The translations under genes and the position numbers were made by a program. From contig CADAKI010000004.1 of the NCBI GenBank assembly GCA_902788485.1, positions 1-64,000 on the forward strand: DNA of 64,000 nt, in the 5' to 3' direction. Origin of the DNA: an uncultured Pseudomonadota bacterium. GTDB taxonomy: Bacteria > Pseudomonadota > Alphaproteobacteria > Rs-D84. Each line of letters opens with the position of its first letter. Within the stretch, counting starts at the first letter, position 1. The notes under the pieces are model-generated. The model saw only the letters and a program-made list of their open reading frames with translations. It ran no database searches and had not been told where the DNA came from. This document shows, piece after piece, positions 1 to 64,000 of this stretch.

Positions 1-140
1 GACTCACTTTCGACTGCGTTCGTCCGGCTTTGGCGTTCCGCCAAGTTGGACTCACTCCGCTCAGGATGACAAAACGTTTTCAACGTTTTGTCTAATTATA
101 CCACAACTGAACTCTGCACTCTGAAAACTGAACACTGAAA
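1..140. repeat. intergenic repeat mosaic downstream of groEL
   Basis: No gene is visible. The stretch holds short hairpins, including AAAACGTT-ttc-AACGTTTT around 70-91, and a tail reading ACTCTGCACTCTGAAAACT (112-130). Variants of that tail occur near 12570, 15340, 16231-16465 and 53552, each time close to a terminator or gene end, so this is one copy of a dispersed intergenic repeat. No coding or mobility function is seen. Confidence 0.6.
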
Positions 141-166
141 AAAACCGGGCGATGCCCGGTTTTTTT
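138..166 (-). terminator. groEL terminator
   Basis: Stem ACCGGGC-gat-GCCCGGT (144-160) flanked by A and T runs. It abuts the groEL stop codon (166-168) and gives a U-tract on the minus strand. Confidence 0.85.
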
Positions 167-1782
167 TACATCATGCCCGGCATACCGCCAGGGACTTGCG
201 CGTTTGATTTTTCTTCGAGAATTTCCGCCATTACCGCACCCGTCGTCAACATAACACCGGCAGTACTGGACGCCGCCAAAATGGCGGTTTTAACAACCTT
301 GGCCGGGTCAATAATACCCGCCGCCATCATATCGACATATTCCGCCGTTTGGGCATTATATCCAAAATTATAATCCGGATTTTCAGAAACCTTGCCCACG
401 ACAATTTCACCGGACACACCGGCATTTTCGGCAATCTGGGCACATGGCGCAACCAATGCACGACGCACAATATCAATACCGACATCTTGGTCACGATTGT
501 CGCCCGATAATTTTGTAAGCGCCGCCGATGCACGCACCAATGCCACGCCACCGCCGGCAACAATACCGTCGGCAACCGCCGCACGCGTCGCCGCCAGTGC
601 GTCATCAACACGGTCTTTCTTTTCTTTGACCTCGACCTCGGTCATGCCGCCAACCTTGATAACGGCGACACCGCCAACCAATTTCGCCAAACGTTCGGAC
701 AATTTTTCGCGTTCATAATCACTGGTCGTGGTGGTAAGTGTCTGACGGATTTCATCCGCACGTGCCGCAATCGCCGTCGCGTCGCCACCACCATGCGCCA
801 GTAATGTTTTATCTTTGGAAACGACAACCTTTTTCGCCGACCCCAACACATCCATCGAAATATTTTCAAATGTCATACCCATATCGTCAGAAATCACCGT
901 TGCACCGGTCACGACCGCGATATCTTTCAACATTTCTTTGCGACGGTCACCAAAACCGGGGGCCTTGACCGCGCAAACCTTTAACCCACCACGCAGGCGG
1001 TTCAAAACCAATGTCGCCAATGCCTCGGATTCGACATCTTCGGCAATAATCAACAATGGACGGCCACTTTGGGCAATCGGTTCCAAAATCGGCAATAATG
1101 CCTGTAAACCGGTAATCTTTTTTTCAGAAACCAAAATTTGCGCGTTATCCAATTCCGCCAACATTTTTTCACTGTTTGTCACAAAATATGGCGACATAAA
1201 TCCCTGGTCAAATTGCATACCTTCGACCACATCGATTTCTGTATCCAGGCCTTTGGCCTCTTCCACGGTGATTACGCCTTCGCGCCCGACTTTCTCTATG
1301 GCATTGGCGATTTTTTCACCAATATCAGAATCCCCATTGGCGGAAATTGTTGCAACCTGGGCAATCTCGGCACTGTCTTTGACCGGACGGGCATGTTTTT
1401 CAATGTCAGCCACAACCGCCGCAACCGCGATATCAATACCGCGTTTGACATCCATCGGATTCATACCCGCGGCGATAACACGACGACCCTCGTGAATAAT
1501 TTTTTGTGCCAAAACCGTTGCGGTTGTTGTGCCGTCCCCGGCATCATCGCCGGCCTTTTTTGCAACCTCTTGGACCATGCGTGCACCAATGTTTTCCATT
1601 GGGTCCGGTAACGACACCGCACGCGCAACCGTCACACCATCCTTGGTCGCCGCAGGTGCACCATACGGTTTATCAATAACGACCGTGCGACCCTTGGGCC
1701 CCATAGTAATTTTTACGGCATTGGCCAATTTATCAACGCCCGCCGCCATTTTTTCTGTATCAAAAACAATATCTTTTGCCAT
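166..1782 (-). CDS. groEL: chaperonin GroEL (Hsp60)
   Basis: ATP-dependent 60-kDa chaperonin that forms the double-ring cage and folds cytosolic proteins with GroES. The 538-residue product is full length and near-canonical: N-terminal [25 protein letters not shown], nucleotide-site [11 protein letters not shown] around residue 85, and a C-terminal tail ending GGMPGMM. The start has an AAAGGTG ribosome site. It is the second gene of a groES-groEL operon with a 12-nt gap, read from the promoter at 2135-2161. A long open frame on the opposite strand (815-1495) is only a codon-usage shadow. Confidence 0.98.
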
Positions 1783-1794
1783 TTTTATACACCT

Positions 1795-2082
1795 TTATTT
1801 CACAATTCCCAAAATGTCAGATTCTTTGATTAAAACATAATCGTGACCATCCAATTTAACCTCGTGCATCGTAGATGCCCATTTCGCAAACAAAACCGTG
1901 TCACCAACCGCAACCGTCATCGGCACACGATTTCCATTTTGTATTTCACCGTCCCCCGTCGCAATAACGCGCCCCATAACCGGTTTTTCACGGGCAGTAT
2001 CCGGGATAATAATTCCGCCGGCGGTTTTTGATTCTTCCGCCACAGTTTCCATCAAAACATAATTATTCAGTGGTTTAAACAT
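1795..2082 (-). CDS. groES: co-chaperonin GroES (Hsp10)
   Basis: Ten-kilodalton co-chaperonin that caps the GroEL cavity. The 95-residue length is typical. The N-terminus FKPLNNYVLMETV, the mobile-loop region KTAGGIIIPDTA and the C-terminal DYVLIKESDILGIV all fit the family. The start is preceded by TAATAGGAG. It is the first gene of the groES-groEL operon, and its promoter resembles those of lon and clpB in this window, so heat-shock control is likely by inference. Confidence 0.97.
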   Translation of the reverse strand: MFKPLNNYVLMETVAEESKTAGGIIIPDTAREKPVMGRVIATGDGEIQNGNRVPMTVAVGDTVLFAKWASTMHEVKLDGHDYVLIKESDILGIVK

Positions 2083-2134
2083 AATAAAAAACTCCTATTA
2101 AAAATCTGGGCCTTAAATCGGCCTTGTATCCGTA

Positions 2135-2161
2135 ATATAGTGCAAACAAATCGCATTTCAA
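2135..2161 (-). promoter_or_regulatory. groES heat-shock-type promoter
   Basis: On the minus strand TTGAA (2157-2161) is followed after exactly 16 nt by CTATAT (2135-2140), and the -35 reads CTTGAA. The same TTGAA-N16-CTATAT layout precedes lon and clpB. It is compatible with the alphaproteobacterial RpoH consensus (CTTG-N17/18-CYTATNT) and also passes as a sigma-70 site. Confidence 0.65.
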
Positions 2162-2219
2162 GGTTGTTTTTATATGAAAAATGTGTATTATTTATACTGA
2201 CAGAATAAAAGGAATAATT

Positions 2220-2567
2220 ATGTATGATACAAATAATGTCTTTGCAAAAATATTGCGCGGCGAAATACCCAGTACGCGCGTTTTCGAAAATGAATATGCC
2301 GTGGCTTTTCAAAATATTGCCCCACGCGCAACAACACATGTTTTGGTAATTCCGCGCGGCGAATATACGGATTTCTATGATTTCACAACCCGCGCACCAC
2401 ACGATGTCCAAACCGGTTTTTGGCACGCCGTGACCGAGGCCGCAGATGCACTGGGGATAAATGGCAATTTCCGCATTGTCGCAAATACCGGCGCGGGCGC
2501 GGGACAATCGGTATTCCATTTTCATATTCATTTAATGAGCGATGCAAAATTCAAAACAGATTTTTAA
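2220..2567 (+). CDS. HIT family nucleotide-binding protein
   Basis: Histidine-triad hydrolase of the HinT/PKCI group, which usually cleaves nucleoside phosphoramidates or AMP-linked substrates. The 115-residue product carries the active-site triad HFHIH near its C-terminus, after an NTGAGAGQSV segment, plus the family start NVFAKILRGEIPSTRV. The start at 2220 is chosen over an upstream in-frame ATG (2181) because AAAAGGAA lies just before it and the family alignment begins here. The 3' end overlaps the next gene by 26 nt. Confidence 0.93.
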   Translation: MYDTNNVFAKILRGEIPSTRVFENEYAVAFQNIAPRATTHVLVIPRGEYTDFYDFTTRAPHDVQTGFWHAVTEAADALGINGNFRIVANTGAGAGQSVFHFHIHLMSDAKFKTDF

Positions 2568-2775
2568 TGTTCGTGTCATTCCGCGGGCAAAACAAAATTC
2601 TATAACCGTGGACGATGACGGCACAATTCGCGTACACACAACAACCGCGCCAACCGACGGAAAAGCAAACGATGCGGTTATAAAAATGCTGGCGAAACAT
2701 TTTGATGTTGCGCGCTCTGCAATACACATAATCCGCGGACACGCATCACATAATAAAGTGATTGAAATTGATTAA
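2542..2775 (+). CDS. YggU/DUF167 family protein
   Basis: Small conserved protein (77 residues) of the DUF167/YggU family, function unknown. Family hallmarks are VRVIPRAKQNSI at the N-terminus, the TAPTDGKANDAVIKMLA core, and the IIRGHASHNKVIEI end. It overlaps the HIT gene by 26 nt in another frame, so the pair is probably translationally coupled. Confidence 0.9.
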   Translation: MQNSKQIFNVRVIPRAKQNSITVDDDGTIRVHTTTAPTDGKANDAVIKMLAKHFDVARSAIHIIRGHASHNKVIEID

Positions 2776-2777
2776 AA

Positions 2778-2802
2778 AATCGCCCAAATGGGCGATTTTA
2801 TT
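2778..2802 (+). terminator. terminator after YggU gene
   Basis: Stem AATCGCCC-aaat-GGGCGATT followed by a T-rich run. It sits between convergent genes and probably works in both directions. Confidence 0.85.
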
Positions 2803-2817
2803 TCTGTGTTCAAAAAA

Positions 2818-3438
2818 CTAATCACGGTTTGCATATTCGCAGAAACCCTCGGTCGTATCGCAACGGGTGACAATACCCTCGCTGACAAAATATCCCTGTT
2901 CATGCAAACATGCCGGGCAAACCTTTGGTGCCTCGGTTCCAATATGCCAATTACCGCAATTTGTGCAACGCCACATCACAACCTTGTCAGATTTGAACAA
3001 AGTACCGTTTTCAATCGCATCCGCCAAGGCACGGAATCTGGATTCATGATAACGTTCCGCCAAACCAATATTTTTGAAAATTTCCGCGATTGCCGGGAAA
3101 CCTTCTTGGGCGGCAATTTGTGCAAAGCGTGGATACATATCGGTATTTTCTTCATTTTCACCGAACGCAGATGCCTTTAAATTTTCCAATGTTGTGCCGA
3201 TTTTGCCCGCCGGGAAAGACGCCGTTATTTCCAACATGCCACCTTCCATAAATTTGAACAGTCGGGACGCATGTTCATATTCGTGTTCCGCCGTTTCCAA
3301 AAATATTTTTGCAATCGCCTGGAAACCTTCCTTTTTTGCGGCCGACGCGAACATAGTATACCTGTTGCGCGCCTGGGATTCGCCGGCAAACGCCAACAAT
3401 AAATTTTTTTCTGTTTGTGTTCCTTTTAATGTTGCCAT
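2818..3438 (-). CDS. rubrerythrin
   Basis: Di-iron peroxidase that detoxifies hydrogen peroxide in anaerobic or microaerophilic cells. The 206-residue product has the ferritin-like domain first, with iron ligands visible in GESQARNRY, ETAEHEYEH, ENEENTDMYPRFA and GLAERYHE, then a rubredoxin-like domain with CTNCG (about residue 160) and CPAC (about 178). The usual EHEKEH reads EHEYEH, which keeps the ligands. The stop codon is TAG. It implies low-oxygen life, which is inference. Confidence 0.95.
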   Translation of the reverse strand: MATLKGTQTEKNLLLAFAGESQARNRYTMFASAAKKEGFQAIAKIFLETAEHEYEHASRLFKFMEGGMLEITASFPAGKIGTTLENLKASAFGENEENTDMYPRFAQIAAQEGFPAIAEIFKNIGLAERYHESRFRALADAIENGTLFKSDKVVMWRCTNCGNWHIGTEAPKVCPACLHEQGYFVSEGIVTRCDTTEGFCEYANRD

Positions 3439-3444
3439 GTTTTT

Positions 3445-3999
3445 TTACTCCTTTTGCTTTTTTTTATTATTTAAAACTATTTCGGCGATGTTTGGTGCAA
3501 AACCATCCATTATCGCGCCGCGCAAAAATGCACGTGCGGCCTCACGCGTTTGGCCATATCGCATCATACGACCATGCCGGGTATAACATTTTGCCACATA
3601 CCAATTAAATTCAGGCGTCAACACATCAAACAAATCATACCGAACCAAACCCGCATAATAATACCTAAAATTAAAATCATCACGTTCAGATACGATTATT
3701 TCAGACCCCAACACAAACTGTTTATCATAGACATTTGTGATTGTATAAGATTTTTTTGGACGTTCCCGCACGCGCCACAGCCCCGCAATAAATTTCACAA
3801 TGTATTTATCGGTATCAATGTCTTTTAATAAAACAGGGCTTTTTTCATTATCATAAAAATATGCATGCACACCGTTTTGTATACTTGCATTATAGTCCGC
3901 CGATGATTCAATTACATCGCGCCCAACCATGGACAATTTTGAATCCGGCACACACCGACCGTCTAAATCACGCAAGCCATATTTATATGTTTCCGCCAT
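3445..3999 (-). CDS. hypothetical protein downstream of obgE
   Basis: I do not recognise this 184-residue protein. It has no signal peptide or membrane segment and a basic lysine-rich C-terminus (NNKKKQKE). The central part is rich in Tyr and Phe, suggesting a small soluble domain. It begins 2 nt after the obgE stop codon and so is co-transcribed with obgE. The start ATG is fixed by that junction. Confidence 0.75.
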   Translation of the reverse strand: MAETYKYGLRDLDGRCVPDSKLSMVGRDVIESSADYNASIQNGVHAYFYDNEKSPVLLKDIDTDKYIVKFIAGLWRVRERPKKSYTITNVYDKQFVLGSEIIVSERDDFNFRYYYAGLVRYDLFDVLTPEFNWYVAKCYTRHGRMMRYGQTREAARAFLRGAIMDGFAPNIAEIVLNNKKKQKE

Positions 4000-4001
4000 A
4001 A

Positions 4002-5033
<1,032 letters not shown>

Positions 5034-5049
5034 TTATAAACTTAAAAAC

Positions 5050-5078
5050 TTGCAATTTCCAGCACAAAGATTTATAAT
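5050..5078 (+). promoter_or_regulatory. tmRNA promoter
   Basis: Near-consensus sigma-70 promoter: TTGCAA (5050-5055), a 17-nt spacer, then TATAAT (5073-5078), just upstream of the tmRNA acceptor piece. Confidence 0.85.
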
Positions 5079-5084
5079 GCAATC

Positions 5085-5410
5085 GCCGCTTTGCGGTGAT
5101 GATTCTGAACATTATGCGGAATAGTCGTTTTGGACTGGGGGGCGGTACCCCACAGCTCCACCATTATTATATTTTTATTTTATGGGGCTGACATAGTTTC
5201 GACAGACGCAATAAAGGCATTAATTTGAATCCGACATGGTTGTCGTTAAACACTAAAACAAAAACTGAATGGCGATAATTTCGCTGCGAACGACAATGTT
5301 CGCCTTGCAATGGCTGCTTAATATAGCGTTGATATAATTGGCGATTGTTGATTATATCGTTTTAGTTATTGCGGGGTTCGCCGGGTACCTGGCACCAGAA
5401 ACCCGGCAAT
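5085..5410 (+). ncRNA. ssrA: two-piece circularly permuted tmRNA
   Basis: Transfer-messenger RNA that rescues stalled ribosomes. The gene is permuted: the acceptor piece ends CAGCTCCACCA at 5163, then a 20-nt AT-rich spacer, then the 5' piece begins GGGGCTGA at 5184. GGGGCTG pairs with CAGCTCC over seven positions including G3-U70, the alanine identity pair. The tag frame ends at TAA 5319-5321 and reads GDNFAANDNVRLAMAA if resumption is at GGC. The first codon is uncertain. A GCCGGGT/ACCCGGC hairpin (5380-5407) closes the locus. Ends are approximate. Confidence 0.93.
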
Positions 5411-5439
5411 TTAATTTATTAAAATAAAAAGGACTAAAA

Positions 5440-5676
5440 ATGTTTGGAAAAATTAAAAAAGTATTTTTTACAGGTATGTTCGGTATTTTGTACATCGCAT
5501 TTGTTGCCCAGGTTGCATACGCATTATTTGGCACCGCCGATTGTGAACAGGCATTATTGGCTTTTGCCGGATTATCTGTTGAATGGTTGGTTTTGATTGC
5601 GGCACGTTATTTATCAAAACGTTCTGCATCCAACGGCGGGTCTTTTTCTGGCAATGGCGGTTACCGTCGTCGTTAA
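5440..5676 (+). CDS. small membrane protein, unknown
   Basis: Seventy-eight residues with two hydrophobic segments (about 8-30 and 38-58) and a basic, Gly/Ser/Arg-rich tail ending YRRR. A good AAAGGA ribosome site precedes the ATG, and a strong terminator follows, so it is a single-gene unit. I know no family for it. The tail is probably cytoplasmic by the positive-inside rule. Confidence 0.8.
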   Translation: MFGKIKKVFFTGMFGILYIAFVAQVAYALFGTADCEQALLAFAGLSVEWLVLIAARYLSKRSASNGGSFSGNGGYRRR

Positions 5677-5703
5677 ATAAAACCCGACAAAAAAACTACA
5701 AAT

Positions 5704-5733
5704 AAAACCCCAATAAAAATATTGGGGTTTTTA
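5704..5733 (+). terminator. terminator
   Basis: Stem AAAACCCCAATA-aaaa-TATTGGGGTTTT followed by a T-rich stretch. Confidence 0.9.
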
Positions 5734-5735
5734 TC

Positions 5736-5762
5736 TTGAAAAAATGCAAAAATAATCTATAT
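5736..5762 (+). promoter_or_regulatory. lon heat-shock-type promoter
   Basis: TTGAA (5736-5740), 16 nt, CTATAT (5757-5762), the same layout as before groES and clpB. The ATG at 5774 lies only 11 nt past the -10, so the mRNA is probably leaderless or nearly so. No ribosome site is present. Confidence 0.65.
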
Positions 5763-5773
5763 TTAACTCTGCT

Positions 5774-7534
5774 ATGAAAAACTATATTTTACCACTTCGC
5801 GATATTGTTGTGCATCCCGGGTTAACCATGCCAATTTATTTGGACAATCCGACATCTGTTGATTGTTTAAAAACGGCATCTAATTTTGGCAATCAAATTA
5901 TATTGGTGCCACAACGGTCATGGGGCTATCCAACCGATGTGGACGATATTTATGAAACGGGCACAATCGGAAACATTGTTCAAATATTAAACCTGCCCGA
6001 CGGTTCGGTTCATTCCATTGTGCGCACAACCGATGCGGTAAAATTATCAGACATCCAAATGGTTGACGGTTTGTTTGTCGGAAACGCGACAAAAATCGAA
6101 ATTGCGGACGACATTGCGTCGGAACAAACATTGGCACTGCGTGATAAAATCATTGAAAATTTGCGCATATTGCCAACACCGAAAAAAATCAAGATGGAAA
6201 AATTATACAATGTGGTTCGTAATTATCCCCTGCCCGCATTTATCGACAGTATAATTCAAACATTAAACATCGATACCGATACCGCATTAAAAATATTATC
6301 TGCAACCAGTTGGCGCGACAAATTAATGATTTTACTGGAACAGGTCAACCTGAATGCCGAAACCGCAAAAATCGAAGAAAACATCAACACACGCGTTCGC
6401 CAACAAATGGAAAACGGTCGTCGGGATGCTATTTTACAAGAAAAACTCCGCGCGATTCAACACGAAATGGGCGAAGATGACGAAACGGCGGACACCAACA
6501 ATATGCGTAAAAAAATTGAAAATGCAAATTTACCGGCGGATGTCTTGGACAAGGCTAAATCGGAATGGAAACGCATGCGCACAATGTCACCAATGTCCCA
6601 AGAAGGCGGACTGATAAAAAATTATTTGGACGAATTATTATCAATGCCATGGGGCATTTGTACCCAACAACCCATTGATTTGAAACGCGCACGCGAAACA
6701 TTGGATGCCGAACATTCGGGCATGCAACCCGTCAAGGAACGCATTTTGGAACACATTGCGGTCATGAAAAAAACCGGCACTCCACGCGGATCTATTCTGT
6801 GCTTTGTTGGCGCGCCGGGTGTTGGTAAAACATCCCTGTGTAAATCTATTGCCAGCGCACTGGGTCGCAAATACCAACGGATATCTTTGGGCGGAATTTC
6901 TGATGAATCGCATTTCCGTGGTCATCGAAAAACATATATTGGCGCACAAACCGGACGCATTATGGATGCATTAAAACGTTGCAAGACAAATAACCCGGTA
7001 ATTGTATTGGACGAAATCGACAAAATGGGGCGCGATTGGCGCGGTGATCCGGAATCGGCATTATTGGAAATTTTGGACCCGGAACAAAACAAATCTTTCC
7101 GTGACCATTACCTGGAGGTTGACTTTGACCTGTCGAACGTTTTATTCATCGCGACGGCAAATTCGTTAAATATGTCGTCCGCCCTGCGTGACCGCATGGA
7201 AATCATCAATGTTCCGGGATATTCCGAAGATGACAAGGTTCAAATCGCCCGCGAACATTTATTAAAACGCGTTGCGGATGAAAATGGTTGGGATGTAAAT
7301 AATATCATTATATCCGACGATGCAATTCGTCACATTGTTCGCAATTACACATCTGAACAAGGGGTCCGCGGATTGCAACGTGAATTGGCAACATTACTGC
7401 GGCGACAATTGTTGGCAAACGATGGCGTGGACATAAAAACAGAATTCACAATACCAATGATTGACGATTTACTGTCTGTTCGCAATATTGGCGATGTCGC
7501 ACACAAAATTGGATTTGGAATGCGTGCACAGTAA
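5774..7534 (+). CDS. Lon-like AAA+ ATPase lacking protease domain
   Basis: Homologue of ATP-dependent protease Lon, but only 586 residues against about 780-810 for the family. Present are the N-terminal substrate domain (LPLRDIVVHPGLTMPI...), the coiled-coil helical region (LREKLRAIQHEMG-like), the AAA+ module with Walker A GAPGVGKTS (about residue 346), Walker B VIVLDEIDKM (about 408) and sensor/arginine regions, and the alpha lid (SEQGVRGLQREL). The protein ends at AHKIGFGMRAQ, exactly where Lon proteins enter the protease domain. No Ser-Lys catalytic motif occurs in any frame downstream; another gene begins 2 nt after the stop. It could be an unfoldase without proteolysis or the relic of a protease. 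Confidence 0.9.
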   Translation: MKNYILPLRDIVVHPGLTMPIYLDNPTSVDCLKTASNFGNQIILVPQRSWGYPTDVDDIYETGTIGNIVQILNLPDGSVHSIVRTTDAVKLSDIQMVDGLFVGNATKIEIADDIASEQTLALRDKIIENLRILPTPKKIKMEKLYNVVRNYPLPAFIDSIIQTLNIDTDTALKILSATSWRDKLMILLEQVNLNAETAKIEENINTRVRQQMENGRRDAILQEKLRAIQHEMGEDDETADTNNMRKKIENANLPADVLDKAKSEWKRMRTMSPMSQEGGLIKNYLDELLSMPWGICTQQPIDLKRARETLDAEHSGMQPVKERILEHIAVMKKTGTPRGSILCFVGAPGVGKTSLCKSIASALGRKYQRISLGGISDESHFRGHRKTYIGAQTGRIMDALKRCKTNNPVIVLDEIDKMGRDWRGDPESALLEILDPEQNKSFRDHYLEVDFDLSNVLFIATANSLNMSSALRDRMEIINVPGYSEDDKVQIAREHLLKRVADENGWDVNNIIISDDAIRHIVRNYTSEQGVRGLQRELATLLRRQLLANDGVDIKTEFTIPMIDDLLSVRNIGDVAHKIGFGMRAQ

Positions 7535-7536
7535 AA

Positions 7537-7878
7537 ATGAAAATAATTTGCGAAATCATAGAATACAGAAAAAATTGCAAAAACATAATTCGCCAAATAA
7601 AACAACATGGCGACGATTTAAAATTTGAAACTTGGATTTATTCTGATACCATTAAAATAAATGATCGTTTCATGTTGGACACACCTGATTTATATTTTGC
7701 GGTTATGCAATATGAAACGTTATTGGTTGGCGAAACGCGATTCCGGTTTGAATTGCACCGCGAATCCGATATCATGCGATATCCCAATCACAGGAAATTA
7801 TTTGATATTCTGTTTGCACCACGAATTTTCAAAACATGCGCAACAGAATACAAAAAACAAAGGGCGAAACAAAAATGA
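7537..7878 (+). CDS. hypothetical protein after lon-like gene
   Basis: A 113-residue soluble protein that I do not recognise. It starts 2 nt after the Lon-like stop codon and overlaps tsaB through ATGA, so it sits inside a tight operon. The C-terminus is basic (EYKKQRAKQK). It does not resemble the missing Lon protease domain. Confidence 0.75.
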   Translation: MKIICEIIEYRKNCKNIIRQIKQHGDDLKFETWIYSDTIKINDRFMLDTPDLYFAVMQYETLLVGETRFRFELHRESDIMRYPNHRKLFDILFAPRIFKTCATEYKKQRAKQK

Positions 7879-8414
7879 TTCTGGTTATAAACACATCCAC
7901 CCCGGGCATCGATTTGGTATTGGACGACAAATTCACACACATCGACGCCGAAAAACAGGCCATCGATTTACCCACCGCGGTGGAAAAATTTCTGCACGAC
8001 AATGGTGTAAACTGGTCTGATTTAACCGCGATTGGTGTTGTTGTTGGCCCGGGCAGTTTTACCGGCATCCGCATCGGCATCGCATATGCCAAGGGTTTAT
8101 CGATTGGACTTGATATACCAATTATACCAATCAATGCATTTGAATTATATTTGGCGGCAACCCCGAACGCATTTGTTGCGATTGAATCCGGCCGTGGCGA
8201 TTTCTTTGTTGCATCACGCGATATTGCGCCATGCACGATGATAATTGACGATGTGGAACGTCGTCAAATGGCATGTCCCCAAACCGTCGGGCACAAGCCA
8301 TTTGATTTAAAATTGGCCGTTGATATCGTTCGCAAAAAATTAGAATCTGACACGGTTGAACCGGCAATACCAATGTATTTACGCCCCAGTTATGCCGAAG
8401 AAAAAAAAGAATAA
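7875..8414 (+). CDS. tsaB: tRNA threonylcarbamoyladenosine protein TsaB
   Basis: ASKHA-fold partner of TsaD in forming t6A37 on tRNAs reading ANN codons. The 179-residue product begins ILVINTSTPGIDLVL and has the diagnostic VVGPGSFTGIRIGIAYAKGL segment (about residues 56-75). The start at 7875 forms an ATGA overlap with the previous stop and matches the family N-terminus; the longer frame from 7836 is rejected. It is followed by rimI, a common pairing. Confidence 0.93.
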   Translation: MILVINTSTPGIDLVLDDKFTHIDAEKQAIDLPTAVEKFLHDNGVNWSDLTAIGVVVGPGSFTGIRIGIAYAKGLSIGLDIPIIPINAFELYLAATPNAFVAIESGRGDFFVASRDIAPCTMIIDDVERRQMACPQTVGHKPFDLKLAVDIVRKKLESDTVEPAIPMYLRPSYAEEKKE

Positions 8415-8416
8415 AA

Positions 8417-8812
8417 ATGTATTCCAAACTTGAAAAACTTTATGCTACATGCTTTCCAGACAAAACTCACAAATGGACGGAAAATGATTTCCGCGATTTG
8501 AAAAAATCTGGATGCGAAATCATTGTCGGCGAAAACAGTTTTATCGTTTGGCGCGTGAGCGTGGACGAGGCAGAAATTATCTCAATCGGTGTTGCACCAA
8601 CCGCGCGTCGCACCGGCACCGCAACGGCATTATTGCAATTAATGGAACGGGATGCGAAAAAAAACGGTGTTAAAAATATTTTTTTAGAAGTTGACGATGC
8701 AAATCTTCCTGCAATCCAACTGTATCAAAAATTCGGATTCAAAAACACCGGCATCCGTCCACACTATTACGAAAACAGACACAACGCGATAATCATGACC
8801 AAGGAAATATAA
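8417..8812 (+). CDS. rimI: RimI-like ribosomal-protein N-acetyltransferase
   Basis: GNAT-fold acetyltransferase of 131 residues. The acetyl-CoA loop is visible as ISIGVAPTARRTGTATALL (about residues 55-73), followed by FLEVDDANLPAIQLYQKFGF, the typical RimI motif-B segment. RimI acetylates the N-terminus of bS18, whose gene rpsR is at 11843. It lies 2 nt after tsaB. Confidence 0.87.
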   Translation: MYSKLEKLYATCFPDKTHKWTENDFRDLKKSGCEIIVGENSFIVWRVSVDEAEIISIGVAPTARRTGTATALLQLMERDAKKNGVKNIFLEVDDANLPAIQLYQKFGFKNTGIRPHYYENRHNAIIMTKEI

Positions 8813-8813
8813 C

Positions 8814-9077
8814 GTGACGCAACAAATCGCAATTTGCACAAAAATTACAGACAATGGCGACATTATTCAAATAGAATACAAAACCGGTAAATCATTATTA
8901 ATGATGAATGTCCCATTTAACGAACCTGATTTTGAAATTGCAAAACACCTGGCACCCGGGGACAAATTCCTAATTGAATCACGCGACACAAAATTAAAAT
9001 CGACAAAAAATATTCAAATTCCTGATAACACTGTTGTGCCGATAAAATATATTGTAAAAAAAATTTCAGAACGATAA
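8814..9077 (+). CDS. hypothetical protein, GTG start
   Basis: Eighty-seven residues, no signal or membrane segment, alternating beta-strand-like composition. It starts with GTG one nucleotide after rimI and ends the lon-like/tsaB/rimI operon before a strong terminator. I recognise no family. Confidence 0.7.
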   Translation: MTQQIAICTKITDNGDIIQIEYKTGKSLLMMNVPFNEPDFEIAKHLAPGDKFLIESRDTKLKSTKNIQIPDNTVVPIKYIVKKISER

Positions 9078-9095
9078 AAACAAAAATCATCAACA

Positions 9096-9126
9096 AAAAA
9101 ACACCCGGAAAAATCCGGGTGTTTTT
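9096..9126 (+). terminator. terminator between convergent genes
   Basis: Stem ACACCCGGA-aaaa-TCCGGGTGT flanked by A and T runs, serving both directions. Confidence 0.88.
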
Positions 9127-9143
9127 AATTTACAATTACCAAA

Positions 9144-9956
9144 TTATTTATTCAATGCATCGATAATTTGTTTGTACGGAACCGCACCTGGGAACGCCTG
9201 GTCATTGATAATCAAGAACGGTGTTCCATTGATTTCGAATTCCTGGGCCATACCACGAACATTTGCCAATTCACGTGTGACAACCTCGCCCTGCATATCG
9301 GCTTCTAACTGTTTGACATCCAAACCAGCGTCTTTGGCAAATTTCAAAACATTTGCTTTGACCTTGGCACCCAATTTAGAACGGTCTTTCATATCATCCG
9401 GCGAATAATATTCTTTGGTCATCAAAGATGTCGCCAATGCCGCGGCCTTGGTGTTATCCTGGATTTTTGCCGCAATCACCGCACGTGCCGGTGCATCAGA
9501 CAATTCGCCATGGATAGAAAAGTTTTTCAACACAACACGAACATCATCGCGTTCCGCCAATACTTTTTCCAATTCGCCATGCACACGACGGCAATACGGG
9601 CATGAAAAATCAGTCCAGATAAAGATTGTGTTTTCCGCATCCACATTACCCAAAATCGGGGCATCCGCCATCATGGATTCCGCACCAGATTTAATTGCCT
9701 TGCGAATCGCTTTATTTTTTTCAGCCGCCTGTTGTTCTTGGAACCCTTCGGCCATTTCTTGCAAAATCATTGGATTAACCGATGTCAAATAATACGGCAT
9801 CACCAAACGTGTTGTGCAACCCGCAATCAAAATAATTGCCAGCAATTTAACACACTTTTGCATTAAAGATTCGCCCTTGCCCGTCGTGCCCAGTACATTT
9901 GCACCAAACAAGAACAATGCAATCGCGACAATCAAGATTAAAATTGTCCAAATCAT
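9144..9956 (-). CDS. membrane-anchored DsbA-family thiol oxidoreductase
   Basis: Thioredoxin-fold DSBA protein (270 residues) predicted to act in the periplasm. Two hydrophobic segments (about 1-23 and 34-55, the latter containing Cys) anchor it. The active site is SCPYCRRVHGELE with CPYC near 119-122, and the cis-proline loop is NGTPFLII. The start at 9956 has an AAAGGAG site; the longer upstream frame is rejected. CPYC plus the inserted helical domain fits oxidants such as BdbD/Com1-type proteins. It is a candidate disulfide donor for the cysteine-rich exported proteins in this window, which is inference. It ends an operon after recO. Confidence 0.88.
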   Translation of the reverse strand: MIWTILILIVAIALFLFGANVLGTTGKGESLMQKCVKLLAIILIAGCTTRLVMPYYLTSVNPMILQEMAEGFQEQQAAEKNKAIRKAIKSGAESMMADAPILGNVDAENTIFIWTDFSCPYCRRVHGELEKVLAERDDVRVVLKNFSIHGELSDAPARAVIAAKIQDNTKAAALATSLMTKEYYSPDDMKDRSKLGAKVKANVLKFAKDAGLDVKQLEADMQGEVVTRELANVRGMAQEFEINGTPFLIINDQAFPGAVPYKQIIDALNK

Positions 9957-10023
9957 ATTTTTTCTCCTTTGTTGTTGAACGATATAAACATAATAAAAAT
10001 TATAAAAAACGCAAGCAAAAGAT

Positions 10024-10662
10024 TTATTTTGATTGCAAAAAAATTCTGTATTCCGGCACCGACACATCCAATCCCCGACACACAGATTCCACAAACCGCA
10101 ATGTTGTATTCAAATCTATCGGCAAATCAAACAGTTTTCCCACATACGGCGCGCCACAATCCCCACACACCGCACGTCCCGTCCGTGGCGACAAATAAAT
10201 CAAATTATCCTTGGCCCCACAATTTGAACAATGCGAAAAATCCAGCGCATAACCCAATTCCCGCAACAAATCCAATTCCCATTGCAAATAAGAATCCATA
10301 TTTAAATCCGCCAAAGTTTTTAATGTTGCATTATATAAATTTGGATACGCCTCGCGTTCTGGCAACAAGGTTTCAATTAATGAAAACATCGCATTCAAAT
10401 ATTTTAATTTATTTGCATCCATCATGGCGACAAGGCCTAAATTTTTTTGTGCCTCGAAATGAAACACCCCCAGTTGCGAATCCAATCGCGCACCCCACGC
10501 AACCGCACCCATTTGCCCCACCATGGGTTTATTTTTTGCAACCACCGCGCCACGCAACATCCCCGACAGAACGCCAAATTTTTCGGTAAAAATATGCGCA
10601 ACCACATCCCGTTCACCGAACGGCCGCATCGATACAATAATCCCATCAGATTCTAATTTCAT
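10024..10662 (-). CDS. recO: DNA repair protein RecO
   Basis: Recombination mediator that helps load RecA on gapped DNA with RecR. The 212-residue product has the N-terminal OB-fold part (DGIIVSMRPFGERDVVAHIFTEKFG) and a C-terminal helical part with a zinc site CSNCG...CGDCG near residues 158-185. It lies 67 nt upstream of the DsbA-like gene on the same strand. Confidence 0.93.
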   Translation of the reverse strand: MKLESDGIIVSMRPFGERDVVAHIFTEKFGVLSGMLRGAVVAKNKPMVGQMGAVAWGARLDSQLGVFHFEAQKNLGLVAMMDANKLKYLNAMFSLIETLLPEREAYPNLYNATLKTLADLNMDSYLQWELDLLRELGYALDFSHCSNCGAKDNLIYLSPRTGRAVCGDCGAPYVGKLFDLPIDLNTTLRFVESVCRGLDVSVPEYRIFLQSK

Positions 10663-10702
10663 AATAAAAATTATGCCACACCACCACCCCGCCAGACAAT
10701 AA

Positions 10703-10731
10703 AAAAATCCCGATATTTTATCGGGATTTAT
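10703..10731 (-). terminator. terminator
   Basis: Stem AAATCCCGATA-ttt-TATCGGGATTT, downstream of the small gene at 10744. Confidence 0.85.
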
Positions 10732-10743
10732 CTAACATTTATT

Positions 10744-10935
10744 TTATATGTGTTGCTTGCGACACCAATCACATATGACGTCCGGACCGACCGGATCCAC
10801 AGAAAAATCTGGGGCCAAATAAATATCACCCATGGAATCTGTTTCCCATGATTTTTCCAGTGCACAATTTTGCCTGTTTGTCCCAACCGGACATGTTTCA
10901 TACAAACGATTATCTGTTTTTTTTACCTGCGCCAT
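10744..10935 (-). CDS. small cysteine-containing protein, unknown
   Basis: Sixty-three residues, chosen from the ATG at 10935, which has AAAGGAT before it. Four cysteines are arranged as CPVG...NC and CDWC near the C-terminus, suggesting a small zinc site. No family is recognised. It is flanked by terminators on both sides, so it is a single-gene unit. Confidence 0.65.
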   Translation of the reverse strand: MAQVKKTDNRLYETCPVGTNRQNCALEKSWETDSMGDIYLAPDFSVDPVGPDVICDWCRKQHI

Positions 10936-10990
10936 TTTATATCCTTTTTTTATACACAGAAAACCCAGCACAAATAACACAACAATCAAT

Positions 10991-11027
10991 AAAAAAACAC
11001 CCAGGGAAAAACCCGGGGTGTTTTTTG
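10991..11027 (-). terminator. rplI terminator
   Basis: Stem AACACCC...GGGTGTT with a T run on the minus strand, 12 nt past the rplI stop. Confidence 0.85.
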
Positions 11028-11039
11028 ATACTCAGAAAA

Positions 11040-11633
11040 TTATTCAGCATCGACGGATGGTTCTTCCGCAACCTCTGCTGGTTTTTCTTCTGCTTTAACT
11101 TCCTTTGCTTCTTCGGCTGGTTCTTCTTCAACCTTTTTTGTGCCAAATGTCAATTTTTTACCGGCAACCAAAGCATCGATTTCTTCTTGTGTTTGTGCAA
11201 CATAGATTTTAACCGGCACAATAACATCGGCATGCAATGCGATTTTTGTATCGAACACACCAATTGTTTTAATTGGGGAACCCAACAAAACTTGTGAAGA
11301 TTCAACCGACACATTCGCAATTTCTTTTAATGTGCGTGCGATATCGCGTGATGACACAGAACCATACAACTGACCGGTATCACCCGCCTGGCGAATCATA
11401 TAGAATTTCGCATTTTTAACGGCATCGACATGGCTTTCGGCATCTTTTTTCGCCTTTTCATGACGTGCGACAATTTCTGCCTTTTGCGCCTCGAACAAAG
11501 CAACGTTTTCAGCCGTCCAGCGCATTGCCTTTTTATTTGGCAACAAATAGTTGCGGGCGAAACCTGTTTTAACCTCGACTGTATCGCCGATATTGCCCAA
11601 TTTTGTAATTTTTTCTGTCAAAATAACTTTCAT
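11040..11633 (-). CDS. rplI: 50S ribosomal protein bL9
   Basis: Large-subunit protein with the classic N-terminal domain MKVILTEKITKLGNIGDTVEVKTGFARNYLLP and the long connecting helix. The core ends near residue 150, and about 45 extra residues follow, an Ala/Glu/Lys/Pro tail (EEEPAEEAKEVKAEEKPAEV). Tails of this kind are also seen here on bL17 and bL28. It is the last gene of rpsF-rpsR-rplI, separated from rpsR by a 209-nt gap that holds a structured element. Confidence 0.95.
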   Translation of the reverse strand: MKVILTEKITKLGNIGDTVEVKTGFARNYLLPNKKAMRWTAENVALFEAQKAEIVARHEKAKKDAESHVDAVKNAKFYMIRQAGDTGQLYGSVSSRDIARTLKEIANVSVESSQVLLGSPIKTIGVFDTKIALHADVIVPVKIYVAQTQEEIDALVAGKKLTFGTKKVEEEPAEEAKEVKAEEKPAEVAEEPSVDAE

Positions 11634-11759
11634 TTTATCTGTCCTTTATTTCAAGTTAGGGAACAAATCCCAGATATTATTATTCATATTTCCTAAATCA
11701 ATAATAATGGTGCAGATGCGCCGTTATCATCAATCTTAAAAATTTTATTATACGAGACG

Positions 11760-11822
11760 ATTGGAAGCGGTGGACGTTCCGCAGTGTAGTAGACCTACAT
11801 AAGGAACGGCACCCGCGACAAG
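11760..11822 (-). ncRNA. 63-nt structured element, copy 1 (rpsR-rplI gap)
   Basis: Read on the minus strand: CTTGTCGC, a stem containing GGTG...CGTTCC paired with GGAACG...CACC, then TTA, a small hairpin TGTA-7nt-TACA, CTGC, the returning strand, and GCTTCCAAT. The copy at 61531-61593 has the same length, flanks and inner loop but a different, still paired, main stem. That is compensatory change and argues for a functional RNA. A CGTATAAT box follows at 11747. No known family was recognised. Confidence 0.7.
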
Positions 11823-11842
11823 CGTCCGCAGAATAAAATTTA

Positions 11843-12070
11843 TTACCCCAAATTGTTTCTAACGAACGGAAGCAATCCCAAATGACGCGCGCGTTTGATG
11901 GCGGTCGCCAACGCACGTTGATCTTTTTGGGAAACACCACTGATGCGTGATGGCACGATTTTACCACGTTCTGTGATATAATGTGACAAAGTTTTAATAT
12001 CTTTGTAATCGATAACCTTGCCCTTTAATGGGTTAGATTTTTTACGATAAATTGCTGCACGAACTGCCAT
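11843..12070 (-). CDS. rpsR: 30S ribosomal protein bS18
   Basis: Small-subunit platform protein, 75 residues, with the typical [43 protein letters not shown] core. Its ATG overlaps the rpsF stop by one nucleotide. It binds bS6 in the ribosome and is the substrate of RimI. Confidence 0.97.
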
Positions 12071-12414
12071 TATTCTGCCTCCTCGGTATCAGTATTCTTT
12101 TTCATCATGATTGACGGTGTTTTGGACAATTCGTCAACACGAATGTTCAAAAAGCGGATAACGTCTTCGTCAATACGGGAACGACGTTCCAATTCGACGA
12201 TTTGATTACCCGGCAATTCAATATTCAACATGACATAATGTGCCTTGCGATTTTTACGAATGACATATGCCAAATTTTTCAAACCCCAAAATTCAGTGGA
12301 TTTAACATCACCACCCAATTCGCGGATAATATCTGAAAATTTTGCCGCTTTTTCTTTAACCTGCGACTCGGTCAAGTCCTGGCGGAAAACCAGTACACTT
12401 TCATAGTAAGCCAT
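12070..12414 (-). CDS. rpsF: 30S ribosomal protein bS6
   Basis: Small-subunit protein of 114 residues; begins [20 protein letters not shown] and contains the conserved [23 protein letters not shown] segment. First gene of rpsF-rpsR-rplI. Confidence 0.97.
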
Positions 12415-12538
12415 TTTATTTCCTTTGGTCTGTTACTTATTTTTATCGGCCGACGGCATTCACCCCCGGCAGGAACAAACCAATTATGAACAAAAAAATC
12501 CAAAAATCAAGGAAATAATAAATTATTCATTAACCCTG

Positions 12539-12666
12539 TCGCGGCTCTGCGACAGAAGAGACGGATGAACTCTGCACTCTGAAAACTAAACACTAAAAAA
12601 ACGCCTTTCGGCGTTTTTTTTATCGCGGCCTCGTCCGTGCCTGTGGCACAGACGGGACGGATTAAT
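12539..12666. repeat. intergenic repeats around a terminator
   Basis: Two copies of a repeat beginning TCGCGGC, carrying a variable hairpin, and ending GACGGAT(G/T)AA (12539-12569 and 12623-12665) flank the terminator. Between them lies the ACTCTGCACTCTGAAAACT tail also found at 112. Further TCGCGGC copies are at 15363 and 60769. The second copy runs into the stop codon of the gene at 12662. Confidence 0.65.
12598..12620 (-). terminator. terminator of DUF805 gene
   Basis: Stem AAACGCC-ttt-CGGCGTTT bordered by A and T runs. Confidence 0.85.
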
Positions 12667-13201
12667 CTCTGTACGGGTTATTTTGCCGTTTCGACGGAAA
12701 CAACGCCAAAATCAACATAACAATTCCCCACATGATGTCCAACCAACCAACAACCGACGCAACGCGTGGCGAAACACTTACAAAATGCGGCACCAACACA
12801 GAATATGCCCAGAACACCAAATTCACATACAGCAATTTTGCGGTAAAACCACCGTCATGCAATCTGCGCGCCATAACCGCCCATGTTGGAACAATAATCA
12901 CCACACAGAACAATATCCACATCATTGCGACAAAACCCGCCACCAATAAATTCACCGGCTGTAAAAACCATGCCGCCAACAATAATCCGACAACACCAAT
13001 TATAACGAATAACATCGCCCACCAATATTCTGCGCGGGTTGCGACACCATTAAATTGAAAATATTTTTTGAAAAAATTCGACACCGCACGACCGAATCCA
13101 ACGCGCCGTGGCGCATCATCCGCCCGTACAACACGCACCGCCGCCACACGACGCGATGCCGGTTTGTTTGATTTTTTCGAAATTTGTTTTTTAATTGGCA
13201 T
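12662..13201 (-). CDS. DUF805 inner-membrane protein
   Basis: A 179-residue DUF805 (YhaH-type) membrane protein. After a basic 45-residue leader come the family motif FNGVATRAEYWWAMLF, several hydrophobic segments and VPTWAVMARRLHDGGFTAK, then an FPSKRQNNPY end. The leader of about 45 Lys/Arg-rich residues is longer than usual. Function of the family is unknown. Confidence 0.88.
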   Translation of the reverse strand: MPIKKQISKKSNKPASRRVAAVRVVRADDAPRRVGFGRAVSNFFKKYFQFNGVATRAEYWWAMLFVIIGVVGLLLAAWFLQPVNLLVAGFVAMMWILFCVVIIVPTWAVMARRLHDGGFTAKLLYVNLVFWAYSVLVPHFVSVSPRVASVVGWLDIMWGIVMLILALFPSKRQNNPYRD

Positions 13202-13345
13202 GTAAATTCTCCTGTTCTAAACACCTTTCAATTTTACCATTTTTTTGCCCTAATCACAAGTTTTTTTATTTGATTTTCAAAACTGTTGACTTATGTTTCA
13301 GAAATTTATTACCATTTTTATGAAACAGGGGGAATTTTAACATAC

Positions 13346-14119
13346 ATGACAAACCAATTTCACAGAACTTTGAATATTATGGCGTTGATTGTCGCGGTAT
13401 TGTTCATATTGCTGGGGATTTGGCATGTTGATTTTTTGGAATTGGCATCAACAAATTATGTCATCAACGGAATTATAATTGGCACCGGACTGTTTGGCAT
13501 TGGGTTGTGTTTTTATGAAATGATGCGCCTGTTGCCGGAATATCGTTGGATGAACGCATACATCCACGGTCGTCGCAATATGAAATTACCACCACACATT
13601 TTACGCCAAATTGCAACCATATTGCAACGCCGCCCATGTCGCATTTACGCGGACACATTGGCGGGATTGATGGATATGATTGCCGAACGTTTTAATTACG
13701 CACGCGATTCGATTCGTTTTATAACCAGCACACTGATATTTTTGGGATTATTTGGCACATTTTGGGGGCTGCTAACGACATTGGGTGGTTTCGGCGATTT
13801 GATTTCAAACCTGAATTTGGACGACGCCGACATAATGTTGCAAATGCAAGACGGCCTGGCCACGCCATTGGCGGGTATGGCAACCGCATTTACATCATCG
13901 TTACTGGGCCTGGGGGCAAGTTTGATTGTTGGTTTACTGGACCATATGGTTGGGATTGCGCACAACACAATTTATACCGAAATTGGCGATTACATGGCGG
14001 CGCACACACATACCGTTGATGCCGATGCCCCCACACGCGTATTGCCAAACATCGATTTAAATACACAGAAAATAACCGCATTGGTTGAAAACATCGAACG
14101 CAATTCTGTGACCGAATAA
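13346..14119 (+). CDS. MotA/TolQ/ExbB-type proton channel protein
   Basis: Inner-membrane protein (257 residues) of the MotA-TolQ-ExbB class, which use proton flow to drive an envelope partner. Hydrophobic segments lie near 10-28, 40-58, 125-150 and 185-210; FLGLFGTFWGLLTTLGGF and GMATAFTSSLLGLGAS match the conserved channel helices. The start at 13346 follows an AGGGGG site. The next gene, 25 nt on, is its OmpA-domain partner. No flagellar genes are nearby, so an envelope role is more likely than motility. Confidence 0.88.
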   Translation: MTNQFHRTLNIMALIVAVLFILLGIWHVDFLELASTNYVINGIIIGTGLFGIGLCFYEMMRLLPEYRWMNAYIHGRRNMKLPPHILRQIATILQRRPCRIYADTLAGLMDMIAERFNYARDSIRFITSTLIFLGLFGTFWGLLTTLGGFGDLISNLNLDDADIMLQMQDGLATPLAGMATAFTSSLLGLGASLIVGLLDHMVGIAHNTIYTEIGDYMAAHTHTVDADAPTRVLPNIDLNTQKITALVENIERNSVTE

Positions 14120-14144
14120 AATAATAACAGAGAGAGAGAAAAAA

Positions 14145-15269
14145 ATGCTGAACATACGATACAAAGAAAAAGCAAATGCATGGCCGGGATTTGTCGATTT
14201 ATTTTCGAATCTGGTTATCATTTTAATATTTTTATTGATAGTATTTGTGTTTTTATGGACAACAACATCTGTATTTAATAAATCCAGTGGCGTTCGCACT
14301 GTATCAGAATTGCGCAAAACAAATGCGGAACAAACGGCGCTGATTCAACAAATGGAACATGACCAGGCCGAAGCAAAACGCCTGTTGTTGATGGCGCGCG
14401 ATGAAATTAATTCTAATGAATCCAGTGTCGCCGATTTAAGCAACGCGTATGAAATCAAACTGCAAGAATTGGAACAACAAACGATTGATTTACAAACCCA
14501 GGTTCAACAATTACAAGAAACGCACAACCTGAATACGCAATATTCTGAACAAATCGCGGACCTGGAACGCACCGTCGCGCGCCAGAAAAACGAACGCGAA
14601 AACTTGGTTGCACAAATCGATAATTTACAGAAAAAATTGGACGCGCAAAGTGATGTTCAAACATCGGTCGCAAATGCCGAAATCGAAAAATTGCAAAATG
14701 AATTGGCCACCGTTCGTGCAAATTTCGCCGCGACCCAGGTTGAATACATCAGCATGTCCGACCAACTGAACCGCGCATTGGCGGACAAAGTTGCCGAATT
14801 AAATGAAATGACGAAATATCAATCTGAATTTTATCGCGCAATCAAGGATGCAATCGGCGACCGCACAATTATGCAACCTGATGGCGACCGTTTTATTATT
14901 TCCAGTGATATTTTATTTCCATCGGGAAAATATAATCTGTCCGCCGATGGGAAACGACAACTGGCGGCGATTGCGGGTGCAATTCGTGATTTTGAAACAA
15001 AAATAGATCCAAATGTAAAATGGATAATTCGTGTCGATGGCCACACCGATAATAAACCGGTGGTTGCCGGCACACATGCATATCGCAACAATTTACAATT
15101 ATCCATGTTGCGCGCCAGTGCGGTTGTCGATGAATTGGCGAAAAATGGCGTATCGCGTCGTCGTTTGGTCCCATCGGGATTTGGCGACATGCACCCCATA
15201 GAATTGGGCAACGACGCCGCATCATTACAAAAAAATCGCCGCATAGAATTACAATTAACGAACAAATAA
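14145..15269 (+). CDS. MotB-like protein with coiled coil and OmpA domain
   Basis: Partner stator of 374 residues. It has an N-terminal single membrane helix (about 18-42) preceded by ARKN-type polar residues, a long Gln/Glu-rich coiled coil (about 55-230) and a C-terminal OmpA-like peptidoglycan-binding domain (about 250-374) with ILFPSGKYNLS, VDGHTDNKPV, LSMLRASAVVDEL and NRRIEL. Its long coiled coil would span the periplasm. The ribosome site is a GAGAGAGAGA run. The two-gene unit ends in a terminator. Confidence 0.9.
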   Translation: MLNIRYKEKANAWPGFVDLFSNLVIILIFLLIVFVFLWTTTSVFNKSSGVRTVSELRKTNAEQTALIQQMEHDQAEAKRLLLMARDEINSNESSVADLSNAYEIKLQELEQQTIDLQTQVQQLQETHNLNTQYSEQIADLERTVARQKNERENLVAQIDNLQKKLDAQSDVQTSVANAEIEKLQNELATVRANFAATQVEYISMSDQLNRALADKVAELNEMTKYQSEFYRAIKDAIGDRTIMQPDGDRFIISSDILFPSGKYNLSADGKRQLAAIAGAIRDFETKIDPNVKWIIRVDGHTDNKPVVAGTHAYRNNLQLSMLRASAVVDELAKNGVSRRRLVPSGFGDMHPIELGNDAASLQKNRRIELQLTNK

Positions 15270-15270
15270 A

Positions 15271-15294
15271 AACCGCCCAATCGGGCGTTTTTTT
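15271..15294 (+). terminator. terminator
   Basis: Stem CGCCC-aatc-GGGCG followed by seven T. Confidence 0.9.
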
Positions 15295-15299
15295 ATTCC

Positions 15300-15394
15300 G
15301 CCCCAAGGGCTCTGCCCGTGGGGCGGAATCATTTATTGCACTCTGTACTCTGAAAACTGTAATCGCGGCACTGCGGAACGCAGAGACGGATGAA
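15300..15394. repeat. intergenic repeats
   Basis: Holds a CCCCA...TGGGG-type hairpin (15301-15324), the ACTCTGTACTCTGAAAACT tail and a TCGCGGC...GACGGATGAA unit (15363-15394), both shared with other gaps in the window. No gene is seen between 15295 and 15724. Confidence 0.6.
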
Positions 15395-15402
15395 AAACAA
15401 GC

Positions 15403-15490
15403 GGTTGGGGTGTTGATAAATCAGTATGCTTTGACTCCGTTGATCTTCCAGAACGAATCAGTATTTTATACACCAACGGCACCCCAATCC
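15403..15490 (+). ncRNA. candidate structured RNA of unknown class
   Basis: Outer stem GGTTGGGGTG (15403-15412) pairs with CACCCCAATCC (15480-15490) with one bulge. An inner stem CCGTTG (15437-15442) pairs with CAACGG (15474-15479) and stacks directly on it. AATCAGTAT occurs twice inside (15419, 15456). There is no T run, so it is not a plain terminator. It does not match SRP RNA or RNase P. Strand is uncertain. Confidence 0.45.
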
Positions 15491-15671
15491 GGTAAATCTA
15501 TGTATAAAAAATAACGACACAATCGTGACACCTTGCATGCAAACACGCCCCCAAATGCCACGAATTATGCCGAACATACAAAAGCTTATCACAGCCCCGA
15601 ACCCAATTCCCAATCAGATTCATCCATATTTTATCAAACAAACATCCGTTCTATCAAGTAAAATTTATAAG

Positions 15672-15702
15672 AAAAAAACGCCCCCAGGTTTCCTGGGGTG
15701 CG
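15672..15702 (-). terminator. terminator of BOF-fold gene
   Basis: Stem CGCCCCCAGG-ttt-CCTGGGGTGCG with a U-tract on the minus strand. Confidence 0.85.
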
Positions 15703-15724
15703 ATAATACATACAACAAACAAAA

Positions 15725-16123
15725 TTACATGGTTGTGATATAATCGACCTCGATAACATCTGGCTCGCCATTTTGACCTTTATCGATTTCGCCTTTGATT
15801 TTCATTTTTGTATTTGGCACGATAACCATTTCGCCCAAAATCACCGGTTCAATTTCCACATTGATTGCACCCGTAGAATCTTGGAAAACATACATTTCAT
15901 CGCCCAGGTTTTCGACAATATATCCCGTCATAACGACATTTTGATTGTCGCGCATCATCGGAATTTGTTCGACCGTAACGATTGCATCGACCACCGGTTC
16001 AACCATGGTTGTAATGGTGACAGTGTTCATATCATTATTGTGGTTATTATGCATCCCCGGTCCTGCGATTGCATTTCCTGCAACGAACGCAGACAACAAT
16101 GCCAAAGTGTAAATTTTTTTCAT
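15725..16123 (-). CDS. secreted BOF (YgiW/YdeI-type) OB-fold protein
   Basis: Periplasmic stress-type protein of 132 residues. A signal peptide (MKKIYTLALLSAFVAGNAIA) is followed by the bacterial OB-fold pattern: TVEQIPMMRDNQNVVMTGYIV, LGDEMYVFQDSTGAINVEIEP, and TKMKIKGEIDKGQNGEPDVIEVDYI. Family members such as E. coli YgiW respond to oxidative or acid stress. The N-terminal mature part has a His/Asn/Met-rich patch (GMHNNHNNDM) that might bind metal, which is inference. Confidence 0.88.
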   Translation of the reverse strand: MKKIYTLALLSAFVAGNAIAGPGMHNNHNNDMNTVTITTMVEPVVDAIVTVEQIPMMRDNQNVVMTGYIVENLGDEMYVFQDSTGAINVEIEPVILGEMVIVPNTKMKIKGEIDKGQNGEPDVIEVDYITTM

Positions 16124-16229
16124 GTGCTCTCCATTTGGTTAAATTTTCATTTACGCAGACAAATTATACCGCCCCACCCCACATGTTCATATAGGATTGA
16201 TTGGCAAAAAAAATGCGTTGCATTTTTTC

Positions 16230-16465
16230 AGAGTGCAAAGTTCAAAGTGCAAAGTTCAGTTAATGCATAATTATTCATATCTGGATATTCCCCGTCTTTT
16301 CTCGCGTTAGCGAAAAAGAAGGGGTGGATTGCGACAAAGTCGCAAGACGGGGCAGTTCCGCAAGTCGGCTTCGCCGGCTGGATACCGCGCGCCCGCGGTA
16401 TGACGATAATGTTATCGGCGCAGCCGATACATCAACTGCACTTTGAACTTTGCACTTTGAACTTT
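16230..16465. mobile_element. MITE-like element with terminal inverted repeats
   Basis: About 236 bp bounded by imperfect inverted repeats of about 36 bp made of alternating GTGCAAAG and TTCAAAG units (16230-16265 and 16430-16465). The interior holds several hairpins (GCGACaaaGTCGC, CGGCTtcgCCGG, ATACCGCGcgcCCGCGGTAT, ATCGGCgcaGCCGAT) and no reading frame. Similar terminal units occur alone at 112, 12570, 15340 and 53552. No transposase is present, so any movement would need one in trans. Confidence 0.55.
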
Positions 16466-16470
16466 AAAAA

Positions 16471-16498
16471 TAAAAATGCCCAAACGGGCATTTTTATT
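16471..16498 (-). terminator. mscS terminator
   Basis: Stem AAAAATGCCC-aaac-GGGCATTTTT overlapping the mscS stop codon. Confidence 0.88.
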
Positions 16499-17408
16499 TT
16501 TGAATGTGTACATCAATTTGCGGAAACGGAAAATGAATTTTCTTGCGTGGCAATTCGCGATATAACGCCTCGCGCATATCACCCATGGATGCAAACCAAT
16601 CCGCATACTTGGTCCAATACCAAACGGTCAAAACAACCGCACTGTCGCCCAGGTCACTTACAAAAACAGACGGCGCAGGATTTTTTGCGATACGTTTATC
16701 TTTTGCCAAAACCGCCAATATCGCACGACGGGCGACATCAACATCATCGCCATACGAAATTGCAATTTGAATTTCGGCACGACGCGCCCCCCTGTCCGAT
16801 AAATTTATAATTTCACCATTTGCCAACGGACCATTTGGAATAAAAACGACCTGGTTATCAAAAGTATGTAATTCAGTTGTGAAAATCATAATTTTTTTAA
16901 CCGTACCCGTGCGACCCGATGCCGTTTGGATAACATCACCGACCTTGAACGGTTTCAAAAATAAAATTATTATACCGCCGGCAAAATTTTGGAAAGTTCC
17001 CGACAACGCCATACCAACCGCCAACGCGCCCGCGCCCAACACCGCGACAATAGATGTCATTTGCACACCAACCGTTGTCAGCACAATAATAATTACAAAA
17101 ATCCGCAACAAAATATTTACAAAAGACGCCGTAAACGAAATCAAAGACGCCTCTAACTCGCGCCGTTCCATCGCATATTTTATAGATTTGGTAATTTTAT
17201 TCACAATCCACATACCGACAGAAAAAATTGCAATCGCCGCAATCAATTTCAAACAAAAATCAACCGCACCACCCAACAAAGATTGAATTAAATCATGCCA
17301 TTGTTCGGCGGTTTCCGGCGGTGTTGTCACCAATTCATGTTGGACATCCGCCATATGTTGCAATTTATCTTGGATTCCCGCCGCAATAACTTCATCTGGA
17401 TTATTCAT
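16494..17408 (-). CDS. mscS: small-conductance mechanosensitive channel (MscS family)
   Basis: Inner-membrane channel that opens under hypo-osmotic stress. The 304-residue protein has an extended N-terminal periplasmic or soluble part, three hydrophobic helices, the pore helix VAVLGAGALAVGMALSGTFQNFAGG (about 125-150) and the beta domain start LKPFKVGDVI. The cytoplasmic vestibule domain follows to the end. It lies 18 nt after the large cysteine-rich gene at 17427 and may be co-transcribed with it. Confidence 0.93.
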   Translation of the reverse strand: MNNPDEVIAAGIQDKLQHMADVQHELVTTPPETAEQWHDLIQSLLGGAVDFCLKLIAAIAIFSVGMWIVNKITKSIKYAMERRELEASLISFTASFVNILLRIFVIIIVLTTVGVQMTSIVAVLGAGALAVGMALSGTFQNFAGGIIILFLKPFKVGDVIQTASGRTGTVKKIMIFTTELHTFDNQVVFIPNGPLANGEIINLSDRGARRAEIQIAISYGDDVDVARRAILAVLAKDKRIAKNPAPSVFVSDLGDSAVVLTVWYWTKYADWFASMGDMREALYRELPRKKIHFPFPQIDVHIQK

Positions 17409-17426
17409 AACTTACCTAACCTTTAT

Positions 17427-20123
17427 TTACATTTGAATATCTTCGCATTTTTCCACCGGTGTTCCCGATTTACACTCGACACCACGCGAATCCCACAATC
17501 CCAAAAATCCGCGCGAGCCCTTGTTTTTGCAATCTTTGGTAATTGTTGATGTGCACACATGGCAAATACGACTGTCGCGATTAAATGTCGACCACATTTC
17601 GCGTGTTCCACCATCAAATTCAGATTTATAATGATCCGACGCCAATATACCAACCGCCTTGACCGCAGAATCCGCAATCAACGCCGCCGGATTAAATGCA
17701 GATATATTACCCGCCGCAGTTTGAGCAACTTTTCCACCCAAACTTGCAAATTTACTTGCTGTAACCGCTGCACTAACGCTGCCTGCGATTGTTGCTGCCG
17801 ATGCACCAACGCTACTCGCGACACCACCATCCGAACCACCTGCGGCATTACCACTCCATGATTCACTGGATGCGCCACCCAATGTTGTTGACGAATGTGT
17901 TCCGCCCGCCGCCAAAGACGCATTTGACACACCACCAAATTCCATAACAATCGCACCCGTCGGCAACAACGGCGTATTTAAATCTGCCGACGATATACCT
18001 TGGGCGGTGCCATTTGATGCCGGCAATTTATTGCACATCAAATTTGCCATATCAACCGACGCGCCATCCATTGCTTTGGATAAATATTCATTATATTTTT
18101 TGTTATAATTATCCTGGGCCTGGCGCAGTGCCGCAATTGCAATCTGCATTTTAACCTGGTTCAACAAATTCGGAAACCGCGCAGATGTTTTTTCTTTTTT
18201 GCCCGTGATTTGTTCCAAATTACGCCCCGTAATACAGAATTGAATTTTCGGGTCTTGTTCAATCATTTGAACAACGCGATTGATTGTGCCCTGGATATTT
18301 TCCAATTCATATAATATTGAATCCGCAACCCCAACATATTGCGCCGGAACCGCATTTGATTCATTCAAGAAAAACACATAACTATCCGGTTGTTCCTTAC
18401 CATCTTCGCCTTTATTACTTATGCTTATTATGCCCGCATCTTTATCCGTAGAACCAACTTTGATTTTGCCAAATGAAATCATACCGGTTAAACGATGAAC
18501 ACCACCATCTTTTTGATATTGCAACGACCCAGTTCCCATTGTATCGTCGGCGGCAAATTTATTGCAATCGGTGGTCGAACCACAAACCTCGGTCATTTTT
18601 TCTTCGACCAAATTCTGGCATGTTTCCAATGCAGAATTATCGATATTCAAATACAATCCCATCAACATAGAATCCAAATCATCCATTGAAAATTTTGGAT
18701 TGGCCTGTTTGCATACAACCAATTTATCGATTGGGCAAATGTCATGAATATATGCGTAATCCATACCGATACAGTTCTGGAAATTTTCACCACAACGATT
18801 TTCATCGGTAAAGCATTCTTTGACCTCGGTCGTGCATGCATCAACACGCATCGCCGCCAATTTATCTTTTACATACGCCCAAATTTGCGGTTCCATCCGT
18901 TCGCATGGGTCAATTTCAACCTTGCAGAAACTGCGTGCCATATCGGGACGCGCCAAACACGCATCCATTGTGTCACGACCTTTGCCGGCGATATCATCTT
19001 TACACGCCTTTTGAATACAATTTGAAATGTCGGTCAAACAAGATTGCCGTTTTTTCGATTCCGCCTTACTTTCCGCCAAACGAATTGTTGGTGCCGCCTC
19101 GCGCAGGAAATCTGTCCAAACATATTCACGCACCTTGACACATTGATCCAACACCCGTTCACAGATATAACGTTTTGATTCCAAAATTTCCATTGTTGAA
19201 TCGGTGATATCATATGTGACGGTTTTTTTAACCTTGGTCTTGGCGGTGCTGGTTGCCTGATTATTTTGCATATTTTCACCCGCGATTGTGAACACACAAT
19301 TTGCCCAATCGGCACCACACGCATCCGGACCCTGCATACATTTTTTATATTCAACCATGCATTCCCCGCGGTCATATTTGTTTGACGACGCCAAAGAATC
19401 TTTTAATGCAGAACGCACCGCGGCATTGGCATTGTTCATCGCTGTTTTGGCCTCGGCCTCGCGCTTTGCGATACTGTTTTCAAACCCCTTGCAATCCGAC
19501 ACGATTTGCCGTGAATACATTTGTTTCAACAAAGTATAATCTTTGGAACAAGTATCCATATCGATTTGTTCACGACACAGATTATCCGCCGCCGCAAATA
19601 ATGCGTCACCTGTTTTATCGGCAATAGATTCCATATCACCAAACACATCGTCATCCATCCCCGCATCATCCCACATTGCCAGCAAAGATTGCCGTTTTTC
19701 CGCCGCTGTTTTTTTTGGTGTTTGCGCAACATCACCGGTCTTTTTGTCATATTCGCGCGTACCGTTAAATATGATATCGGCATTGGCGCCTGCCTGGACA
19801 CGTTCAACTTCTTCGGTTTGTAATCTGTCGGCCTCGGCCAAAGTATCCTTGATTTTTTCTAATCTCGCCTGGTACCCGGCATTTTTATCACTGCACGCGC
19901 AAGACCCGCCGTCTTCATTATCCAAAATACAAAATTGATCCATACATCCGTAATACGCGTCATAGCATTCTTGATTATACAACCCCGACACATCTGTTTT
20001 CGCGCGAACCTTGGTTCCCTGTTGAATCGCAGATTGTTTCCCCGATGTATTTGTCGCAGCACCCACCGGCATCACAACCGCCGCCACCATAATCAACATA
20101 AATACGCGCATGAAATTTTTCAT
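17427..20123 (-). CDS. large secreted CX6C-repeat cysteine-rich protein A
   Basis: Unrecognised 898-residue exported protein with a signal peptide (MKNFMRVFMLIMVAAVVMPVGAA). It starts with a CMDQFC module (C-x6-C-x4-C then SCACS) near residue 45. Further C-x6-C units follow, including two full C-x6-C-x6-C-x6-C units (ECMVEYKKC..., ACTTEVKEC...) and SCLTDISNC. A coiled-coil stretch, an Ala/Gly/Ser-rich region and a cysteine-containing end (CHVC, EKCEDIQM) complete it. It is the closest paralogue of the protein at 57868. The ATG at 20123 is chosen because the earlier ATG lies inside the GGAGAGAG ribosome site. It is the second gene after 20146. Confidence 0.85.
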   Translation of the reverse strand: MKNFMRVFMLIMVAAVVMPVGAATNTSGKQSAIQQGTKVRAKTDVSGLYNQECYDAYYGCMDQFCILDNEDGGSCACSDKNAGYQARLEKIKDTLAEADRLQTEEVERVQAGANADIIFNGTREYDKKTGDVAQTPKKTAAEKRQSLLAMWDDAGMDDDVFGDMESIADKTGDALFAAADNLCREQIDMDTCSKDYTLLKQMYSRQIVSDCKGFENSIAKREAEAKTAMNNANAAVRSALKDSLASSNKYDRGECMVEYKKCMQGPDACGADWANCVFTIAGENMQNNQATSTAKTKVKKTVTYDITDSTMEILESKRYICERVLDQCVKVREYVWTDFLREAAPTIRLAESKAESKKRQSCLTDISNCIQKACKDDIAGKGRDTMDACLARPDMARSFCKVEIDPCERMEPQIWAYVKDKLAAMRVDACTTEVKECFTDENRCGENFQNCIGMDYAYIHDICPIDKLVVCKQANPKFSMDDLDSMLMGLYLNIDNSALETCQNLVEEKMTEVCGSTTDCNKFAADDTMGTGSLQYQKDGGVHRLTGMISFGKIKVGSTDKDAGIISISNKGEDGKEQPDSYVFFLNESNAVPAQYVGVADSILYELENIQGTINRVVQMIEQDPKIQFCITGRNLEQITGKKEKTSARFPNLLNQVKMQIAIAALRQAQDNYNKKYNEYLSKAMDGASVDMANLMCNKLPASNGTAQGISSADLNTPLLPTGAIVMEFGGVSNASLAAGGTHSSTTLGGASSESWSGNAAGGSDGGVASSVGASAATIAGSVSAAVTASKFASLGGKVAQTAAGNISAFNPAALIADSAVKAVGILASDHYKSEFDGGTREMWSTFNRDSRICHVCTSTITKDCKNKGSRGFLGLWDSRGVECKSGTPVEKCEDIQM

Positions 20124-20145
20124 AACTCTCTCCATCTATGAAAAT

Positions 20146-22377
20146 TTATTTTAACAAATCGTTCAGCATTTCTTCCGTGATATTACCCACATTGATATCT
20201 TCGCACGATTCCAATTCTTGACAGGACTCTTCTTCACCACTGGACACAGCCCCCATAACACCGGCACCAATCGCACCAACCGCCGCACCAATCGCCGTTC
20301 CCCAACCCGGGGATACCATTGTTCCGGCTGATGCACCCGCTGCCAAACCACCCGCTGCGGCCTTTAATGCAGATGTAGATTTCTTTTCACCACCCGTTTC
20401 GCACACGCGTTGCACACGGCACACATGGCAATTACGCAAATCGGGTTCGTATGAAACACTGCGGATATAACTGATTGCGCCTTCCGCATCTGGCTTATTC
20501 TCTTCTTTATATTTGGCCAGGCAATATTTATGATTGCGATCGGTCTCTTGGGCCGATTTCAAATCATCCATAATCCGCGTGTATTCGCGCAAGGCACGAT
20601 TTTTTGCCTCAACATATGCAATCATTTTCGCCGTCATATTAATACTGTCGTTCATATCTGTGACACCCGCAGGTTTTTTGGCTTGACCGCTGTAAACGGT
20701 TTGACATGCCGACAAAGTCAAATCACGTTCAAAATCCGTAAAGAATTTATCCACCGCCGCATTCACCGATTGTGTGATTTTCGCATCCACAGAATCTGTT
20801 GCACGGGAAATTTTCGACACCGCATTACCCGCCGCCAATTTTGTCGCCGGCGCATATAAATCAACCCATTTTGTTGTATCAACACCCGCCAACAATTCCG
20901 ATGTCGGTATACACGACATATCTGTTCCACACACGTTAGTCAATTTTTCCGCAAATTGATTTATACAACCCGTCAATAATTGGTAATCCATTTTCAACAT
21001 TGCCGACGATACCAAAACATCATATTGCTTTGCACCTTTGCAAGATGGAAACATCGTTTGCGGACATAATTTTGCAATTTCTTTCGAACCTTTACCAACA
21101 CACTCTGGCTTTGTGAAATCAACACCGCATTTATCTTTCAAACACGCATCCAAATCATTTTCACAAAACTTTGTTTGTAAATATGCCAATTTATCATTTA
21201 TAACCGTTTGCAGTCCCGGAATTTTTTCATTACATTCGGTAATAATCGGACAAATTCCGGCGGCAACCTTCACATCGGTTAAACATGCAGAATTTGTAGA
21301 TGTCGAACAACCCTCTTCCAAACAATTTTGGATTTTTGCCAAACACATGGCGCGACTGTTTTTATCCGCATATTTTTCTGCCTCGACCAAAATCAATTTA
21401 GATTCATCTTCCCAATCTTGCAAAACATAATCGCGGTCATACATGCATTGATCCAAAACATCTTCGCATGCATTTGCACGACGCGACAACAAACCCGCAT
21501 CCAAACAGTTTTCAAAATTCACACCACATCCGCCTTTGTCTGCGATACAAGAACGATACGCCAACAAACATTCCCCACGATTATATTTCCGCGTTGTATC
21601 CAACATTTCTAAACGCGCCGAACGCACTGCGGCCTCGGCTGTTTTTTTATTCATTTCCGCGTCACGTTTTTGATCCGACAAATATGTTTCAAACGATTTA
21701 CAATCCGCGACAATCATGCGCGAATACAATGTTTCTTCCATATTTGATTTCGAACCACATTTTTTTAATTCATCCGCACACGCCGTCGCCGCCATAGAAT
21801 ACAAATTTTGACCAATATCGGCATCATCCCCCAATTCACCATCCGCATCCGCACCATCGTTTAACCATGCCGAAAAATCAATCCCAGATTTACTGTTTTT
21901 CGCCGCATCTGATTCACCAAAAACCAATTTTGCACGCGCACCCAATTTTTCGCGTTCAACACCCGTGGTGTATAAATCATCGGCCTCGCTCTGTATTTTT
22001 TGAATATCTTGAATCAATTTTTTCGACCGCAAAATATTGTCCGAACACGCACACCGCGAACCCTCGGTTTCGTCCAGCAAACAAAATTCATCCATACATT
22101 GCCGATACGCATCACGACAATTTTCTGGCTCAACCGGTACATCTGCAACCGGTTGCGACACCGAACCCTGACCCAATACAGAATTTGTGACATTACGTGG
22201 TTCCACCGTCGGCACATTGGCGGTTTTAATTGCCGACATGTTGGACAACGAAGACAACCGCCCCGACGATGTTGTTGCCGGACGCATACTGACACGCGCA
22301 CCGGTTGTCACCGTATCTGCGGCGAACGCAATCAACGGGAACACACAAAAAACCAACGCGATATTTTTGATTTTCAT
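20146..22377 (-). CDS. large secreted CX6C-repeat cysteine-rich protein B
   Basis: A 743-residue exported paralogue; signal peptide MKIKNIALVFCVFPLIAFAA. It has the same order of modules: NCRDAYRQCMDEFC with RCACS, ECLLAYRSCIADKGGCGVNFENC, ACEDVLDQC, MCLAKIQNCLEEGC and a divergent CLKDKCGVDF unit. Near the C-terminus a hydrophobic glycine-zipper-like stretch (AAGGLAAGASAGTMVSPGWG, then GTAIGAAVGAIGAGVMG) is followed by CQELESCEDI. The promoter -10 TATTAT (22391-22396) lies next to GGAGAGAG, giving a leader of about 8 nt. The 22-nt gap to 17427 implies one operon. Confidence 0.85.
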   Translation of the reverse strand: MKIKNIALVFCVFPLIAFAADTVTTGARVSMRPATTSSGRLSSLSNMSAIKTANVPTVEPRNVTNSVLGQGSVSQPVADVPVEPENCRDAYRQCMDEFCLLDETEGSRCACSDNILRSKKLIQDIQKIQSEADDLYTTGVEREKLGARAKLVFGESDAAKNSKSGIDFSAWLNDGADADGELGDDADIGQNLYSMAATACADELKKCGSKSNMEETLYSRMIVADCKSFETYLSDQKRDAEMNKKTAEAAVRSARLEMLDTTRKYNRGECLLAYRSCIADKGGCGVNFENCLDAGLLSRRANACEDVLDQCMYDRDYVLQDWEDESKLILVEAEKYADKNSRAMCLAKIQNCLEEGCSTSTNSACLTDVKVAAGICPIITECNEKIPGLQTVINDKLAYLQTKFCENDLDACLKDKCGVDFTKPECVGKGSKEIAKLCPQTMFPSCKGAKQYDVLVSSAMLKMDYQLLTGCINQFAEKLTNVCGTDMSCIPTSELLAGVDTTKWVDLYAPATKLAAGNAVSKISRATDSVDAKITQSVNAAVDKFFTDFERDLTLSACQTVYSGQAKKPAGVTDMNDSINMTAKMIAYVEAKNRALREYTRIMDDLKSAQETDRNHKYCLAKYKEENKPDAEGAISYIRSVSYEPDLRNCHVCRVQRVCETGGEKKSTSALKAAAGGLAAGASAGTMVSPGWGTAIGAAVGAIGAGVMGAVSSGEEESCQELESCEDINVGNITEEMLNDLLK

Positions 22378-22515
22378 ATCTCTCTCCACTATAATACTAT
22401 CATGTTTATTTTATCAAAAAAAACGCAACATATCAAGCCCAACTAAAAAAATCTTGATATTTTTACGCACGGGATATATCATAGGAAAAAACAAAAAAAA
22501 CAAAGGATTCAATTT

Positions 22516-22764
22516 ATGGCAAAAGACGACGTTATCGTTTTTACTGGGACGGTCACCGACAAATTACCCAACACAATGTTTCGGGTAAAATTGGACAACG
22601 GCCACGATATTTTGGCAACTGTATGTGGCAAAATGCGCAAGGCACGCATTTGGGTCAATGTTGGCAAACGTGTTCGTGTTGAAATGACCCCATATGATTT
22701 AGACAAGGGCCGCATCACATTTGTCGAAAAAAACAATGCCGCAACCGACACCTCGGCAAATTAA
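22516..22764 (+). CDS. infA: translation initiation factor IF-1
   Basis: S1-like OB-fold initiation factor, 82 residues. The core [64 protein letters not shown] is clear. About ten residues extend the usual C-terminus. A CAAAGGA site precedes the ATG. It stands alone between two cysteine-rich genes on opposite strands. Confidence 0.96.
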
Positions 22765-22782
22765 GTAAAAAATCATTAAATC

Positions 22783-22808
22783 AAATGCACCATTTGGTGC
22801 ATTTTTTT
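22783..22808 (+). terminator. infA terminator
   Basis: Stem AAATGCACC...GGTGCATTT followed by seven T. Confidence 0.88.
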
Positions 22809-22848
22809 ATTGCCCACAAAAAAACTTTTTTGGTAGAATTTTTATTGT

Positions 22849-25266
22849 ATGAGGAAGAAAGGATTTCTGTTTTTATTTTTGCTTGGTTTAACCGCGTCTG
22901 GTGTATCATACGCGGCGGACCGTTCTGCGCCCGGAAACACATCACCCACAATGCGCGGAAATATGGCAACCAATGCCGCCGCACGTGCAACAATATCGGT
23001 GCGACAAAAAAACACACCAACACAAAACATAAAATCCCGTGCCACAACAAACAATGCGCAACGCACATCTATAACGACGACACAAAACATAAAATCGCGC
23101 GCGGCAAAACCCACCCGCACCATCACATCAACCCGGTCCGGGTTATTCACACATCCAACAAAACAAAAATCGGTCACTTCACGCGCCGCAACATTGGATT
23201 TGAACGGCATTGACACGACATCAAATTTCGGCAATGAATACAACACATGTCGCGACGCATATTTTACATGCATGGATCAATTTTGTGCAAATATGGACGA
23301 CACATATCGCCGGTGCATTTGTTCGTCCAGGATTTCGGAAATAAAGCAAAAGCAATCAACATTGGCCAACACATCGGATTCATTGGCGACATTTCATGAT
23401 TTGAATTTGGACATTATCAACAAATCTGCGACCGAAGTTACCGCCATGACATCCGCATCCGCGGGCGAAATGTCATTGGCCGGCACAAACGATAAATCGG
23501 CATCTGCGAAACAGTTAAACGCGATTGGCGATGTTTTATCAAAAACAAAATCGAAATCATTGTCCACCGCCGGCACATTGGACGCGGGCGGCGATATAAA
23601 ATCTATTTGGGCAACCACGGATTTGGCAAACGGCGCAAACATTGCGAACCTGACGGGGGAAAGTTTATTTAACGCGGTCAATGCACAATGTACACAAATG
23701 GTGACTGCGCAATGTTCATCATCAATATTAAACATGGTTGTATCTGCATACGGGATGTATATTGAAAACGATTGTGCAACATTGGCGACAAATTTAACCA
23801 AACAGAAAAATTCTGCAAATTCTGCAATTCGCGAAACAGAACGCGAAATGAACATCGCGCGCCTGGAAAATTACGACGCACACAATTTATTATCTATAAA
23901 CGATTGCATTGCGAACATCCGCAACGATGTCACCGCCGACACCGCGTGCGGACCGGATTTTGTACACTGTTTGGATGTGACGGGTTTGTATTTGAATATC
24001 GACACCGGCGAACCATTATACACGAAAAATTTCTATAACCTGGCAAACCAGATTTCATTATCTGGGAACATTTTATCAAATCAAACAAATCATATGTTTG
24101 TGAACGCATTGAACAAGAAAAAAATTTACGCCGAAAAAACATTGGATAAATGTCGCGACCTGTCCGGCGATGTATGGGACGAATTCATGCGCCAGGCAAT
24201 AATTGAAATCCATCAAAAACAACAAGAAAAAATCAGAACCGTAAAAAACGAATGTTTGGGCGTCGTCAATCAATGCTATGACGAACAAACAAATTCATTA
24301 AAAGATTTCAACAATGTTTCCGACAAAACATTATTGGGATTAACCATGGAAACCGTCGAAGATTTATGCCGCGAAAAATTAGACACTTGCAGTAACCTGT
24401 ACGGTGGCGGCGCATCGGGACTGAACGAATTGGTGAACGCGATGCGCGACATTGTTGACCAACGAGTTGTCGCCGAATGTCAAAATTTATTGACTGATTT
24501 TGGAAAAAATTTATGTTCCACACAATCCAGTGATACATTACACGCATACCCATACGCATGCCGTGTTTATACCCCCGGCGACCAACAATATGCCGCCATA
24601 CCAAAATGCAATGCGGCAACCGCAAATTCTGCTGATTGTGGCAACGATTATGTTGACAGTTTATATCAACGTTTTGTGCATTATGCGATGCAGGTTTGTA
24701 TTCGTCCATCTGAATACGAAAATTATGCAACGACGGGGGAACTGGCGGTGCCAACATCTGTATTACAAGACATAAATATCGTTATGGATAAAATGCGCAT
24801 TTCAATGGGGAACGAATTGTCCCGCGAATGTGAACGATTGGGTGGCATTTGGGTATCAACACCATACACAAACACATCGATTGCATTATTGGAACAATTT
24901 TATACCGAAACCGGCACAAACAAAAATTGGGGCTATTGTCGCACACCAACCGCAACAAACGAAACATATGTCGTCACTTTTGATAACAAAACCAATAGCA
25001 ACACAAATACATTTACGGCGATTGTCACATTTGGTCAAAAAATGGCATCTGTTGCAAAACCAACAAAAACCGTCAATGGAACATCATGCATATTCGGTGG
25101 ATATTATTCTGGCGAAAATGGCACCGGCACACAATATTATAACAGTACTGGTACCGCCACACGCACATGGGATATTGCGGGCAATACAACACTGCATGCA
25201 AAATGGGACAATCCCGACGACAACACAACCGGATGCACCACCAACATAATCCGCGCATTAAATTAA
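22849..25266 (+). CDS. large secreted CX6C-repeat cysteine-rich protein C
   Basis: An 805-residue exported member; signal MRKKGFLFLFLLGLTASGVSYAA. After a Thr/Arg/Asn-rich leader comes TCRDAYFTCMDQFC with RCICS, then weaker C-x6-C units (NECLGVVNQC) and a CGPDFVHC fragment. The C-terminal 95 residues look like an InlB-type beta repeat (VTFGQKM...FGGYYSGENGTGTQYYN...TTLHAKW), known from bacterial surface proteins. There is no ribosome site. TAGAAT (22834-22839) sits 9 nt before the ATG, so the message is probably leaderless. Confidence 0.83.
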   Translation: MRKKGFLFLFLLGLTASGVSYAADRSAPGNTSPTMRGNMATNAAARATISVRQKNTPTQNIKSRATTNNAQRTSITTTQNIKSRAAKPTRTITSTRSGLFTHPTKQKSVTSRAATLDLNGIDTTSNFGNEYNTCRDAYFTCMDQFCANMDDTYRRCICSSRISEIKQKQSTLANTSDSLATFHDLNLDIINKSATEVTAMTSASAGEMSLAGTNDKSASAKQLNAIGDVLSKTKSKSLSTAGTLDAGGDIKSIWATTDLANGANIANLTGESLFNAVNAQCTQMVTAQCSSSILNMVVSAYGMYIENDCATLATNLTKQKNSANSAIRETEREMNIARLENYDAHNLLSINDCIANIRNDVTADTACGPDFVHCLDVTGLYLNIDTGEPLYTKNFYNLANQISLSGNILSNQTNHMFVNALNKKKIYAEKTLDKCRDLSGDVWDEFMRQAIIEIHQKQQEKIRTVKNECLGVVNQCYDEQTNSLKDFNNVSDKTLLGLTMETVEDLCREKLDTCSNLYGGGASGLNELVNAMRDIVDQRVVAECQNLLTDFGKNLCSTQSSDTLHAYPYACRVYTPGDQQYAAIPKCNAATANSADCGNDYVDSLYQRFVHYAMQVCIRPSEYENYATTGELAVPTSVLQDINIVMDKMRISMGNELSRECERLGGIWVSTPYTNTSIALLEQFYTETGTNKNWGYCRTPTATNETYVVTFDNKTNSNTNTFTAIVTFGQKMASVAKPTKTVNGTSCIFGGYYSGENGTGTQYYNSTGTATRTWDIAGNTTLHAKWDNPDDNTTGCTTNIIRALN

Positions 25267-25290
25267 AAAACCGCCAATGGCGGTTTTATT
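25265..25290 (+). terminator. terminator between convergent genes
   Basis: Stem AAAACCGCC-aat-GGCGGTTTT; serves the cysteine-rich gene and clpX. Confidence 0.88.
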
Positions 25291-25312
25291 TTTTATAAAT
25301 TTATTGCGATAT

Positions 25313-26578
25313 TTATGCGGCTTTCTTGGGTTCGGCAAAAATTTCCACATATGGCTTTTTACCCAAGACAACATCTTTATCAATCACAATTTCTTGCAAC
25401 CCATCTTTTTCAGGTGCATCGAACATTGGTTGCAATAATAATTTTTCCAAAATACTGCGCAGACCGCGCGCACCTGTTTTACGTTGCACCGCCAAATGTG
25501 CAATTTCACGCAACGCGTCCGCCGTCACGGTCAATTTCACACCATCGATGTTCAGCATCGCAACATATTGTTTAACAATCGCATTTTTAGGTTCCGTCAA
25601 AATTTTCACCAATGCGGCCTCGTCCAAATCTTGCAGTGTTGTAATAATTGGCAACCGCCCAACCAATTCCGGAATAATACCAAATTTAACCAAATCTTCG
25701 GGTTGCACATCCGCCAAGTTATTTTTTTCTTCACGTTCTTTCTTGGATGCCACATCGGCACCAAAACCGATACCGGCACGAACACTTTTACGCGCACCAA
25801 TAATTTTGTTTAATCCATCAAACGCCCCACCACATATAAACAAAATTTTCGATGTATCTAATTGCACTGTCGCCTCGCCCGGGTGTTTGCGACCCGCACC
25901 ACCAACCGGCACATTTGCAACGGTTCCTTCGACCAATTTTAATAATGCCTGCTGCACACCCTCGCCCGACACATCACGTGTCAACGATGGATTTTCAGAT
26001 TTTCGTGCAATTTTATCAATTTCATCAATATAAATAATTCCACGTCCGGCCTTTTCCACATCAAAATTTGCATTTTGTAATAAACGCGCCAAAACACTTT
26101 CCACGTCATCACCGACATATCCGGCCTCGGTCAAAGTGGTGGCATCTGCGATAGCAAACGGGACATCCAAAATACGCGCCAATGTTTGGGCAAACAAAGT
26201 TTTACCGGTTCCGGTTGGTCCAATCAACAACACATTAGATTTTTGGATTTCAACATCCTTGATACTAACCGCATGCCGTTTATAATGATTATACACCGCG
26301 ACCGACAACGCACGTTTGGCATCCGTTTGACCGATAATATATTCGTTCAAAAAATCATAGATTTGATGGGGTGTTGGCAATTTCGCCGTACCACCTTGGA
26401 CCGCATCCGTCCGCAAATCATCCGCCATAATATCATTGCACAACGCGATACATTCATCACAAATGCAAACATTACGACCACTGACCAACTTTTTCACTTC
26501 ATATACGGCCTTGCCACAGAAAGAACAAAACTGGTCATTTTTTTTATTTTCGGATGTTGTTATTTTTTCATCACTCAT
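25313..26578 (-). CDS. clpX: ClpX ATPase subunit of ClpXP
   Basis: AAA+ unfoldase that feeds tagged proteins, including tmRNA-tagged ones, to ClpP. It has 421 residues: zinc-binding domain CSFCGK...[10 protein letters not shown] (about 18-43), Walker A GPTGTGKT, Walker [14 protein letters not shown], the pore loop GYVGDDVE region and the family IGFGAD (IGF) loop that docks on ClpP. It follows clpP by 23 nt. Confidence 0.97.
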
Positions 26579-26601
26579 GTCAAAACCCCATAAATCAAAA
26601 A

Positions 26602-27183
26602 TTATTTCCGCACCAAAATCCCATCAATCAAACCAAAATCTTTGGCATCGTTCGCCGTCATCCAATTATCACGTTCCATCGCCGCAAACAATTCCTTTTC
26701 TTTGCGCCCGGTAAATTCAGACATCTGTTTAATCAACAATTCTTTGGTTTGTTTAAATTTGCTGATTTGGATTTCCATATCGGTGACCTGACCCTGGGTT
26801 CCGGCCATTGGTTGATGAATCATAATCGATGTATTTGGCAAAACAAATCTTTTACCTTTTTCACCCGCCGCCAACAACACAGACGCCATCGACGCAACCA
26901 ACCCCATACCGATTGTTGAAACCGGTGCCTTGATATAACGCATTGTATCCAAAATTGCCTCGCCCGCGGAAACATCACCGCCCGGGGAATTGATATACAT
27001 CGAAATATCTGCATTTGGATTTTCAGATTCCAACAACAACAACTGGGCAACGATAACATTTGCCATATTTGTTTCAATTTCGCCCGTCACCATAATAATT
27101 CTGTCACGCAACAATCGCGAATAAATATCAAAAGAACGTTCGCCACGTGGTGATTCTTCTATAACCATAGGTATCAAAGCCAT
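26602..27183 (-). CDS. clpP: ClpP protease subunit
   Basis: Serine peptidase ring, 193 residues. The nucleophile region reads [16 protein letters not shown] (family usually GQAASMGAF), the catalytic His is in IMIHQPMAG, and the Asp is in the [10 protein letters not shown] segment. No N-terminal propeptide is seen. The promoter has TTGCGA-17-TATAAT upstream. It forms an operon with clpX. Confidence 0.96.
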
Positions 27184-27274
27184 ATTACAACCCTTTAATT
27201 TTTCGTTTGTTTCATAAAATTATAGCATAAAAAAACGCTATTCGCAAATTTTCCGCCACTTTTTTCTATATAAA

Positions 27275-28441
27275 CTATGCCATCAAAATTTCAAGTGCAG
27301 GAAGTGTTTTTCCTTCTACAAACTCCAAAAACGCGCCACCGCCGGTCGAAACATAGGTTATATCGTCGCGAACACCCGCCACATCCACGGCCGCCACCGT
27401 TTCACCACCACCAACAACACTAACCAATTTGCCGGCACGCGTCCGTTCTGCAATCGCACGCGCAACGCGGAAACTTGATTCACCCCATACATCACCCCAT
27501 TCCGCCATACCAAATGTTCCGTTCCAAATAACGGTCGCGGCATGGTTTATTACATCAATATTGCGGTCAGTGGTCATCGGCCCGTCGTCAATAATTACAT
27601 CCCGTTCTGTAATTTCATCCAAACCTTTATTTACGCGTTTTGCCGTTTTTTCAAATGTTGCGCCAACGCCTTTATCAATCGGCATTAAAAATTTACAGTT
27701 ATTTGCCGCCGCCACATCCATAATTTCGCGCGCCGTCGCCACCATATCCGGTTCATACAATGAATTACCAGGATTTTTTCCACATGCGAAATTAAATGTA
27801 GTTCCCAGCGCACCGCCAACAATTACCGTATCCGCCAATTTGCACAATGTTTTTAATACACCAATTTTACCGGACACTTTCGCCCCACCAACAATCGCCA
27901 ACAACGGTCGCCGTGGCGATTCCATTATGCGTGAAATATTTTCTACCTCGGCACGCAATAATTCGCCGGCAAACGCGGGCAAAATTTTTGCAACACCAAC
28001 GGTTGACGCCGCCGCCCTGTGCGACACAGCAAACGCATCATTTACAAATAAATCAAAACCAGTTGCTAACTTTTTTGCGAACGCCAAATCATTTTCCTCT
28101 TCGCCGCAATAGAAACGAACATTTTCCATTAACACAATATCGCCATCACGCATCCCCACCATAAAATCTCGTTTCAGGCAATCATCAACAAAAGGTATTT
28201 TCATATAATCTGCAATCGGGCGCAACGATAATTCCGGCACATGCTCACCTTTTGGACGTCCCAGATGTGCACAAATTGCGACACGCGCCCCGGCCTCGCG
28301 CAGTTTGTTTATGGTCGGCATCGATTGTTCAATACGGAAAGTGTCAACGATTTTTCCATTTTCAATTTGGACATTAAAATCCACCCGCAACAAAACATAT
28401 TTGCCGCGCACCGCACCATAATCAACCACCCGCAATTTCAT
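27275..28441 (-). CDS. pgk: phosphoglycerate kinase
   Basis: Glycolytic enzyme transferring phosphate between 1,3-bisphosphoglycerate and ADP. The 388-residue product is full length: VLLRVDFNVQ at the start, AHLGRPKG, ENVRFYCGEEEND, VGGAKVSGKIGVL, and the nucleotide-loop DIGP-type segment reading IDDGPMTTD, ending with the GGGETVAAV and STGGGAFLEF loops. Together with eno (44184) it shows an intact lower glycolysis. Confidence 0.97.
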   Translation of the reverse strand: MKLRVVDYGAVRGKYVLLRVDFNVQIENGKIVDTFRIEQSMPTINKLREAGARVAICAHLGRPKGEHVPELSLRPIADYMKIPFVDDCLKRDFMVGMRDGDIVLMENVRFYCGEEENDLAFAKKLATGFDLFVNDAFAVSHRAAASTVGVAKILPAFAGELLRAEVENISRIMESPRRPLLAIVGGAKVSGKIGVLKTLCKLADTVIVGGALGTTFNFACGKNPGNSLYEPDMVATAREIMDVAAANNCKFLMPIDKGVGATFEKTAKRVNKGLDEITERDVIIDDGPMTTDRNIDVINHAATVIWNGTFGMAEWGDVWGESSFRVARAIAERTRAGKLVSVVGGGETVAAVDVAGVRDDITYVSTGGGAFLEFVEGKTLPALEILMA

Positions 28442-28467
28442 TTTTCCTTTCCTTTTCTATATGGTTA

Positions 28468-28851
28468 TTACCTGGAATGCGCCTTTAATTTTGGAATAAC
28501 AATCCAATCACAATTTCCATCTAATGTTGCAATATAATTTTTTATTTTTTGTTTATTAATTTTCCGCAATACTTTTTGTCTAAAATTTTCACCTGTCTCA
28601 CCACGTTCTTTAAAAAAAGAATTCTGAAAACGATATTCCACAACAGAAACATCTCTATCAGCACAATAATCTATATGATAAATATATCCCCCACGCGCAG
28701 AAAGAGGTTTAACCGCTGTACCACCAATAAATGCTTTGGGCTCGCAATTACCCTTAAATTCAACAACAAGAGATGCCTTACCAGTGTAAAAGCCACGTTC
28801 AATAACTTCTTTACAACTTTCATCTACTTTAATTGGTTGCGCCTTTTTCAT
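28468..28851 (-). CDS. hypothetical protein
   Basis: A 127-residue soluble protein with four scattered cysteines that I do not recognise. It lies between rnhB (11-nt gap) and pgk (26-nt gap) on one strand, so probably one operon. A basic patch (KVLRKINKQKIKNYI) lies near the C-terminus. Confidence 0.7.
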   Translation of the reverse strand: MKKAQPIKVDESCKEVIERGFYTGKASLVVEFKGNCEPKAFIGGTAVKPLSARGGYIYHIDYCADRDVSVVEYRFQNSFFKERGETGENFRQKVLRKINKQKIKNYIATLDGNCDWIVIPKLKAHSR

Positions 28852-28862
28852 TTTTATTCCTT

Positions 28863-29471
28863 TTAATTATTTTCCAAAATCTTTTTCACCGGTCCAAAAC
28901 TTTTTCTATAATGTTCATTTATACCATATTTTTCTATGGCGCGCAAGTGTTCCGGCGTTGGATAACCGGCGTTTTTTTCCCATCCATATTCGGGATATTT
29001 TTGCGCCAATTCATGCATTAAACGGTCACGCGTGACCTTGGCGACTATCGATGCCGCCGCAATAGATAATGATTTTGCATCGCCCTTGACCACCGCACGA
29101 CCATTCAAATTTTTCGGCACACGATTCCCGTCAATCAGGCAAAAATTCGGTTGCAACGCGAGTGCATCCACCGCCCGCTCCATCGCACGCATTGATGCCC
29201 ACAAAATATTTAATTCATCTATTTCAGCCGGCGAACAACTGCCCACCGCCCAAATTGTGTTTGCCGTAATCCAATCGTATGCCGCGTCACGCTGTACAGC
29301 CGTCATTTGCTTTGAATCGCGAATTACCACCGGAATTTCAATGTTTTTATCCGGAAAAATCACCGCACCCGCAACAACCGGTCCACATAATGGCCCCCGA
29401 CCCGCTTCATCCACACCGGCAACAATGCCACCAATTTCATATTCAAAATCAAAATTCGGGTTCATTTTCAT
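28863..29471 (-). CDS. rnhB: ribonuclease HII
   Basis: Cleaves RNA in RNA/DNA hybrids and at single ribonucleotides in DNA. Diagnostic motif GVDEAGRGPLCGPVVAGAV (about residues 18-36), RDSKQMTAVQRDA and the acidic catalytic residues in LIDGNRVPK and GDAKSLSIAAASIVAKVTRD are present. The start is uncertain; 29471 (MKMNPNF) is preferred to a TTG at 29498. No clear ribosome site exists. Confidence 0.93.
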   Translation of the reverse strand: MKMNPNFDFEYEIGGIVAGVDEAGRGPLCGPVVAGAVIFPDKNIEIPVVIRDSKQMTAVQRDAAYDWITANTIWAVGSCSPAEIDELNILWASMRAMERAVDALALQPNFCLIDGNRVPKNLNGRAVVKGDAKSLSIAAASIVAKVTRDRLMHELAQKYPEYGWEKNAGYPTPEHLRAIEKYGINEHYRKSFGPVKKILENN

Positions 29472-29518
29472 ATGAATTATCATACCAAAAATTCCCAAAA
29501 AACAACACTATTTTATGC

Positions 29519-29548
29519 TTGACAAATCGTAATCTTGTGCAATTATGT
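29519..29548 (+). promoter_or_regulatory. promoter of 29577 cassette
   Basis: TTGACA (29519-29524), 18 nt, TTATGT (29543-29548), upstream of a three-gene unit. Confidence 0.45.
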
Positions 29549-29576
29549 ACCAAGAAAACAAAAAAAGGATTATATA

Positions 29577-29735
29577 ATGCCAGAAAATGCATATATTCAA
29601 CAAGCCATTGCTGTAAAAAAACAAACACAACAAACAAAAAGCAACAAAACCATTGCTATCAATTTTGCAATGCAAATGCAACAAAACATATACGCAAAAC
29701 ATTTGGAAATAATGCGCGGTTCATTAGGTGTATAA
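29577..29735 (+). CDS. small hypothetical protein, first of cassette
   Basis: Fifty-two residues, Gln/Lys/Asn-rich, no membrane segment, starting MPENAYIQQA after an AAAAGGA site. It lies 3 nt upstream of 29739. No family is known. Confidence 0.6.
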   Translation: MPENAYIQQAIAVKKQTQQTKSNKTIAINFAMQMQQNIYAKHLEIMRGSLGV

Positions 29736-29738
29736 AAT

Positions 29739-30152
29739 ATGTACATTAACAATTTGCCTTTTACCGAAACATTACAAATGGCGCAACGCGATTTATACGA
29801 CATTAATACGTTGTTATTAAAACCATTAAAAAAACAACAAAAAAACGCGAAACGCAAAAAAACAATGTGGCATATCGTATCTGGCACTGAACATGCCATA
29901 GGCATTACTTTTGGTGTGTTGGCCACAATTGAAACATATAATCAAAACTATGTTTTTGGTGGATTGTATGGTGGATTGATGGCAATCGGCGCGACAGTTG
30001 CATTTAATGCCAAAAACATCGCAAAATTATACACAGATACAGAAAAACAATTAAACGAAAAAATTGCCACTGTCCAAACGGCAATCAACATCGCATTACC
30101 TGAAAAAATACACGAAATTGCCGAAATCGCCCGCAATATAAAACACAGGTAA
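29739..30152 (+). CDS. unknown membrane protein, cassette paralogue 1
   Basis: A 137-residue protein with a basic stretch (KKQQKNAKRKK), two hydrophobic segments (about 46-66 and 73-92) and a charged helical C-terminus. The layout and local sequence (RDLYDINTLL; KLYTDTEKQLNEKIA) match the next gene (QDLCDIKSLL; LTRDYDTKLNDKIA), so the two arose by duplication. Function unknown. Confidence 0.7.
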   Translation: MYINNLPFTETLQMAQRDLYDINTLLLKPLKKQQKNAKRKKTMWHIVSGTEHAIGITFGVLATIETYNQNYVFGGLYGGLMAIGATVAFNAKNIAKLYTDTEKQLNEKIATVQTAINIALPEKIHEIAEIARNIKHR

Positions 30153-30156
30153 AAAA

Positions 30157-30657
30157 ATGAAAACAAAAATTATAAAAGAACAATTATACATTCGTGAATT
30201 ATCCGAACATTCCGATCAAGATTTATGCGATATTAAATCTTTATTGATTGCGTCATTGGCATTGATAATGACATTACACGAACAAAAACGTCGCGCAAAA
30301 ATTATGGCGTATGGGTCACACGGCACCGCTATTATCAACGGTGCATTGGGTGTAAATTATGCATATCGCAACGAAAATAAAATTTTACTGTTTTTATGGT
30401 TTTTGCCCGCGATGTTATATTTTGCAAAAAATGGTTTTGATGCAAACGAATTGACCCGCGATTATGACACAAAATTAAACGACAAAATCGCACAGCACAA
30501 CGCATTAAAAAACACACTGGAATCGGCAAATAAAAAAACAATCCATGGAATTGCAAAAACATTTCGCGACGAAATTCCGGACATAATGAAAGACACCGTA
30601 ACCCCGGACCAAATCAGCCAAACAATCCATCATATATTAATGAAATACCAACGATAA
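30157..30657 (+). CDS. unknown membrane protein, cassette paralogue 2
   Basis: A 166-residue paralogue of the previous gene, 4 nt downstream. It has the HEQKRRAK basic stretch, two hydrophobic segments (about 50-66 and 74-92) and a longer helical tail. The two ends of the chain are predicted cytoplasmic, with a membrane hairpin. No family is recognised. No terminator follows; the convergent transglycosylase gene ends one nucleotide on. Confidence 0.7.
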   Translation: MKTKIIKEQLYIRELSEHSDQDLCDIKSLLIASLALIMTLHEQKRRAKIMAYGSHGTAIINGALGVNYAYRNENKILLFLWFLPAMLYFAKNGFDANELTRDYDTKLNDKIAQHNALKNTLESANKKTIHGIAKTFRDEIPDIMKDTVTPDQISQTIHHILMKYQR

Positions 30658-32382
30658 CTAAATCGACATACGATTTTCTATTTGCTGTTGCACATATTCG
30701 TCTTCACTGTTGTACAGTGGCCATTGACCGTTTGCCAATTCCTGCATTGATGTCAATGGTTGATTTAACCGCGCACGATACAGCCACAAATTCGACAACA
30801 CGCGTTTAATATATCCACGCGTTTCATACGCCGGGAAACTTTCAATATACAACAATGGGTCATACGTACTAAATGTTTTTTCAAATTTCGCGACATTACC
30901 AATTCCCGCATTATACGCCGCCAACATTTTTATAATGCTATTATCAATAACCGGTTGTTGCAACAAATCAACGATATATTGCTGACCCAAAAACATATTA
31001 TGTTCTGGTTTTGACATATCCATATCCGACCATTTAACCTTGTTTTTATGTGCAACCAATTTCGCCGTTCCCGGCATCAACTGCATCACACCATTTGCAC
31101 CAACACCCGATTTTGCGGTTGTCCGAAATCCACTTTCTTGTTTTGTAATTGCGAACAATAACGCCCGATCAATCGACCAACCGCCCATCGGTTCCCAATC
31201 CGGCAACGGGTATTGTGCCGAATAAATAATATCATCGTCAATTTCCAAAATTCCCCTATCGCGCACAACACCAGAAATTTGAATTGCAATTCGTGGCAAA
31301 TCATACGCCGTCGCAACAGAATTTATTGCATGCAATGTTTTATCCGTCGCACGTGTCGTAATCATAGATTTCAAATATTGTTCTGCACGCGCCTTTTGAT
31401 TCACCTGAATCAGTGCCAACGCAATTTTTCCCAATTTTAATTCACGCAACGCATCAATATCTTCGTCCGAACAATCTTGTTCAAAAAATTCATATTCCGG
31501 TGTGCGCCCTAACATCGTCGCCGACAACGCACCATAAAAACTCATCGGGCGGGCGGCACCAATTTCCCAGTATTTCTTTGCCGCATCCATATCATCATTT
31601 GCATCCGCCGCACGACCCGCCCAAAATGCGGCCTCGCCCTTGCGGGCATCATTTATTTGCGACAATTCTAAAATCTTGCTGAAATATTTCTCAGATTCTT
31701 TATATTTGGCCTCTTTATAATACAACAAACCCATTGTCCACAAACCATATTCACTGTCCGCATCCGCCGCAACAAATCCCCATTTTTTTGCCAATTCCAA
31801 TTCACCATTTGTATAATAAATATACGACAACCGCCCCGCCAGACGACCATAATCAATCGCACTCAATGCCTTTTTAAATTTTTTATCTTCTAAAATATTG
31901 CGCGCCCGTTTTGTTGAACCACTGCGTATTGCGCGTTTAAAATTAGCAATTTTATTTTCAACCGATTTAGAATATGTTTTCGTCGTCCATGTTTCACTTT
32001 GTGCCGTTTCACCATTTGATTTTGCCGTCAACGAAGAATACACAACCGGCTTACGCACCTTGACCTTTTTAATTTTGGATAATTTTTCAACACGTTCCGC
32101 ACCCGGCATATCGTAATATTTATTCATCCAACTTGAAATCTCGGCACCTTTCGTTTTATATGTTTTGGAAAAGAACCGTTGATATAAAACCTCGTTCATT
32201 AATAATTTATTGGTCAATTTAGATTCTAATTTTTTTGCCGCATCAATTTTTTCTTTGCCTTGCAATGCGAAAATCTGTTGATAAATATCCACATCCGCAT
32301 CGGTCAAAACATCCAACACCGGCGCCGCCGTTGCCACACGAACGCAAAAAACCGCAATCAAAATCAGAATTATTTTTTTCAT
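30658..32382 (-). CDS. soluble lytic murein transglycosylase
   Basis: Periplasmic peptidoglycan-cleaving enzyme of the Slt70 type, 574 residues. A signal peptide (MKKIILILIAVFCVRVATAA) is followed by a helical superhelix with TPR-like repeats (about 130-390) and the catalytic SLT domain: AITKQESGFRTTAKSGVGANG VMQLMPGTA, with the catalytic Glu in KQES, then MLAAYNAGIGNV. The start at 32382 lies one nucleotide after nrdR. A longer upstream frame overlapping nrdR is rejected. Confidence 0.93.
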   Translation of the reverse strand: MKKIILILIAVFCVRVATAAPVLDVLTDADVDIYQQIFALQGKEKIDAAKKLESKLTNKLLMNEVLYQRFFSKTYKTKGAEISSWMNKYYDMPGAERVEKLSKIKKVKVRKPVVYSSLTAKSNGETAQSETWTTKTYSKSVENKIANFKRAIRSGSTKRARNILEDKKFKKALSAIDYGRLAGRLSYIYYTNGELELAKKWGFVAADADSEYGLWTMGLLYYKEAKYKESEKYFSKILELSQINDARKGEAAFWAGRAADANDDMDAAKKYWEIGAARPMSFYGALSATMLGRTPEYEFFEQDCSDEDIDALRELKLGKIALALIQVNQKARAEQYLKSMITTRATDKTLHAINSVATAYDLPRIAIQISGVVRDRGILEIDDDIIYSAQYPLPDWEPMGGWSIDRALLFAITKQESGFRTTAKSGVGANGVMQLMPGTAKLVAHKNKVKWSDMDMSKPEHNMFLGQQYIVDLLQQPVIDNSIIKMLAAYNAGIGNVAKFEKTFSTYDPLLYIESFPAYETRGYIKRVLSNLWLYRARLNQPLTSMQELANGQWPLYNSEDEYVQQQIENRMSI

Positions 32383-32383
32383 T

Positions 32384-32884
32384 TTAAAATAACGATGTTT
32401 TTGGCAATTTGCACACAATTGCGTTATCATCATCCTCTGGTATTTGATCAATAATTTTTTTGAAATCAGAAATTTTTGAAAACTTGCGATACACCGACAC
32501 AAACCGCACAAACGCAATCGGGTCCAAATTCAGCAACGAATCCGCCACCATTTGTCCGACCGCCGCCGATGTCACCGTTTCATCGGCGTTTTCTGTTTCC
32601 AACCGACGATGAATAGATGTCACCAATTTTTCGATTTGTTCGTCACCAACATCACGATTGCGACACGCCAATTTAATACTGCGTGTCAATTTTTCCCGGT
32701 CGAACGGTTCCAGTTTTCCACTGTTTTTACGAACGACCAAATCGCGCATTTGGACGCGTTCAACCGTGGTAAAACGCGCACCGCATTGATTACACACGCG
32801 GCGTCGACGAATTATCGCGTCTTCAATATCGGGGCGGGAATCCAACACCCGACTGTCAGTAGAATTACAGTATGGACATCTCAT
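32384..32884 (-). CDS. nrdR: transcriptional repressor NrdR
   Basis: Zinc-ribbon and ATP-cone regulator of ribonucleotide reductase genes. The 166-residue product has MRCPYC...RVCNQC zinc ligands and the ATP cone LVVRKNSGKLEPFDREKLTRSI. No ribosome site is present. On the minus strand TTTACA-17-TAAATT ends 9 nt before the ATG, which suggests a leaderless message. Confidence 0.96.
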   Translation of the reverse strand: MRCPYCNSTDSRVLDSRPDIEDAIIRRRRVCNQCGARFTTVERVQMRDLVVRKNSGKLEPFDREKLTRSIKLACRNRDVGDEQIEKLVTSIHRRLETENADETVTSAAVGQMVADSLLNLDPIAFVRFVSVYRKFSKISDFKKIIDQIPEDDDNAIVCKLPKTSLF

Positions 32885-33062
32885 ATCTATATAAATTTAG
32901 CAATCTAAAATAAAACTGTAAAGCATATTTTTTTAATATATTTTTCAAGAAAATGCATTTTTCAAAAAAATCAAGACCTTTTTATTAAATTTTTGGTTTT
33001 GACGCAAAAAAATTCACCCAAAAATATGGTATAATTACTTCCCGTAGGACGAGAGAGAATTA

Positions 33063-34163
33063 ATGGACAAAATTCTAAACCAAATTTTGGCTGGCGATTG
33101 TATCGAATTAATGCGCAAAATGCCCGACGCATCTGTGGACGCGATTTTTGCGGATTCGCCATACAATTTACAACTGGGCGAAAAAACTTTGTACCGTCCC
33201 GAAGATCAAACCGCCGCACGTGCGGTTCGTGACGCATGGGATTCTTTTAACAGTCCTGCGGAATATTATCAGTTTTGTCATGATTGGTTATCGGAATGCA
33301 AACGCATATTAAAACCAACCGGCGCGATGTGGGCAATCGGTTCATATCATAACATTTTTCAAATCGGCGCAATAATGCAAGATTTGGGCTTTTGGATTTT
33401 GAACGACATCGTATGGGTAAAAACAAACCCAATGCCGAACTTTCGTGGCACGCGTTTTACCAACGCACACGAAACACTGATTTGGGCAACGCCGACCAAG
33501 ACCGGGAAATATACATTTAATTACGAAACAATGAAGAAATTAAACGGCGGCAAACAAATGCGGTCTGATTGGAATTTGGACATATGCCTGGGGCACGAAC
33601 GGATTAAGGGCGCCGACGGCAAAAGTTTACATAACACACAAAAACCGCTTGATTTATTGCGTCGTGTAATATTGGCATCAACCAAACCGGGCGACATAAT
33701 TTTGGACCCATTTGTGGGGTCCGGCACAACCGCCGCCGCCGCCAAAGAATTAGGCCGGCAATTTATCGGCATCGACCGTGACGAAACATATGTTGCCGCC
33801 GCACGCGAACGCGTTGCATCCGTTCAACCGATTGATTTATCTGATATCGAGGTCACCAAACCCAAACGTGACGAGGTCCGTGTTGCATTCCGCGAACTTA
33901 TCGATGCGGGACTTCTCTATGTCGGTCAAACATTGGTCAGTCCACATGGCGAACGCGTCATGATAACCCACGACGGAAATTTGGCGCACACATTATATGG
34001 CAAGGCATCTATCCATGTCATGGCGGCGCGCATCCAACACAGCGTCAGTTTCAACGGATGGGATTATTGGTCGGCACAAAAACGCGACGGCACATTGGTT
34101 CCAATCGACGATTTAAGAAAATATATCCGCGATGTCAAATCCGGCATGAAAAAAGCCGCATAA
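33063..34163 (+). CDS. ccrM: CcrM-type DNA adenine methyltransferase
   Basis: Beta-class N6-adenine methyltransferase close to CcrM, which methylates GANTC and times the cell cycle in Alphaproteobacteria. The 366-residue protein shows the order motif IV first (FADSPYNLQL), then WAIGSYHNIF, NPMPNFRGTRFTNAHETLIWA, MRSDW, HNTQKP, and the AdoMet motif LDPFVGSGTT. The C-terminal 90 residues form the CcrM-specific domain (ASIHVMAARIQ, FNGWDYWS). Motif IV is DSPY where CcrM has DPPY. A TATAAT lies at 33030 and a GAGAGAG ribosome site precedes the start. Confidence 0.95.
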   Translation: MDKILNQILAGDCIELMRKMPDASVDAIFADSPYNLQLGEKTLYRPEDQTAARAVRDAWDSFNSPAEYYQFCHDWLSECKRILKPTGAMWAIGSYHNIFQIGAIMQDLGFWILNDIVWVKTNPMPNFRGTRFTNAHETLIWATPTKTGKYTFNYETMKKLNGGKQMRSDWNLDICLGHERIKGADGKSLHNTQKPLDLLRRVILASTKPGDIILDPFVGSGTTAAAAKELGRQFIGIDRDETYVAAARERVASVQPIDLSDIEVTKPKRDEVRVAFRELIDAGLLYVGQTLVSPHGERVMITHDGNLAHTLYGKASIHVMAARIQHSVSFNGWDYWSAQKRDGTLVPIDDLRKYIRDVKSGMKKAA

Positions 34164-34185
34164 ACCATATGCGACTTATTTTTTG
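34157..34185 (+). terminator. ccrM terminator
   Basis: Stem CGCATA-aacca-TATGCG then a T-rich run, overlapping the ccrM stop. Confidence 0.75.
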
Positions 34186-34196
34186 TAACAAATAAA

Positions 34197-34316
34197 TTAT
34201 TTTGTTTTTTTAGCATCACGCAAATATGCCATACGTACCGCCACCGGCATACCATAAATATCCGCCCAAACCAATGGAACATCCGGCAATATATATTGTT
34301 TTTTAACACGATTCAT
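34197..34316 (-). CDS. 39-residue small protein
   Basis: A short frame on the minus strand begins MNRVKKQYILPDVPLVW and ends DAKKTK. An AGAGG ribosome site lies 8 nt before the ATG, and codon choice (GCG, CGT, TTG, GAT) matches neighbouring genes. It fills most of the gap between ccrM and the tRNA terminator. No family is recognised. Confidence 0.5.
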   Translation of the reverse strand: MNRVKKQYILPDVPLVWADIYGMPVAVRMAYLRDAKKTK

Positions 34317-34435
34317 AATAAAACCTCTATTTTTTTACACAGGCAAATTTTACCCCAAAACATCTCTTTGTCAACAAAAATATTATTGCTCTGCGCCGGA
34401 TGCTCTGACCGATCCAGCCGCCCCTGGATAAAACA

Positions 34436-34463
34436 AAAATGCCCCATTGGGGCATTTTTATTT
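34436..34463 (-). terminator. tRNA-Gln terminator
   Basis: Stem AAAATGCCCCA...TGGGGCATTTT with U-tract on the minus strand, six nt past the tRNA end. Confidence 0.85.
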
Positions 34464-34468
34464 TATCT

Positions 34469-34542
34469 TGGTTGGGGCAGCTGGATTCGAACCAACACTA
34501 GCGGAGTCAGAGTCCGATGTTCTACCATTAAACTATGCCCCA
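34469..34542 (-). tRNA. tRNA-Gln(CTG)
   Basis: Minus strand. Acceptor TGGGGCA pairs with TGCCCCA, keeping the U1-A72 pair typical of tRNA-Gln. The anticodon loop is CTCTGAC, anticodon CTG. The T arm GTTGG-TTCGAAT-CCAGC is intact. CCA is encoded. Confidence 0.9.
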
Positions 34543-34673
34543 ATGATGGCCTGTATTATAATCGATTATATATGTTTTGCAAATTATTTTTTTCGCCGCA
34601 CCACAATAACAAAACCTTTGCAGAAATGCAGTTTTTATGATACCATACACTTGTCGCAACCAAAGGATTTATC

Positions 34674-34949
34674 ATGGAAGTTTTTTCAATTATTTTAAAT
34701 TCTTCAACCGTAATGTATTTATTGGCGTTCGTGTGTGCGGTGGTTGGTATTCGTTGTTTAATCCATGGCATTATGGGTGGCACATCAACATTATTACGTA
34801 TTTTATGCACGATTTTGTTCGCGGCATTGGCATATTATTGCTGGCGCCACGCCGGCACATTACACGGCCACAACATGATTGACAGTTTTATATCCGACAC
34901 ATGGATTGAATTAAAACAATTCGTTCAATTTATAAAAACAAAATTTTAA
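34674..34949 (+). CDS. small membrane protein, unknown
   Basis: Ninety-one residues with two hydrophobic segments (about 5-30 and 37-57) and a charged helical C-terminus. AAAGGA precedes the ATG, and a terminator follows 23 nt after the stop. No family is recognised. Confidence 0.75.
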   Translation: MEVFSIILNSSTVMYLLAFVCAVVGIRCLIHGIMGGTSTLLRILCTILFAALAYYCWRHAGTLHGHNMIDSFISDTWIELKQFVQFIKTKF

Positions 34950-34971
34950 CTAAAAAAAATTCATTTGCATC

Positions 34972-35000
34972 AACACCGCCCAAACGGGCGGTGTTTTTTT
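34972..35000 (+). terminator. terminator
   Basis: Stem AACACCGCCC-aaac-GGGCGGTGTT followed by T run. Confidence 0.92.
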
Positions 35001-35069
35001 TGAAATCTAACCTATGCCGAAAAACACCTATTTTTGTCACAATATATGACAACCAAGGGAGTCAAACAC

Positions 35070-36152
35070 ATGAAAAAATTTATTTACATTTTTTGCATAT
35101 CTGTAATGTCCACACCCGCAATCGCATGCACCGGAATCACCCTGCACGCGCGCGACGGCGGTGTGGTTTCCGCCCGTACAATTGATTGGGCAGAATCCGA
35201 CACAAACAACATTTATACCATCGTTCCACGCGGACACGTGTCGCGTTCACTACTTCCCGACGGAACACAAAACGGTTTGACATTTACAGCAAAATATGGA
35301 TTTGTTGGTCTGGGCCCAGAACGCCCGGAATTCGTTGTTGACGGCACGAACGAAACCGGCCTAAACGCAGGTTTATTTTATTTCCCAGATTACGGAGAAT
35401 ACCCCAAATACGACGAGGCTATGCGTGACATTTCCGTCGCCGATTTACAAGTCGTATCGTGGATATTATCCAATTTTTCAACAATTGACCAGGTCAAAGA
35501 AAACATCAACAATATTCGCGTAATAAACATTTACCCCAACTCTTCAACCGTACATTGGCGCATAACCGAACCCGGCGGTCGCGTTGTTGTTATGGAATTT
35601 ATCAACGGCACACCAACATTTCACGAAGACGAAATCGGTGCAATTGCGAATTCACCGAACTTTGATTGGCAAAACACAAACCTGAACAACTATGTAAATT
35701 TACACGCTGGCACCGCCGAACCATTAAAATTGGGTGCCATTACATTAAAATCTTTCAGTGGCGGAACAGGTCTATTGGGAATACCGGGTGATTTTTCATC
35801 CCCGTCACGTTTTGTCCGCGCCGCATTTTTCGGCAATATGGTAAATCAGCAGCAAAATTCAGAATCAACTATCCCGGTTGCGTTTCACATACTGAACAAT
35901 TTGGACGTTCCGTTTGGCACAACATACAACAATAATCGCGCGCCAACAAATATGCCATCCGGTACACAATGGACAATTGCCAGCGATTTAGCAAACAAAG
36001 TTTTATATTATCACACAATGTATAACCGCACAATTCGCAAAATTGATATGAACGAAATCAATTTCGAAACCGTCCCATTTCAATTTGCACCATTGGACGA
36101 TGTAAAGCGCGAAACAATAATACCGGTTCAAATTCAAATCGCCCAAGAATAA
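35070..36152 (+). CDS. exported choloylglycine hydrolase / penicillin V acylase family
   Basis: Ntn-hydrolase of the bile-salt hydrolase and penicillin V acylase family, which cleave amide bonds in conjugated bile salts, penicillin V or acyl-homoserine lactones. The 360-residue precursor has a signal peptide MKKFIYIFCISVMSTPAIA, and cleavage would expose Cys as the N-terminal nucleophile (ACTGITL). Counting from that Cys, Arg17 and Asp20 of SARTIDW are in place. Downstream are DGTNETGLNAG and GGRVVVMEFING. The start at 35070 has an AAGGGAG site. Periplasmic location fits Gram-negative members. Substrate cannot be told from sequence. Confidence 0.88.
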   Translation: MKKFIYIFCISVMSTPAIACTGITLHARDGGVVSARTIDWAESDTNNIYTIVPRGHVSRSLLPDGTQNGLTFTAKYGFVGLGPERPEFVVDGTNETGLNAGLFYFPDYGEYPKYDEAMRDISVADLQVVSWILSNFSTIDQVKENINNIRVINIYPNSSTVHWRITEPGGRVVVMEFINGTPTFHEDEIGAIANSPNFDWQNTNLNNYVNLHAGTAEPLKLGAITLKSFSGGTGLLGIPGDFSSPSRFVRAAFFGNMVNQQQNSESTIPVAFHILNNLDVPFGTTYNNNRAPTNMPSGTQWTIASDLANKVLYYHTMYNRTIRKIDMNEINFETVPFQFAPLDDVKRETIIPVQIQIAQE

Positions 36153-36167
36153 AATTTGCCTTTTGTA

Positions 36168-36202
36168 AAATCGGTGAGTATAATCAAATCACCGATTTTT
36201 AT
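36168..36202 (+). terminator. terminator
   Basis: Stem AAATCGGTGA...TCACCGATTTTT just after the choloylglycine hydrolase-family gene. Confidence 0.85.
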
Positions 36203-36218
36203 CAAAAGGAGTATATTT

Positions 36219-37457
36219 ATGAAAATTAAACCATTTGCAGGTGTCCGCCCACCAAAAGAACTGGCTGCCGATGTTGCATCCCGTCCATATGACGTTTTGA
36301 ACTCTGTCGAGGCCAAGGCCGAGGCCGGTGAAAAATCATTACTGCACATTATCAAACCAGAAATCGATTTTGACCCAATCGCCGGCGAACACGAACAAAG
36401 AACATATGACAAGGCCGTCGAAAATTTCAAAAAATGGCAATCAAATGGCTGGCTGGTCCAAGACGATAAAGAAATGTATTACATATATGCCCAAACAATG
36501 AATGGTCGCACACAATATGGCCTGGTTGCGGCGGCAAATGTCGATGATTATATGACCGGCAAAATTAAAAAACACGAATTGACCCGCAAAGAAAAAGAAG
36601 ACGACCGCATGATTCACGTTCGTATCCAGGATGCAAATTTGGAACCGGTGTTCTTTGCATATCCTGACGTGGATGAAATGAACAAATTGGTTGCCGATTG
36701 GGTAAAAAATCACGCACCCGAATATGACTTTGTCGCGCCCGACGGTTTTGGTCATACATTTTGGAAAATCGATGACGACGCAATCAATGCGCGCATTACC
36801 GAAATATTCAAAAATATTCCGGCGATGTATGTTGCCGACGGCCACCATCGTACCGCCGCCGCCGCACGCGTTGGTGCCGAAAAGCGCGAACAAAACCCAA
36901 ATCACACCGGCGCGGAAGAATACAATTATTTCTTGGCGGTGATTTTCCCGGCATCACAATTACATGTAATTGATTATAACCGCGTCGTCAAAGATTTGAA
37001 CGGTTTAACACCGGAACAATTTATTTCTGAATTGGAAAAATCTTTTGATGTTCGTGACATGGGCACATCGATTTACAAACCAAATGCATTACATAACTTT
37101 GGCATGTATTTGGGTGGCAAATGGTATTCTTTGACGGCGAAACCCGGCACATATAACGACAACGACCCAATTGGCGTTTTGGATGTGACCGTTTTATCGA
37201 ATTTAGTATTTGATAAAATATTGAACTTGGGCGATTTGCGCACATCAAACAGAATTGATTTCGTTGGCGGAATCCGTGGCCTGGGTGAATTGCAAAAACG
37301 CGTTGATTCCGGTGAAATGGTTGCGGCATTTGCATTGTATCCGGTGACAATGAAACAAATCATCGACATCGCCGACACCGGCAACATCATGCCACCAAAG
37401 ACAACATGGTTTGAACCAAAATTACGCAGTGGTTTGGTCATCCACAAATTGTCATAA
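36219..37457 (+). CDS. DUF1015 family protein
   Basis: A 412-residue DUF1015 protein. It begins KIKPFAGVRPPKELAADVASRPYDV, the standard family N-terminus, and carries YVADGHHRTAAA (about 210-221) and the FVGGIRG segment. Some members of this family phosphorylate free serine (SerK), so a small-molecule kinase role is possible but unproven here. AAAAGGAG precedes the ATG. It is a single-gene unit. Confidence 0.9.
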   Translation: MKIKPFAGVRPPKELAADVASRPYDVLNSVEAKAEAGEKSLLHIIKPEIDFDPIAGEHEQRTYDKAVENFKKWQSNGWLVQDDKEMYYIYAQTMNGRTQYGLVAAANVDDYMTGKIKKHELTRKEKEDDRMIHVRIQDANLEPVFFAYPDVDEMNKLVADWVKNHAPEYDFVAPDGFGHTFWKIDDDAINARITEIFKNIPAMYVADGHHRTAAAARVGAEKREQNPNHTGAEEYNYFLAVIFPASQLHVIDYNRVVKDLNGLTPEQFISELEKSFDVRDMGTSIYKPNALHNFGMYLGGKWYSLTAKPGTYNDNDPIGVLDVTVLSNLVFDKILNLGDLRTSNRIDFVGGIRGLGELQKRVDSGEMVAAFALYPVTMKQIIDIADTGNIMPPKTTWFEPKLRSGLVIHKLS

Positions 37458-37461
37458 AACA

Positions 37462-37512
37462 GTTCCCCTCCTGTGTGGGGGGGTGGCTGCACAGCAAACG
37501 GGATGGTCTAAA
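37462..37512. repeat. short GC-rich intergenic repeat-like patch
   Basis: A GC-rich patch (CCCCTCCTGTGTGGGGGGG then GTGGCTGCACAGCA) unlike the AT-rich surroundings, with local self-complementarity. It looks like a remnant of an intergenic repeat. No other copy was found in this window. Confidence 0.3.
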
Positions 37513-37523
37513 AACAACCAACA

Positions 37524-37552
37524 AATATACCGACATTTGTCGGTATTTTTAT
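37524..37552 (-). terminator. terminator between convergent genes
   Basis: Stem ATACCGACA-tt-TGTCGGTAT with flanking A and T runs. Confidence 0.85.
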
Positions 37553-38016
37553 TTCTCGAAACTTTGCACGGCTTGCATTATCTGATTTACATCCATATTC
37601 CGCAATTTATCACCAAATTTAGTTTTTAATGCGTTCATTGTATTGGTATCTAATTTCAAACTGCTGATATCAAAATTCCCAACCCCAGATTTATCATCGC
37701 CGCCATTTATCAACGCGTTCCCAATCGCACCACCAATGGCACCCACGCCCGCCGACGCGCCACCAATTTGGGCACGACGGGTGGACGCATCCGATTGCGC
37801 ATCCAATTTATCAATGTCGGTTTGATTTCCCATTGTTGCACGATAAAGTGATGCGTATGTTCCGTTTTGAACGCCATTTCCTTTGTCGTCATATAAACCC
37901 ACCACCGATTTATCCAACACAACATCAGATTCAATTCCCGCACGTATTCCCAAATCCGCCTTGCGTTGTTTTAAACTCGCCGCTAAATCAACATAAGATT
38001 GATATAAATCTATCAA
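37549..38016 (-). CDS. 3' part of split secreted protein (after in-frame TAG)
   Basis: Open frame continuing the gene at 38032 in the same reading frame, beyond a single TAG codon (38032-38034). Read through, the joint would be MAA-stop-PGANQLIDLYQ. As a separate gene it would need a TTG start at 38016 with no ribosome site, giving 155 residues. It contains a Gly/Ala hydrophobic stretch (IGGASAGVGAIGGAIGNAL) like the glycine-zipper regions of the cysteine-rich family. Either the gene is broken by a nonsense change or the stop is read through. Confidence 0.55.
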   Translation of the reverse strand: MIDLYQSYVDLAASLKQRKADLGIRAGIESDVVLDKSVVGLYDDKGNGVQNGTYASLYRATMGNQTDIDKLDAQSDASTRRAQIGGASAGVGAIGGAIGNALINGGDDKSGVGNFDISSLKLDTNTMNALKTKFGDKLRNMDVNQIMQAVQSFEK

Positions 38017-38031
38017 CTGGTTCGCGCCAGG

Positions 38032-39771
38032 CTATGCCGCCATGTCCGACGCCGCATCTTTATCGGCATCTTTTTCGGCCAGTCCCCGCGCCAATTCCAT
38101 ACCGCCAATTCCCGTCGCCGCCATGGTCAGACCCGACAAAGCCCGATTTGCCGTAGACGTCTCGCGTGACAACGCATCATCATACGCACTTTCCGCATCT
38201 TGCATTTGTTTTTCTAATTCAGCCGCATCAACACATTTACCATCAACCAATTTGAAACCACCCAAACAATCTTTTGGAATACAAACCTCATTTTCAATAC
38301 CACCACTGGCGGCATTCAAATCTTTCAACTGACTCTTCGTACATTCTTGTTTGACACATGTTTTATCTTTAATTTCATAATCTATTTTACAAACCAACGG
38401 TTCACATTGTCCGTCGCTATTCTTGGTCCCAATAACCGCATTTATACTATTTAATTCTTCTTCAGAACAAGACACATTGCTCGGTCGCACCATCGATGCA
38501 TCCAATTGCGGCGGTTCTTCGCAATAGGCATCATATTGACCATCGTTAAACAATTTCCAATCTGAATTCCGACATTTTGTTTCATACACACATTCGTCAC
38601 CAACTTTTTTATCACGACAAATAACACTGTAATTTCCTGCGCACGGTTTGCACTCTGTCACTTTCATGACATCAATATTTTGTTGTATTACGCCATCACG
38701 CACCGGCACCACACTTCCGCCTGCCGCTACATCAACTTTCTTATCATCGTCAGCATCAGCATTCAACGACGTTTTTTCATTTGGATTTTCTATCGTTGTA
38801 ACAGGTTCGGCAAGACGTGTATTGACCGTTTCTTCTGATACCACTTTTTCCTCTATGACAGGATTTTCTGGTTCCCATTTTGCATAAAATTCCTTGTCCT
38901 TGCCATCATCACAAACATGTTTGAGATCCACTTGAAAAGAGCATTTTTCTTCCCGACTATCTTTATCATATGTACACCATCCTTGGAACACATGATCTTT
39001 CTTTGTTGGCTTGCAATCAAAAACCCCTTTGTTATACGCACCATCCAAATCACATTGTTTTTTCTCGTCCTCAGAAAGATTGAACTTATGCCAACATGTC
39101 TTAGACTGTGTCGTCGCGGTTGTCACAGGTGCAGAATTGTTGTTTGTTTGTCCATCTACATATGGTTTCACACCCTTTTCTATTAATAATTGCTCTATTT
39201 TTTCACAATGAGTACTACCTGTGTATCTACAAATATCACCATCTTTCAAAAGTCTCACATAATCTAACAAAGTACCGTGTACTTTTTTCTGACTCGATCT
39301 GACCTGTACTTCTGCATCAACTATAATATCAAGGTCAGCACCATGATCCACCAATGATTTTACCGCTTCGTATGTTGTTTTGGTACAAGACGAACACCCC
39401 CCATCAAACTCTTTACCTTTACCACAACCACCACCACCACAACAAGCACTAACAACCGATTGAATAGTTGGTATACCATACTCTGTTCTCAAATCCACCA
39501 ACTCATGATTACTATCAAGCATGGCATTCACCGCCGCAACATTTGCTGGGCATCCCCGAGGTGATAAAGCCCAGTGCAACGGATGCCAACTCGCAGTTCC
39601 GTTACTTATACAATCGTATTTTAAAAACTTACTAATATCACCCTTGGTATACTGTTTTATTCCATTAATCAAACCAGACTTATCCTGATGGCAATTTTCA
39701 GCGCCCCACCCCGGCACACACAACACCATTGCGCAAAACACACCACAAAAAATTGCACGAAAAACGGCCAT
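38032..39771 (-). CDS. secreted ankyrin and cysteine-rich protein, TAG-interrupted
   Basis: A 579-residue exported protein; signal MAVFRAIFCGVFCAMVLCVPGWGA. Residues about 50-210 form degenerate ankyrin repeats (PLHWALSPRG, VKSLVDHGADLDIIV, IEQLLIEKGVKPY) with cysteine insertions (CCGGGGCGKG). Next is an InlB-type beta repeat (VFQGWC...KEFYAKWEPENP), an acidic linker, and cysteine-rich segments (CKPCAGNYSVIC, CSEEELNSIN, CLGGFKLVDGKC). The start is set by GGAGAGAG. A TATAAT lies 22 nt upstream of that. The same frame continues to 37549 after TAG. The two parts together would give about 740 residues. Confidence 0.75.
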   Translation of the reverse strand: MAVFRAIFCGVFCAMVLCVPGWGAENCHQDKSGLINGIKQYTKGDISKFLKYDCISNGTASWHPLHWALSPRGCPANVAAVNAMLDSNHELVDLRTEYGIPTIQSVVSACCGGGGCGKGKEFDGGCSSCTKTTYEAVKSLVDHGADLDIIVDAEVQVRSSQKKVHGTLLDYVRLLKDGDICRYTGSTHCEKIEQLLIEKGVKPYVDGQTNNNSAPVTTATTQSKTCWHKFNLSEDEKKQCDLDGAYNKGVFDCKPTKKDHVFQGWCTYDKDSREEKCSFQVDLKHVCDDGKDKEFYAKWEPENPVIEEKVVSEETVNTRLAEPVTTIENPNEKTSLNADADDDKKVDVAAGGSVVPVRDGVIQQNIDVMKVTECKPCAGNYSVICRDKKVGDECVYETKCRNSDWKLFNDGQYDAYCEEPPQLDASMVRPSNVSCSEEELNSINAVIGTKNSDGQCEPLVCKIDYEIKDKTCVKQECTKSQLKDLNAASGGIENEVCIPKDCLGGFKLVDGKCVDAAELEKQMQDAESAYDDALSRETSTANRALSGLTMAATGIGGMELARGLAEKDADKDAASDMAA

Positions 39772-39830
39772 AAAACTCTCTCCAAATTCTATCGCCAATT
39801 ATTATACCATAAAAAAAGTATTTTTTCTAA

Positions 39831-40247
39831 CTATTTTGTGCGCAATATCAATTCTTTCACCAATGTCGCCTTCCTGGATTTCGACATCAATTTAAAAAAT
39901 CGCACAGAATTTTTATCAACAAAACAATTATCCAATGTGTCATGTCTGTCTTGATACATCAATTCAAATTCATTTCTAAAATCCGGATTTGCACAATACG
40001 CAATTTCATGCACCGGAACACGCAAAATCAAATCTCCGGAACCACACAGCGTATAATAATGCGACCGATGCATTCCACATTTCACACCATTTTCATTTAA
40101 AATATATTTCATTACTTTTAAATTCTGATTATGTTTTGGTTTCAAATAAAAAAATCCATTACCACGAACCGTCAACCGTGACACATCCGAACATAACGCA
40201 AACAATGCCCGCACAGATTCATTAACATCCAAATTATTTTTATTCAT
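39831..40247 (-). CDS. hypothetical protein
   Basis: A 138-residue soluble protein that I do not recognise, with five cysteines and no signal peptide. It lies between rpsU and the ankyrin protein, separated from each by a terminator or promoter, so it is probably transcribed alone. Confidence 0.65.
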   Translation of the reverse strand: MNKNNLDVNESVRALFALCSDVSRLTVRGNGFFYLKPKHNQNLKVMKYILNENGVKCGMHRSHYYTLCGSGDLILRVPVHEIAYCANPDFRNEFELMYQDRHDTLDNCFVDKNSVRFFKLMSKSRKATLVKELILRTK

Positions 40248-40271
40248 ACCATACCCCCATTATCATCCGTT

Positions 40272-40299
40272 AAAAAACCGCCCAAAACTTTTGGGCGGT
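40272..40299 (-). terminator. rpsU terminator
   Basis: Stem ACCGCCCAAAA...TTTTGGGCGGT with U-tract on the minus strand. Confidence 0.88.
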
Positions 40300-40326
40300 G
40301 ATAATTAAATACAAACACATTCACAT

Positions 40327-40533
40327 TTAGAACCCAAACACCATACGTTGTTTCGACTGACGTTTTTTTTCATTACGCACGGCCTCTTCCGCTTTGCGTT
40401 TGCGTTTTGTTGTCGGTTTTTCGTAACGTTGACGTTCCTTCATTTCACGATACAGACCTTCTTTTTGTGATTTGCGTTTTGCGACACGCAATGCCTGTTC
40501 AACGTTATTATCACGAACCAAAACTTTTACCAT
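40327..40533 (-). CDS. rpsU: 30S ribosomal protein bS21
   Basis: Sixty-eight residues; [51 protein letters not shown] is the standard bS21 core, with a short basic end. Single-gene unit with its own terminator. Confidence 0.95.
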
Positions 40534-40626
40534 ATATATTCACCCCCTTTTGGCGAATTCTTTGTGTTATTCTTAAAATTTTAATTCTATGCCCGTCTAC
40601 ATCGCTATCGCGATTCCGCCGCGGCA

Positions 40627-40672
40627 CTAAAATTTCTTAATTGCGCACCTTATGTGCGCAATAACGAAATTT
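40627..40672 (-). terminator. long hairpin downstream of tRNA-Ala
   Basis: Near-perfect inverted repeat AAAATTTCttAATTGCGCAC / GTGCGCAATaaCGAAATTTT. On the minus strand it lies just past the tRNA-Ala 3' fragment and can act as a terminator. Confidence 0.65.
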
Positions 40673-40675
40673 TGT

Positions 40676-40700
40676 GGTGGAGCCAATCAGACTCGAACCT
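40676..40700 (-). repeat. duplicated tRNA-Ala 3' end
   Basis: About 24 nt identical to the end of the intact tRNA-Ala (TGGTGGAGCCAATCAGACTC... on the plus strand), placed 91 nt downstream of it. The T loop has one extra nucleotide and no 5' half pairs with it, so it is not a working tRNA. It resembles an attachment-site remnant. Confidence 0.7.
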
Positions 40701-40766
40701 GACGAGACGGTGATGGTTGCCCAAACAGGCGTCTCTCTATTCTTTGACCTATCGGCTTCAAATTTC

Positions 40767-40842
40767 TGGTGGAGCCAATCAGACTCGAACTGACGACCCC
40801 CTGCTTGCAAAGCAGGTGCTCTACCAACTGAGCTATGACCCC
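40767..40842 (-). tRNA. tRNA-Ala(TGC)
   Basis: Minus strand. Acceptor GGGGTCA pairs with TGGCTCC, including the G3-U70 alanine identity pair. Anticodon stem CCTGC/GCAGG, loop TTTGCAA, anticodon TGC. CCA is encoded. Confidence 0.95.
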
Positions 40843-40931
40843 AGAACTCTATAATCCATCGCTTTACCCAAAAAGCCCACACATTTTATACATTTATTTT
40901 GCATAAGTCAAATAAAAAATACCGCAAAGTA

Positions 40932-40959
40932 TTGACAAAAAAATATTTTGATATATAAT
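40932..40959 (+). promoter_or_regulatory. sigma-70-like promoter of hydrolase
   Basis: TTGACA (40932-40937), 16 nt, TATAAT (40954-40959): both hexamers perfect. The ATG is 30 nt further on. Confidence 0.8.
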
Positions 40960-40988
40960 TCAACAAAAAAACAAAACAACAAACAAAA

Positions 40989-41909
40989 ATGATTAACCTA
41001 AGTACACTCGGATTACCAAACAATTTTAAAGATTTACTACCGGAATTAAAATCAAAAACCCTGAAATGGGAAACCAACTGTTATTCAGGAACAGATATAA
41101 ACAATTATGCAACAATATCTTTTTATGAATCATTACGTTCACCATACGGCAACATTATACTAACACCCGGATTGGGCACAAATACAGATATTGACCCATT
41201 GTCAAAAATGTTAATATTCTGGGCATTAACACATAGATTCAATATTATAACATTTAACACATTTTTGGGACGCTTTTATCATAAACCAACATTGCAAATT
41301 GCCCAACAAAACACATATCACGAATTTGTTCATGTTTTACAAAAATGTATAACATACACAGAAAATTTTTGCTCTGATATAAACATTATGATTGGTCATT
41401 CCGCCGGTGCAACGGGAACGATTGACGCAATGAACAACCTTGCCACCAATGACAAAAAAACAAAAATTAACTCTGTTATGTTATTCGCACCATGGGTCAG
41501 TATAAAATGGTTTAATTCTATGCAGAAAAACATTTCTGCACATCATCCTGATACCCGCGACATGATTCCTATTCTCAACATATTTAATACCGATAAAAAA
41601 TCCACTGGCCCTGAATATATACCTGTTACACCAAAATTTTTCCACGACATGACACACAATCAATTCAGACCGGATTTAATGAACAAATGGGGTACAAACA
41701 TTACAATTATCGCCGGCGAAAAAGACAAAAAAACATTTACAAAACTACTGGCAAAACGATTTGAAATATTACAAACACAACCCAACCACGATAAATTTTC
41801 TTTTATCGTATTACCAAATGCAAAACACAGTTTTTTAGAAATATATAAAAACAACCAATCCGTTATCAGTTTGATAAAATCACAAAAAACCAAATTATCA
41901 AAAAAATAA
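40989..41909 (+). CDS. alpha/beta hydrolase
   Basis: A 306-residue alpha/beta-fold hydrolase with nucleophile elbow GHSAGATG (about 139-146), a preceding IILTPGLGTNTDID oxyanion-type loop, a late acid in IIAGEKDKK and a His in LPNAKHSF near the C-terminus. So Ser, Asp and His are all available. There is no signal peptide. The substrate is unknown. Single-gene unit with strong promoter and terminator. AT content is somewhat above its neighbours. Confidence 0.85.
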   Translation: MINLSTLGLPNNFKDLLPELKSKTLKWETNCYSGTDINNYATISFYESLRSPYGNIILTPGLGTNTDIDPLSKMLIFWALTHRFNIITFNTFLGRFYHKPTLQIAQQNTYHEFVHVLQKCITYTENFCSDINIMIGHSAGATGTIDAMNNLATNDKKTKINSVMLFAPWVSIKWFNSMQKNISAHHPDTRDMIPILNIFNTDKKSTGPEYIPVTPKFFHDMTHNQFRPDLMNKWGTNITIIAGEKDKKTFTKLLAKRFEILQTQPNHDKFSFIVLPNAKHSFLEIYKNNQSVISLIKSQKTKLSKK

Positions 41910-41910
41910 A

Positions 41911-41940
41911 AAAATCGGACCACACGGGTCCGATTTTTAT
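41911..41940 (+). terminator. terminator between convergent genes
   Basis: Stem AAATCGGACC-acac-GGTCCGATTT (one extra G) followed by T run. Confidence 0.9.
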
Positions 41941-43994
41941 TTCACCGTCAACTCATCACCATGGACATCGACATAAACGGTCGCGCCATCGGTTATCGCG
42001 CCAGACAAAATCAAATCTGCGATTTTGTCTTCGACCGCCGTCATTATCAGCCGTTTCAACGGACGTGCACCAAACACCGCATCATACCCATGCGTTGCCA
42101 ACCATTTAATTGCCGGCGCCGTCACATCCAATGTGATATTACGTTCGGCTAAGCGTTTTGATAAATTACGCAGTTGAATTTTTACAATTCCATCCATAAC
42201 ATCCGGCGCCAATTCATCAAAGAATAAAATATCATCTATTCTGTTTATGAATTCAGGACGGAAATGTTTTTTAACCGCATCCATGGACGGCAAATTACTG
42301 GTCATGATAATAATTGTGTTTGTAAAATTGACAACATGTCCCTGGCCATCGGTCAAACGACCATCATCCAGAATTTGCAAAAACACATTAAACACATCTG
42401 GATTTGCCTTTTCAATTTCATCAAACAACAACACCTGGTACGGGCGACGACGCACGGATTCCGTCAGCACCCCGCCCTGATCATAACCCACATATCCCGG
42501 GGGTGCACCAATCAAACGCGCAACCGAATGTGGTTCCATATACTCACTCATATCAATTCGTGTCATCGCCGTATCATCATTAAACAGGTATTCCGCCAAT
42601 GCCTTGGCAACCTCGGTCTTACCCACACCGGTTGGCCCCAAGAACATAAAACTGGCAATCGGGCGACGCGGGTCCGATAAACCGGCTCTGCTGCGACGAA
42701 TCGCACGGGCGATAACATTTAATGCCGCATCCTGGCCCACGACACGTTTGCACAATTCATCTTCGATATTTAATAATTTAGATTGCTCTTCGGTGGAAAG
42801 TTTATCTGCCGGCACACCGGTCCATTTACTGACCACCATAGCGATATGTTCCGGCAACACCGTTTTATATTCGCGTGCATCCGTGTTCATCTGTTTTATT
42901 TTTTCGGTCAGTTCCGGAATTTTACCATATTGCAACGCAGATGCCTTTTCATAATCACCCGTCCGCACGGCGTTTGCAACCTCGGCACGCGCATTATCCA
43001 ACGCCGCCATTGCATCCGACAGTCCCCGCATCTTTTCCTGTTCTGCGTGCCATGCATCGGTCAGTTTTTTAGATTCTTCTTCGGTTTTGGCAATCAATGA
43101 TTCCAATTCAACTAATCGCCGTTTTGATTCTTCATCTTTTTCTTTTTTCAACGCCTGTTGTTCGATTTTTAATTGTTGCAATTTTCGATCAACCTCGTCC
43201 AAGGCATCTGGCTTAGATGACACTTCGATACGAACACGGGCGGCGGCCTCGTCAATTAAATCGATTGCTTTGTCCGGCAAAAACCTGTCGGTGATATAAC
43301 GATTTGATAATTTCACCGCAGACACCAACGCCGAATCGGAAATTCTGACACCATGATGACCCTCGTATTTTTCTTTTAATCCACGCAAGATTGAAATTGT
43401 ATCATCGACCGTTGGTTCTTCGACATAAACCGGTTGAAAACGACGCGCCAATGCCGGATCTTTTTCAATATATTGCCGATATTCATCCAATGTTGTCGCC
43501 CCCAAACAATGCAGTTCCCCACGCGCCAACATCGGTTTTAATAAATTTCCGGCATCCATGGAACCTTCGCCTTTGCCGGCACCAACAAGAGTATGCAATT
43601 CATCAATGAATAAAATAATTTGTCCGTTTGAATCTTTGACGGCCTTTAATATTGCCTTTAACCGTGCCTCGAATTGACCACGATACATTGCACCCGCCAT
43701 CAACGCACCCATATCCAACGACAGCAACTTTTTATTCTGTAAATTTTCCGGTATATCACGCGACACAATGCGTTCCGCCAAACCTTCGACAATCGCAGTT
43801 TTACCCACACCCGGATTACCAATTAAAACCGGATTATTTTTTGTGCGACGGGACAAAACCTGGATAGTCCGACGAATTTCTTCATCGCGTCCAATCACCG
43901 GATCCAATTTTCCATCCGCCGCCAATTTTGTAAAATCGGTCGTATATTTTTCAATCGCCGCCTGTGGCGTTTCATTCATTTCTTCTGGATTCAT
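41937..43994 (-). CDS. clpB: ClpB disaggregase lacking the N-terminal domain
   Basis: Hsp100 protein disaggregase working with DnaK. The 685-residue product starts directly before the first AAA+ domain ([13 protein letters not shown], Walker [10 protein letters not shown]). It keeps the coiled-coil middle domain (about 310-440) that marks ClpB, and the second AAA+ domain ([17 protein letters not shown]). The usual Clp N domain of about 150 residues is missing, and a stretch before [10 protein letters not shown] is shortened. The start at 43994 has AAAAGGAG, so the truncation is genuine rather than a missed start. The promoter is of the heat-shock type. Confidence 0.93.
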
Positions 43995-44023
43995 ATATTG
44001 ACTCCTTTTATTCGTTGCAAAAT

Positions 44024-44050
44024 ATATAGTGCGCAATAATAAAAATTCAA
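44024..44050 (-). promoter_or_regulatory. clpB heat-shock-type promoter
   Basis: Minus strand TTGAA (44046-44050), 16 nt, CTATAT (44024-44029). Same spacing as groES and lon; the eight bases CACTATAT are identical to groES. Confidence 0.65.
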
Positions 44051-44105
44051 TATGTGCACGAATATAAACCCAATATTTTTTTATTATTTTTTTACAAAAA
44101 TGGTC

Positions 44106-44134
44106 TTGAAATTTTATCACCTTTGTGCGATAAA
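44106..44134 (+). promoter_or_regulatory. eno promoter
   Basis: TTGAAA (44106-44111), 17 nt, GATAAA (44129-44134). TTTATC-N10-GATAAA around the -10 is an inverted repeat and could be an operator. Confidence 0.5.
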
Positions 44135-44183
44135 TAACCCCGCACGAAAAAAATGAAAAAAGAATTAAACAGGAGATACCAAG

Positions 44184-45446
44184 ATGTTCAAAATTATCGA
44201 CATTCACGCGCGTCAAATTATGGATTCGCGCGGAAATCCAACGGTGGAATGTGATGTAAAATTGTCCGGTGGGGCATGCGGTCGCGCGGCGGTACCATCG
44301 GGCGCATCAACCGGCAGTTTCGAAGCACTGGAACTGCGTGACGGTGGCACCGCATATATGGGCAAAGGCGTATTGACCGCGGTTAAAAATGTAAATGAAA
44401 TTATTCGTCCGGCGTTGATTGGTATGACCGCAACATCACAAAACGAAATTGATGAAAAAATGTTGGCATTGGATGGCACATCAAACAAGGACAAACTGGG
44501 GGCAAATGCAATTTTGGCGGTGTCTTTATCGGTGGCGGTTGCCGCGGCAAAACAAAAACAAATACCATTGTACAAATATATTGCTGAAATTTATGGCAAT
44601 GCAAATCCATGTGTTTTGCCACGCCCAATGATGAACATTATCAACGGTGGCGCACACGCCGATAACGGTCTAGATGCCCAAGAATTCATGATTATTCCAA
44701 ACGGTGCAAAATCCGAATTCGAAGCAATCCGCATGGGCAGCGAGATTTTCCACAACTTGAAAAAAATATTAAAATCCGGTGGTAATTCAACCAATGTCGG
44801 TGACGAGGGTGGATTTGCACCAAACTTTAATTCCTGTGACGAGGCATTATCAACAATCATTGATGCAATTCGCGCGGCGGGATATAAACCCGGCGACGAT
44901 GTTTCCATTGGTTTGGATGTTGCCGCATCTGAATTTTACGCGGATGGCGTATATAATTTCGAAGGCAAAAAATTATCCAGCGATGAAATGATTGAATTTT
45001 TTGACAAATTATCAACCAAATATCCAATTATTTCTATCGAAGATGCGCTTGCCGAAGAAGATTGGACGGGTTGGAAAAAAATGACCGAAAAATTAGGCAA
45101 CCGTATTCAACTGGTTGGGGACGATTTATTTGTGACAAACCCGACACGCCTGAAACACGGTATTGAAATGGGTGCTGCAAATGCAATATTGATAAAATTA
45201 AATCAAATCGGGTCATTGTCTGAAACATTACAAACAATCCGCATGGCGCAAAACGCCGGATTTGGCGTCATCGTATCACACCGCAGTGGCGAAACCGAAG
45301 ACACATTTATCGCCGACCTGGCGGTGGCAACAAACGCCGGTCAAATCAAAACCGGTTCAATGTCCCGCACAGACCGCATGGCAAAATACAACCAATTGGT
45401 CCGTATAGAGGAAGAACTGGACAAATCGGCAAAATACGGTTTATAA
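44184..45446 (+). CDS. eno: enolase
   Basis: Converts 2-phosphoglycerate to phosphoenolpyruvate; also an RNA-degradosome component in many bacteria. 420 residues, full length. Metal and catalytic regions visible: [76 protein letters not shown] and [16 protein letters not shown] precedes the ATG. Confidence 0.98.
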
Positions 45447-45460
45447 TCAAACAAAATGTA

Positions 45461-45486
45461 CGGGGGCGCGAAACAAAACGCCCCCC
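45461..45486 (+). terminator. GC-rich hairpin after eno
   Basis: GGGGGCG-N10-CGCCCCC just past eno, without a T run. It may be a weak terminator or mRNA end stabiliser. Confidence 0.5.
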
Positions 45487-45494
45487 AAATAACA

Positions 45495-45701
45495 ATGAAT
45501 TGGTCTGGTTTTGTTTTTTTATATCTGAAATACGCACTGGCAATCGCCATTTGCGTTGCGATTATATTGACGCCGGCATGGCTGGCCCGCCAAACCAAGA
45601 AAAACAAAACCACAACCGTTTGGGTCCGGATATACAGTTGGCTGCTTGGCTGGACGGGCATTGGATGGCTGGCGGCACTGTATTTGGCGGTCAAAAAATA
45701 A
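45495..45701 (+). CDS. superinfection-immunity-family small membrane protein
   Basis: Sixty-eight residues with two membrane segments. The C-terminal WLLGWTGIGWLAALYLAVK matches the Imm_superinfect family, named after phage T4 Imm, which blocks DNA entry of a second phage. Many bacterial chromosomes carry such genes and their role there is unclear. The start at 45495 is preferred because an upstream ATG (45456) would place the GC hairpin inside the gene. The ribosome site is weak. Confidence 0.7.
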   Translation: MNWSGFVFLYLKYALAIAICVAIILTPAWLARQTKKNKTTTVWVRIYSWLLGWTGIGWLAALYLAVKK

Positions 45702-45741
45702 GCGACGACCACGACAAGAATCCATAAAATTTAATTTAGAC

Positions 45742-45769
45742 TTGACTTATGTGAAAATTTGTTATAAAT
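45742..45769 (+). promoter_or_regulatory. rpmB promoter
   Basis: TTGACT (45742-45747) and TATAAAT (45763-45769), spacing 15, 29 nt upstream of the rpmB ATG. Confidence 0.5.
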
Positions 45770-45797
45770 TATGCCCTGCAATTAAAGGATATATGAT

Positions 45798-46166
45798 ATG
45801 CCACGTGTATGTGATGTTACCGGTAAAAAAACAACTGTTGGTCACAATGTGTCCCACTCGGAACGCAAGACTAAACGTACATTTTTACCAAATTTACAAA
45901 AATTAAAATTCCACAGTGATATTTTGAATCGCGATTTTGCATTGCGTATTTCGACCGCGGGTCTGCGTACATTGACCAAACACGGCGGTTTGGATGGGTA
46001 TGTAATGGCAAAACCTGTATCTCGTCTGACTGACGATATGGCGGCAATCAAACGCGCGATTGAAAAAAAGATGGGTCCGGCTGCGAAACCTGCGAAAAAA
46101 CCTGTGCGCAAGGCAAATCGTTCGGCCCGTTTGGTAAAAAAAGTTTCCGCGAAAACCGCAAAATAA
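45798..46166 (+). CDS. rpmB: 50S ribosomal protein bL28
   Basis: Large-subunit protein. CDVTGKKTTVGHNVSHSERKTKRTFLPNLQ is the family N-terminus, and LRISTAGLRTLTKHGGLDGYV closes the core. At 122 residues it is longer than the usual 78-98, with a Lys/Ala/Pro basic tail (AAKPAKKPVRKANRSARLVK). AAAGGA precedes the start. tRNA-Leu follows by 17 nt. Confidence 0.95.
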   Translation: MPRVCDVTGKKTTVGHNVSHSERKTKRTFLPNLQKLKFHSDILNRDFALRISTAGLRTLTKHGGLDGYVMAKPVSRLTDDMAAIKRAIEKKMGPAAKPAKKPVRKANRSARLVKKVSAKTAK

Positions 46167-46183
46167 TTGCGGCGGCGGCAGAT

Positions 46184-46268
46184 GGCTCTGTGGCGGAACT
46201 GGTAGACGCGCTTGACTCAAAATCAAGTTCTGCAAGGAGTATCGGTTCGATTCCGATCAGAGCCACCA
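46184..46268 (+). tRNA. tRNA-Leu(CAA)
   Basis: Acceptor GGCTCTG pairs with CAGAGCC. Anticodon stem CTTGA/TCAAG with loop CTCAAAA, anticodon CAA. A long variable arm (TTCTGCAAGGAGTA) marks class II. CCA is encoded. Confidence 0.95.
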
Positions 46269-46278
46269 TAAATAAATA

Positions 46279-46303
46279 AACACCCTTTTGGGTGTTTTTT
46301 TAT
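46279..46303 (+). terminator. tRNA-Leu terminator
   Basis: Stem AACACCC...GGGTGTT followed by T run. Confidence 0.85.
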
Positions 46304-46427
46304 TTACGGATTGACGAAGACGGAATCGAACACAGGTTCGGAGCGGATAGTTGATGAAAACGAGTGAAACGAAGTTTGAATCTTACGACGCGAAAGGGGC
46401 CCTCGAATGCAATGAGTGGGAATTTAC

Positions 46428-46446
46428 ATTCCGATCAGAGCCACCA
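46428..46446 (+). repeat. duplicated tRNA-Leu 3' end
   Basis: ATTCCGATCAGAGCCACCA here is identical to the last 19 nt of tRNA-Leu (46250-46268). The 159 nt between hold the tRNA terminator and about 120 nt with no reading frame. This looks like a residual attR of a small or deleted integrated element. Confidence 0.7.
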
Positions 46447-46452
46447 AAAATC

Positions 46453-46478
46453 AAAAACTCGCCAATTGGCGAGTTTTT
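46453..46478 (-). terminator. terminator
   Basis: Perfect stem AAAAACTCGCCAATTGGCGAGTTTTT, downstream of the lipoprotein gene on the minus strand. Confidence 0.88.
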
Positions 46479-46487
46479 AATCTATAT

Positions 46488-46853
46488 TTACTCTACACAA
46501 CTATAAGAATAAGCTTCTGGCATTTTATATAAATTGTTAGTAACTGCATCAACAAATATCGGCACTATCCCAAACAAAACACCTGGAATAATATCTAAAA
46601 ACACAGCACCAGAATTTAATTGCCTTTCCACATTAACCTGAGGACATTTTGAATTTTTGTTAGCAATAAAAATTTGTTCTTTGGAATATATTTGCATACT
46701 TTCATCAGGCTTAATTTTATACATTCCACTATCAGATGTAACACTTATAACATCACTTGAATTATTATATACAGTTGTTCTATGGTTACTACCAATCCCA
46801 ATAGCACCACAAGAAGTCAATAAAAACATCGCACACAATAAAATTTTTTTCAT
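46488..46853 (-). CDS. putative lipoprotein
   Basis: A 121-residue protein with a lipoprotein signal (MKKILLCAMFLLTSC, lipobox LTSC-G). The mature part has a small beta-type domain (TTVYNNSSDVISVTSDSGMYKI) and then a hydrophobic stretch (FLDIIPGVLFGIVPIFVDAV). Two later cysteines could form a disulfide. No family assigned. Confidence 0.75.
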   Translation of the reverse strand: MKKILLCAMFLLTSCGAIGIGSNHRTTVYNNSSDVISVTSDSGMYKIKPDESMQIYSKEQIFIANKNSKCPQVNVERQLNSGAVFLDIIPGVLFGIVPIFVDAVTNNLYKMPEAYSYSCVE

Positions 46854-46919
46854 ACCTACACCTTTTTGATTATATTCCCAGTGTAAAATACGATAATAAA
46901 CTTTGCAATATGTTATTTT

Positions 46920-49900
46920 TTAAATTCCCAAACGATGTGATAATTTCATCATAAATATTGATTCATTTCCAAACGCGTCTGTATTGTTTGGATTGACGCG
47001 ATAAATAAAGCCCAGCGCACCATCCGTCCATTCACCAAATTTATGACGATACGATGCATTCAAACGATATTCACGTGTCTCTGGTGTTAAATCAATACTG
47101 CGTTCACCAAAATTGTTCACAACCAACGCGCCATTATTATCCATACCAACATCCGCAACAGAATAACGCATCGCGCCCGATGTTAATGCCAATGGCATAC
47201 TGACCATCAATTCAAAATTACCAAAATTCATACCCGCCGCAAACGCATTTGATTTTAATTCGGATACACCACTTATCACACCACCCGTCACATCACCCGT
47301 ACGCGTCCAGGCATATGTTCCACGCAATGTTAAATTTGCCCAATCATTAAACGAATATTTAATAACAGAATCAATATAGTTCGTATCCGCGCCACCTAAA
47401 TCTAAAAATCCATAGCCCGCCGCACCCAACACAGTATTCGTCTCGTGCATCGTTCCAAAGTTCGACGCAATCTGCAATTTATCACCGCGGAAAGAAATTC
47501 CTGATTCCGCCCCCATCACATCACCCAGTTTTGCCGACGCAAAATTATTCGACACCGCCGGGTCATTTTCCAACAAACCATCTGTGGTTATATTACCAAC
47601 AAACGCACGTCCCGAAACACCGAATCGACCGGACTTTAATTCCACCGCATTGGACAACGCATTCGATGTCAACGCCAACACCGGATTGGCCATCCCGCCG
47701 AAACGTCCCGCCCCATCAGTCAAATAGTGCTGATATTCCGATTTAAACCCAAACCGGTCATTATCCCACGCAATAGATAACGCATCCACCCCCGACATAT
47801 TATCATCGTATGCGCGTTCACTGCGCGCGAAACCAAATTTGAAATTACCAACCGTCACAGAATTATCCACATCCCGCGTTTTTAATTCCGCCAAAGTATC
47901 ACCCAAATATAACCCATGCGACGCGTCGCCACCCAACGCAACATCTGTATTCCATTGACGCATAACCGACATTGCGCCATCCGCCGACCGCACCACATCA
48001 TACGCCGCAACCGGAATTGTCGCACCACGCGCCCCAAATACCCCTGTTCCCCGTAAAGTGGACATACGCAAATCATCCCAAAAAACTTTATTTGATGACA
48101 CAATATTACCGTTCGAAAAATAGTAAATTTTTTGTCCGGGCGTTGTTGCGCGTTCCAAATTTATCAACCCATAACCAAATGTTTTTTGAAATTCTTTTAA
48201 ATACAAATCTCCTGTCAATGCATCCGCAGAATTTGATATAGTAAAACGATCCTTTAAATAGGTAACCAAATCGTCTTTGCTAAACCAATCATCATTTGAA
48301 TTTTTCGCCAAAAAAGGACCGTCCGCCGTCAATGCCAACAAATTAAATATTTCTTGATTTGACATATATGCAAAGGATTTTTTCAAAGACGCCACCGCAC
48401 CCGCCATTGACGCAACCGCATATTCCGCCGTATCACCCGGCGCGGCGAAACACCATGGGTCGATAGATGTGGTTCCTGTCCCCGCAACATCACACATACG
48501 CGAACGATAAAAAACCGTTGGTGCATCTGTATATGCCCATTGTGACAATTGTATTTTTCCAAAATTCGAACCGGTCCCATCACCATAATTAGACACGCTT
48601 GTCGCACTGGATGTTCCTGTTTCATGCTGAACCGCAACAACTGACATAAAATTTTTATTAATCAAACCATTATACAAAACCGGCACATAATTTTCAAATG
48701 TCGCTTCAACATTTGTTCCCGACGCATAATTTGAAAGTTTATATCCACCCACAGAATTTATAATTATTGGTGATGTTGGCGTATATCCAGAAAACAACCC
48801 ATCTGCAACATTCCCCTGACCCGCACCATACCAATTTGTCACCAAACTTTTAAAACTGTCTACATCATTCACACCTGCAACAATATCATACGTTGCAACA
48901 GACAACGACGCTGGAATCAAACTGGCATTTGCGACAACATCTGTTTTGCTCAACACACCAGAAAACAATTCATAATTTCTGGCCACTGCATTTTGCATCG
49001 CCTGATAATTATAATATGGAATACTTGCATCTAAATTATCTTTTCCTCCACCGGTTCTGAATACAGCCAAAGAACTAAACGGTGCAAAACCATACAAATC
49101 ACCCGTTGCCCCCCAACCGGCAACAATTTTTGCAATATTATTATCTATTATCCCTGCGACCGAACTTTCCACCGCCGTGTTATTTCCAGACAAATCAAAC
49201 ACCGTATATTCCGTCGTCCCCGAACAAGAACTTCCATTACACACAGAATCACTGTAATTTTGATATTTATCAGAATATAAAACTGTTGAAGAATCCGTCA
49301 CCGTTGGTCCCGCAACATATGCAATACCACCATTACGCGACAAAGAACCGCCCGAATTTACATTTATACCATTTGTCGTAATCAAACTAACAATCGCCGG
49401 CGCACCACCACCAACAGTCACCCCCGATACTGACAACCGCAACGGCGCATGCGTGGACGCATCACGAAATATCGTTTGCCCATAATATTGATTTGCAAAC
49501 AAATTATACCCATGCGCAATCAATAAATAATTTTGCATATCAGAACCCTGAATAAAATCAAAATTATTTTCTCCTTCACTCGACACCCAGGCATCTGCAC
49601 TGACGACGATATTTGGATTAACCACCCCATTTTCCAAATATGCCGGACTGTATGGAACAGTAAACATCGGTGTCACATCAGATGAATCATTCCCACCGCC
49701 ACCACTGTTACTGCCGTGGCCACCTGTTCCAACCCCGGAATCACCGCCACCACCATCAAATGCGTCGGTTGCCCACAAAACACCCGCAATTCCACCGGCA
49801 ACCCCGACGGCACCCAACATCAATTTATGTGTTGGTGACAGCCCCGAAAACACGCCGGTATCCGATGTTGGATTATTTCGCGCACGATAATTTTTTATTT

Positions 49901-50177
49901 GCCGATCGCACTGTGATGCATCGGCACCATACATTTGTAAAACCTGGACCGCACGAACATCATTATTCATAACCGCGGTGCACACAACCGACAGCCCCGT
50001 CGAATCGACATAGTTCACATTTGCACCACTGTTGATTAAATTTTGCATCAAACGTGTATTTCCATTACGCGCCGCAGACAACAGTTGCGCCGCCATATTA
50101 AAATCAGTCCCCGCCGCAATCGATGCAACCGGCGCGAACATCATCAACAAAAACAAAATTCGATTAAATCTGATCAC
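46920..50177 (-). CDS. autotransporter with ankyrin repeats and degenerate subtilase-like passenger
   Basis: A 1085-residue outer-membrane protein. Signal VIRFNRILFLLMMFAPVASIAA with a GTG start fixed by the GAGAGAGAG site. Residues about 30-95 hold two ankyrin repeats (AARNGNTRLMQNLINSGANVNYV; VRAVQVLQMYGADAS). A hydrophobic Gly-rich segment and a GGGGNDSS linker follow. The central region aligns by eye to S8 subtilases: SSVAGIIDN...GFAPFSSLAVFRT where HGTHVAGII...GVAP is usual, and later YAVASMAGAVASLKKS where GTSMAAPHVAGAAAL is usual. The catalytic His is absent. The C-terminal about 270 residues form a beta barrel ending SHRLGI. Activity as a protease is unlikely. Confidence 0.78.
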   Translation of the reverse strand: MIRFNRILFLLMMFAPVASIAAGTDFNMAAQLLSAARNGNTRLMQNLINSGANVNYVDSTGLSVVCTAVMNNDVRAVQVLQMYGADASQCDRQIKNYRARNNPTSDTGVFSGLSPTHKLMLGAVGVAGGIAGVLWATDAFDGGGGDSGVGTGGHGSNSGGGGNDSSDVTPMFTVPYSPAYLENGVVNPNIVVSADAWVSSEGENNFDFIQGSDMQNYLLIAHGYNLFANQYYGQTIFRDASTHAPLRLSVSGVTVGGGAPAIVSLITTNGINVNSGGSLSRNGGIAYVAGPTVTDSSTVLYSDKYQNYSDSVCNGSSCSGTTEYTVFDLSGNNTAVESSVAGIIDNNIAKIVAGWGATGDLYGFAPFSSLAVFRTGGGKDNLDASIPYYNYQAMQNAVARNYELFSGVLSKTDVVANASLIPASLSVATYDIVAGVNDVDSFKSLVTNWYGAGQGNVADGLFSGYTPTSPIIINSVGGYKLSNYASGTNVEATFENYVPVLYNGLINKNFMSVVAVQHETGTSSATSVSNYGDGTGSNFGKIQLSQWAYTDAPTVFYRSRMCDVAGTGTTSIDPWCFAAPGDTAEYAVASMAGAVASLKKSFAYMSNQEIFNLLALTADGPFLAKNSNDDWFSKDDLVTYLKDRFTISNSADALTGDLYLKEFQKTFGYGLINLERATTPGQKIYYFSNGNIVSSNKVFWDDLRMSTLRGTGVFGARGATIPVAAYDVVRSADGAMSVMRQWNTDVALGGDASHGLYLGDTLAELKTRDVDNSVTVGNFKFGFARSERAYDDNMSGVDALSIAWDNDRFGFKSEYQHYLTDGAGRFGGMANPVLALTSNALSNAVELKSGRFGVSGRAFVGNITTDGLLENDPAVSNNFASAKLGDVMGAESGISFRGDKLQIASNFGTMHETNTVLGAAGYGFLDLGGADTNYIDSVIKYSFNDWANLTLRGTYAWTRTGDVTGGVISGVSELKSNAFAAGMNFGNFELMVSMPLALTSGAMRYSVADVGMDNNGALVVNNFGERSIDLTPETREYRLNASYRHKFGEWTDGALGFIYRVNPNNTDAFGNESIFMMKLSHRLGI

Positions 50178-50237
50178 ACTCTCTCTCGATATACCTTGAA
50201 CAAAGGTTAGCACATAACAAAAAAACAAGTCCACAAA

Positions 50238-50266
50238 AAAATCGCCATAGAACCTATGACGATTTC
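50238..50266 (-). terminator. terminator
   Basis: Stem AAATCGTCATAG-gtt-CTATGGCGATTT (minus strand, one mismatch) followed by T run. Confidence 0.75.
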
Positions 50267-50288
50267 ATAATAATAAACAAATAGTTAT

Positions 50289-50801
50289 TTAACGAACGCG
50301 TTTAGTTTTTTCAATACATTGAATACTGATAAAAACACCTTTATTTGTATCTTTTGGTTTATCCGCATATACCGTGTCGCGTTTCACAATAACAACCGTA
50401 TCAGGTGTGCATGGTTTCGGTTTTGCCGCCGGCACAGTATCACGTGGCACCGGACGACGCGGACGCACAACCGGTTTCTTATTACAATCACAGCAACTGT
50501 CCACATGTGCCAAAATCGTATCTGCTGTTTCTTGCAAAGCATCAACTTTTTCCTCGGTGCGATTTACTATTTTATTATTTTCAACCGCAACATTATATAT
50601 CGCGGATACAGACGCTTCGGTAGCCATATTATCAGCCACAGAATCAACCGTTTCTGCGACATCACGCACAATTTCATTTGTTTCACGCGATTTATCGCCA
50701 TCAGAACAATTTTTTACACTTATTCCCAACAAAGCAGCCATCATCACAAACAATGCTGGTTTTTCCGCACGTCCTAAAAATCTTTTAAAATCAAAAGCCA
50801 T
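50289..50801 (-). CDS. hypothetical membrane-anchored protein
   Basis: A 170-residue protein with one N-terminal membrane helix (about 15-29), a helical coiled-coil middle (about 40-100), then CCDC and a Pro/Arg/Lys-rich tail with DTV repeats (RDTVPAAK, PDTVVIVKRDTVY). Such a layout suits a periplasmic spacer. No family recognised. GGAG precedes the start. Confidence 0.7.
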   Translation of the reverse strand: MAFDFKRFLGRAEKPALFVMMAALLGISVKNCSDGDKSRETNEIVRDVAETVDSVADNMATEASVSAIYNVAVENNKIVNRTEEKVDALQETADTILAHVDSCCDCNKKPVVRPRRPVPRDTVPAAKPKPCTPDTVVIVKRDTVYADKPKDTNKGVFISIQCIEKTKRVR

Positions 50802-50932
50802 GTTTTGCTCCTTGCTCTATTTCACAATTGACAAAATAATACAAATTTCCGCTTTTGTCAATAAAAATATTCTTTTCTAAAAATCACTTTTACCCGGGGG
50901 CTTTTTTTGATATAATAACCGAACGAGAGAGT

Positions 50933-51781
50933 ATGACAATCAAAATCGCAATTTTCATCATCGGTTTAATCGCCACGCCCGGAATTGCAACGGCGGCGAC
51001 GTGTTCACGCATAAATTTAACGCGATGCTTGGATTCCGCATGCGCAATAAATTTGTCTGCAAATCCATCGGCACGATGCCAATACTGTGGCACGGCAGAT
51101 GCCGGGACCCCGCCAACAAATCTGCGCGCGGTCGGCACCGCCGCATCGAAAAATACAATTTCGGCACGTGATTTGAAATCGGCACCATCAGACCCCGGCG
51201 AACGGTACATATGGGCAACCGAGAAATGTTTATCAATGGTGGCAAATTGCACAACCGATGATGTGGACGAAACATACGACGAATTGATTGAAAAATCGTG
51301 CAACGCGGCGGGCCTGGCAATGGACACATCGAAATTACAAAAACAGGTCACCACAAACACCAAAACACAATCCGCATGCACGAACGAGATTACGGTTTGC
51401 ATGACCGCCGACAATAAATGTGGCGCGAATTATTCTAAATGCACAGACGACGCCGCATTTGACGGATTTTTTGCGACATGCGCGGTAAACGCCACCGGAT
51501 GCACAAATTTCACACGTGGCGCACTGGACACGATTGACGCCGCACGCAAAAGCACATTGTCCGCCACATCTGCAAATATTGATACGATTGCAAACGCCCA
51601 TAAAAATACACGCGAACAAAAATTATCATCCATAAATTCCGGATGCAAAAACGATTCTGATTTTAACAAATGCATCAACACAGTTTGTCAAAACAATACG
51701 GTTGATAATTGCGCAACCGACAAAACAATCGCAACCACACTATGCGAGTTTCATAAAACAGCATGCACAAAAATAAAGTAA
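50933..51781 (+). CDS. secreted CX6C-repeat cysteine-rich protein D
   Basis: A 282-residue exported protein; signal MTIKIAIFIIGLIATPGIATAA. It holds a full C-x6-C-x6-C-x6-C unit (ACTNEITVCMTADNKCGANYSKC) near residues 152-174, plus other paired cysteines (CQYC, CINTVC). TATAAT (50911-50916) lies 16 nt before the ATG, so the leader is about 9 nt and consists largely of the CGAGAGAGT ribosome site. It is co-transcribed with 51789 (7-nt gap). Confidence 0.82.
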   Translation: MTIKIAIFIIGLIATPGIATAATCSRINLTRCLDSACAINLSANPSARCQYCGTADAGTPPTNLRAVGTAASKNTISARDLKSAPSDPGERYIWATEKCLSMVANCTTDDVDETYDELIEKSCNAAGLAMDTSKLQKQVTTNTKTQSACTNEITVCMTADNKCGANYSKCTDDAAFDGFFATCAVNATGCTNFTRGALDTIDAARKSTLSATSANIDTIANAHKNTREQKLSSINSGCKNDSDFNKCINTVCQNNTVDNCATDKTIATTLCEFHKTACTKIK

Positions 51782-51788
51782 AACAAAA

Positions 51789-53534
51789 ATGGCAACAAAA
51801 CCAAATTCGAAACTTTTAATTTTATACTGTTTAATTTGTGGAATTATTTTCGCAAACAACGCATTTTGTGCAGAAATCGTCAATAAATCATCGCGTTTTG
51901 CAACCATGTTATCATCCAATAACAATGGTGAAAAATCTGAAAATTCATCGGCGATTGCGGAACAGATTCGTGCACAACGCGCCGCGATTGATGCACGTGA
52001 TAATCAAACAATCCAAAACCAACAAAATAAAACGGGCGCAACATCAAACAAATGCGACAACGATTTACGTAAATGTATTGAATCGAAATGTGGCACCGAT
52101 TACGCGAAATGCTCAACCGATTCCGACACAACTTTCTCGGATAAATTAAACGCATGCAAAAAAAACGCAACATGCACCGCACACGAGTTTTCTGTATTCG
52201 TCAACGAAATCAAAGAAGATAAAAAACAAGAAATAAAATTATCATCATACACAAAAACCACAGATTGCGGAAATCGGTACAATAATTGCATAATCACCGA
52301 ATGCGGAAAAACATTTGATAAATGTTTATCTAAATCCGCCGGCGACCGTGCGATTACAAAATGCAAAACTATCGCCGACCAATGCCGCGAAGCCGATTCC
52401 GGGATTACCGGACGCGCCGGACGCGTGTTTGGCATTGTGCGCACATCGGCCGAAAAACAAATCGCGGCGGATGAAAAAAAATTACGCGACATGCGCACAC
52501 AAATGCGCACATCATGCGAGTCCTTGGGCGCAATGTTTGACGAACGTTCATTGGATTGCGTGTTTACGGTAAATTTCTTGGCGGGCGACCCATTAAAACA
52601 AATGGCATCAAAAAAATTATACGCCGGTTCGGTATTTAGTTGCACACCCGATTGGTTTGGTATCGACATCACAACATTCCGCGAAAACGCATATCGTTTA
52701 ACACGCGAACAAACAGCGGCATCATCTGCGATGCTGGGTTCTGGACTTGGTACGTTGACCGGTGCATATACATCGGGCGCAATCACGCGCGCAGGCGACA
52801 CACAAAAAGCCAAAAACGCATTAGAGCAAGCATGCAACGAAAACAATCAAATCTTGGGCGACGATGGCAAATGTCGTGATATGACCAACAAAGAAAAATG
52901 CGAATCCAGTGACGGTGATTGGAAAAACAATCAATGCATTTGCGATAACGATAAAAAAGCAGACAATGGTGTCTGTGTTGATAAATCCGCCGACGAATTA
53001 TGTCGCGATTCCGGTGGTACACCAAACGGTGGCAAATGCAATTGTACCGGTAATAAAAAAGAACAAAATGGTATTTGCGTCGATTTAAAACGAAAAGAAC
53101 AATGTGATAAACAAGGCGGAACATTAACCATATTGGGCAAATGCGAATGTTCAAAATTACAAACATTACAAAACGGAAAATGCACAAACAACAATGCAAA
53201 AATCACTGAATTTCAAGATAAATGCATCGGATCCGATGGAACTTGGAACGACAACAACACATGCACTTGTCCAGATGGCAAAAAGGCAAACAAAAATTAT
53301 ACATGTGTCAACACATTTGGAACAAACATGAAAAACGTTGCTAAAAAAGTTGTTTCTATTGGAAATTCGGTAAACAAAGCAACAACTGGTGCACAAAAGA
53401 CATTAGTATCAGCCGCAGTACAAAGCGAAGGCATCCCAAAACCCATAGCTGATGCCGCAGCCAACCTGGGAATAGACGCACGCGACGAATTATTTAACCA
53501 AGGCCAACAATTAATACTGGGCAGCGAAAGATAA
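51789..53534 (+). CDS. secreted CX6C and EGF-like-repeat cysteine-rich protein E
   Basis: A 581-residue exported protein; hydrophobic signal LLILYCLICGIIFANNAFCA. Residues about 80-200 contain two C-x6-C-x4-C-x6-C units (KCDNDLRKCIESKCGTDYAKC, DCGNRYNNCIITECGKTFDKC). A Gly/Ala hydrophobic stretch (AMLGSGLGTLTGAYTSGAI) is near 315. About 355-520 hold four tandem repeats of roughly 35-45 residues with the pattern C...G.W/G...C-x-C...NG-x-C, resembling EGF-like modules. A helical tail ends the protein. It follows gene D directly. Confidence 0.82.
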   Translation: MATKPNSKLLILYCLICGIIFANNAFCAEIVNKSSRFATMLSSNNNGEKSENSSAIAEQIRAQRAAIDARDNQTIQNQQNKTGATSNKCDNDLRKCIESKCGTDYAKCSTDSDTTFSDKLNACKKNATCTAHEFSVFVNEIKEDKKQEIKLSSYTKTTDCGNRYNNCIITECGKTFDKCLSKSAGDRAITKCKTIADQCREADSGITGRAGRVFGIVRTSAEKQIAADEKKLRDMRTQMRTSCESLGAMFDERSLDCVFTVNFLAGDPLKQMASKKLYAGSVFSCTPDWFGIDITTFRENAYRLTREQTAASSAMLGSGLGTLTGAYTSGAITRAGDTQKAKNALEQACNENNQILGDDGKCRDMTNKEKCESSDGDWKNNQCICDNDKKADNGVCVDKSADELCRDSGGTPNGGKCNCTGNKKEQNGICVDLKRKEQCDKQGGTLTILGKCECSKLQTLQNGKCTNNNAKITEFQDKCIGSDGTWNDNNTCTCPDGKKANKNYTCVNTFGTNMKNVAKKVVSIGNSVNKATTGAQKTLVSAAVQSEGIPKPIADAAANLGIDARDELFNQGQQLILGSER

Positions 53535-53544
53535 AAATATTTTT

Positions 53545-53582
53545 TCCACAAATCGCACTTTGAACTCTGAACTTTGAAAATA
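53545..53582. repeat. intergenic repeat fragment
   Basis: CGCACTTTGAACTCTGAACTTTGAAAA resembles the ends of the element at 16230-16465 and the tails at 112, 12570 and 15340. It lies between two convergent gene ends. Confidence 0.55.
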
Positions 53583-53583
53583 A

Positions 53584-54450
53584 TTATCTTATTTTCAAAA
53601 ACATTGTCATGGCGGATTTATCATAAATCAAATTTGCCCAGTTGCAAATTTCTTGTTCAACCAATTTGTATTTTGCATGACGCGCCAATGCCAACGATTG
53701 CAACAAAGAATCAACCACAATCACACCATTCGCATTTAAATGTGTGCGCATATTATTTAACACCGCAACAATATCTGATGTCGCGTTCACATATTGCAAC
53801 ACATTGGACAGGTAAATAATATCATATTTTTTATCCGTAATCCGACCCGACAAATCAAACAAATCAGACCATATAAAATTATATCGCCCCGACACATTTT
53901 GTTTCATTGCGACAAATTCTGTGCTATCTGGGAAACACGCAATTTCACCATTTGATGTGTGCATAAAAATTCTGCATTTACGCATACCGTGCAAATATTC
54001 CAATGTATCATGCGTCACGGCACGCACAACAACATCACGCGATAAACAATTCAATACATCTGGTGCGGTTTGAATATCACGCAAGACATGAACATAATCA
54101 TAAAAACAAAAATTATTTTTCAACATATATGTTTTTACATCCATAACCACACGCGCATTATACGATATATCAAACGTATCAACATGTTGCGCACCATAGG
54201 CACTTAAAAACAAAGGCGCATCCCCACTGCCTGCGATGGCCAAACAATTTTTACCCGCCGGTTTTAAAATTTGCATTATTGATTGTAATTGTTCGTTTGA
54301 CGAAACATATGCCGGTGAATAAGACGAAAATGCCGCCCCACGCGGATTTAATTTGCGCGATTTTTCAACAAATAACACCCGACTGAAACTACCATCCCCG
54401 TCGGTTCTGTATCCAACCCGTGCATCATCTATATTTATATCATACAGCAT
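53584..54450 (-). CDS. putative SAM-dependent methyltransferase
   Basis: A 288-residue protein with a Rossmann-type AdoMet site: CLAIAGSGDAPLFLSAYGAQHVDTFDIS (about residues 69-96), where the acidic residue after the second strand would bind the ribose. A later YDIIYLSNVLQYV matches motif IV/V of class I methyltransferases. The substrate is unknown. The region YSPAYVSSNEQL before the fold is conserved-looking. Single gene. Confidence 0.68.
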   Translation of the reverse strand: MLYDINIDDARVGYRTDGDGSFSRVLFVEKSRKLNPRGAAFSSYSPAYVSSNEQLQSIMQILKPAGKNCLAIAGSGDAPLFLSAYGAQHVDTFDISYNARVVMDVKTYMLKNNFCFYDYVHVLRDIQTAPDVLNCLSRDVVVRAVTHDTLEYLHGMRKCRIFMHTSNGEIACFPDSTEFVAMKQNVSGRYNFIWSDLFDLSGRITDKKYDIIYLSNVLQYVNATSDIVAVLNNMRTHLNANGVIVVDSLLQSLALARHAKYKLVEQEICNWANLIYDKSAMTMFLKIR

Positions 54451-54528
54451 ACTTTGTCCTTTTTATATTATTATGGACAAATTTTATTTTATGTCAAATT
54501 ATTTTTCACCACTGTTGGAAAAAAAATA

Positions 54529-54556
54529 GCAAATGCCGAAATAATTCGGCACTTGC
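54529..54556 (-). terminator. terminator
   Basis: Stem AAGTGCCGAA-ttat-TTCGGCATTT on the minus strand followed by T run. Confidence 0.8.
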
Positions 54557-54588
54557 ATATACTCAAAATCCCCAAGATTTCGAATTGA

Positions 54589-56736
54589 CTAATGCTGTAT
54601 CACGGCCGGAATATCGCCCGGATTCACCGGCGTAACCGGACCAACCGGCGGAACAACTGGTGAAATTCCAGGACACGCACCATACGAACGTGCCACAGAA
54701 CGATTTTCGATACACACACTGCCCGACATACGGCACGCACTGCGCACCAATGTTGTTGTATTACGTCCCGGTCTTTGATAGTTTATTTCAACCGCATTAC
54801 AATCTTCGGGTGTTGTATACATACCACATGTTGCAATCCAATCTTCGCAAGATGTGACACGCGCCGTCGGCGATATAGAATCCGCCACACGCAAATTCCA
54901 TTTCACATAAAAATCTTTCAAAGAATCGATTGTATATGATTTACCAAACCCAACCGTATCCAATCCATCACCCACGCGGCAAGAAATATTGTTGCGTTCA
55001 ACAAATGCGGTTATCGCGGTTGCAACACCACCGGTGCCCAAACCAATTCCCGCACCAATCAACGCATTTTTACCAACCGTGGACTTTGTGCCTTGGAATA
55101 CTTTGTTCAGTTTGTCGCTGCTATACACGCGTTCCAAATCTCTAATTTGTCCTTTCATAACCTCTGCATTTACACAACCCTCTCCACCACTACAATAAAC
55201 ACTGTCGTCATTGTTCACGGTTTTCAAACTATGGAAAGACACACTGTTACACCTAGCCACACAATCTTCATATGTTTTCTTAGCATCTAAAAAATCTTTT
55301 GGACTGGTGAATACAACACTCCAGCTGCCATGTGTAACCTTACTGTCATTCCAACTAACATCTTTGTTATCGTCACAATCAATTATATGCACAGTACTAT
55401 TATTGCCATCATTGTATTCAATTGCACACTCAGTCGTTTTTTCCACACCAACATCAATAGCATTTTTTACATTGACCATACTGACATACAAATTCTTGAC
55501 TGCATCACATGTACTCGCATCAAAATCCGATGCCACCAAAGGAATCATATCTGGATTCAAATATTGATTCAATTTAGATACCAAACCTTCAGATTGCAAT
55601 ACATTGTACAATTCCCTACGCGCATCGGCATCATTACAATCAAAATTCTTGGCCGCATGACCCGTTAATGCACCGATACCGGCACCCAACAATGTTCCAC
55701 CGCCCATACCGACAACCGCCGTTGTTTTGGTATCGTTCAACAATGAAAAATCAAATAAATCTTTGTTGCAAGTAAATGACGAACCCGCATCCCGCCAAAC
55801 CTCGGCCGCTTTGTCATCACCGATTGCGCCAAACAACCATTTATTTGTAATCATGTTATCTTTGTTATATGCCGCGACACGCACCTTGCACACGCCATTT
55901 GTTGCATCCCAACGCGCATAATGTCCGCGTTCACCATCAACACCTGTCAAATTACCATTGTTTGTGTTATTAACCATTGGACCTTGGGGTTGATTTTTCG
56001 ACAAAGTCCCATTATTTTGTTCGTTGTATGCGCCAACCTTGTCATTATATTCCGATGTCACATTACCGGATGCCGACACCGCCGCAAAAGATTTTCCATA
56101 CGTGTTTTTATCCAACAATTCACAAACATTTTCTGCCTGGTTCGGGGTCAGGCCCGTTTTCCGCAACACGAAATTATAATATTCTGGTTGAACAATGCGC
56201 GAATTGAAATCCAACCACACATCCACAGACGAATCATAAACATTGTGGCAATCAACACGCACATTACGAATACAATAATCAACCTGGGACGCACAAATGC
56301 CCATACCATTGATAATTGAATTACGCAAATCTTCATTAAACAAATCGTTCAATCCATTTGGCAAAACACCACTTTGCACACAATCCAACATCGATTGCAT
56401 ACAATCATCAACCGTAAATTCAGAATTCGCAACCCCACCATCTTCACAATCTGTGGGCGTCGGATCCGGATTTGGATTCGGGTTTGGGTTTGGATTCACA
56501 CCGCCACCATTACCACCGGTATTCGTCCCGGTATTCACCGTACCCGTCGGTGTTCCAACCCCCGACACTGCATGTGTCCCAATCGTATTTATAGACATCG
56601 TCGGCATTGTCGGCATACGCGCAGTCGTCGTTCCCGCCGTCATCGAACGTGGCGCGGCACCTGCACCCGACATAACAACCAATGCCGCACATCCGGCGAC
56701 ACAAGACCATAATAATTGAGACCTTTTCTGCATAAA
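54589..56736 (-). CDS. secreted cysteine-rich protein F, divergent member
   Basis: A 715-residue exported protein; signal MQKRSQLLWSCVAGCAALVVMSGAGAA with a GGGAGAA ribosome site. A Thr/Gly/Asn linker and an (Asn-Pro)5 run (PNPNPNPNPD) precede cysteine-rich segments with C-x6-C spacing (DCMQSMLDC, SCEDWIATC). Two glycine-zipper-like hydrophobic stretches occur (VVGMGGGTLLGAGIGALTG and ALIGAGIGLGTGGVATAI). A Pro/Val/Gly tail closes it (VVPPVGPVTPVNPG). The CMDQFC module is missing, so it is a distant relative or only shares style. Stop is TAG. Confidence 0.75.
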   Translation of the reverse strand, partial: FMQKRSQLLWSCVAGCAALVVMSGAGAAPRSMTAGTTTARMPTMPTMSINTIGTHAVSGVGTPTGTVNTGTNTGGNGGGVNPNPNPNPNPDPTPTDCEDGGVANSEFTVDDCMQSMLDCVQSGVLPNGLNDLFNEDLRNSIINGMGICASQVDYCIRNVRVDCHNVYDSSVDVWLDFNSRIVQPEYYNFVLRKTGLTPNQAENVCELLDKNTYGKSFAAVSASGNVTSEYNDKVGAYNEQNNGTLSKNQPQGPMVNNTNNGNLTGVDGERGHYARWDATNGVCKVRVAAYNKDNMITNKWLFGAIGDDKAAEVWRDAGSSFTCNKDLFDFSLLNDTKTTAVVGMGGGTLLGAGIGALTGHAAKNFDCNDADARRELYNVLQSEGLVSKLNQYLNPDMIPLVASDFDASTCDAVKNLYVSMVNVKNAIDVGVEKTTECAIEYNDGNNSTVHIIDCDDNKDVSWNDSKVTHGSWSVVFTSPKDFLDAKKTYEDCVARCNSVSFHSLKTVNNDDSVYCSGGEGCVNAEVMKGQIRDLERVYSSDKLNKVFQGTKSTVGKNALIGAGIGLGTGGVATAITAFVERNNISCRVGDGLDTVGFGKSYTIDSLKDFYVKWNLRVADSISPTARVTSCEDWIATCGMYTTPEDCNAVEINYQRPGRNTTTLVRSACRMSGSVCIENRSVARSYGACPGISPVVPPVGPVTPVNPGDIPAVIQH

Positions 56737-56835
56737 ACATTCTCCCTTTTTGAATACATTATACCATAAAAAAAACCATAAGAAAACTTTTTTTACACAT
56801 TCATCATAAAAAAATATGAGCAATTTATTATTTTA

Positions 56836-56863
56836 TTGACAAAAATCACATCTTGTCTATAAT
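56836..56863 (+). promoter_or_regulatory. promoter giving a leaderless mRNA
   Basis: TTGACA (56836-56841), 16 nt, TATAAT (56858-56863). The ATG at 56870 is 7 nt past the -10, at the expected transcription start. Confidence 0.8.
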
Positions 56864-56869
56864 ACAAGT

Positions 56870-57841
56870 ATGTCAAAAATATCAGATTTTTTTAAATCCG
56901 CGAAAATTCCATTTATATGGACACTGACTTATATATTTCTGACATGGGCATTAATGCACATATTATTCAATTTTGAAATATTTTCATCTCTACATTGGCA
57001 TCGTGTTGCACACGCACATTTGCACGGCCTGGGCGGATTTGCATTTTGCTTAATTGTGTTTGCATGCATACCATTATATATCGCGACAACCACCATCGTA
57101 ATCAGAACCGGAAAACCATTATTGGCCCTGCCCGTGCCAAAATTCATCGCACATATAATGGAAAAATTATTTCCAAAACAAACATCCCAACCGGACGAAT
57201 CCAACAAACAAAAAAACGAATCGTTACCCGACGCACCCGATACACACGACACAACATTGGATAATATCCCCGCCGAAATGCATGCCATATTTTTACGCGC
57301 ACGCACACACCCCGGTCGCACCGCCAGTCCAATTTGCAATGTATGCAGTGTAAACCCAAATGTTTATCCCGCCACCCCATCGGAACCCGGCGCACCATCT
57401 GCGACACACGACGAAATGCCATTACCACCTGATTTTGATGGGGACGACACACCAACAATACCCACCACACCAATGTTCCAAGATATCGATTTGGGATTCG
57501 ACACCGCACCCAACACAGACGACAACACAAATCCGGTCATAGATTATTTGTCTCAAAACGGGCGCAATTTTGATATAACCGACGACGATATTATCATCAC
57601 AGACACCGCCGCAATTGCCGTGCATAACGATAACGATTTTTGGATTATGGACGAACCAATTTGGTTTGCATCCGGCAAAACACGACCATCACCAATCGCC
57701 GCATTACACACCGCCGCCGCCGAACACAATGTCCGCGCGGTTTTATACCTGGGCACAACAAACATAATGAAGTGCGACAAAAAAATCGCCGAATGGGAAC
57801 AATCCGGCATACATGTTGTGACAAAACTGACCGATTTATAA
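56870..57841 (+). CDS. unknown membrane protein with acidic linker
   Basis: A 323-residue protein with two hydrophobic helices (about 14-35 and 52-78), a long Pro/Asp/Thr-rich linker (about 105-235) containing CNVC, and a C-terminal globular part (about 245-323) with FWIMDEPIWFASGK and AALHTAAAEHNVRAVLYLGT, which looks like a small alpha/beta domain. Function unknown. It has a consensus promoter and no ribosome site. Confidence 0.72.
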   Translation: MSKISDFFKSAKIPFIWTLTYIFLTWALMHILFNFEIFSSLHWHRVAHAHLHGLGGFAFCLIVFACIPLYIATTTIVIRTGKPLLALPVPKFIAHIMEKLFPKQTSQPDESNKQKNESLPDAPDTHDTTLDNIPAEMHAIFLRARTHPGRTASPICNVCSVNPNVYPATPSEPGAPSATHDEMPLPPDFDGDDTPTIPTTPMFQDIDLGFDTAPNTDDNTNPVIDYLSQNGRNFDITDDDIIITDTAAIAVHNDNDFWIMDEPIWFASGKTRPSPIAALHTAAAEHNVRAVLYLGTTNIMKCDKKIAEWEQSGIHVVTKLTDL

Positions 57842-57869
57842 AAAATCCCCCAAACGGGGGGATTTTTTT
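57839..57869 (+). terminator. terminator between convergent genes
   Basis: Stem AAATCCCCC-aaac-GGGGGGATTT flanked by A and T runs. Confidence 0.9.
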
Positions 57870-60666
57870 ACATCTTGATTTCTTGCGTTGTTATAATTGG
57901 CTGGCCCATTTTGGTACAAACCGTTCCTGCAAATGTGGATTCTGGCGTTGTACTGGTGCCACTGCCACCAAACAAACTGAACCCACCACACCCGTCAAAT
58001 GTAAAGAATCCGCCACCGCCACACGATTCAACCTCGGACGTGTTATAAACATCTTTGATATTTTCACACATGGTTGTTGTTGTGGTTAATGTGCATGTAT
58101 TTGTATCCGCAGAATACACCGCACGTACCGCAATTTTACCCAACATATTTCCCTTTGCATCGGTTTGAACAAATTCACCATTGCCAGACGATTGCAAATT
58201 CAACAAATTATTCATCGTCATACCATCCAAAACCAAACGCACATCATAATCACCGACACTGGCACCACCGACACTCAAATCATTTCGGGCAAAATCAACA
58301 CGTGAAAATTGTGTTGTATTTCGTACACTCTGCTTTACTTTTTCAACCAGCCCCAAAATTCCGCTAGATTTTAATGCATTTTCAGATTTATTTATTTTTA
58401 TTTTACCCGACGATGCCATTGCCGCACACATCACAGATTTATTTTCATCACTTTGTTGTTCGATTGCCTTGGCAAACAATTCTTCATATTTTTTAGAATA
58501 ATTTTCATTTGCCTTGTCCAAACCGGCATTTATTATCGTCATAATTTGCGAATCCAACAAATGCGGGAAACGCGCAGAATCTTGGGTTGAACGATCTTGA
58601 CGCGTGCCACGAACTTGACGCATATCACGACCATTTATGCACATACTGATTTTAGAATCAGATGTCAACAACGCGATTTTCTGATTAATTTTGTTTTGTG
58701 TTGATTGCAAACTGGACAACACACGGTCTTTGATTGCCGATGTCCCATCAACATTTTTAATATTATCTGAATATCCCGAAATATCTAATTCGTATTTACC
58801 AAATTTCACATTATCCGTGGCACTTTGGGTTTCTTTGATTTTAACATTACCAAAAGACAACAATCCTTCAATAACAAAACTGCCATCACGCGCCTTATAC
58901 CCTGTCAAACTATCTGCGCCAATATATGCATCGTCATCAAACGCCAAACATTCACTTTCACCGCCACATATTTCAATCATTTTTGCATTGACCGCATTTG
59001 TGCATGTCGTCAACAAAGAATTATCAACATCCAAATAAATTCCTTGGACAATATTATCGATTGTTTCCCACGCAGCCGCCTGGCCATTTTGTTGACAACC
59101 AACCAATTTATCCAACGGACACATATCTTTGATAGATTGTAAATCTAAACCGATGCATTTTGAATAATCAGAACCGCAACGGTCATCAGATTGCAAACAT
59201 TCTTTGACCTCGGTCGTGCATGCATCAACACGCATAGAAGCAAGGCGCGCATACACATAATCCAAAATTTGTGGTTCGGCCGCAATACATGGGTCAATTT
59301 GCACCTTGCAAAGTGAACGCATTGTTTGCGGGCGCGACAAACACATATCATACGAACCATCCGGATCATTTGGATCCATTGTATCTTTACATGCATTCTG
59401 GAAACATGACGAGATATTGGCGATACAATTCATACGGACATTGGATTCGGCCAACAATTCGGCGGACTTTAATGTTGGTGCAACTTCGCGCAGGAAAGTA
59501 TCCCACACCTGGTTTTTGACAGATGTGCATTGATTTGTCACCGAATCGCACATCGGTTTTTTTGCACTGATAATATCGTATGTTGATGCCGCAATAGAAA
59601 TCGTTGTCAAACCTGTTTTTATATCAAAAGTTTTGGCCTTGGATTTTGCACCAACACGTGTTTGTGCGTTTTCTGTTGCCACAACCGATGCACAGTTTGC
59701 AAAATCTTCGCCACAACCGGCGGTTGTTTGCATACATTGCTTAAAACGCACCGTGCATTGACCCAAATCATATTTATTTGCATTTTGATGTTGTTCCAAC
59801 GCCGCATCACGCAATGCAGTTTGCGCCGTTTGTAATTTTTTTGCCGCAGCATTTTTTTGCTGTTTCAAACTGTTTTCATACGCCGTGCAATCAGATTTAA
59901 TTTGTTGCCCATACATCAATTTTAACATTGACATTTCACGCGAACATTCCGGTATTTGCCTTACACATATATCCGACACAGATGCATGCAACGCGTCACC
60001 TGTTTGATTTGCAATATCATTTTCTGAATTGCCGAAAATATCGTTTTCATCTGTTTCATAAATATTATTCCACGCATCCAAGTTCAATGTCCGCGCACGC
60101 GTATTTTTGGTATTTGGATTTTGTATATCACCCGTAATTTTATCAACCATGCTTTGCACCGCATCGGCATCCGCACCCATATTTATGCGTTCAACACCGG
60201 TTGTTGCCATGGCATAACTCTGTTCATCTAACTTTTGAATTTCATCCAAAACTTTGTCCAATTCCGTATGACGATTACTGCATAAACAACGGCCACCATT
60301 TGCATTATCCAACATACAGAAAGAATCCATACACCCGAAATATTTTGTTTTGCATTCCTCGCTGACAACAGTATTTGTTGTTGCACCAACGATTTTAGTA
60401 CCACTATTTACCGCCTTTTGTGTGGTTGCCGCACGTGCATTTACGCGCTGCGTTGGCGCCGCGGTTTGTGTTGCCTTGGGCTGTGCAACCGCCGCGCGTC
60501 CGCGTTGCACCGTGGCACCCGCCACCGCATTATTTGTCGATTGCGTTGTTGTTGTTTGCCCCGGGGCCACACGTGTCCGTGCCGAACTGCGTGTTGCCAC
60601 CGCCGCATCGACATCCGTCCCAACCAACCCCATAAAAATCAGAGCGAACGCAAAAATTTTTTTCAT
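57868..60666 (-). CDS. large secreted CX6C-repeat cysteine-rich protein G
   Basis: A 932-residue exported protein; signal MKKIFAFALIFMGLVGTDVDAA, then a Thr/Ala/Arg-rich leader. ECKTKYFGCMDSFC with RCLCS starts the cysteine region. QCTVRFKQCMQTTAGCGEDFANC, MCDSVTNQC, NCIANISSCFQNAC and ACTTEVKECLQSDDRCGSDYSKC follow in the same order as in the protein at 17427, and VWDTFLREVAPTLKSAE is nearly shared with it. The C-terminal 150 residues differ: cysteine and Gly-rich (ESCGGGGFFTFDGCGGFSLFGG). GGAGAG precedes the ATG and TATAAA lies 24 nt upstream. Confidence 0.86.
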   Translation of the reverse strand: MKKIFAFALIFMGLVGTDVDAAVATRSSARTRVAPGQTTTTQSTNNAVAGATVQRGRAAVAQPKATQTAAPTQRVNARAATTQKAVNSGTKIVGATTNTVVSEECKTKYFGCMDSFCMLDNANGGRCLCSNRHTELDKVLDEIQKLDEQSYAMATTGVERINMGADADAVQSMVDKITGDIQNPNTKNTRARTLNLDAWNNIYETDENDIFGNSENDIANQTGDALHASVSDICVRQIPECSREMSMLKLMYGQQIKSDCTAYENSLKQQKNAAAKKLQTAQTALRDAALEQHQNANKYDLGQCTVRFKQCMQTTAGCGEDFANCASVVATENAQTRVGAKSKAKTFDIKTGLTTISIAASTYDIISAKKPMCDSVTNQCTSVKNQVWDTFLREVAPTLKSAELLAESNVRMNCIANISSCFQNACKDTMDPNDPDGSYDMCLSRPQTMRSLCKVQIDPCIAAEPQILDYVYARLASMRVDACTTEVKECLQSDDRCGSDYSKCIGLDLQSIKDMCPLDKLVGCQQNGQAAAWETIDNIVQGIYLDVDNSLLTTCTNAVNAKMIEICGGESECLAFDDDAYIGADSLTGYKARDGSFVIEGLLSFGNVKIKETQSATDNVKFGKYELDISGYSDNIKNVDGTSAIKDRVLSSLQSTQNKINQKIALLTSDSKISMCINGRDMRQVRGTRQDRSTQDSARFPHLLDSQIMTIINAGLDKANENYSKKYEELFAKAIEQQSDENKSVMCAAMASSGKIKINKSENALKSSGILGLVEKVKQSVRNTTQFSRVDFARNDLSVGGASVGDYDVRLVLDGMTMNNLLNLQSSGNGEFVQTDAKGNMLGKIAVRAVYSADTNTCTLTTTTTMCENIKDVYNTSEVESCGGGGFFTFDGCGGFSLFGGSGTSTTPESTFAGTVCTKMGQPIITTQEIKM

Positions 60667-60734
60667 AAAATCTCTCCTACAACTATCTTTTATATTTTAT
60701 CATAAAACACCGCATTTACAAAATGATTTATAAA

Positions 60735-60766
60735 AAAATCCCTGCAATTTTTTTGCAGGGATTTTA
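60735..60766 (-). terminator. rplQ terminator
   Basis: Stem AAAATCCCTGCAA-ttttt-TTGCAGGGATTTT with U-tract on the minus strand. Confidence 0.9.
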
Positions 60767-60768
60767 AA

Positions 60769-60799
60769 TCGCGGCTCGCCTTTGGCGAGACGGATGAAC
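60769..60799. repeat. TCGCGGC...GACGGATGAA repeat copy
   Basis: Short repeat with central hairpin CTCGCC-ttt-GGCGAG, shared with 12539, 12623 and 15363. It lies between the rplQ stop and terminator. Confidence 0.6.
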
Positions 60800-60806
60800 T
60801 TTTGTA

Positions 60807-61376
60807 TTATTTGCCTGTGGCACGACGTTTCACCGCAACGGTTTTTTTCGCAGCCGTCGCTTTGGCTTTCGGTTCTGCTGCCGCCTTGGTCGTTTTTTTC
60901 GCCGCTGGTTTTTTTGTGGTTTTTTCCGCTTTTGGCGCCGCCTCTTCAACGGCCTCTGTTGCCTTGGTTTCTGTTGCTGCATCTGGTTTTACAACTGTTT
61001 TTTTCGCGTTAACATCGCGATCAACCAATTCAATAATTGCCATCGGTGCCGCATCACCATAACGGAAACCGGCCTTTAACACGCGGGTATAACCGCCCGG
61101 ACGTTTTGCATAACGTGGACCCAAAACCGCAAACAATTTATTAACAGTTTTAGATGTGCCATTACCCAATTCAGACGCAACCAAACGACGGTTGGCAACA
61201 TTATCAACCTTGGCACGTGTAATCAATTTTTCAACAACACTGCGCAAATCTTTTGCCTTGGGCAATGTAGTTTTAATTTGTTCACGTTCAATTAAGTTTT
61301 TCGCCAAACCAATCATTAATGCTTTGCGCGCGTTTGTATCGCGATTAAAAGTGCGACCTGATTTCATATGTCTCAT
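60807..61376 (-). CDS. rplQ: 50S ribosomal protein bL17
   Basis: Large-subunit protein. [45 protein letters not shown] is the family start and [25 protein letters not shown] closes the core at about residue 128. Sixty extra residues form an Ala/Lys/Thr/Glu tail ([19 protein letters not shown]). It follows rpoA after an unusually long 235-nt gap with a structured element and a TATAAT. Confidence 0.96.
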
Positions 61377-61530
61377 TGATTACTCCTATATTTGTTTCTG
61401 CCCCACCCTGGGGATTCCGAGACTCCATAACCTAATATTTCTATCAGTATTATGGGATTTATTGTTTTTATTCTAAATCCAAAAAACTAAATTATACGAT
61501 TGCTCATACAAAAATTGTCAGAACATGCCA

Positions 61531-61593
61531 ATTGGAAGCATTTGGGGGTTCGCAGTGTACAAGTGCTACATAAGAACCACCAAATGCGACAAG
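61531..61593 (-). ncRNA. 63-nt structured element, copy 2 (rpoA-rplQ gap)
   Basis: Minus strand: CTTGTCGC, main stem ATTTGGTGGTTC paired with GAACCCCCAAAT (11 of 12), inner TTA, hairpin TGTA-CACTTG loop-TACA, CTGC, and GCTTCCAAT. Length, flanks and inner loop are identical to the copy at 11760-11822, while the stem sequence differs. A CGTATAAT box (61491-61498 on the opposite strand) follows, as in copy 1. Confidence 0.7.
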
Positions 61594-61611
61594 TGGCGTG
61601 TTATCACAATT

Positions 61612-62640
61612 TTATTTATAAGGATCTTCGTATTTCTTGGACAACTCCGCAATATTTTCCGGTGGCCATCCCGGGACTTCCATACCCAAACCTAATCCCA
61701 TGGCTTCCAATTGGATTTTGATTTCGTTCAAAGATTTACGACCAAAGTTTGGTGTTTTTAACATATCGGCCTCGGTCTTTTGAACCAATTCACCCAACCA
61801 GTTGATTTTGTCGTTCTTTAAACAGTTGTTTGCACGAACAGACAATTCCAATTCATCAACGTGTTTCAACAATTTTGGATCAAACGGCAATGCATCTTTG
61901 GCCTTGTCTTCGTCAGACGGCGCATTGATTTGTGCCGGATCTTCGAAATTGATAAATACAACCAATTGATCTGTCAAAATACGTGCCGCAAATGCGATGG
62001 CATCTTCGGGTGATACAGAACCGTTTGTTTTAACCGTCAATTCCAATTTATCATAATCGGTTGATTGACCAACACGGGTCTGGGAAACAGCCGACGAAAC
62101 ATTCAAAATTGGTGAAAAAATCGAATCCACAGGAATCACACCCAATGGCAAATCGGTATCATGCGCATTTGCCGCAACATAACCACGACCGGAATCCAAA
62201 ACGATTTCCATTTCAAATGTCGCATCTTTATCCAAAGTGCAAATTTCGACATCTTTGTTCATAACATCAACACCGGCCGGCGTTTCAATCATACCCGCCG
62301 TCACAACGACCGGACCACGCGCCTTGATGGTTGCCTTGTGCTGACCTTCGGAATTGGCCTTGAAATACACACCCTTTAAATTCAAGATAATGTCAGATAT
62401 ATCTTCACGAACACCGGGCAAAGAACTGAATTCATGTTGCACACCATCGATTTTGATATAAACCGGTGCACAACCCTGTAATGAAGACAACAGAACACGA
62501 CGCAACGCCGTTCCCAATGTCAAACCAAAACCTTTTTCCAACGGTTCCGCGACCAAAGTTGCAATATTAGGATTTTTTTCATCGACCTTGATATTTAACT
62601 TTTTTGGTTTAATCAAAGTCATCCAATTTTTTTCAATCAT
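61612..62640 (-). CDS. rpoA: RNA polymerase alpha subunit
   Basis: Scaffold subunit of RNA polymerase, 342 residues. N-terminal domain begins [14 protein letters not shown] and has [44 protein letters not shown]. The C-terminal DNA-binding domain has [52 protein letters not shown] precedes the ATG. It stands upstream of rplQ. Confidence 0.98.
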
Positions 62641-62775
62641 TTTTATTTACTCCATTCGGCTTAGTTTATTATTTTCGCCAATCGGCACGCATTAAAAAAC
62701 GAATTGCCTTTTAACGCATGCGCCAATTTTATACCGCAAAATCCCAAAAGTCAACAAAAACCAATATTTTTACAC

Positions 62776-62801
62776 AAAAAAAACGGCCAAAGGCCGCCAT
62801 T
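62776..62801 (-). terminator. terminator
   Basis: Minus-strand GGCGGCC-ttt-GGCCG followed by eight T. Confidence 0.85.
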
Positions 62802-62816
62802 CCAAATTAACAAAAA

Positions 62817-63269
62817 TTATTTCTGAATCACAACCCACTGCTTGGTTCCATTTGTGCCATTTGCAGAAATATAACCGCATTCACACGCCGATGTTCCGTT
62901 TGTACCGCATGTGCTGGGGCATTTGTTGGCCGATGTCGGCGCATCAATACGACCAGATTGCAACGATGTGATATCCGTGGCATTGGTTGTCACCGTTGTA
63001 TTATCACTTGCCGCCGATGATGCCAATGTATTAACCGGCGATTCCAGCGCAGATGCCTGAGTATTAACATACTTTGTTGTTGCAACATTGATTGTATCAC
63101 TCTTAATGGTTCCGGCCGCAACCGTCCCCAACGTTCCCGCCGCAGTTGTCGCTTTATTGCTTTGTGCCGCGGCCGTATATTCAGGAAACGCCGGACTGGC
63201 CGGAAACGCATCCGCCACACCAACAAATACAACCGTAAATAAAAGCGCAAAAAACAGAGACTTATTCAT
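62817..63269 (-). CDS. small secreted Ala/Thr-rich protein
   Basis: A 150-residue exported protein; signal MNKSLFFALLFTVVFVGVADA. The mature part is Ala/Thr/Ser-rich and helical (STL ASSAASDNTTVTTNATDITSLQSG-like), then a compact four-cysteine end CPSTCGTNGTSACECGYI and WVVIQK. GGGGAAG precedes the start. The style (exported, disulfide-rich end) recalls the larger cysteine-rich genes, but it has no C-x6-C unit. It could be a surface or pilin-like protein. Confidence 0.72.
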   Translation of the reverse strand: MNKSLFFALLFTVVFVGVADAFPASPAFPEYTAAAQSNKATTAAGTLGTVAAGTIKSDTINVATTKYVNTQASALESPVNTLASSAASDNTTVTTNATDITSLQSGRIDAPTSANKCPSTCGTNGTSACECGYISANGTNGTKQWVVIQK

Positions 63270-63504
63270 TTCTTCCCCTGATACATTTCTTCCTTTACAT
63301 AAATCTTAGCAAAAAACGAAAATTTAACACAAGCGAAAAATACATATATTGTAAAAAAAATTAAACAGCGCAGAAATATGCGCCATACAAAACATTTTTC
63401 GATTCGGGTTTTTATAAAAAAAACACATCAAAGAATAAAATATTTCTTGAACTTCAAACAACTGTCAATACAACCAATATGATTTTTTTACTTGACAAAT
63501 TGAT

Positions 63505-64000
63505 TTAATCAACTTTTTGTCGATTCCATGTAATATTGTGTTTGATAATTTTTGCCGGCACCCCCGCAATAATCACGCCAGTTTCATCAAATTTACGATT
63601 CACCAAACTGCGTGCGCCAACCACACAATCATCCATAATATATGTCCCCTTTAAAATAGTGACATGATAGCCAACCCAAACGCGGTTACCGATATAAACA
63701 TCTGCATTTTTATTTATCACCACACCATCAGATAAAATCTGATGTCCGTCACCGGTCCGGATATATGAACCCGTGGCAATCATGGTATCATCACCAATTG
63801 TGATATTTGTATTATCGGCAAAAATCATTTCACACACACCATCCATAAAGAAATTTTTACCAACCAACAACGTGCAATTTTGCATACCACGGATTTTGAA
63901 ATTCCTGTGTTCATAAGAACTGGGCATAATGATAATTTTAGAATTATTTTGCATCTTGACATCCATGCGCATTTGATTCAAATCACCCCAAACCTCGATA
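63505..64000 (-). CDS. hexapeptide-repeat acyltransferase, 5' end outside window
   Basis: Left-handed beta-helix acetyltransferase of the WcaF/CapG/LacA class, often acting on surface sugars. Visible are hexapeptide-like turns (ITIGDDTMIATGSYI, VYIGNRVWVGYHVTILKGTYIMDDCVVGARSLV), the catalytic-type His in RTGDGHQI, and the closing IIAGVPAKIIKHN. The frame stays open to the window edge (IEVWGDLNQM...), so the gene is partial; an internal TTG or ATG near 63981-63972 is unlikely to be the true start. Confidence 0.85.
   Translation of the reverse strand, partial: IEVWGDLNQMRMDVKMQNNSKIIIMPSSYEHRNFKIRGMQNCTLLVGKNFFMDGVCEMIFADNTNITIGDDTMIATGSYIRTGDGHQILSDGVVINKNADVYIGNRVWVGYHVTILKGTYIMDDCVVGARSLVNRKFDETGVIIAGVPAKIIKHNITWNRQKVD

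Follow-up and report, generated by a model that had tools for sequence, protein, structure and literature searches.

Cysteine-Rich Paralogues A, B, and G of a Candidatus Enterousia-Type Alphaproteobacterium: One Protein Plan with Gene-Specific Tips and a Putative Role in the Cell Envelope

Three Old Paralogues of One Family

Three cysteine-rich proteins, A (17427..20123), B (20146..22377), and G (57868..60666), are encoded on the minus strand of the window, a stretch of 64,000 nucleotides from contig CADAKI010000004.1 of assembly GCA_902788485.1, and on the evidence of their sequences they are three old paralogues of one family. The whole reading proposed here, to which a probability of roughly 0.55 is given, is that they are Sec-exported, disulfide-stapled structural components of the envelope or of the cell surface, any sharper role being less probable than this structural one. 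A, a putatively Sec-exported protein with 36 cysteines, is the product of the second gene of the B-A pair and has orthologues in 80 named loci; B is the product of the first gene and carries a glycine zipper near the C-terminus; G is the paralogue nearest to A and its gene adjoins rplQ-rpoA. A more distant paralogue, D (22849..25266, plus strand), is divergent from B with infA between them. Export-type hydrophobic N-terminal segments are found in most of the A, B, G, and D orthologues. The open reading frames of A, B, and G are all present, open, and complete; those of A and B extend over 17427-20135 and 20146-22389 (GTG at 22389), and the likely true starts are the ATG at 20123 for A and the ATG at 22377 for B, each behind GGAGAGAG, the latter being the end that the first-pass annotation had given to B.

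BLASTP aligns A and G at 39% over 686 columns (E 9e-160), A and B at 29% over 546 columns (E 3e-56), and B and G at 27% over 477 columns (E 1e-49). When the non-cysteine residues were shuffled with the cysteines kept fixed, the real scores were 63 (A-G), 47 (A-B), and 36 (B-G) standard deviations above the shuffles and, with all cysteines masked, 141, 38, and 26, respectively. The common body with a single order of modules that had been proposed in the first-pass annotation is strongly supported by BLASTP, by the shuffles, and by the cysteine spacing, and the homology extends beyond the cysteine motif, since it persists when every cysteine is masked. As regards the motifs by which this order had been described, the order is retained but the wording does not apply to G, which has QCTVRFKQC and CIANISSC and not ECxxxYxxC and CLxxIxxC.

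The Cysteine Ladder and Its Probable Disulfides

The body begins with a CMDxFC module, continues with a long helical hairpin, and then has six-cysteine units in succession. The N-terminal module (A residues 55-82, 19890..19973, minus strand; C57, 64, 69, 79, and 81) has the form CMDxFC...CxCS with the spacing 7-5-10-2 in A, B, G, D, and most of the other paralogues, and the spacing after the helical spacer, 7-19-44-7-7-7-13-7-34-7-5 onward, is found in A and B and as far away as genomes that belong to different families of the order. The six-cysteine unit C-x6-C-x6-C-x6-C ... C-x6-C after a 44-residue helical step is present in the A/B/G family. In A, all on the minus strand, unit 1 comprises residues 257-335 (19131..19367; C259, 266, 273, 280, 325, and 332), unit 2 residues 364-412 (18900..19046; C366, 373, 378, 393, 404, and 411), and unit 3 residues 432-476 (18708..18842; C434, 441, 448, 455, 467, and 475). 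Unit 1 (C259-C332) is homologous to unit 3 (C434-C475), with an hhalign E-value of 4e-7 against 0.06-0.08 for the reversed controls, while the comparison of unit 2 with these two (E 0.02-0.06, reversed controls 0.08-0.39) is only suggestive of a further repeat. The order of the units reported in the first-pass annotation is retained, but not all of them are separate, as ECMVEYKKC... and ACTTEVKEC... are copies of one repeat. Variants of this plan occur in the same family: D and its nearest paralogues do not have two of the cysteines of unit 1, and a large paralogue of the same genome (contig C1, around 238006; open frame of 1078 aa) is without the CMDxFC module and contains several units of the six-cysteine type one after the other, as read from the cysteine spacing.

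Excluding one cysteine in the signal peptide of B, each of the three proteins has 31 cysteines in the body and 5 in the tip, and their conservation is at least 99% for all 36 cysteines of A (79 species) and for 36 of the 37 of B (75 species). In the family alignment, 3 rows lack both C57 and C196 and 15 lack both C266 and C325, with no row lacking only one member of either pair; for the pairs C861/C897, C378/C393, and C441/C467, a loss mostly affects both members. Within their units, 1 and 3, C266/C325 and C441/C467 occupy the second and fifth cysteine positions, the equivalence expected if the two units are repeats; on the body tree, each of the three changes at C861 or C897 affects both cysteines at once (sign test p 0.25). 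The co-lost cysteines behave as disulfide partners would, and their pairing is a prediction because the independent events are few; for the remaining cysteines the co-loss analysis resolved no partners.

Disulfides could also be formed between proteins as well as within them, giving a cross-linked envelope layer that resembles the armour of Chlamydia. This explanation, judged unlikely, draws on the presence of a large set of cysteine-rich exported paralogues in a bacterium with a reduced genome and possibly dependent on a partner, and on the numbers of cysteines in body (31) and tip (5), which are both odd, so that, if all are oxidised, at least one bond must join the body to the tip or to another protein. 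In Chlamydia, the envelope complex with OmcA/OmcB, cross-linked by disulfides, works likewise (PMC6752827). However, the 36 cysteines of each protein are an even number, the co-lost pairs point to intrachain bonds, and the proteins have neither a sequence relation to the chlamydial ones nor a Pfam match at E 0.1.

The Linker and the C-Terminal Tips

The part of the proteins that does not align is mainly a low-complexity linker rich in Gly, Ser, and Ala (A residues 709-840; 17616..18011, minus strand), which is hypervariable: its residues 761-840 in A are present in 20-35% of the orthologues, and the AlphaFold2 pLDDT is below 50 at residues 763-831. The linker is followed by a conserved beta tip of the pattern CxxC...C...C...CEDIQM (A residues 841-902; 17430..17615, minus strand). 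In B, the tip includes a hydrophobic glycine-zipper segment (B residues 672-718; 20236..20376, minus strand) that is found in 75 of 75 B orthologues; in the window copy of G, the tip (G residues 845-932; 57871..58134, minus strand) has a Gly-rich loop and is without the cysteine pair equivalent to C861/C897 of A. The Gly-rich stretch FTFDGCGGF of this G lies between tip cysteines 3 and 4, and the glycine zipper of B is located at the same loop. The five tip cysteines of A (79 species) and of B (75 species) are conserved at 99% or more.

Of 29 G orthologues, selected with a high score threshold, 18 have tips with the pattern CxxC ... C ... C ... VETCEDIQF, of the same kind as A, which the A tip matches with a profile-profile probability of 97% (E 8e-11; reversed control 0.016). 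The other 11, which include the window G and two sequences with unusual or short ends (L117 and L132), are without both the second cysteine of the CxxC and the terminal cysteine, and the loss of only one of the two is never observed. The matches of the A tip with the B tip (E 1.8e-4; reversed control 0.54) and with the window G tip (E 0.02, in register; reversed control 0.68) are weak; an HMM of the A tip detects the B and G tips and gives nothing with reversed sequences. Since the CxxC and the terminal cysteine are retained in A, in B, and in two of the three tandem relatives in a genome from another family of the order (G004), the tip state of the window G is the derived one. It may have originated by strong divergence or by replacement within the G lineage, the sequence being too diverged to tell these apart.

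These data bear on the idea, put forward in the first-pass annotation, of a common body with exchanged tips, and on the corresponding explanation of a modular adhesin or antigen family whose C-terminal domains are swapped between paralogues to alter specificity, which appears improbable. It would account for the window G tip, unlike that of A and matching it weakly, for the two tip states among the G orthologues, and for the hypervariable linker. On the other hand, the tips are specific to each gene and conserved over 75-79 species, those of A and of most G are homologous, and the genes are mostly 1:1 and syntenic across the relatives. The trees of the body and of the C-terminal part (single, small, built with a quick method and with some long branches) both keep A, B, and G as distinct groups, and this agreement indicates that no tip has visibly moved between genes. 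Exchange as a general design is unsupported; the contrast of a CHVC/CEDI end in A and B with a Gly-rich end is correct for the window G but not for G as a whole. The rule is thus a single protein plan in which the linker and a loop are hypervariable, and not an exchange of tips.

Structure Models and Database Searches

The AlphaFold2 models consist of long helices in the body and a beta sheet in the last ~65 residues, with a mean pLDDT of 76 and a pTM of 0.46 for the full model and of 80 and 0.54 for the body alone; such pTM values leave the overall shape uncertain. Scans of A, B, G, and D against Pfam (E 0.1), NCBIfam, and PHROG gave nothing relevant, the sole match being a weak glycine zipper in B, and neither sequence nor profile searches of the PDB returned a match, the profiles not even at E 10. 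Foldseek against the PDB, with the full model and the body, both of moderate confidence, gave no match at E 0.001, and the best fold match of the same models in VIA-align against the PDB had a Z of 5.9 (full model) and 5.8 (body), so that neither search produced a convincing fold. The hits to RNA-phage coat proteins among them (Z 5-6) cover the small beta tip together with strands of the linker and were regarded as a meander of a common type. Viral-protein structures gave no match.

Gene Order and Origin

In the named genome collection, B immediately precedes A in 78 of 80 loci, with D on the other side of B in ~60 and infA in 73; an MscS-type channel (16494..17408, minus strand) immediately downstream of A is found in 46 of the 80. 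Most of the G loci, taken with short flanks, have rplQ and usually also rpoA next to the gene, and in the window rplQ and then rpoA are upstream of G. In the G004 genome, rpoA-rplQ-xer is followed by three tandem relatives; in the tree, the first clusters with B (support 80), and the second and third fall close to A and G. This tandem arrangement beside rpoA-rplQ suggests that A, B, and G probably arose there by tandem duplication before the families split, and the simplest history would be that G stayed in place and B-A moved ~40 kb off in the Enterousia lineage. Two more cysteine-rich proteins (275 and 379 aa) are encoded behind the tandem relatives in G004 (L173:12393-14326), the first with a shortened CMNKFC module.

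The window also contains other genes for cysteine-rich or large proteins. A protein with 28 cysteines and two glycine-zipper stretches (54589-56823, minus strand) looks exported, and no match in Pfam, NCBIfam, or PHROG and no clear relation to A/B/G was found for it. Another (38032-39798, minus strand) has 33 cysteines and a Listeria-Bacteroides repeat (TIGR02543, above the cut-off), and proteins weakly similar to it are encoded downstream of B-A in several relatives. A product of 1104 residues (46920-50234, minus strand) matches ankyrin weakly close to its N-terminus, and its C-terminal part, by eye, is presumably like an autotransporter barrel.

The Host, the Distribution of the Family, and DsbA

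Candidatus Enterousia and the rest of its order are widespread in the gut and uncultured. The assembly (843,556 bases, ~0.84 Mb, 91% complete) belongs to an alphaproteobacterium of the Enterousia type, assigned to GTDB Rs-D84 through the named records closest to A, which come from alphaproteobacteria of the rumen and gut (UBA3635, 89% identity) and from Candidatus Enterousia (64%). Members of the genus, in GTDB order Rs-D84, have genomes of less than ~1 Mb, are without a respiratory chain, and are probable symbionts or parasites, and only hypothetical membrane proteins possibly contacting other cells have been published for them (PMC12306168). A choloylglycine (bile-salt) hydrolase family protein (35034-36152, plus strand; E 2e-62) is encoded in the window of this host, which has little metabolism left.

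A search of its own genome identified ~12 paralogues of the A/B/G family on contigs C1, C2, and C4-C8, for a total of ~9,700 residues as summed from the open-frame lengths, which corresponds to ~3.5% of the assembly. The family is present in 4 of 289 genomes of the class, all four of the same order, and, as far as tested in a sample consisting of MAGs only, appears confined to the order of Ca. Enterousia (Rs-D84). Further families of the order have shorter or weaker relatives, two of which are encoded close to genes that we take, by eye from their sequences, to be BamA-like. In the literature on Enterousia and Rs-D84, no description of the A/B/G family was found.

A candidate folding catalyst, a DsbA-like thiol oxidase anchored by a membrane segment at its N-terminus and carrying a CPYC site, is encoded in the window (9144..9956, minus strand). 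All 27 near-complete genomes searched in the genus contain DsbA; neither DsbB nor VKOR was found in any of 39 genomes with two Pfam models, both matching in their control genomes. In other genomes that have A and dsbA on one contig, the two genes are usually separated by no more than ~20 kb, for which inherited gene order is a sufficient reason.

As no DsbB or VKOR was found, some of the cysteines could be in the reduced state or hold metal, and the proteins could be metal-binding or redox-active, acting in electron transfer or metal storage, with no structural disulfides. The host, anaerobic and fermentative without a respiratory chain (PMC12306168), is also in line with this explanation, to which little probability is assigned: the cysteines are lost in pairs and not in fours, conserved histidines and CxxC or CxxCH motifs are few in the body, and DsbA is found throughout the near-complete genomes. 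Least probable of all is a component of some secretion or conjugation-like apparatus, such as a cysteine-rich mating-pair protein of the sort of TraN, which A, B, and G presumably resemble, since cysteine-rich export, an operon with a membrane-anchored partner, and deep conservation would suit it but no Pfam, NCBIfam, or PHROG match was obtained, no relatives were found on the viral contigs searched, and no secretion or conjugation genes, nor a type IV secretion operon, were identified beside A, B, and G among the window genes scanned.

Proposed Mechanism and Significance

As structural parts of the envelope or surface, A, B, and G would be exported via Sec, a localisation deduced from their N-terminal segments, and would then be oxidised by the DsbA-like protein. 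About 15 disulfides would staple the mostly helical body into what is predicted to be a stiff rod, and each protein would carry its own small beta tip behind a flexible linker. B is probably held in the membrane by the glycine zipper of the tip, and A, encoded in the same operon, probably pairs with it; G, formerly adjacent to A/B, would have diverged after the tandem duplication. The three proteins would be fixed parts and not variable adhesins, the variable antigen being disfavoured because of the strong conservation and the mostly 1:1 orthology. More tentatively, it is possible that a whole order of anaerobic gut bacteria with reduced genomes has an envelope scaffold made of around twelve paralogous helical rods that are stapled by disulfides and represent a new fold, using DsbA without DsbB or VKOR and hence some other electron sink.

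The family occupies ~3.5% of a genome stripped of most biosynthesis, with every cysteine conserved in nearly all the relatives examined, and conservation at this cost means that it must matter to these bacteria. B-A, G, and D offer concrete handles on the architecture of the envelope or on the contact with a partner, and they raise the question of how disulfides are formed in a fermentative bacterium that has DsbA and no recognisable DsbB or VKOR.

Comparison with Known Systems

Long helices and an elongated form bring the models near to helical repeat rods of the spectrin kind, to which there are weak fold matches (Z 5.8 with the full model and 3.6 with the body), but these are at the level of any helical model, with an rmsd of at least 12 Å, and spectrin is without disulfides and has no sequence relation to the family. 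Twin CX9C or CHCH proteins are helical hairpins with paired cysteines at a fixed helical spacing, and the A/B/G proteins likewise have paired cysteines at fixed spacing in predicted helices. They differ in the spacing, C-x6-C with C-x4-C and C-x6-C repeats, in the size of 700-900 residues, and in being bacterial; two C-x9-C pairs in one hairpin are absent from the body, whose spacings are 7, 5, 10, 2, 19, 44, 34, 12, and 8, and there is no Pfam match.

The OmcA/OmcB proteins of Chlamydia are cysteine-rich and exported, their disulfides are thought to strengthen the envelope, and a DsbA-type oxidase is present (PMC6752827). The A/B/G family is similar to them in being rich in cysteine and exported-looking, in a reduced-genome host with a DsbA-type oxidase. 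The A/B/G proteins have no sequence match to OmcA/OmcB and another cysteine spacing, and Chlamydia has DsbB, of which none was found in the Enterousia genomes. A cross-linked layer of the chlamydial type would be the nearest known way of working.
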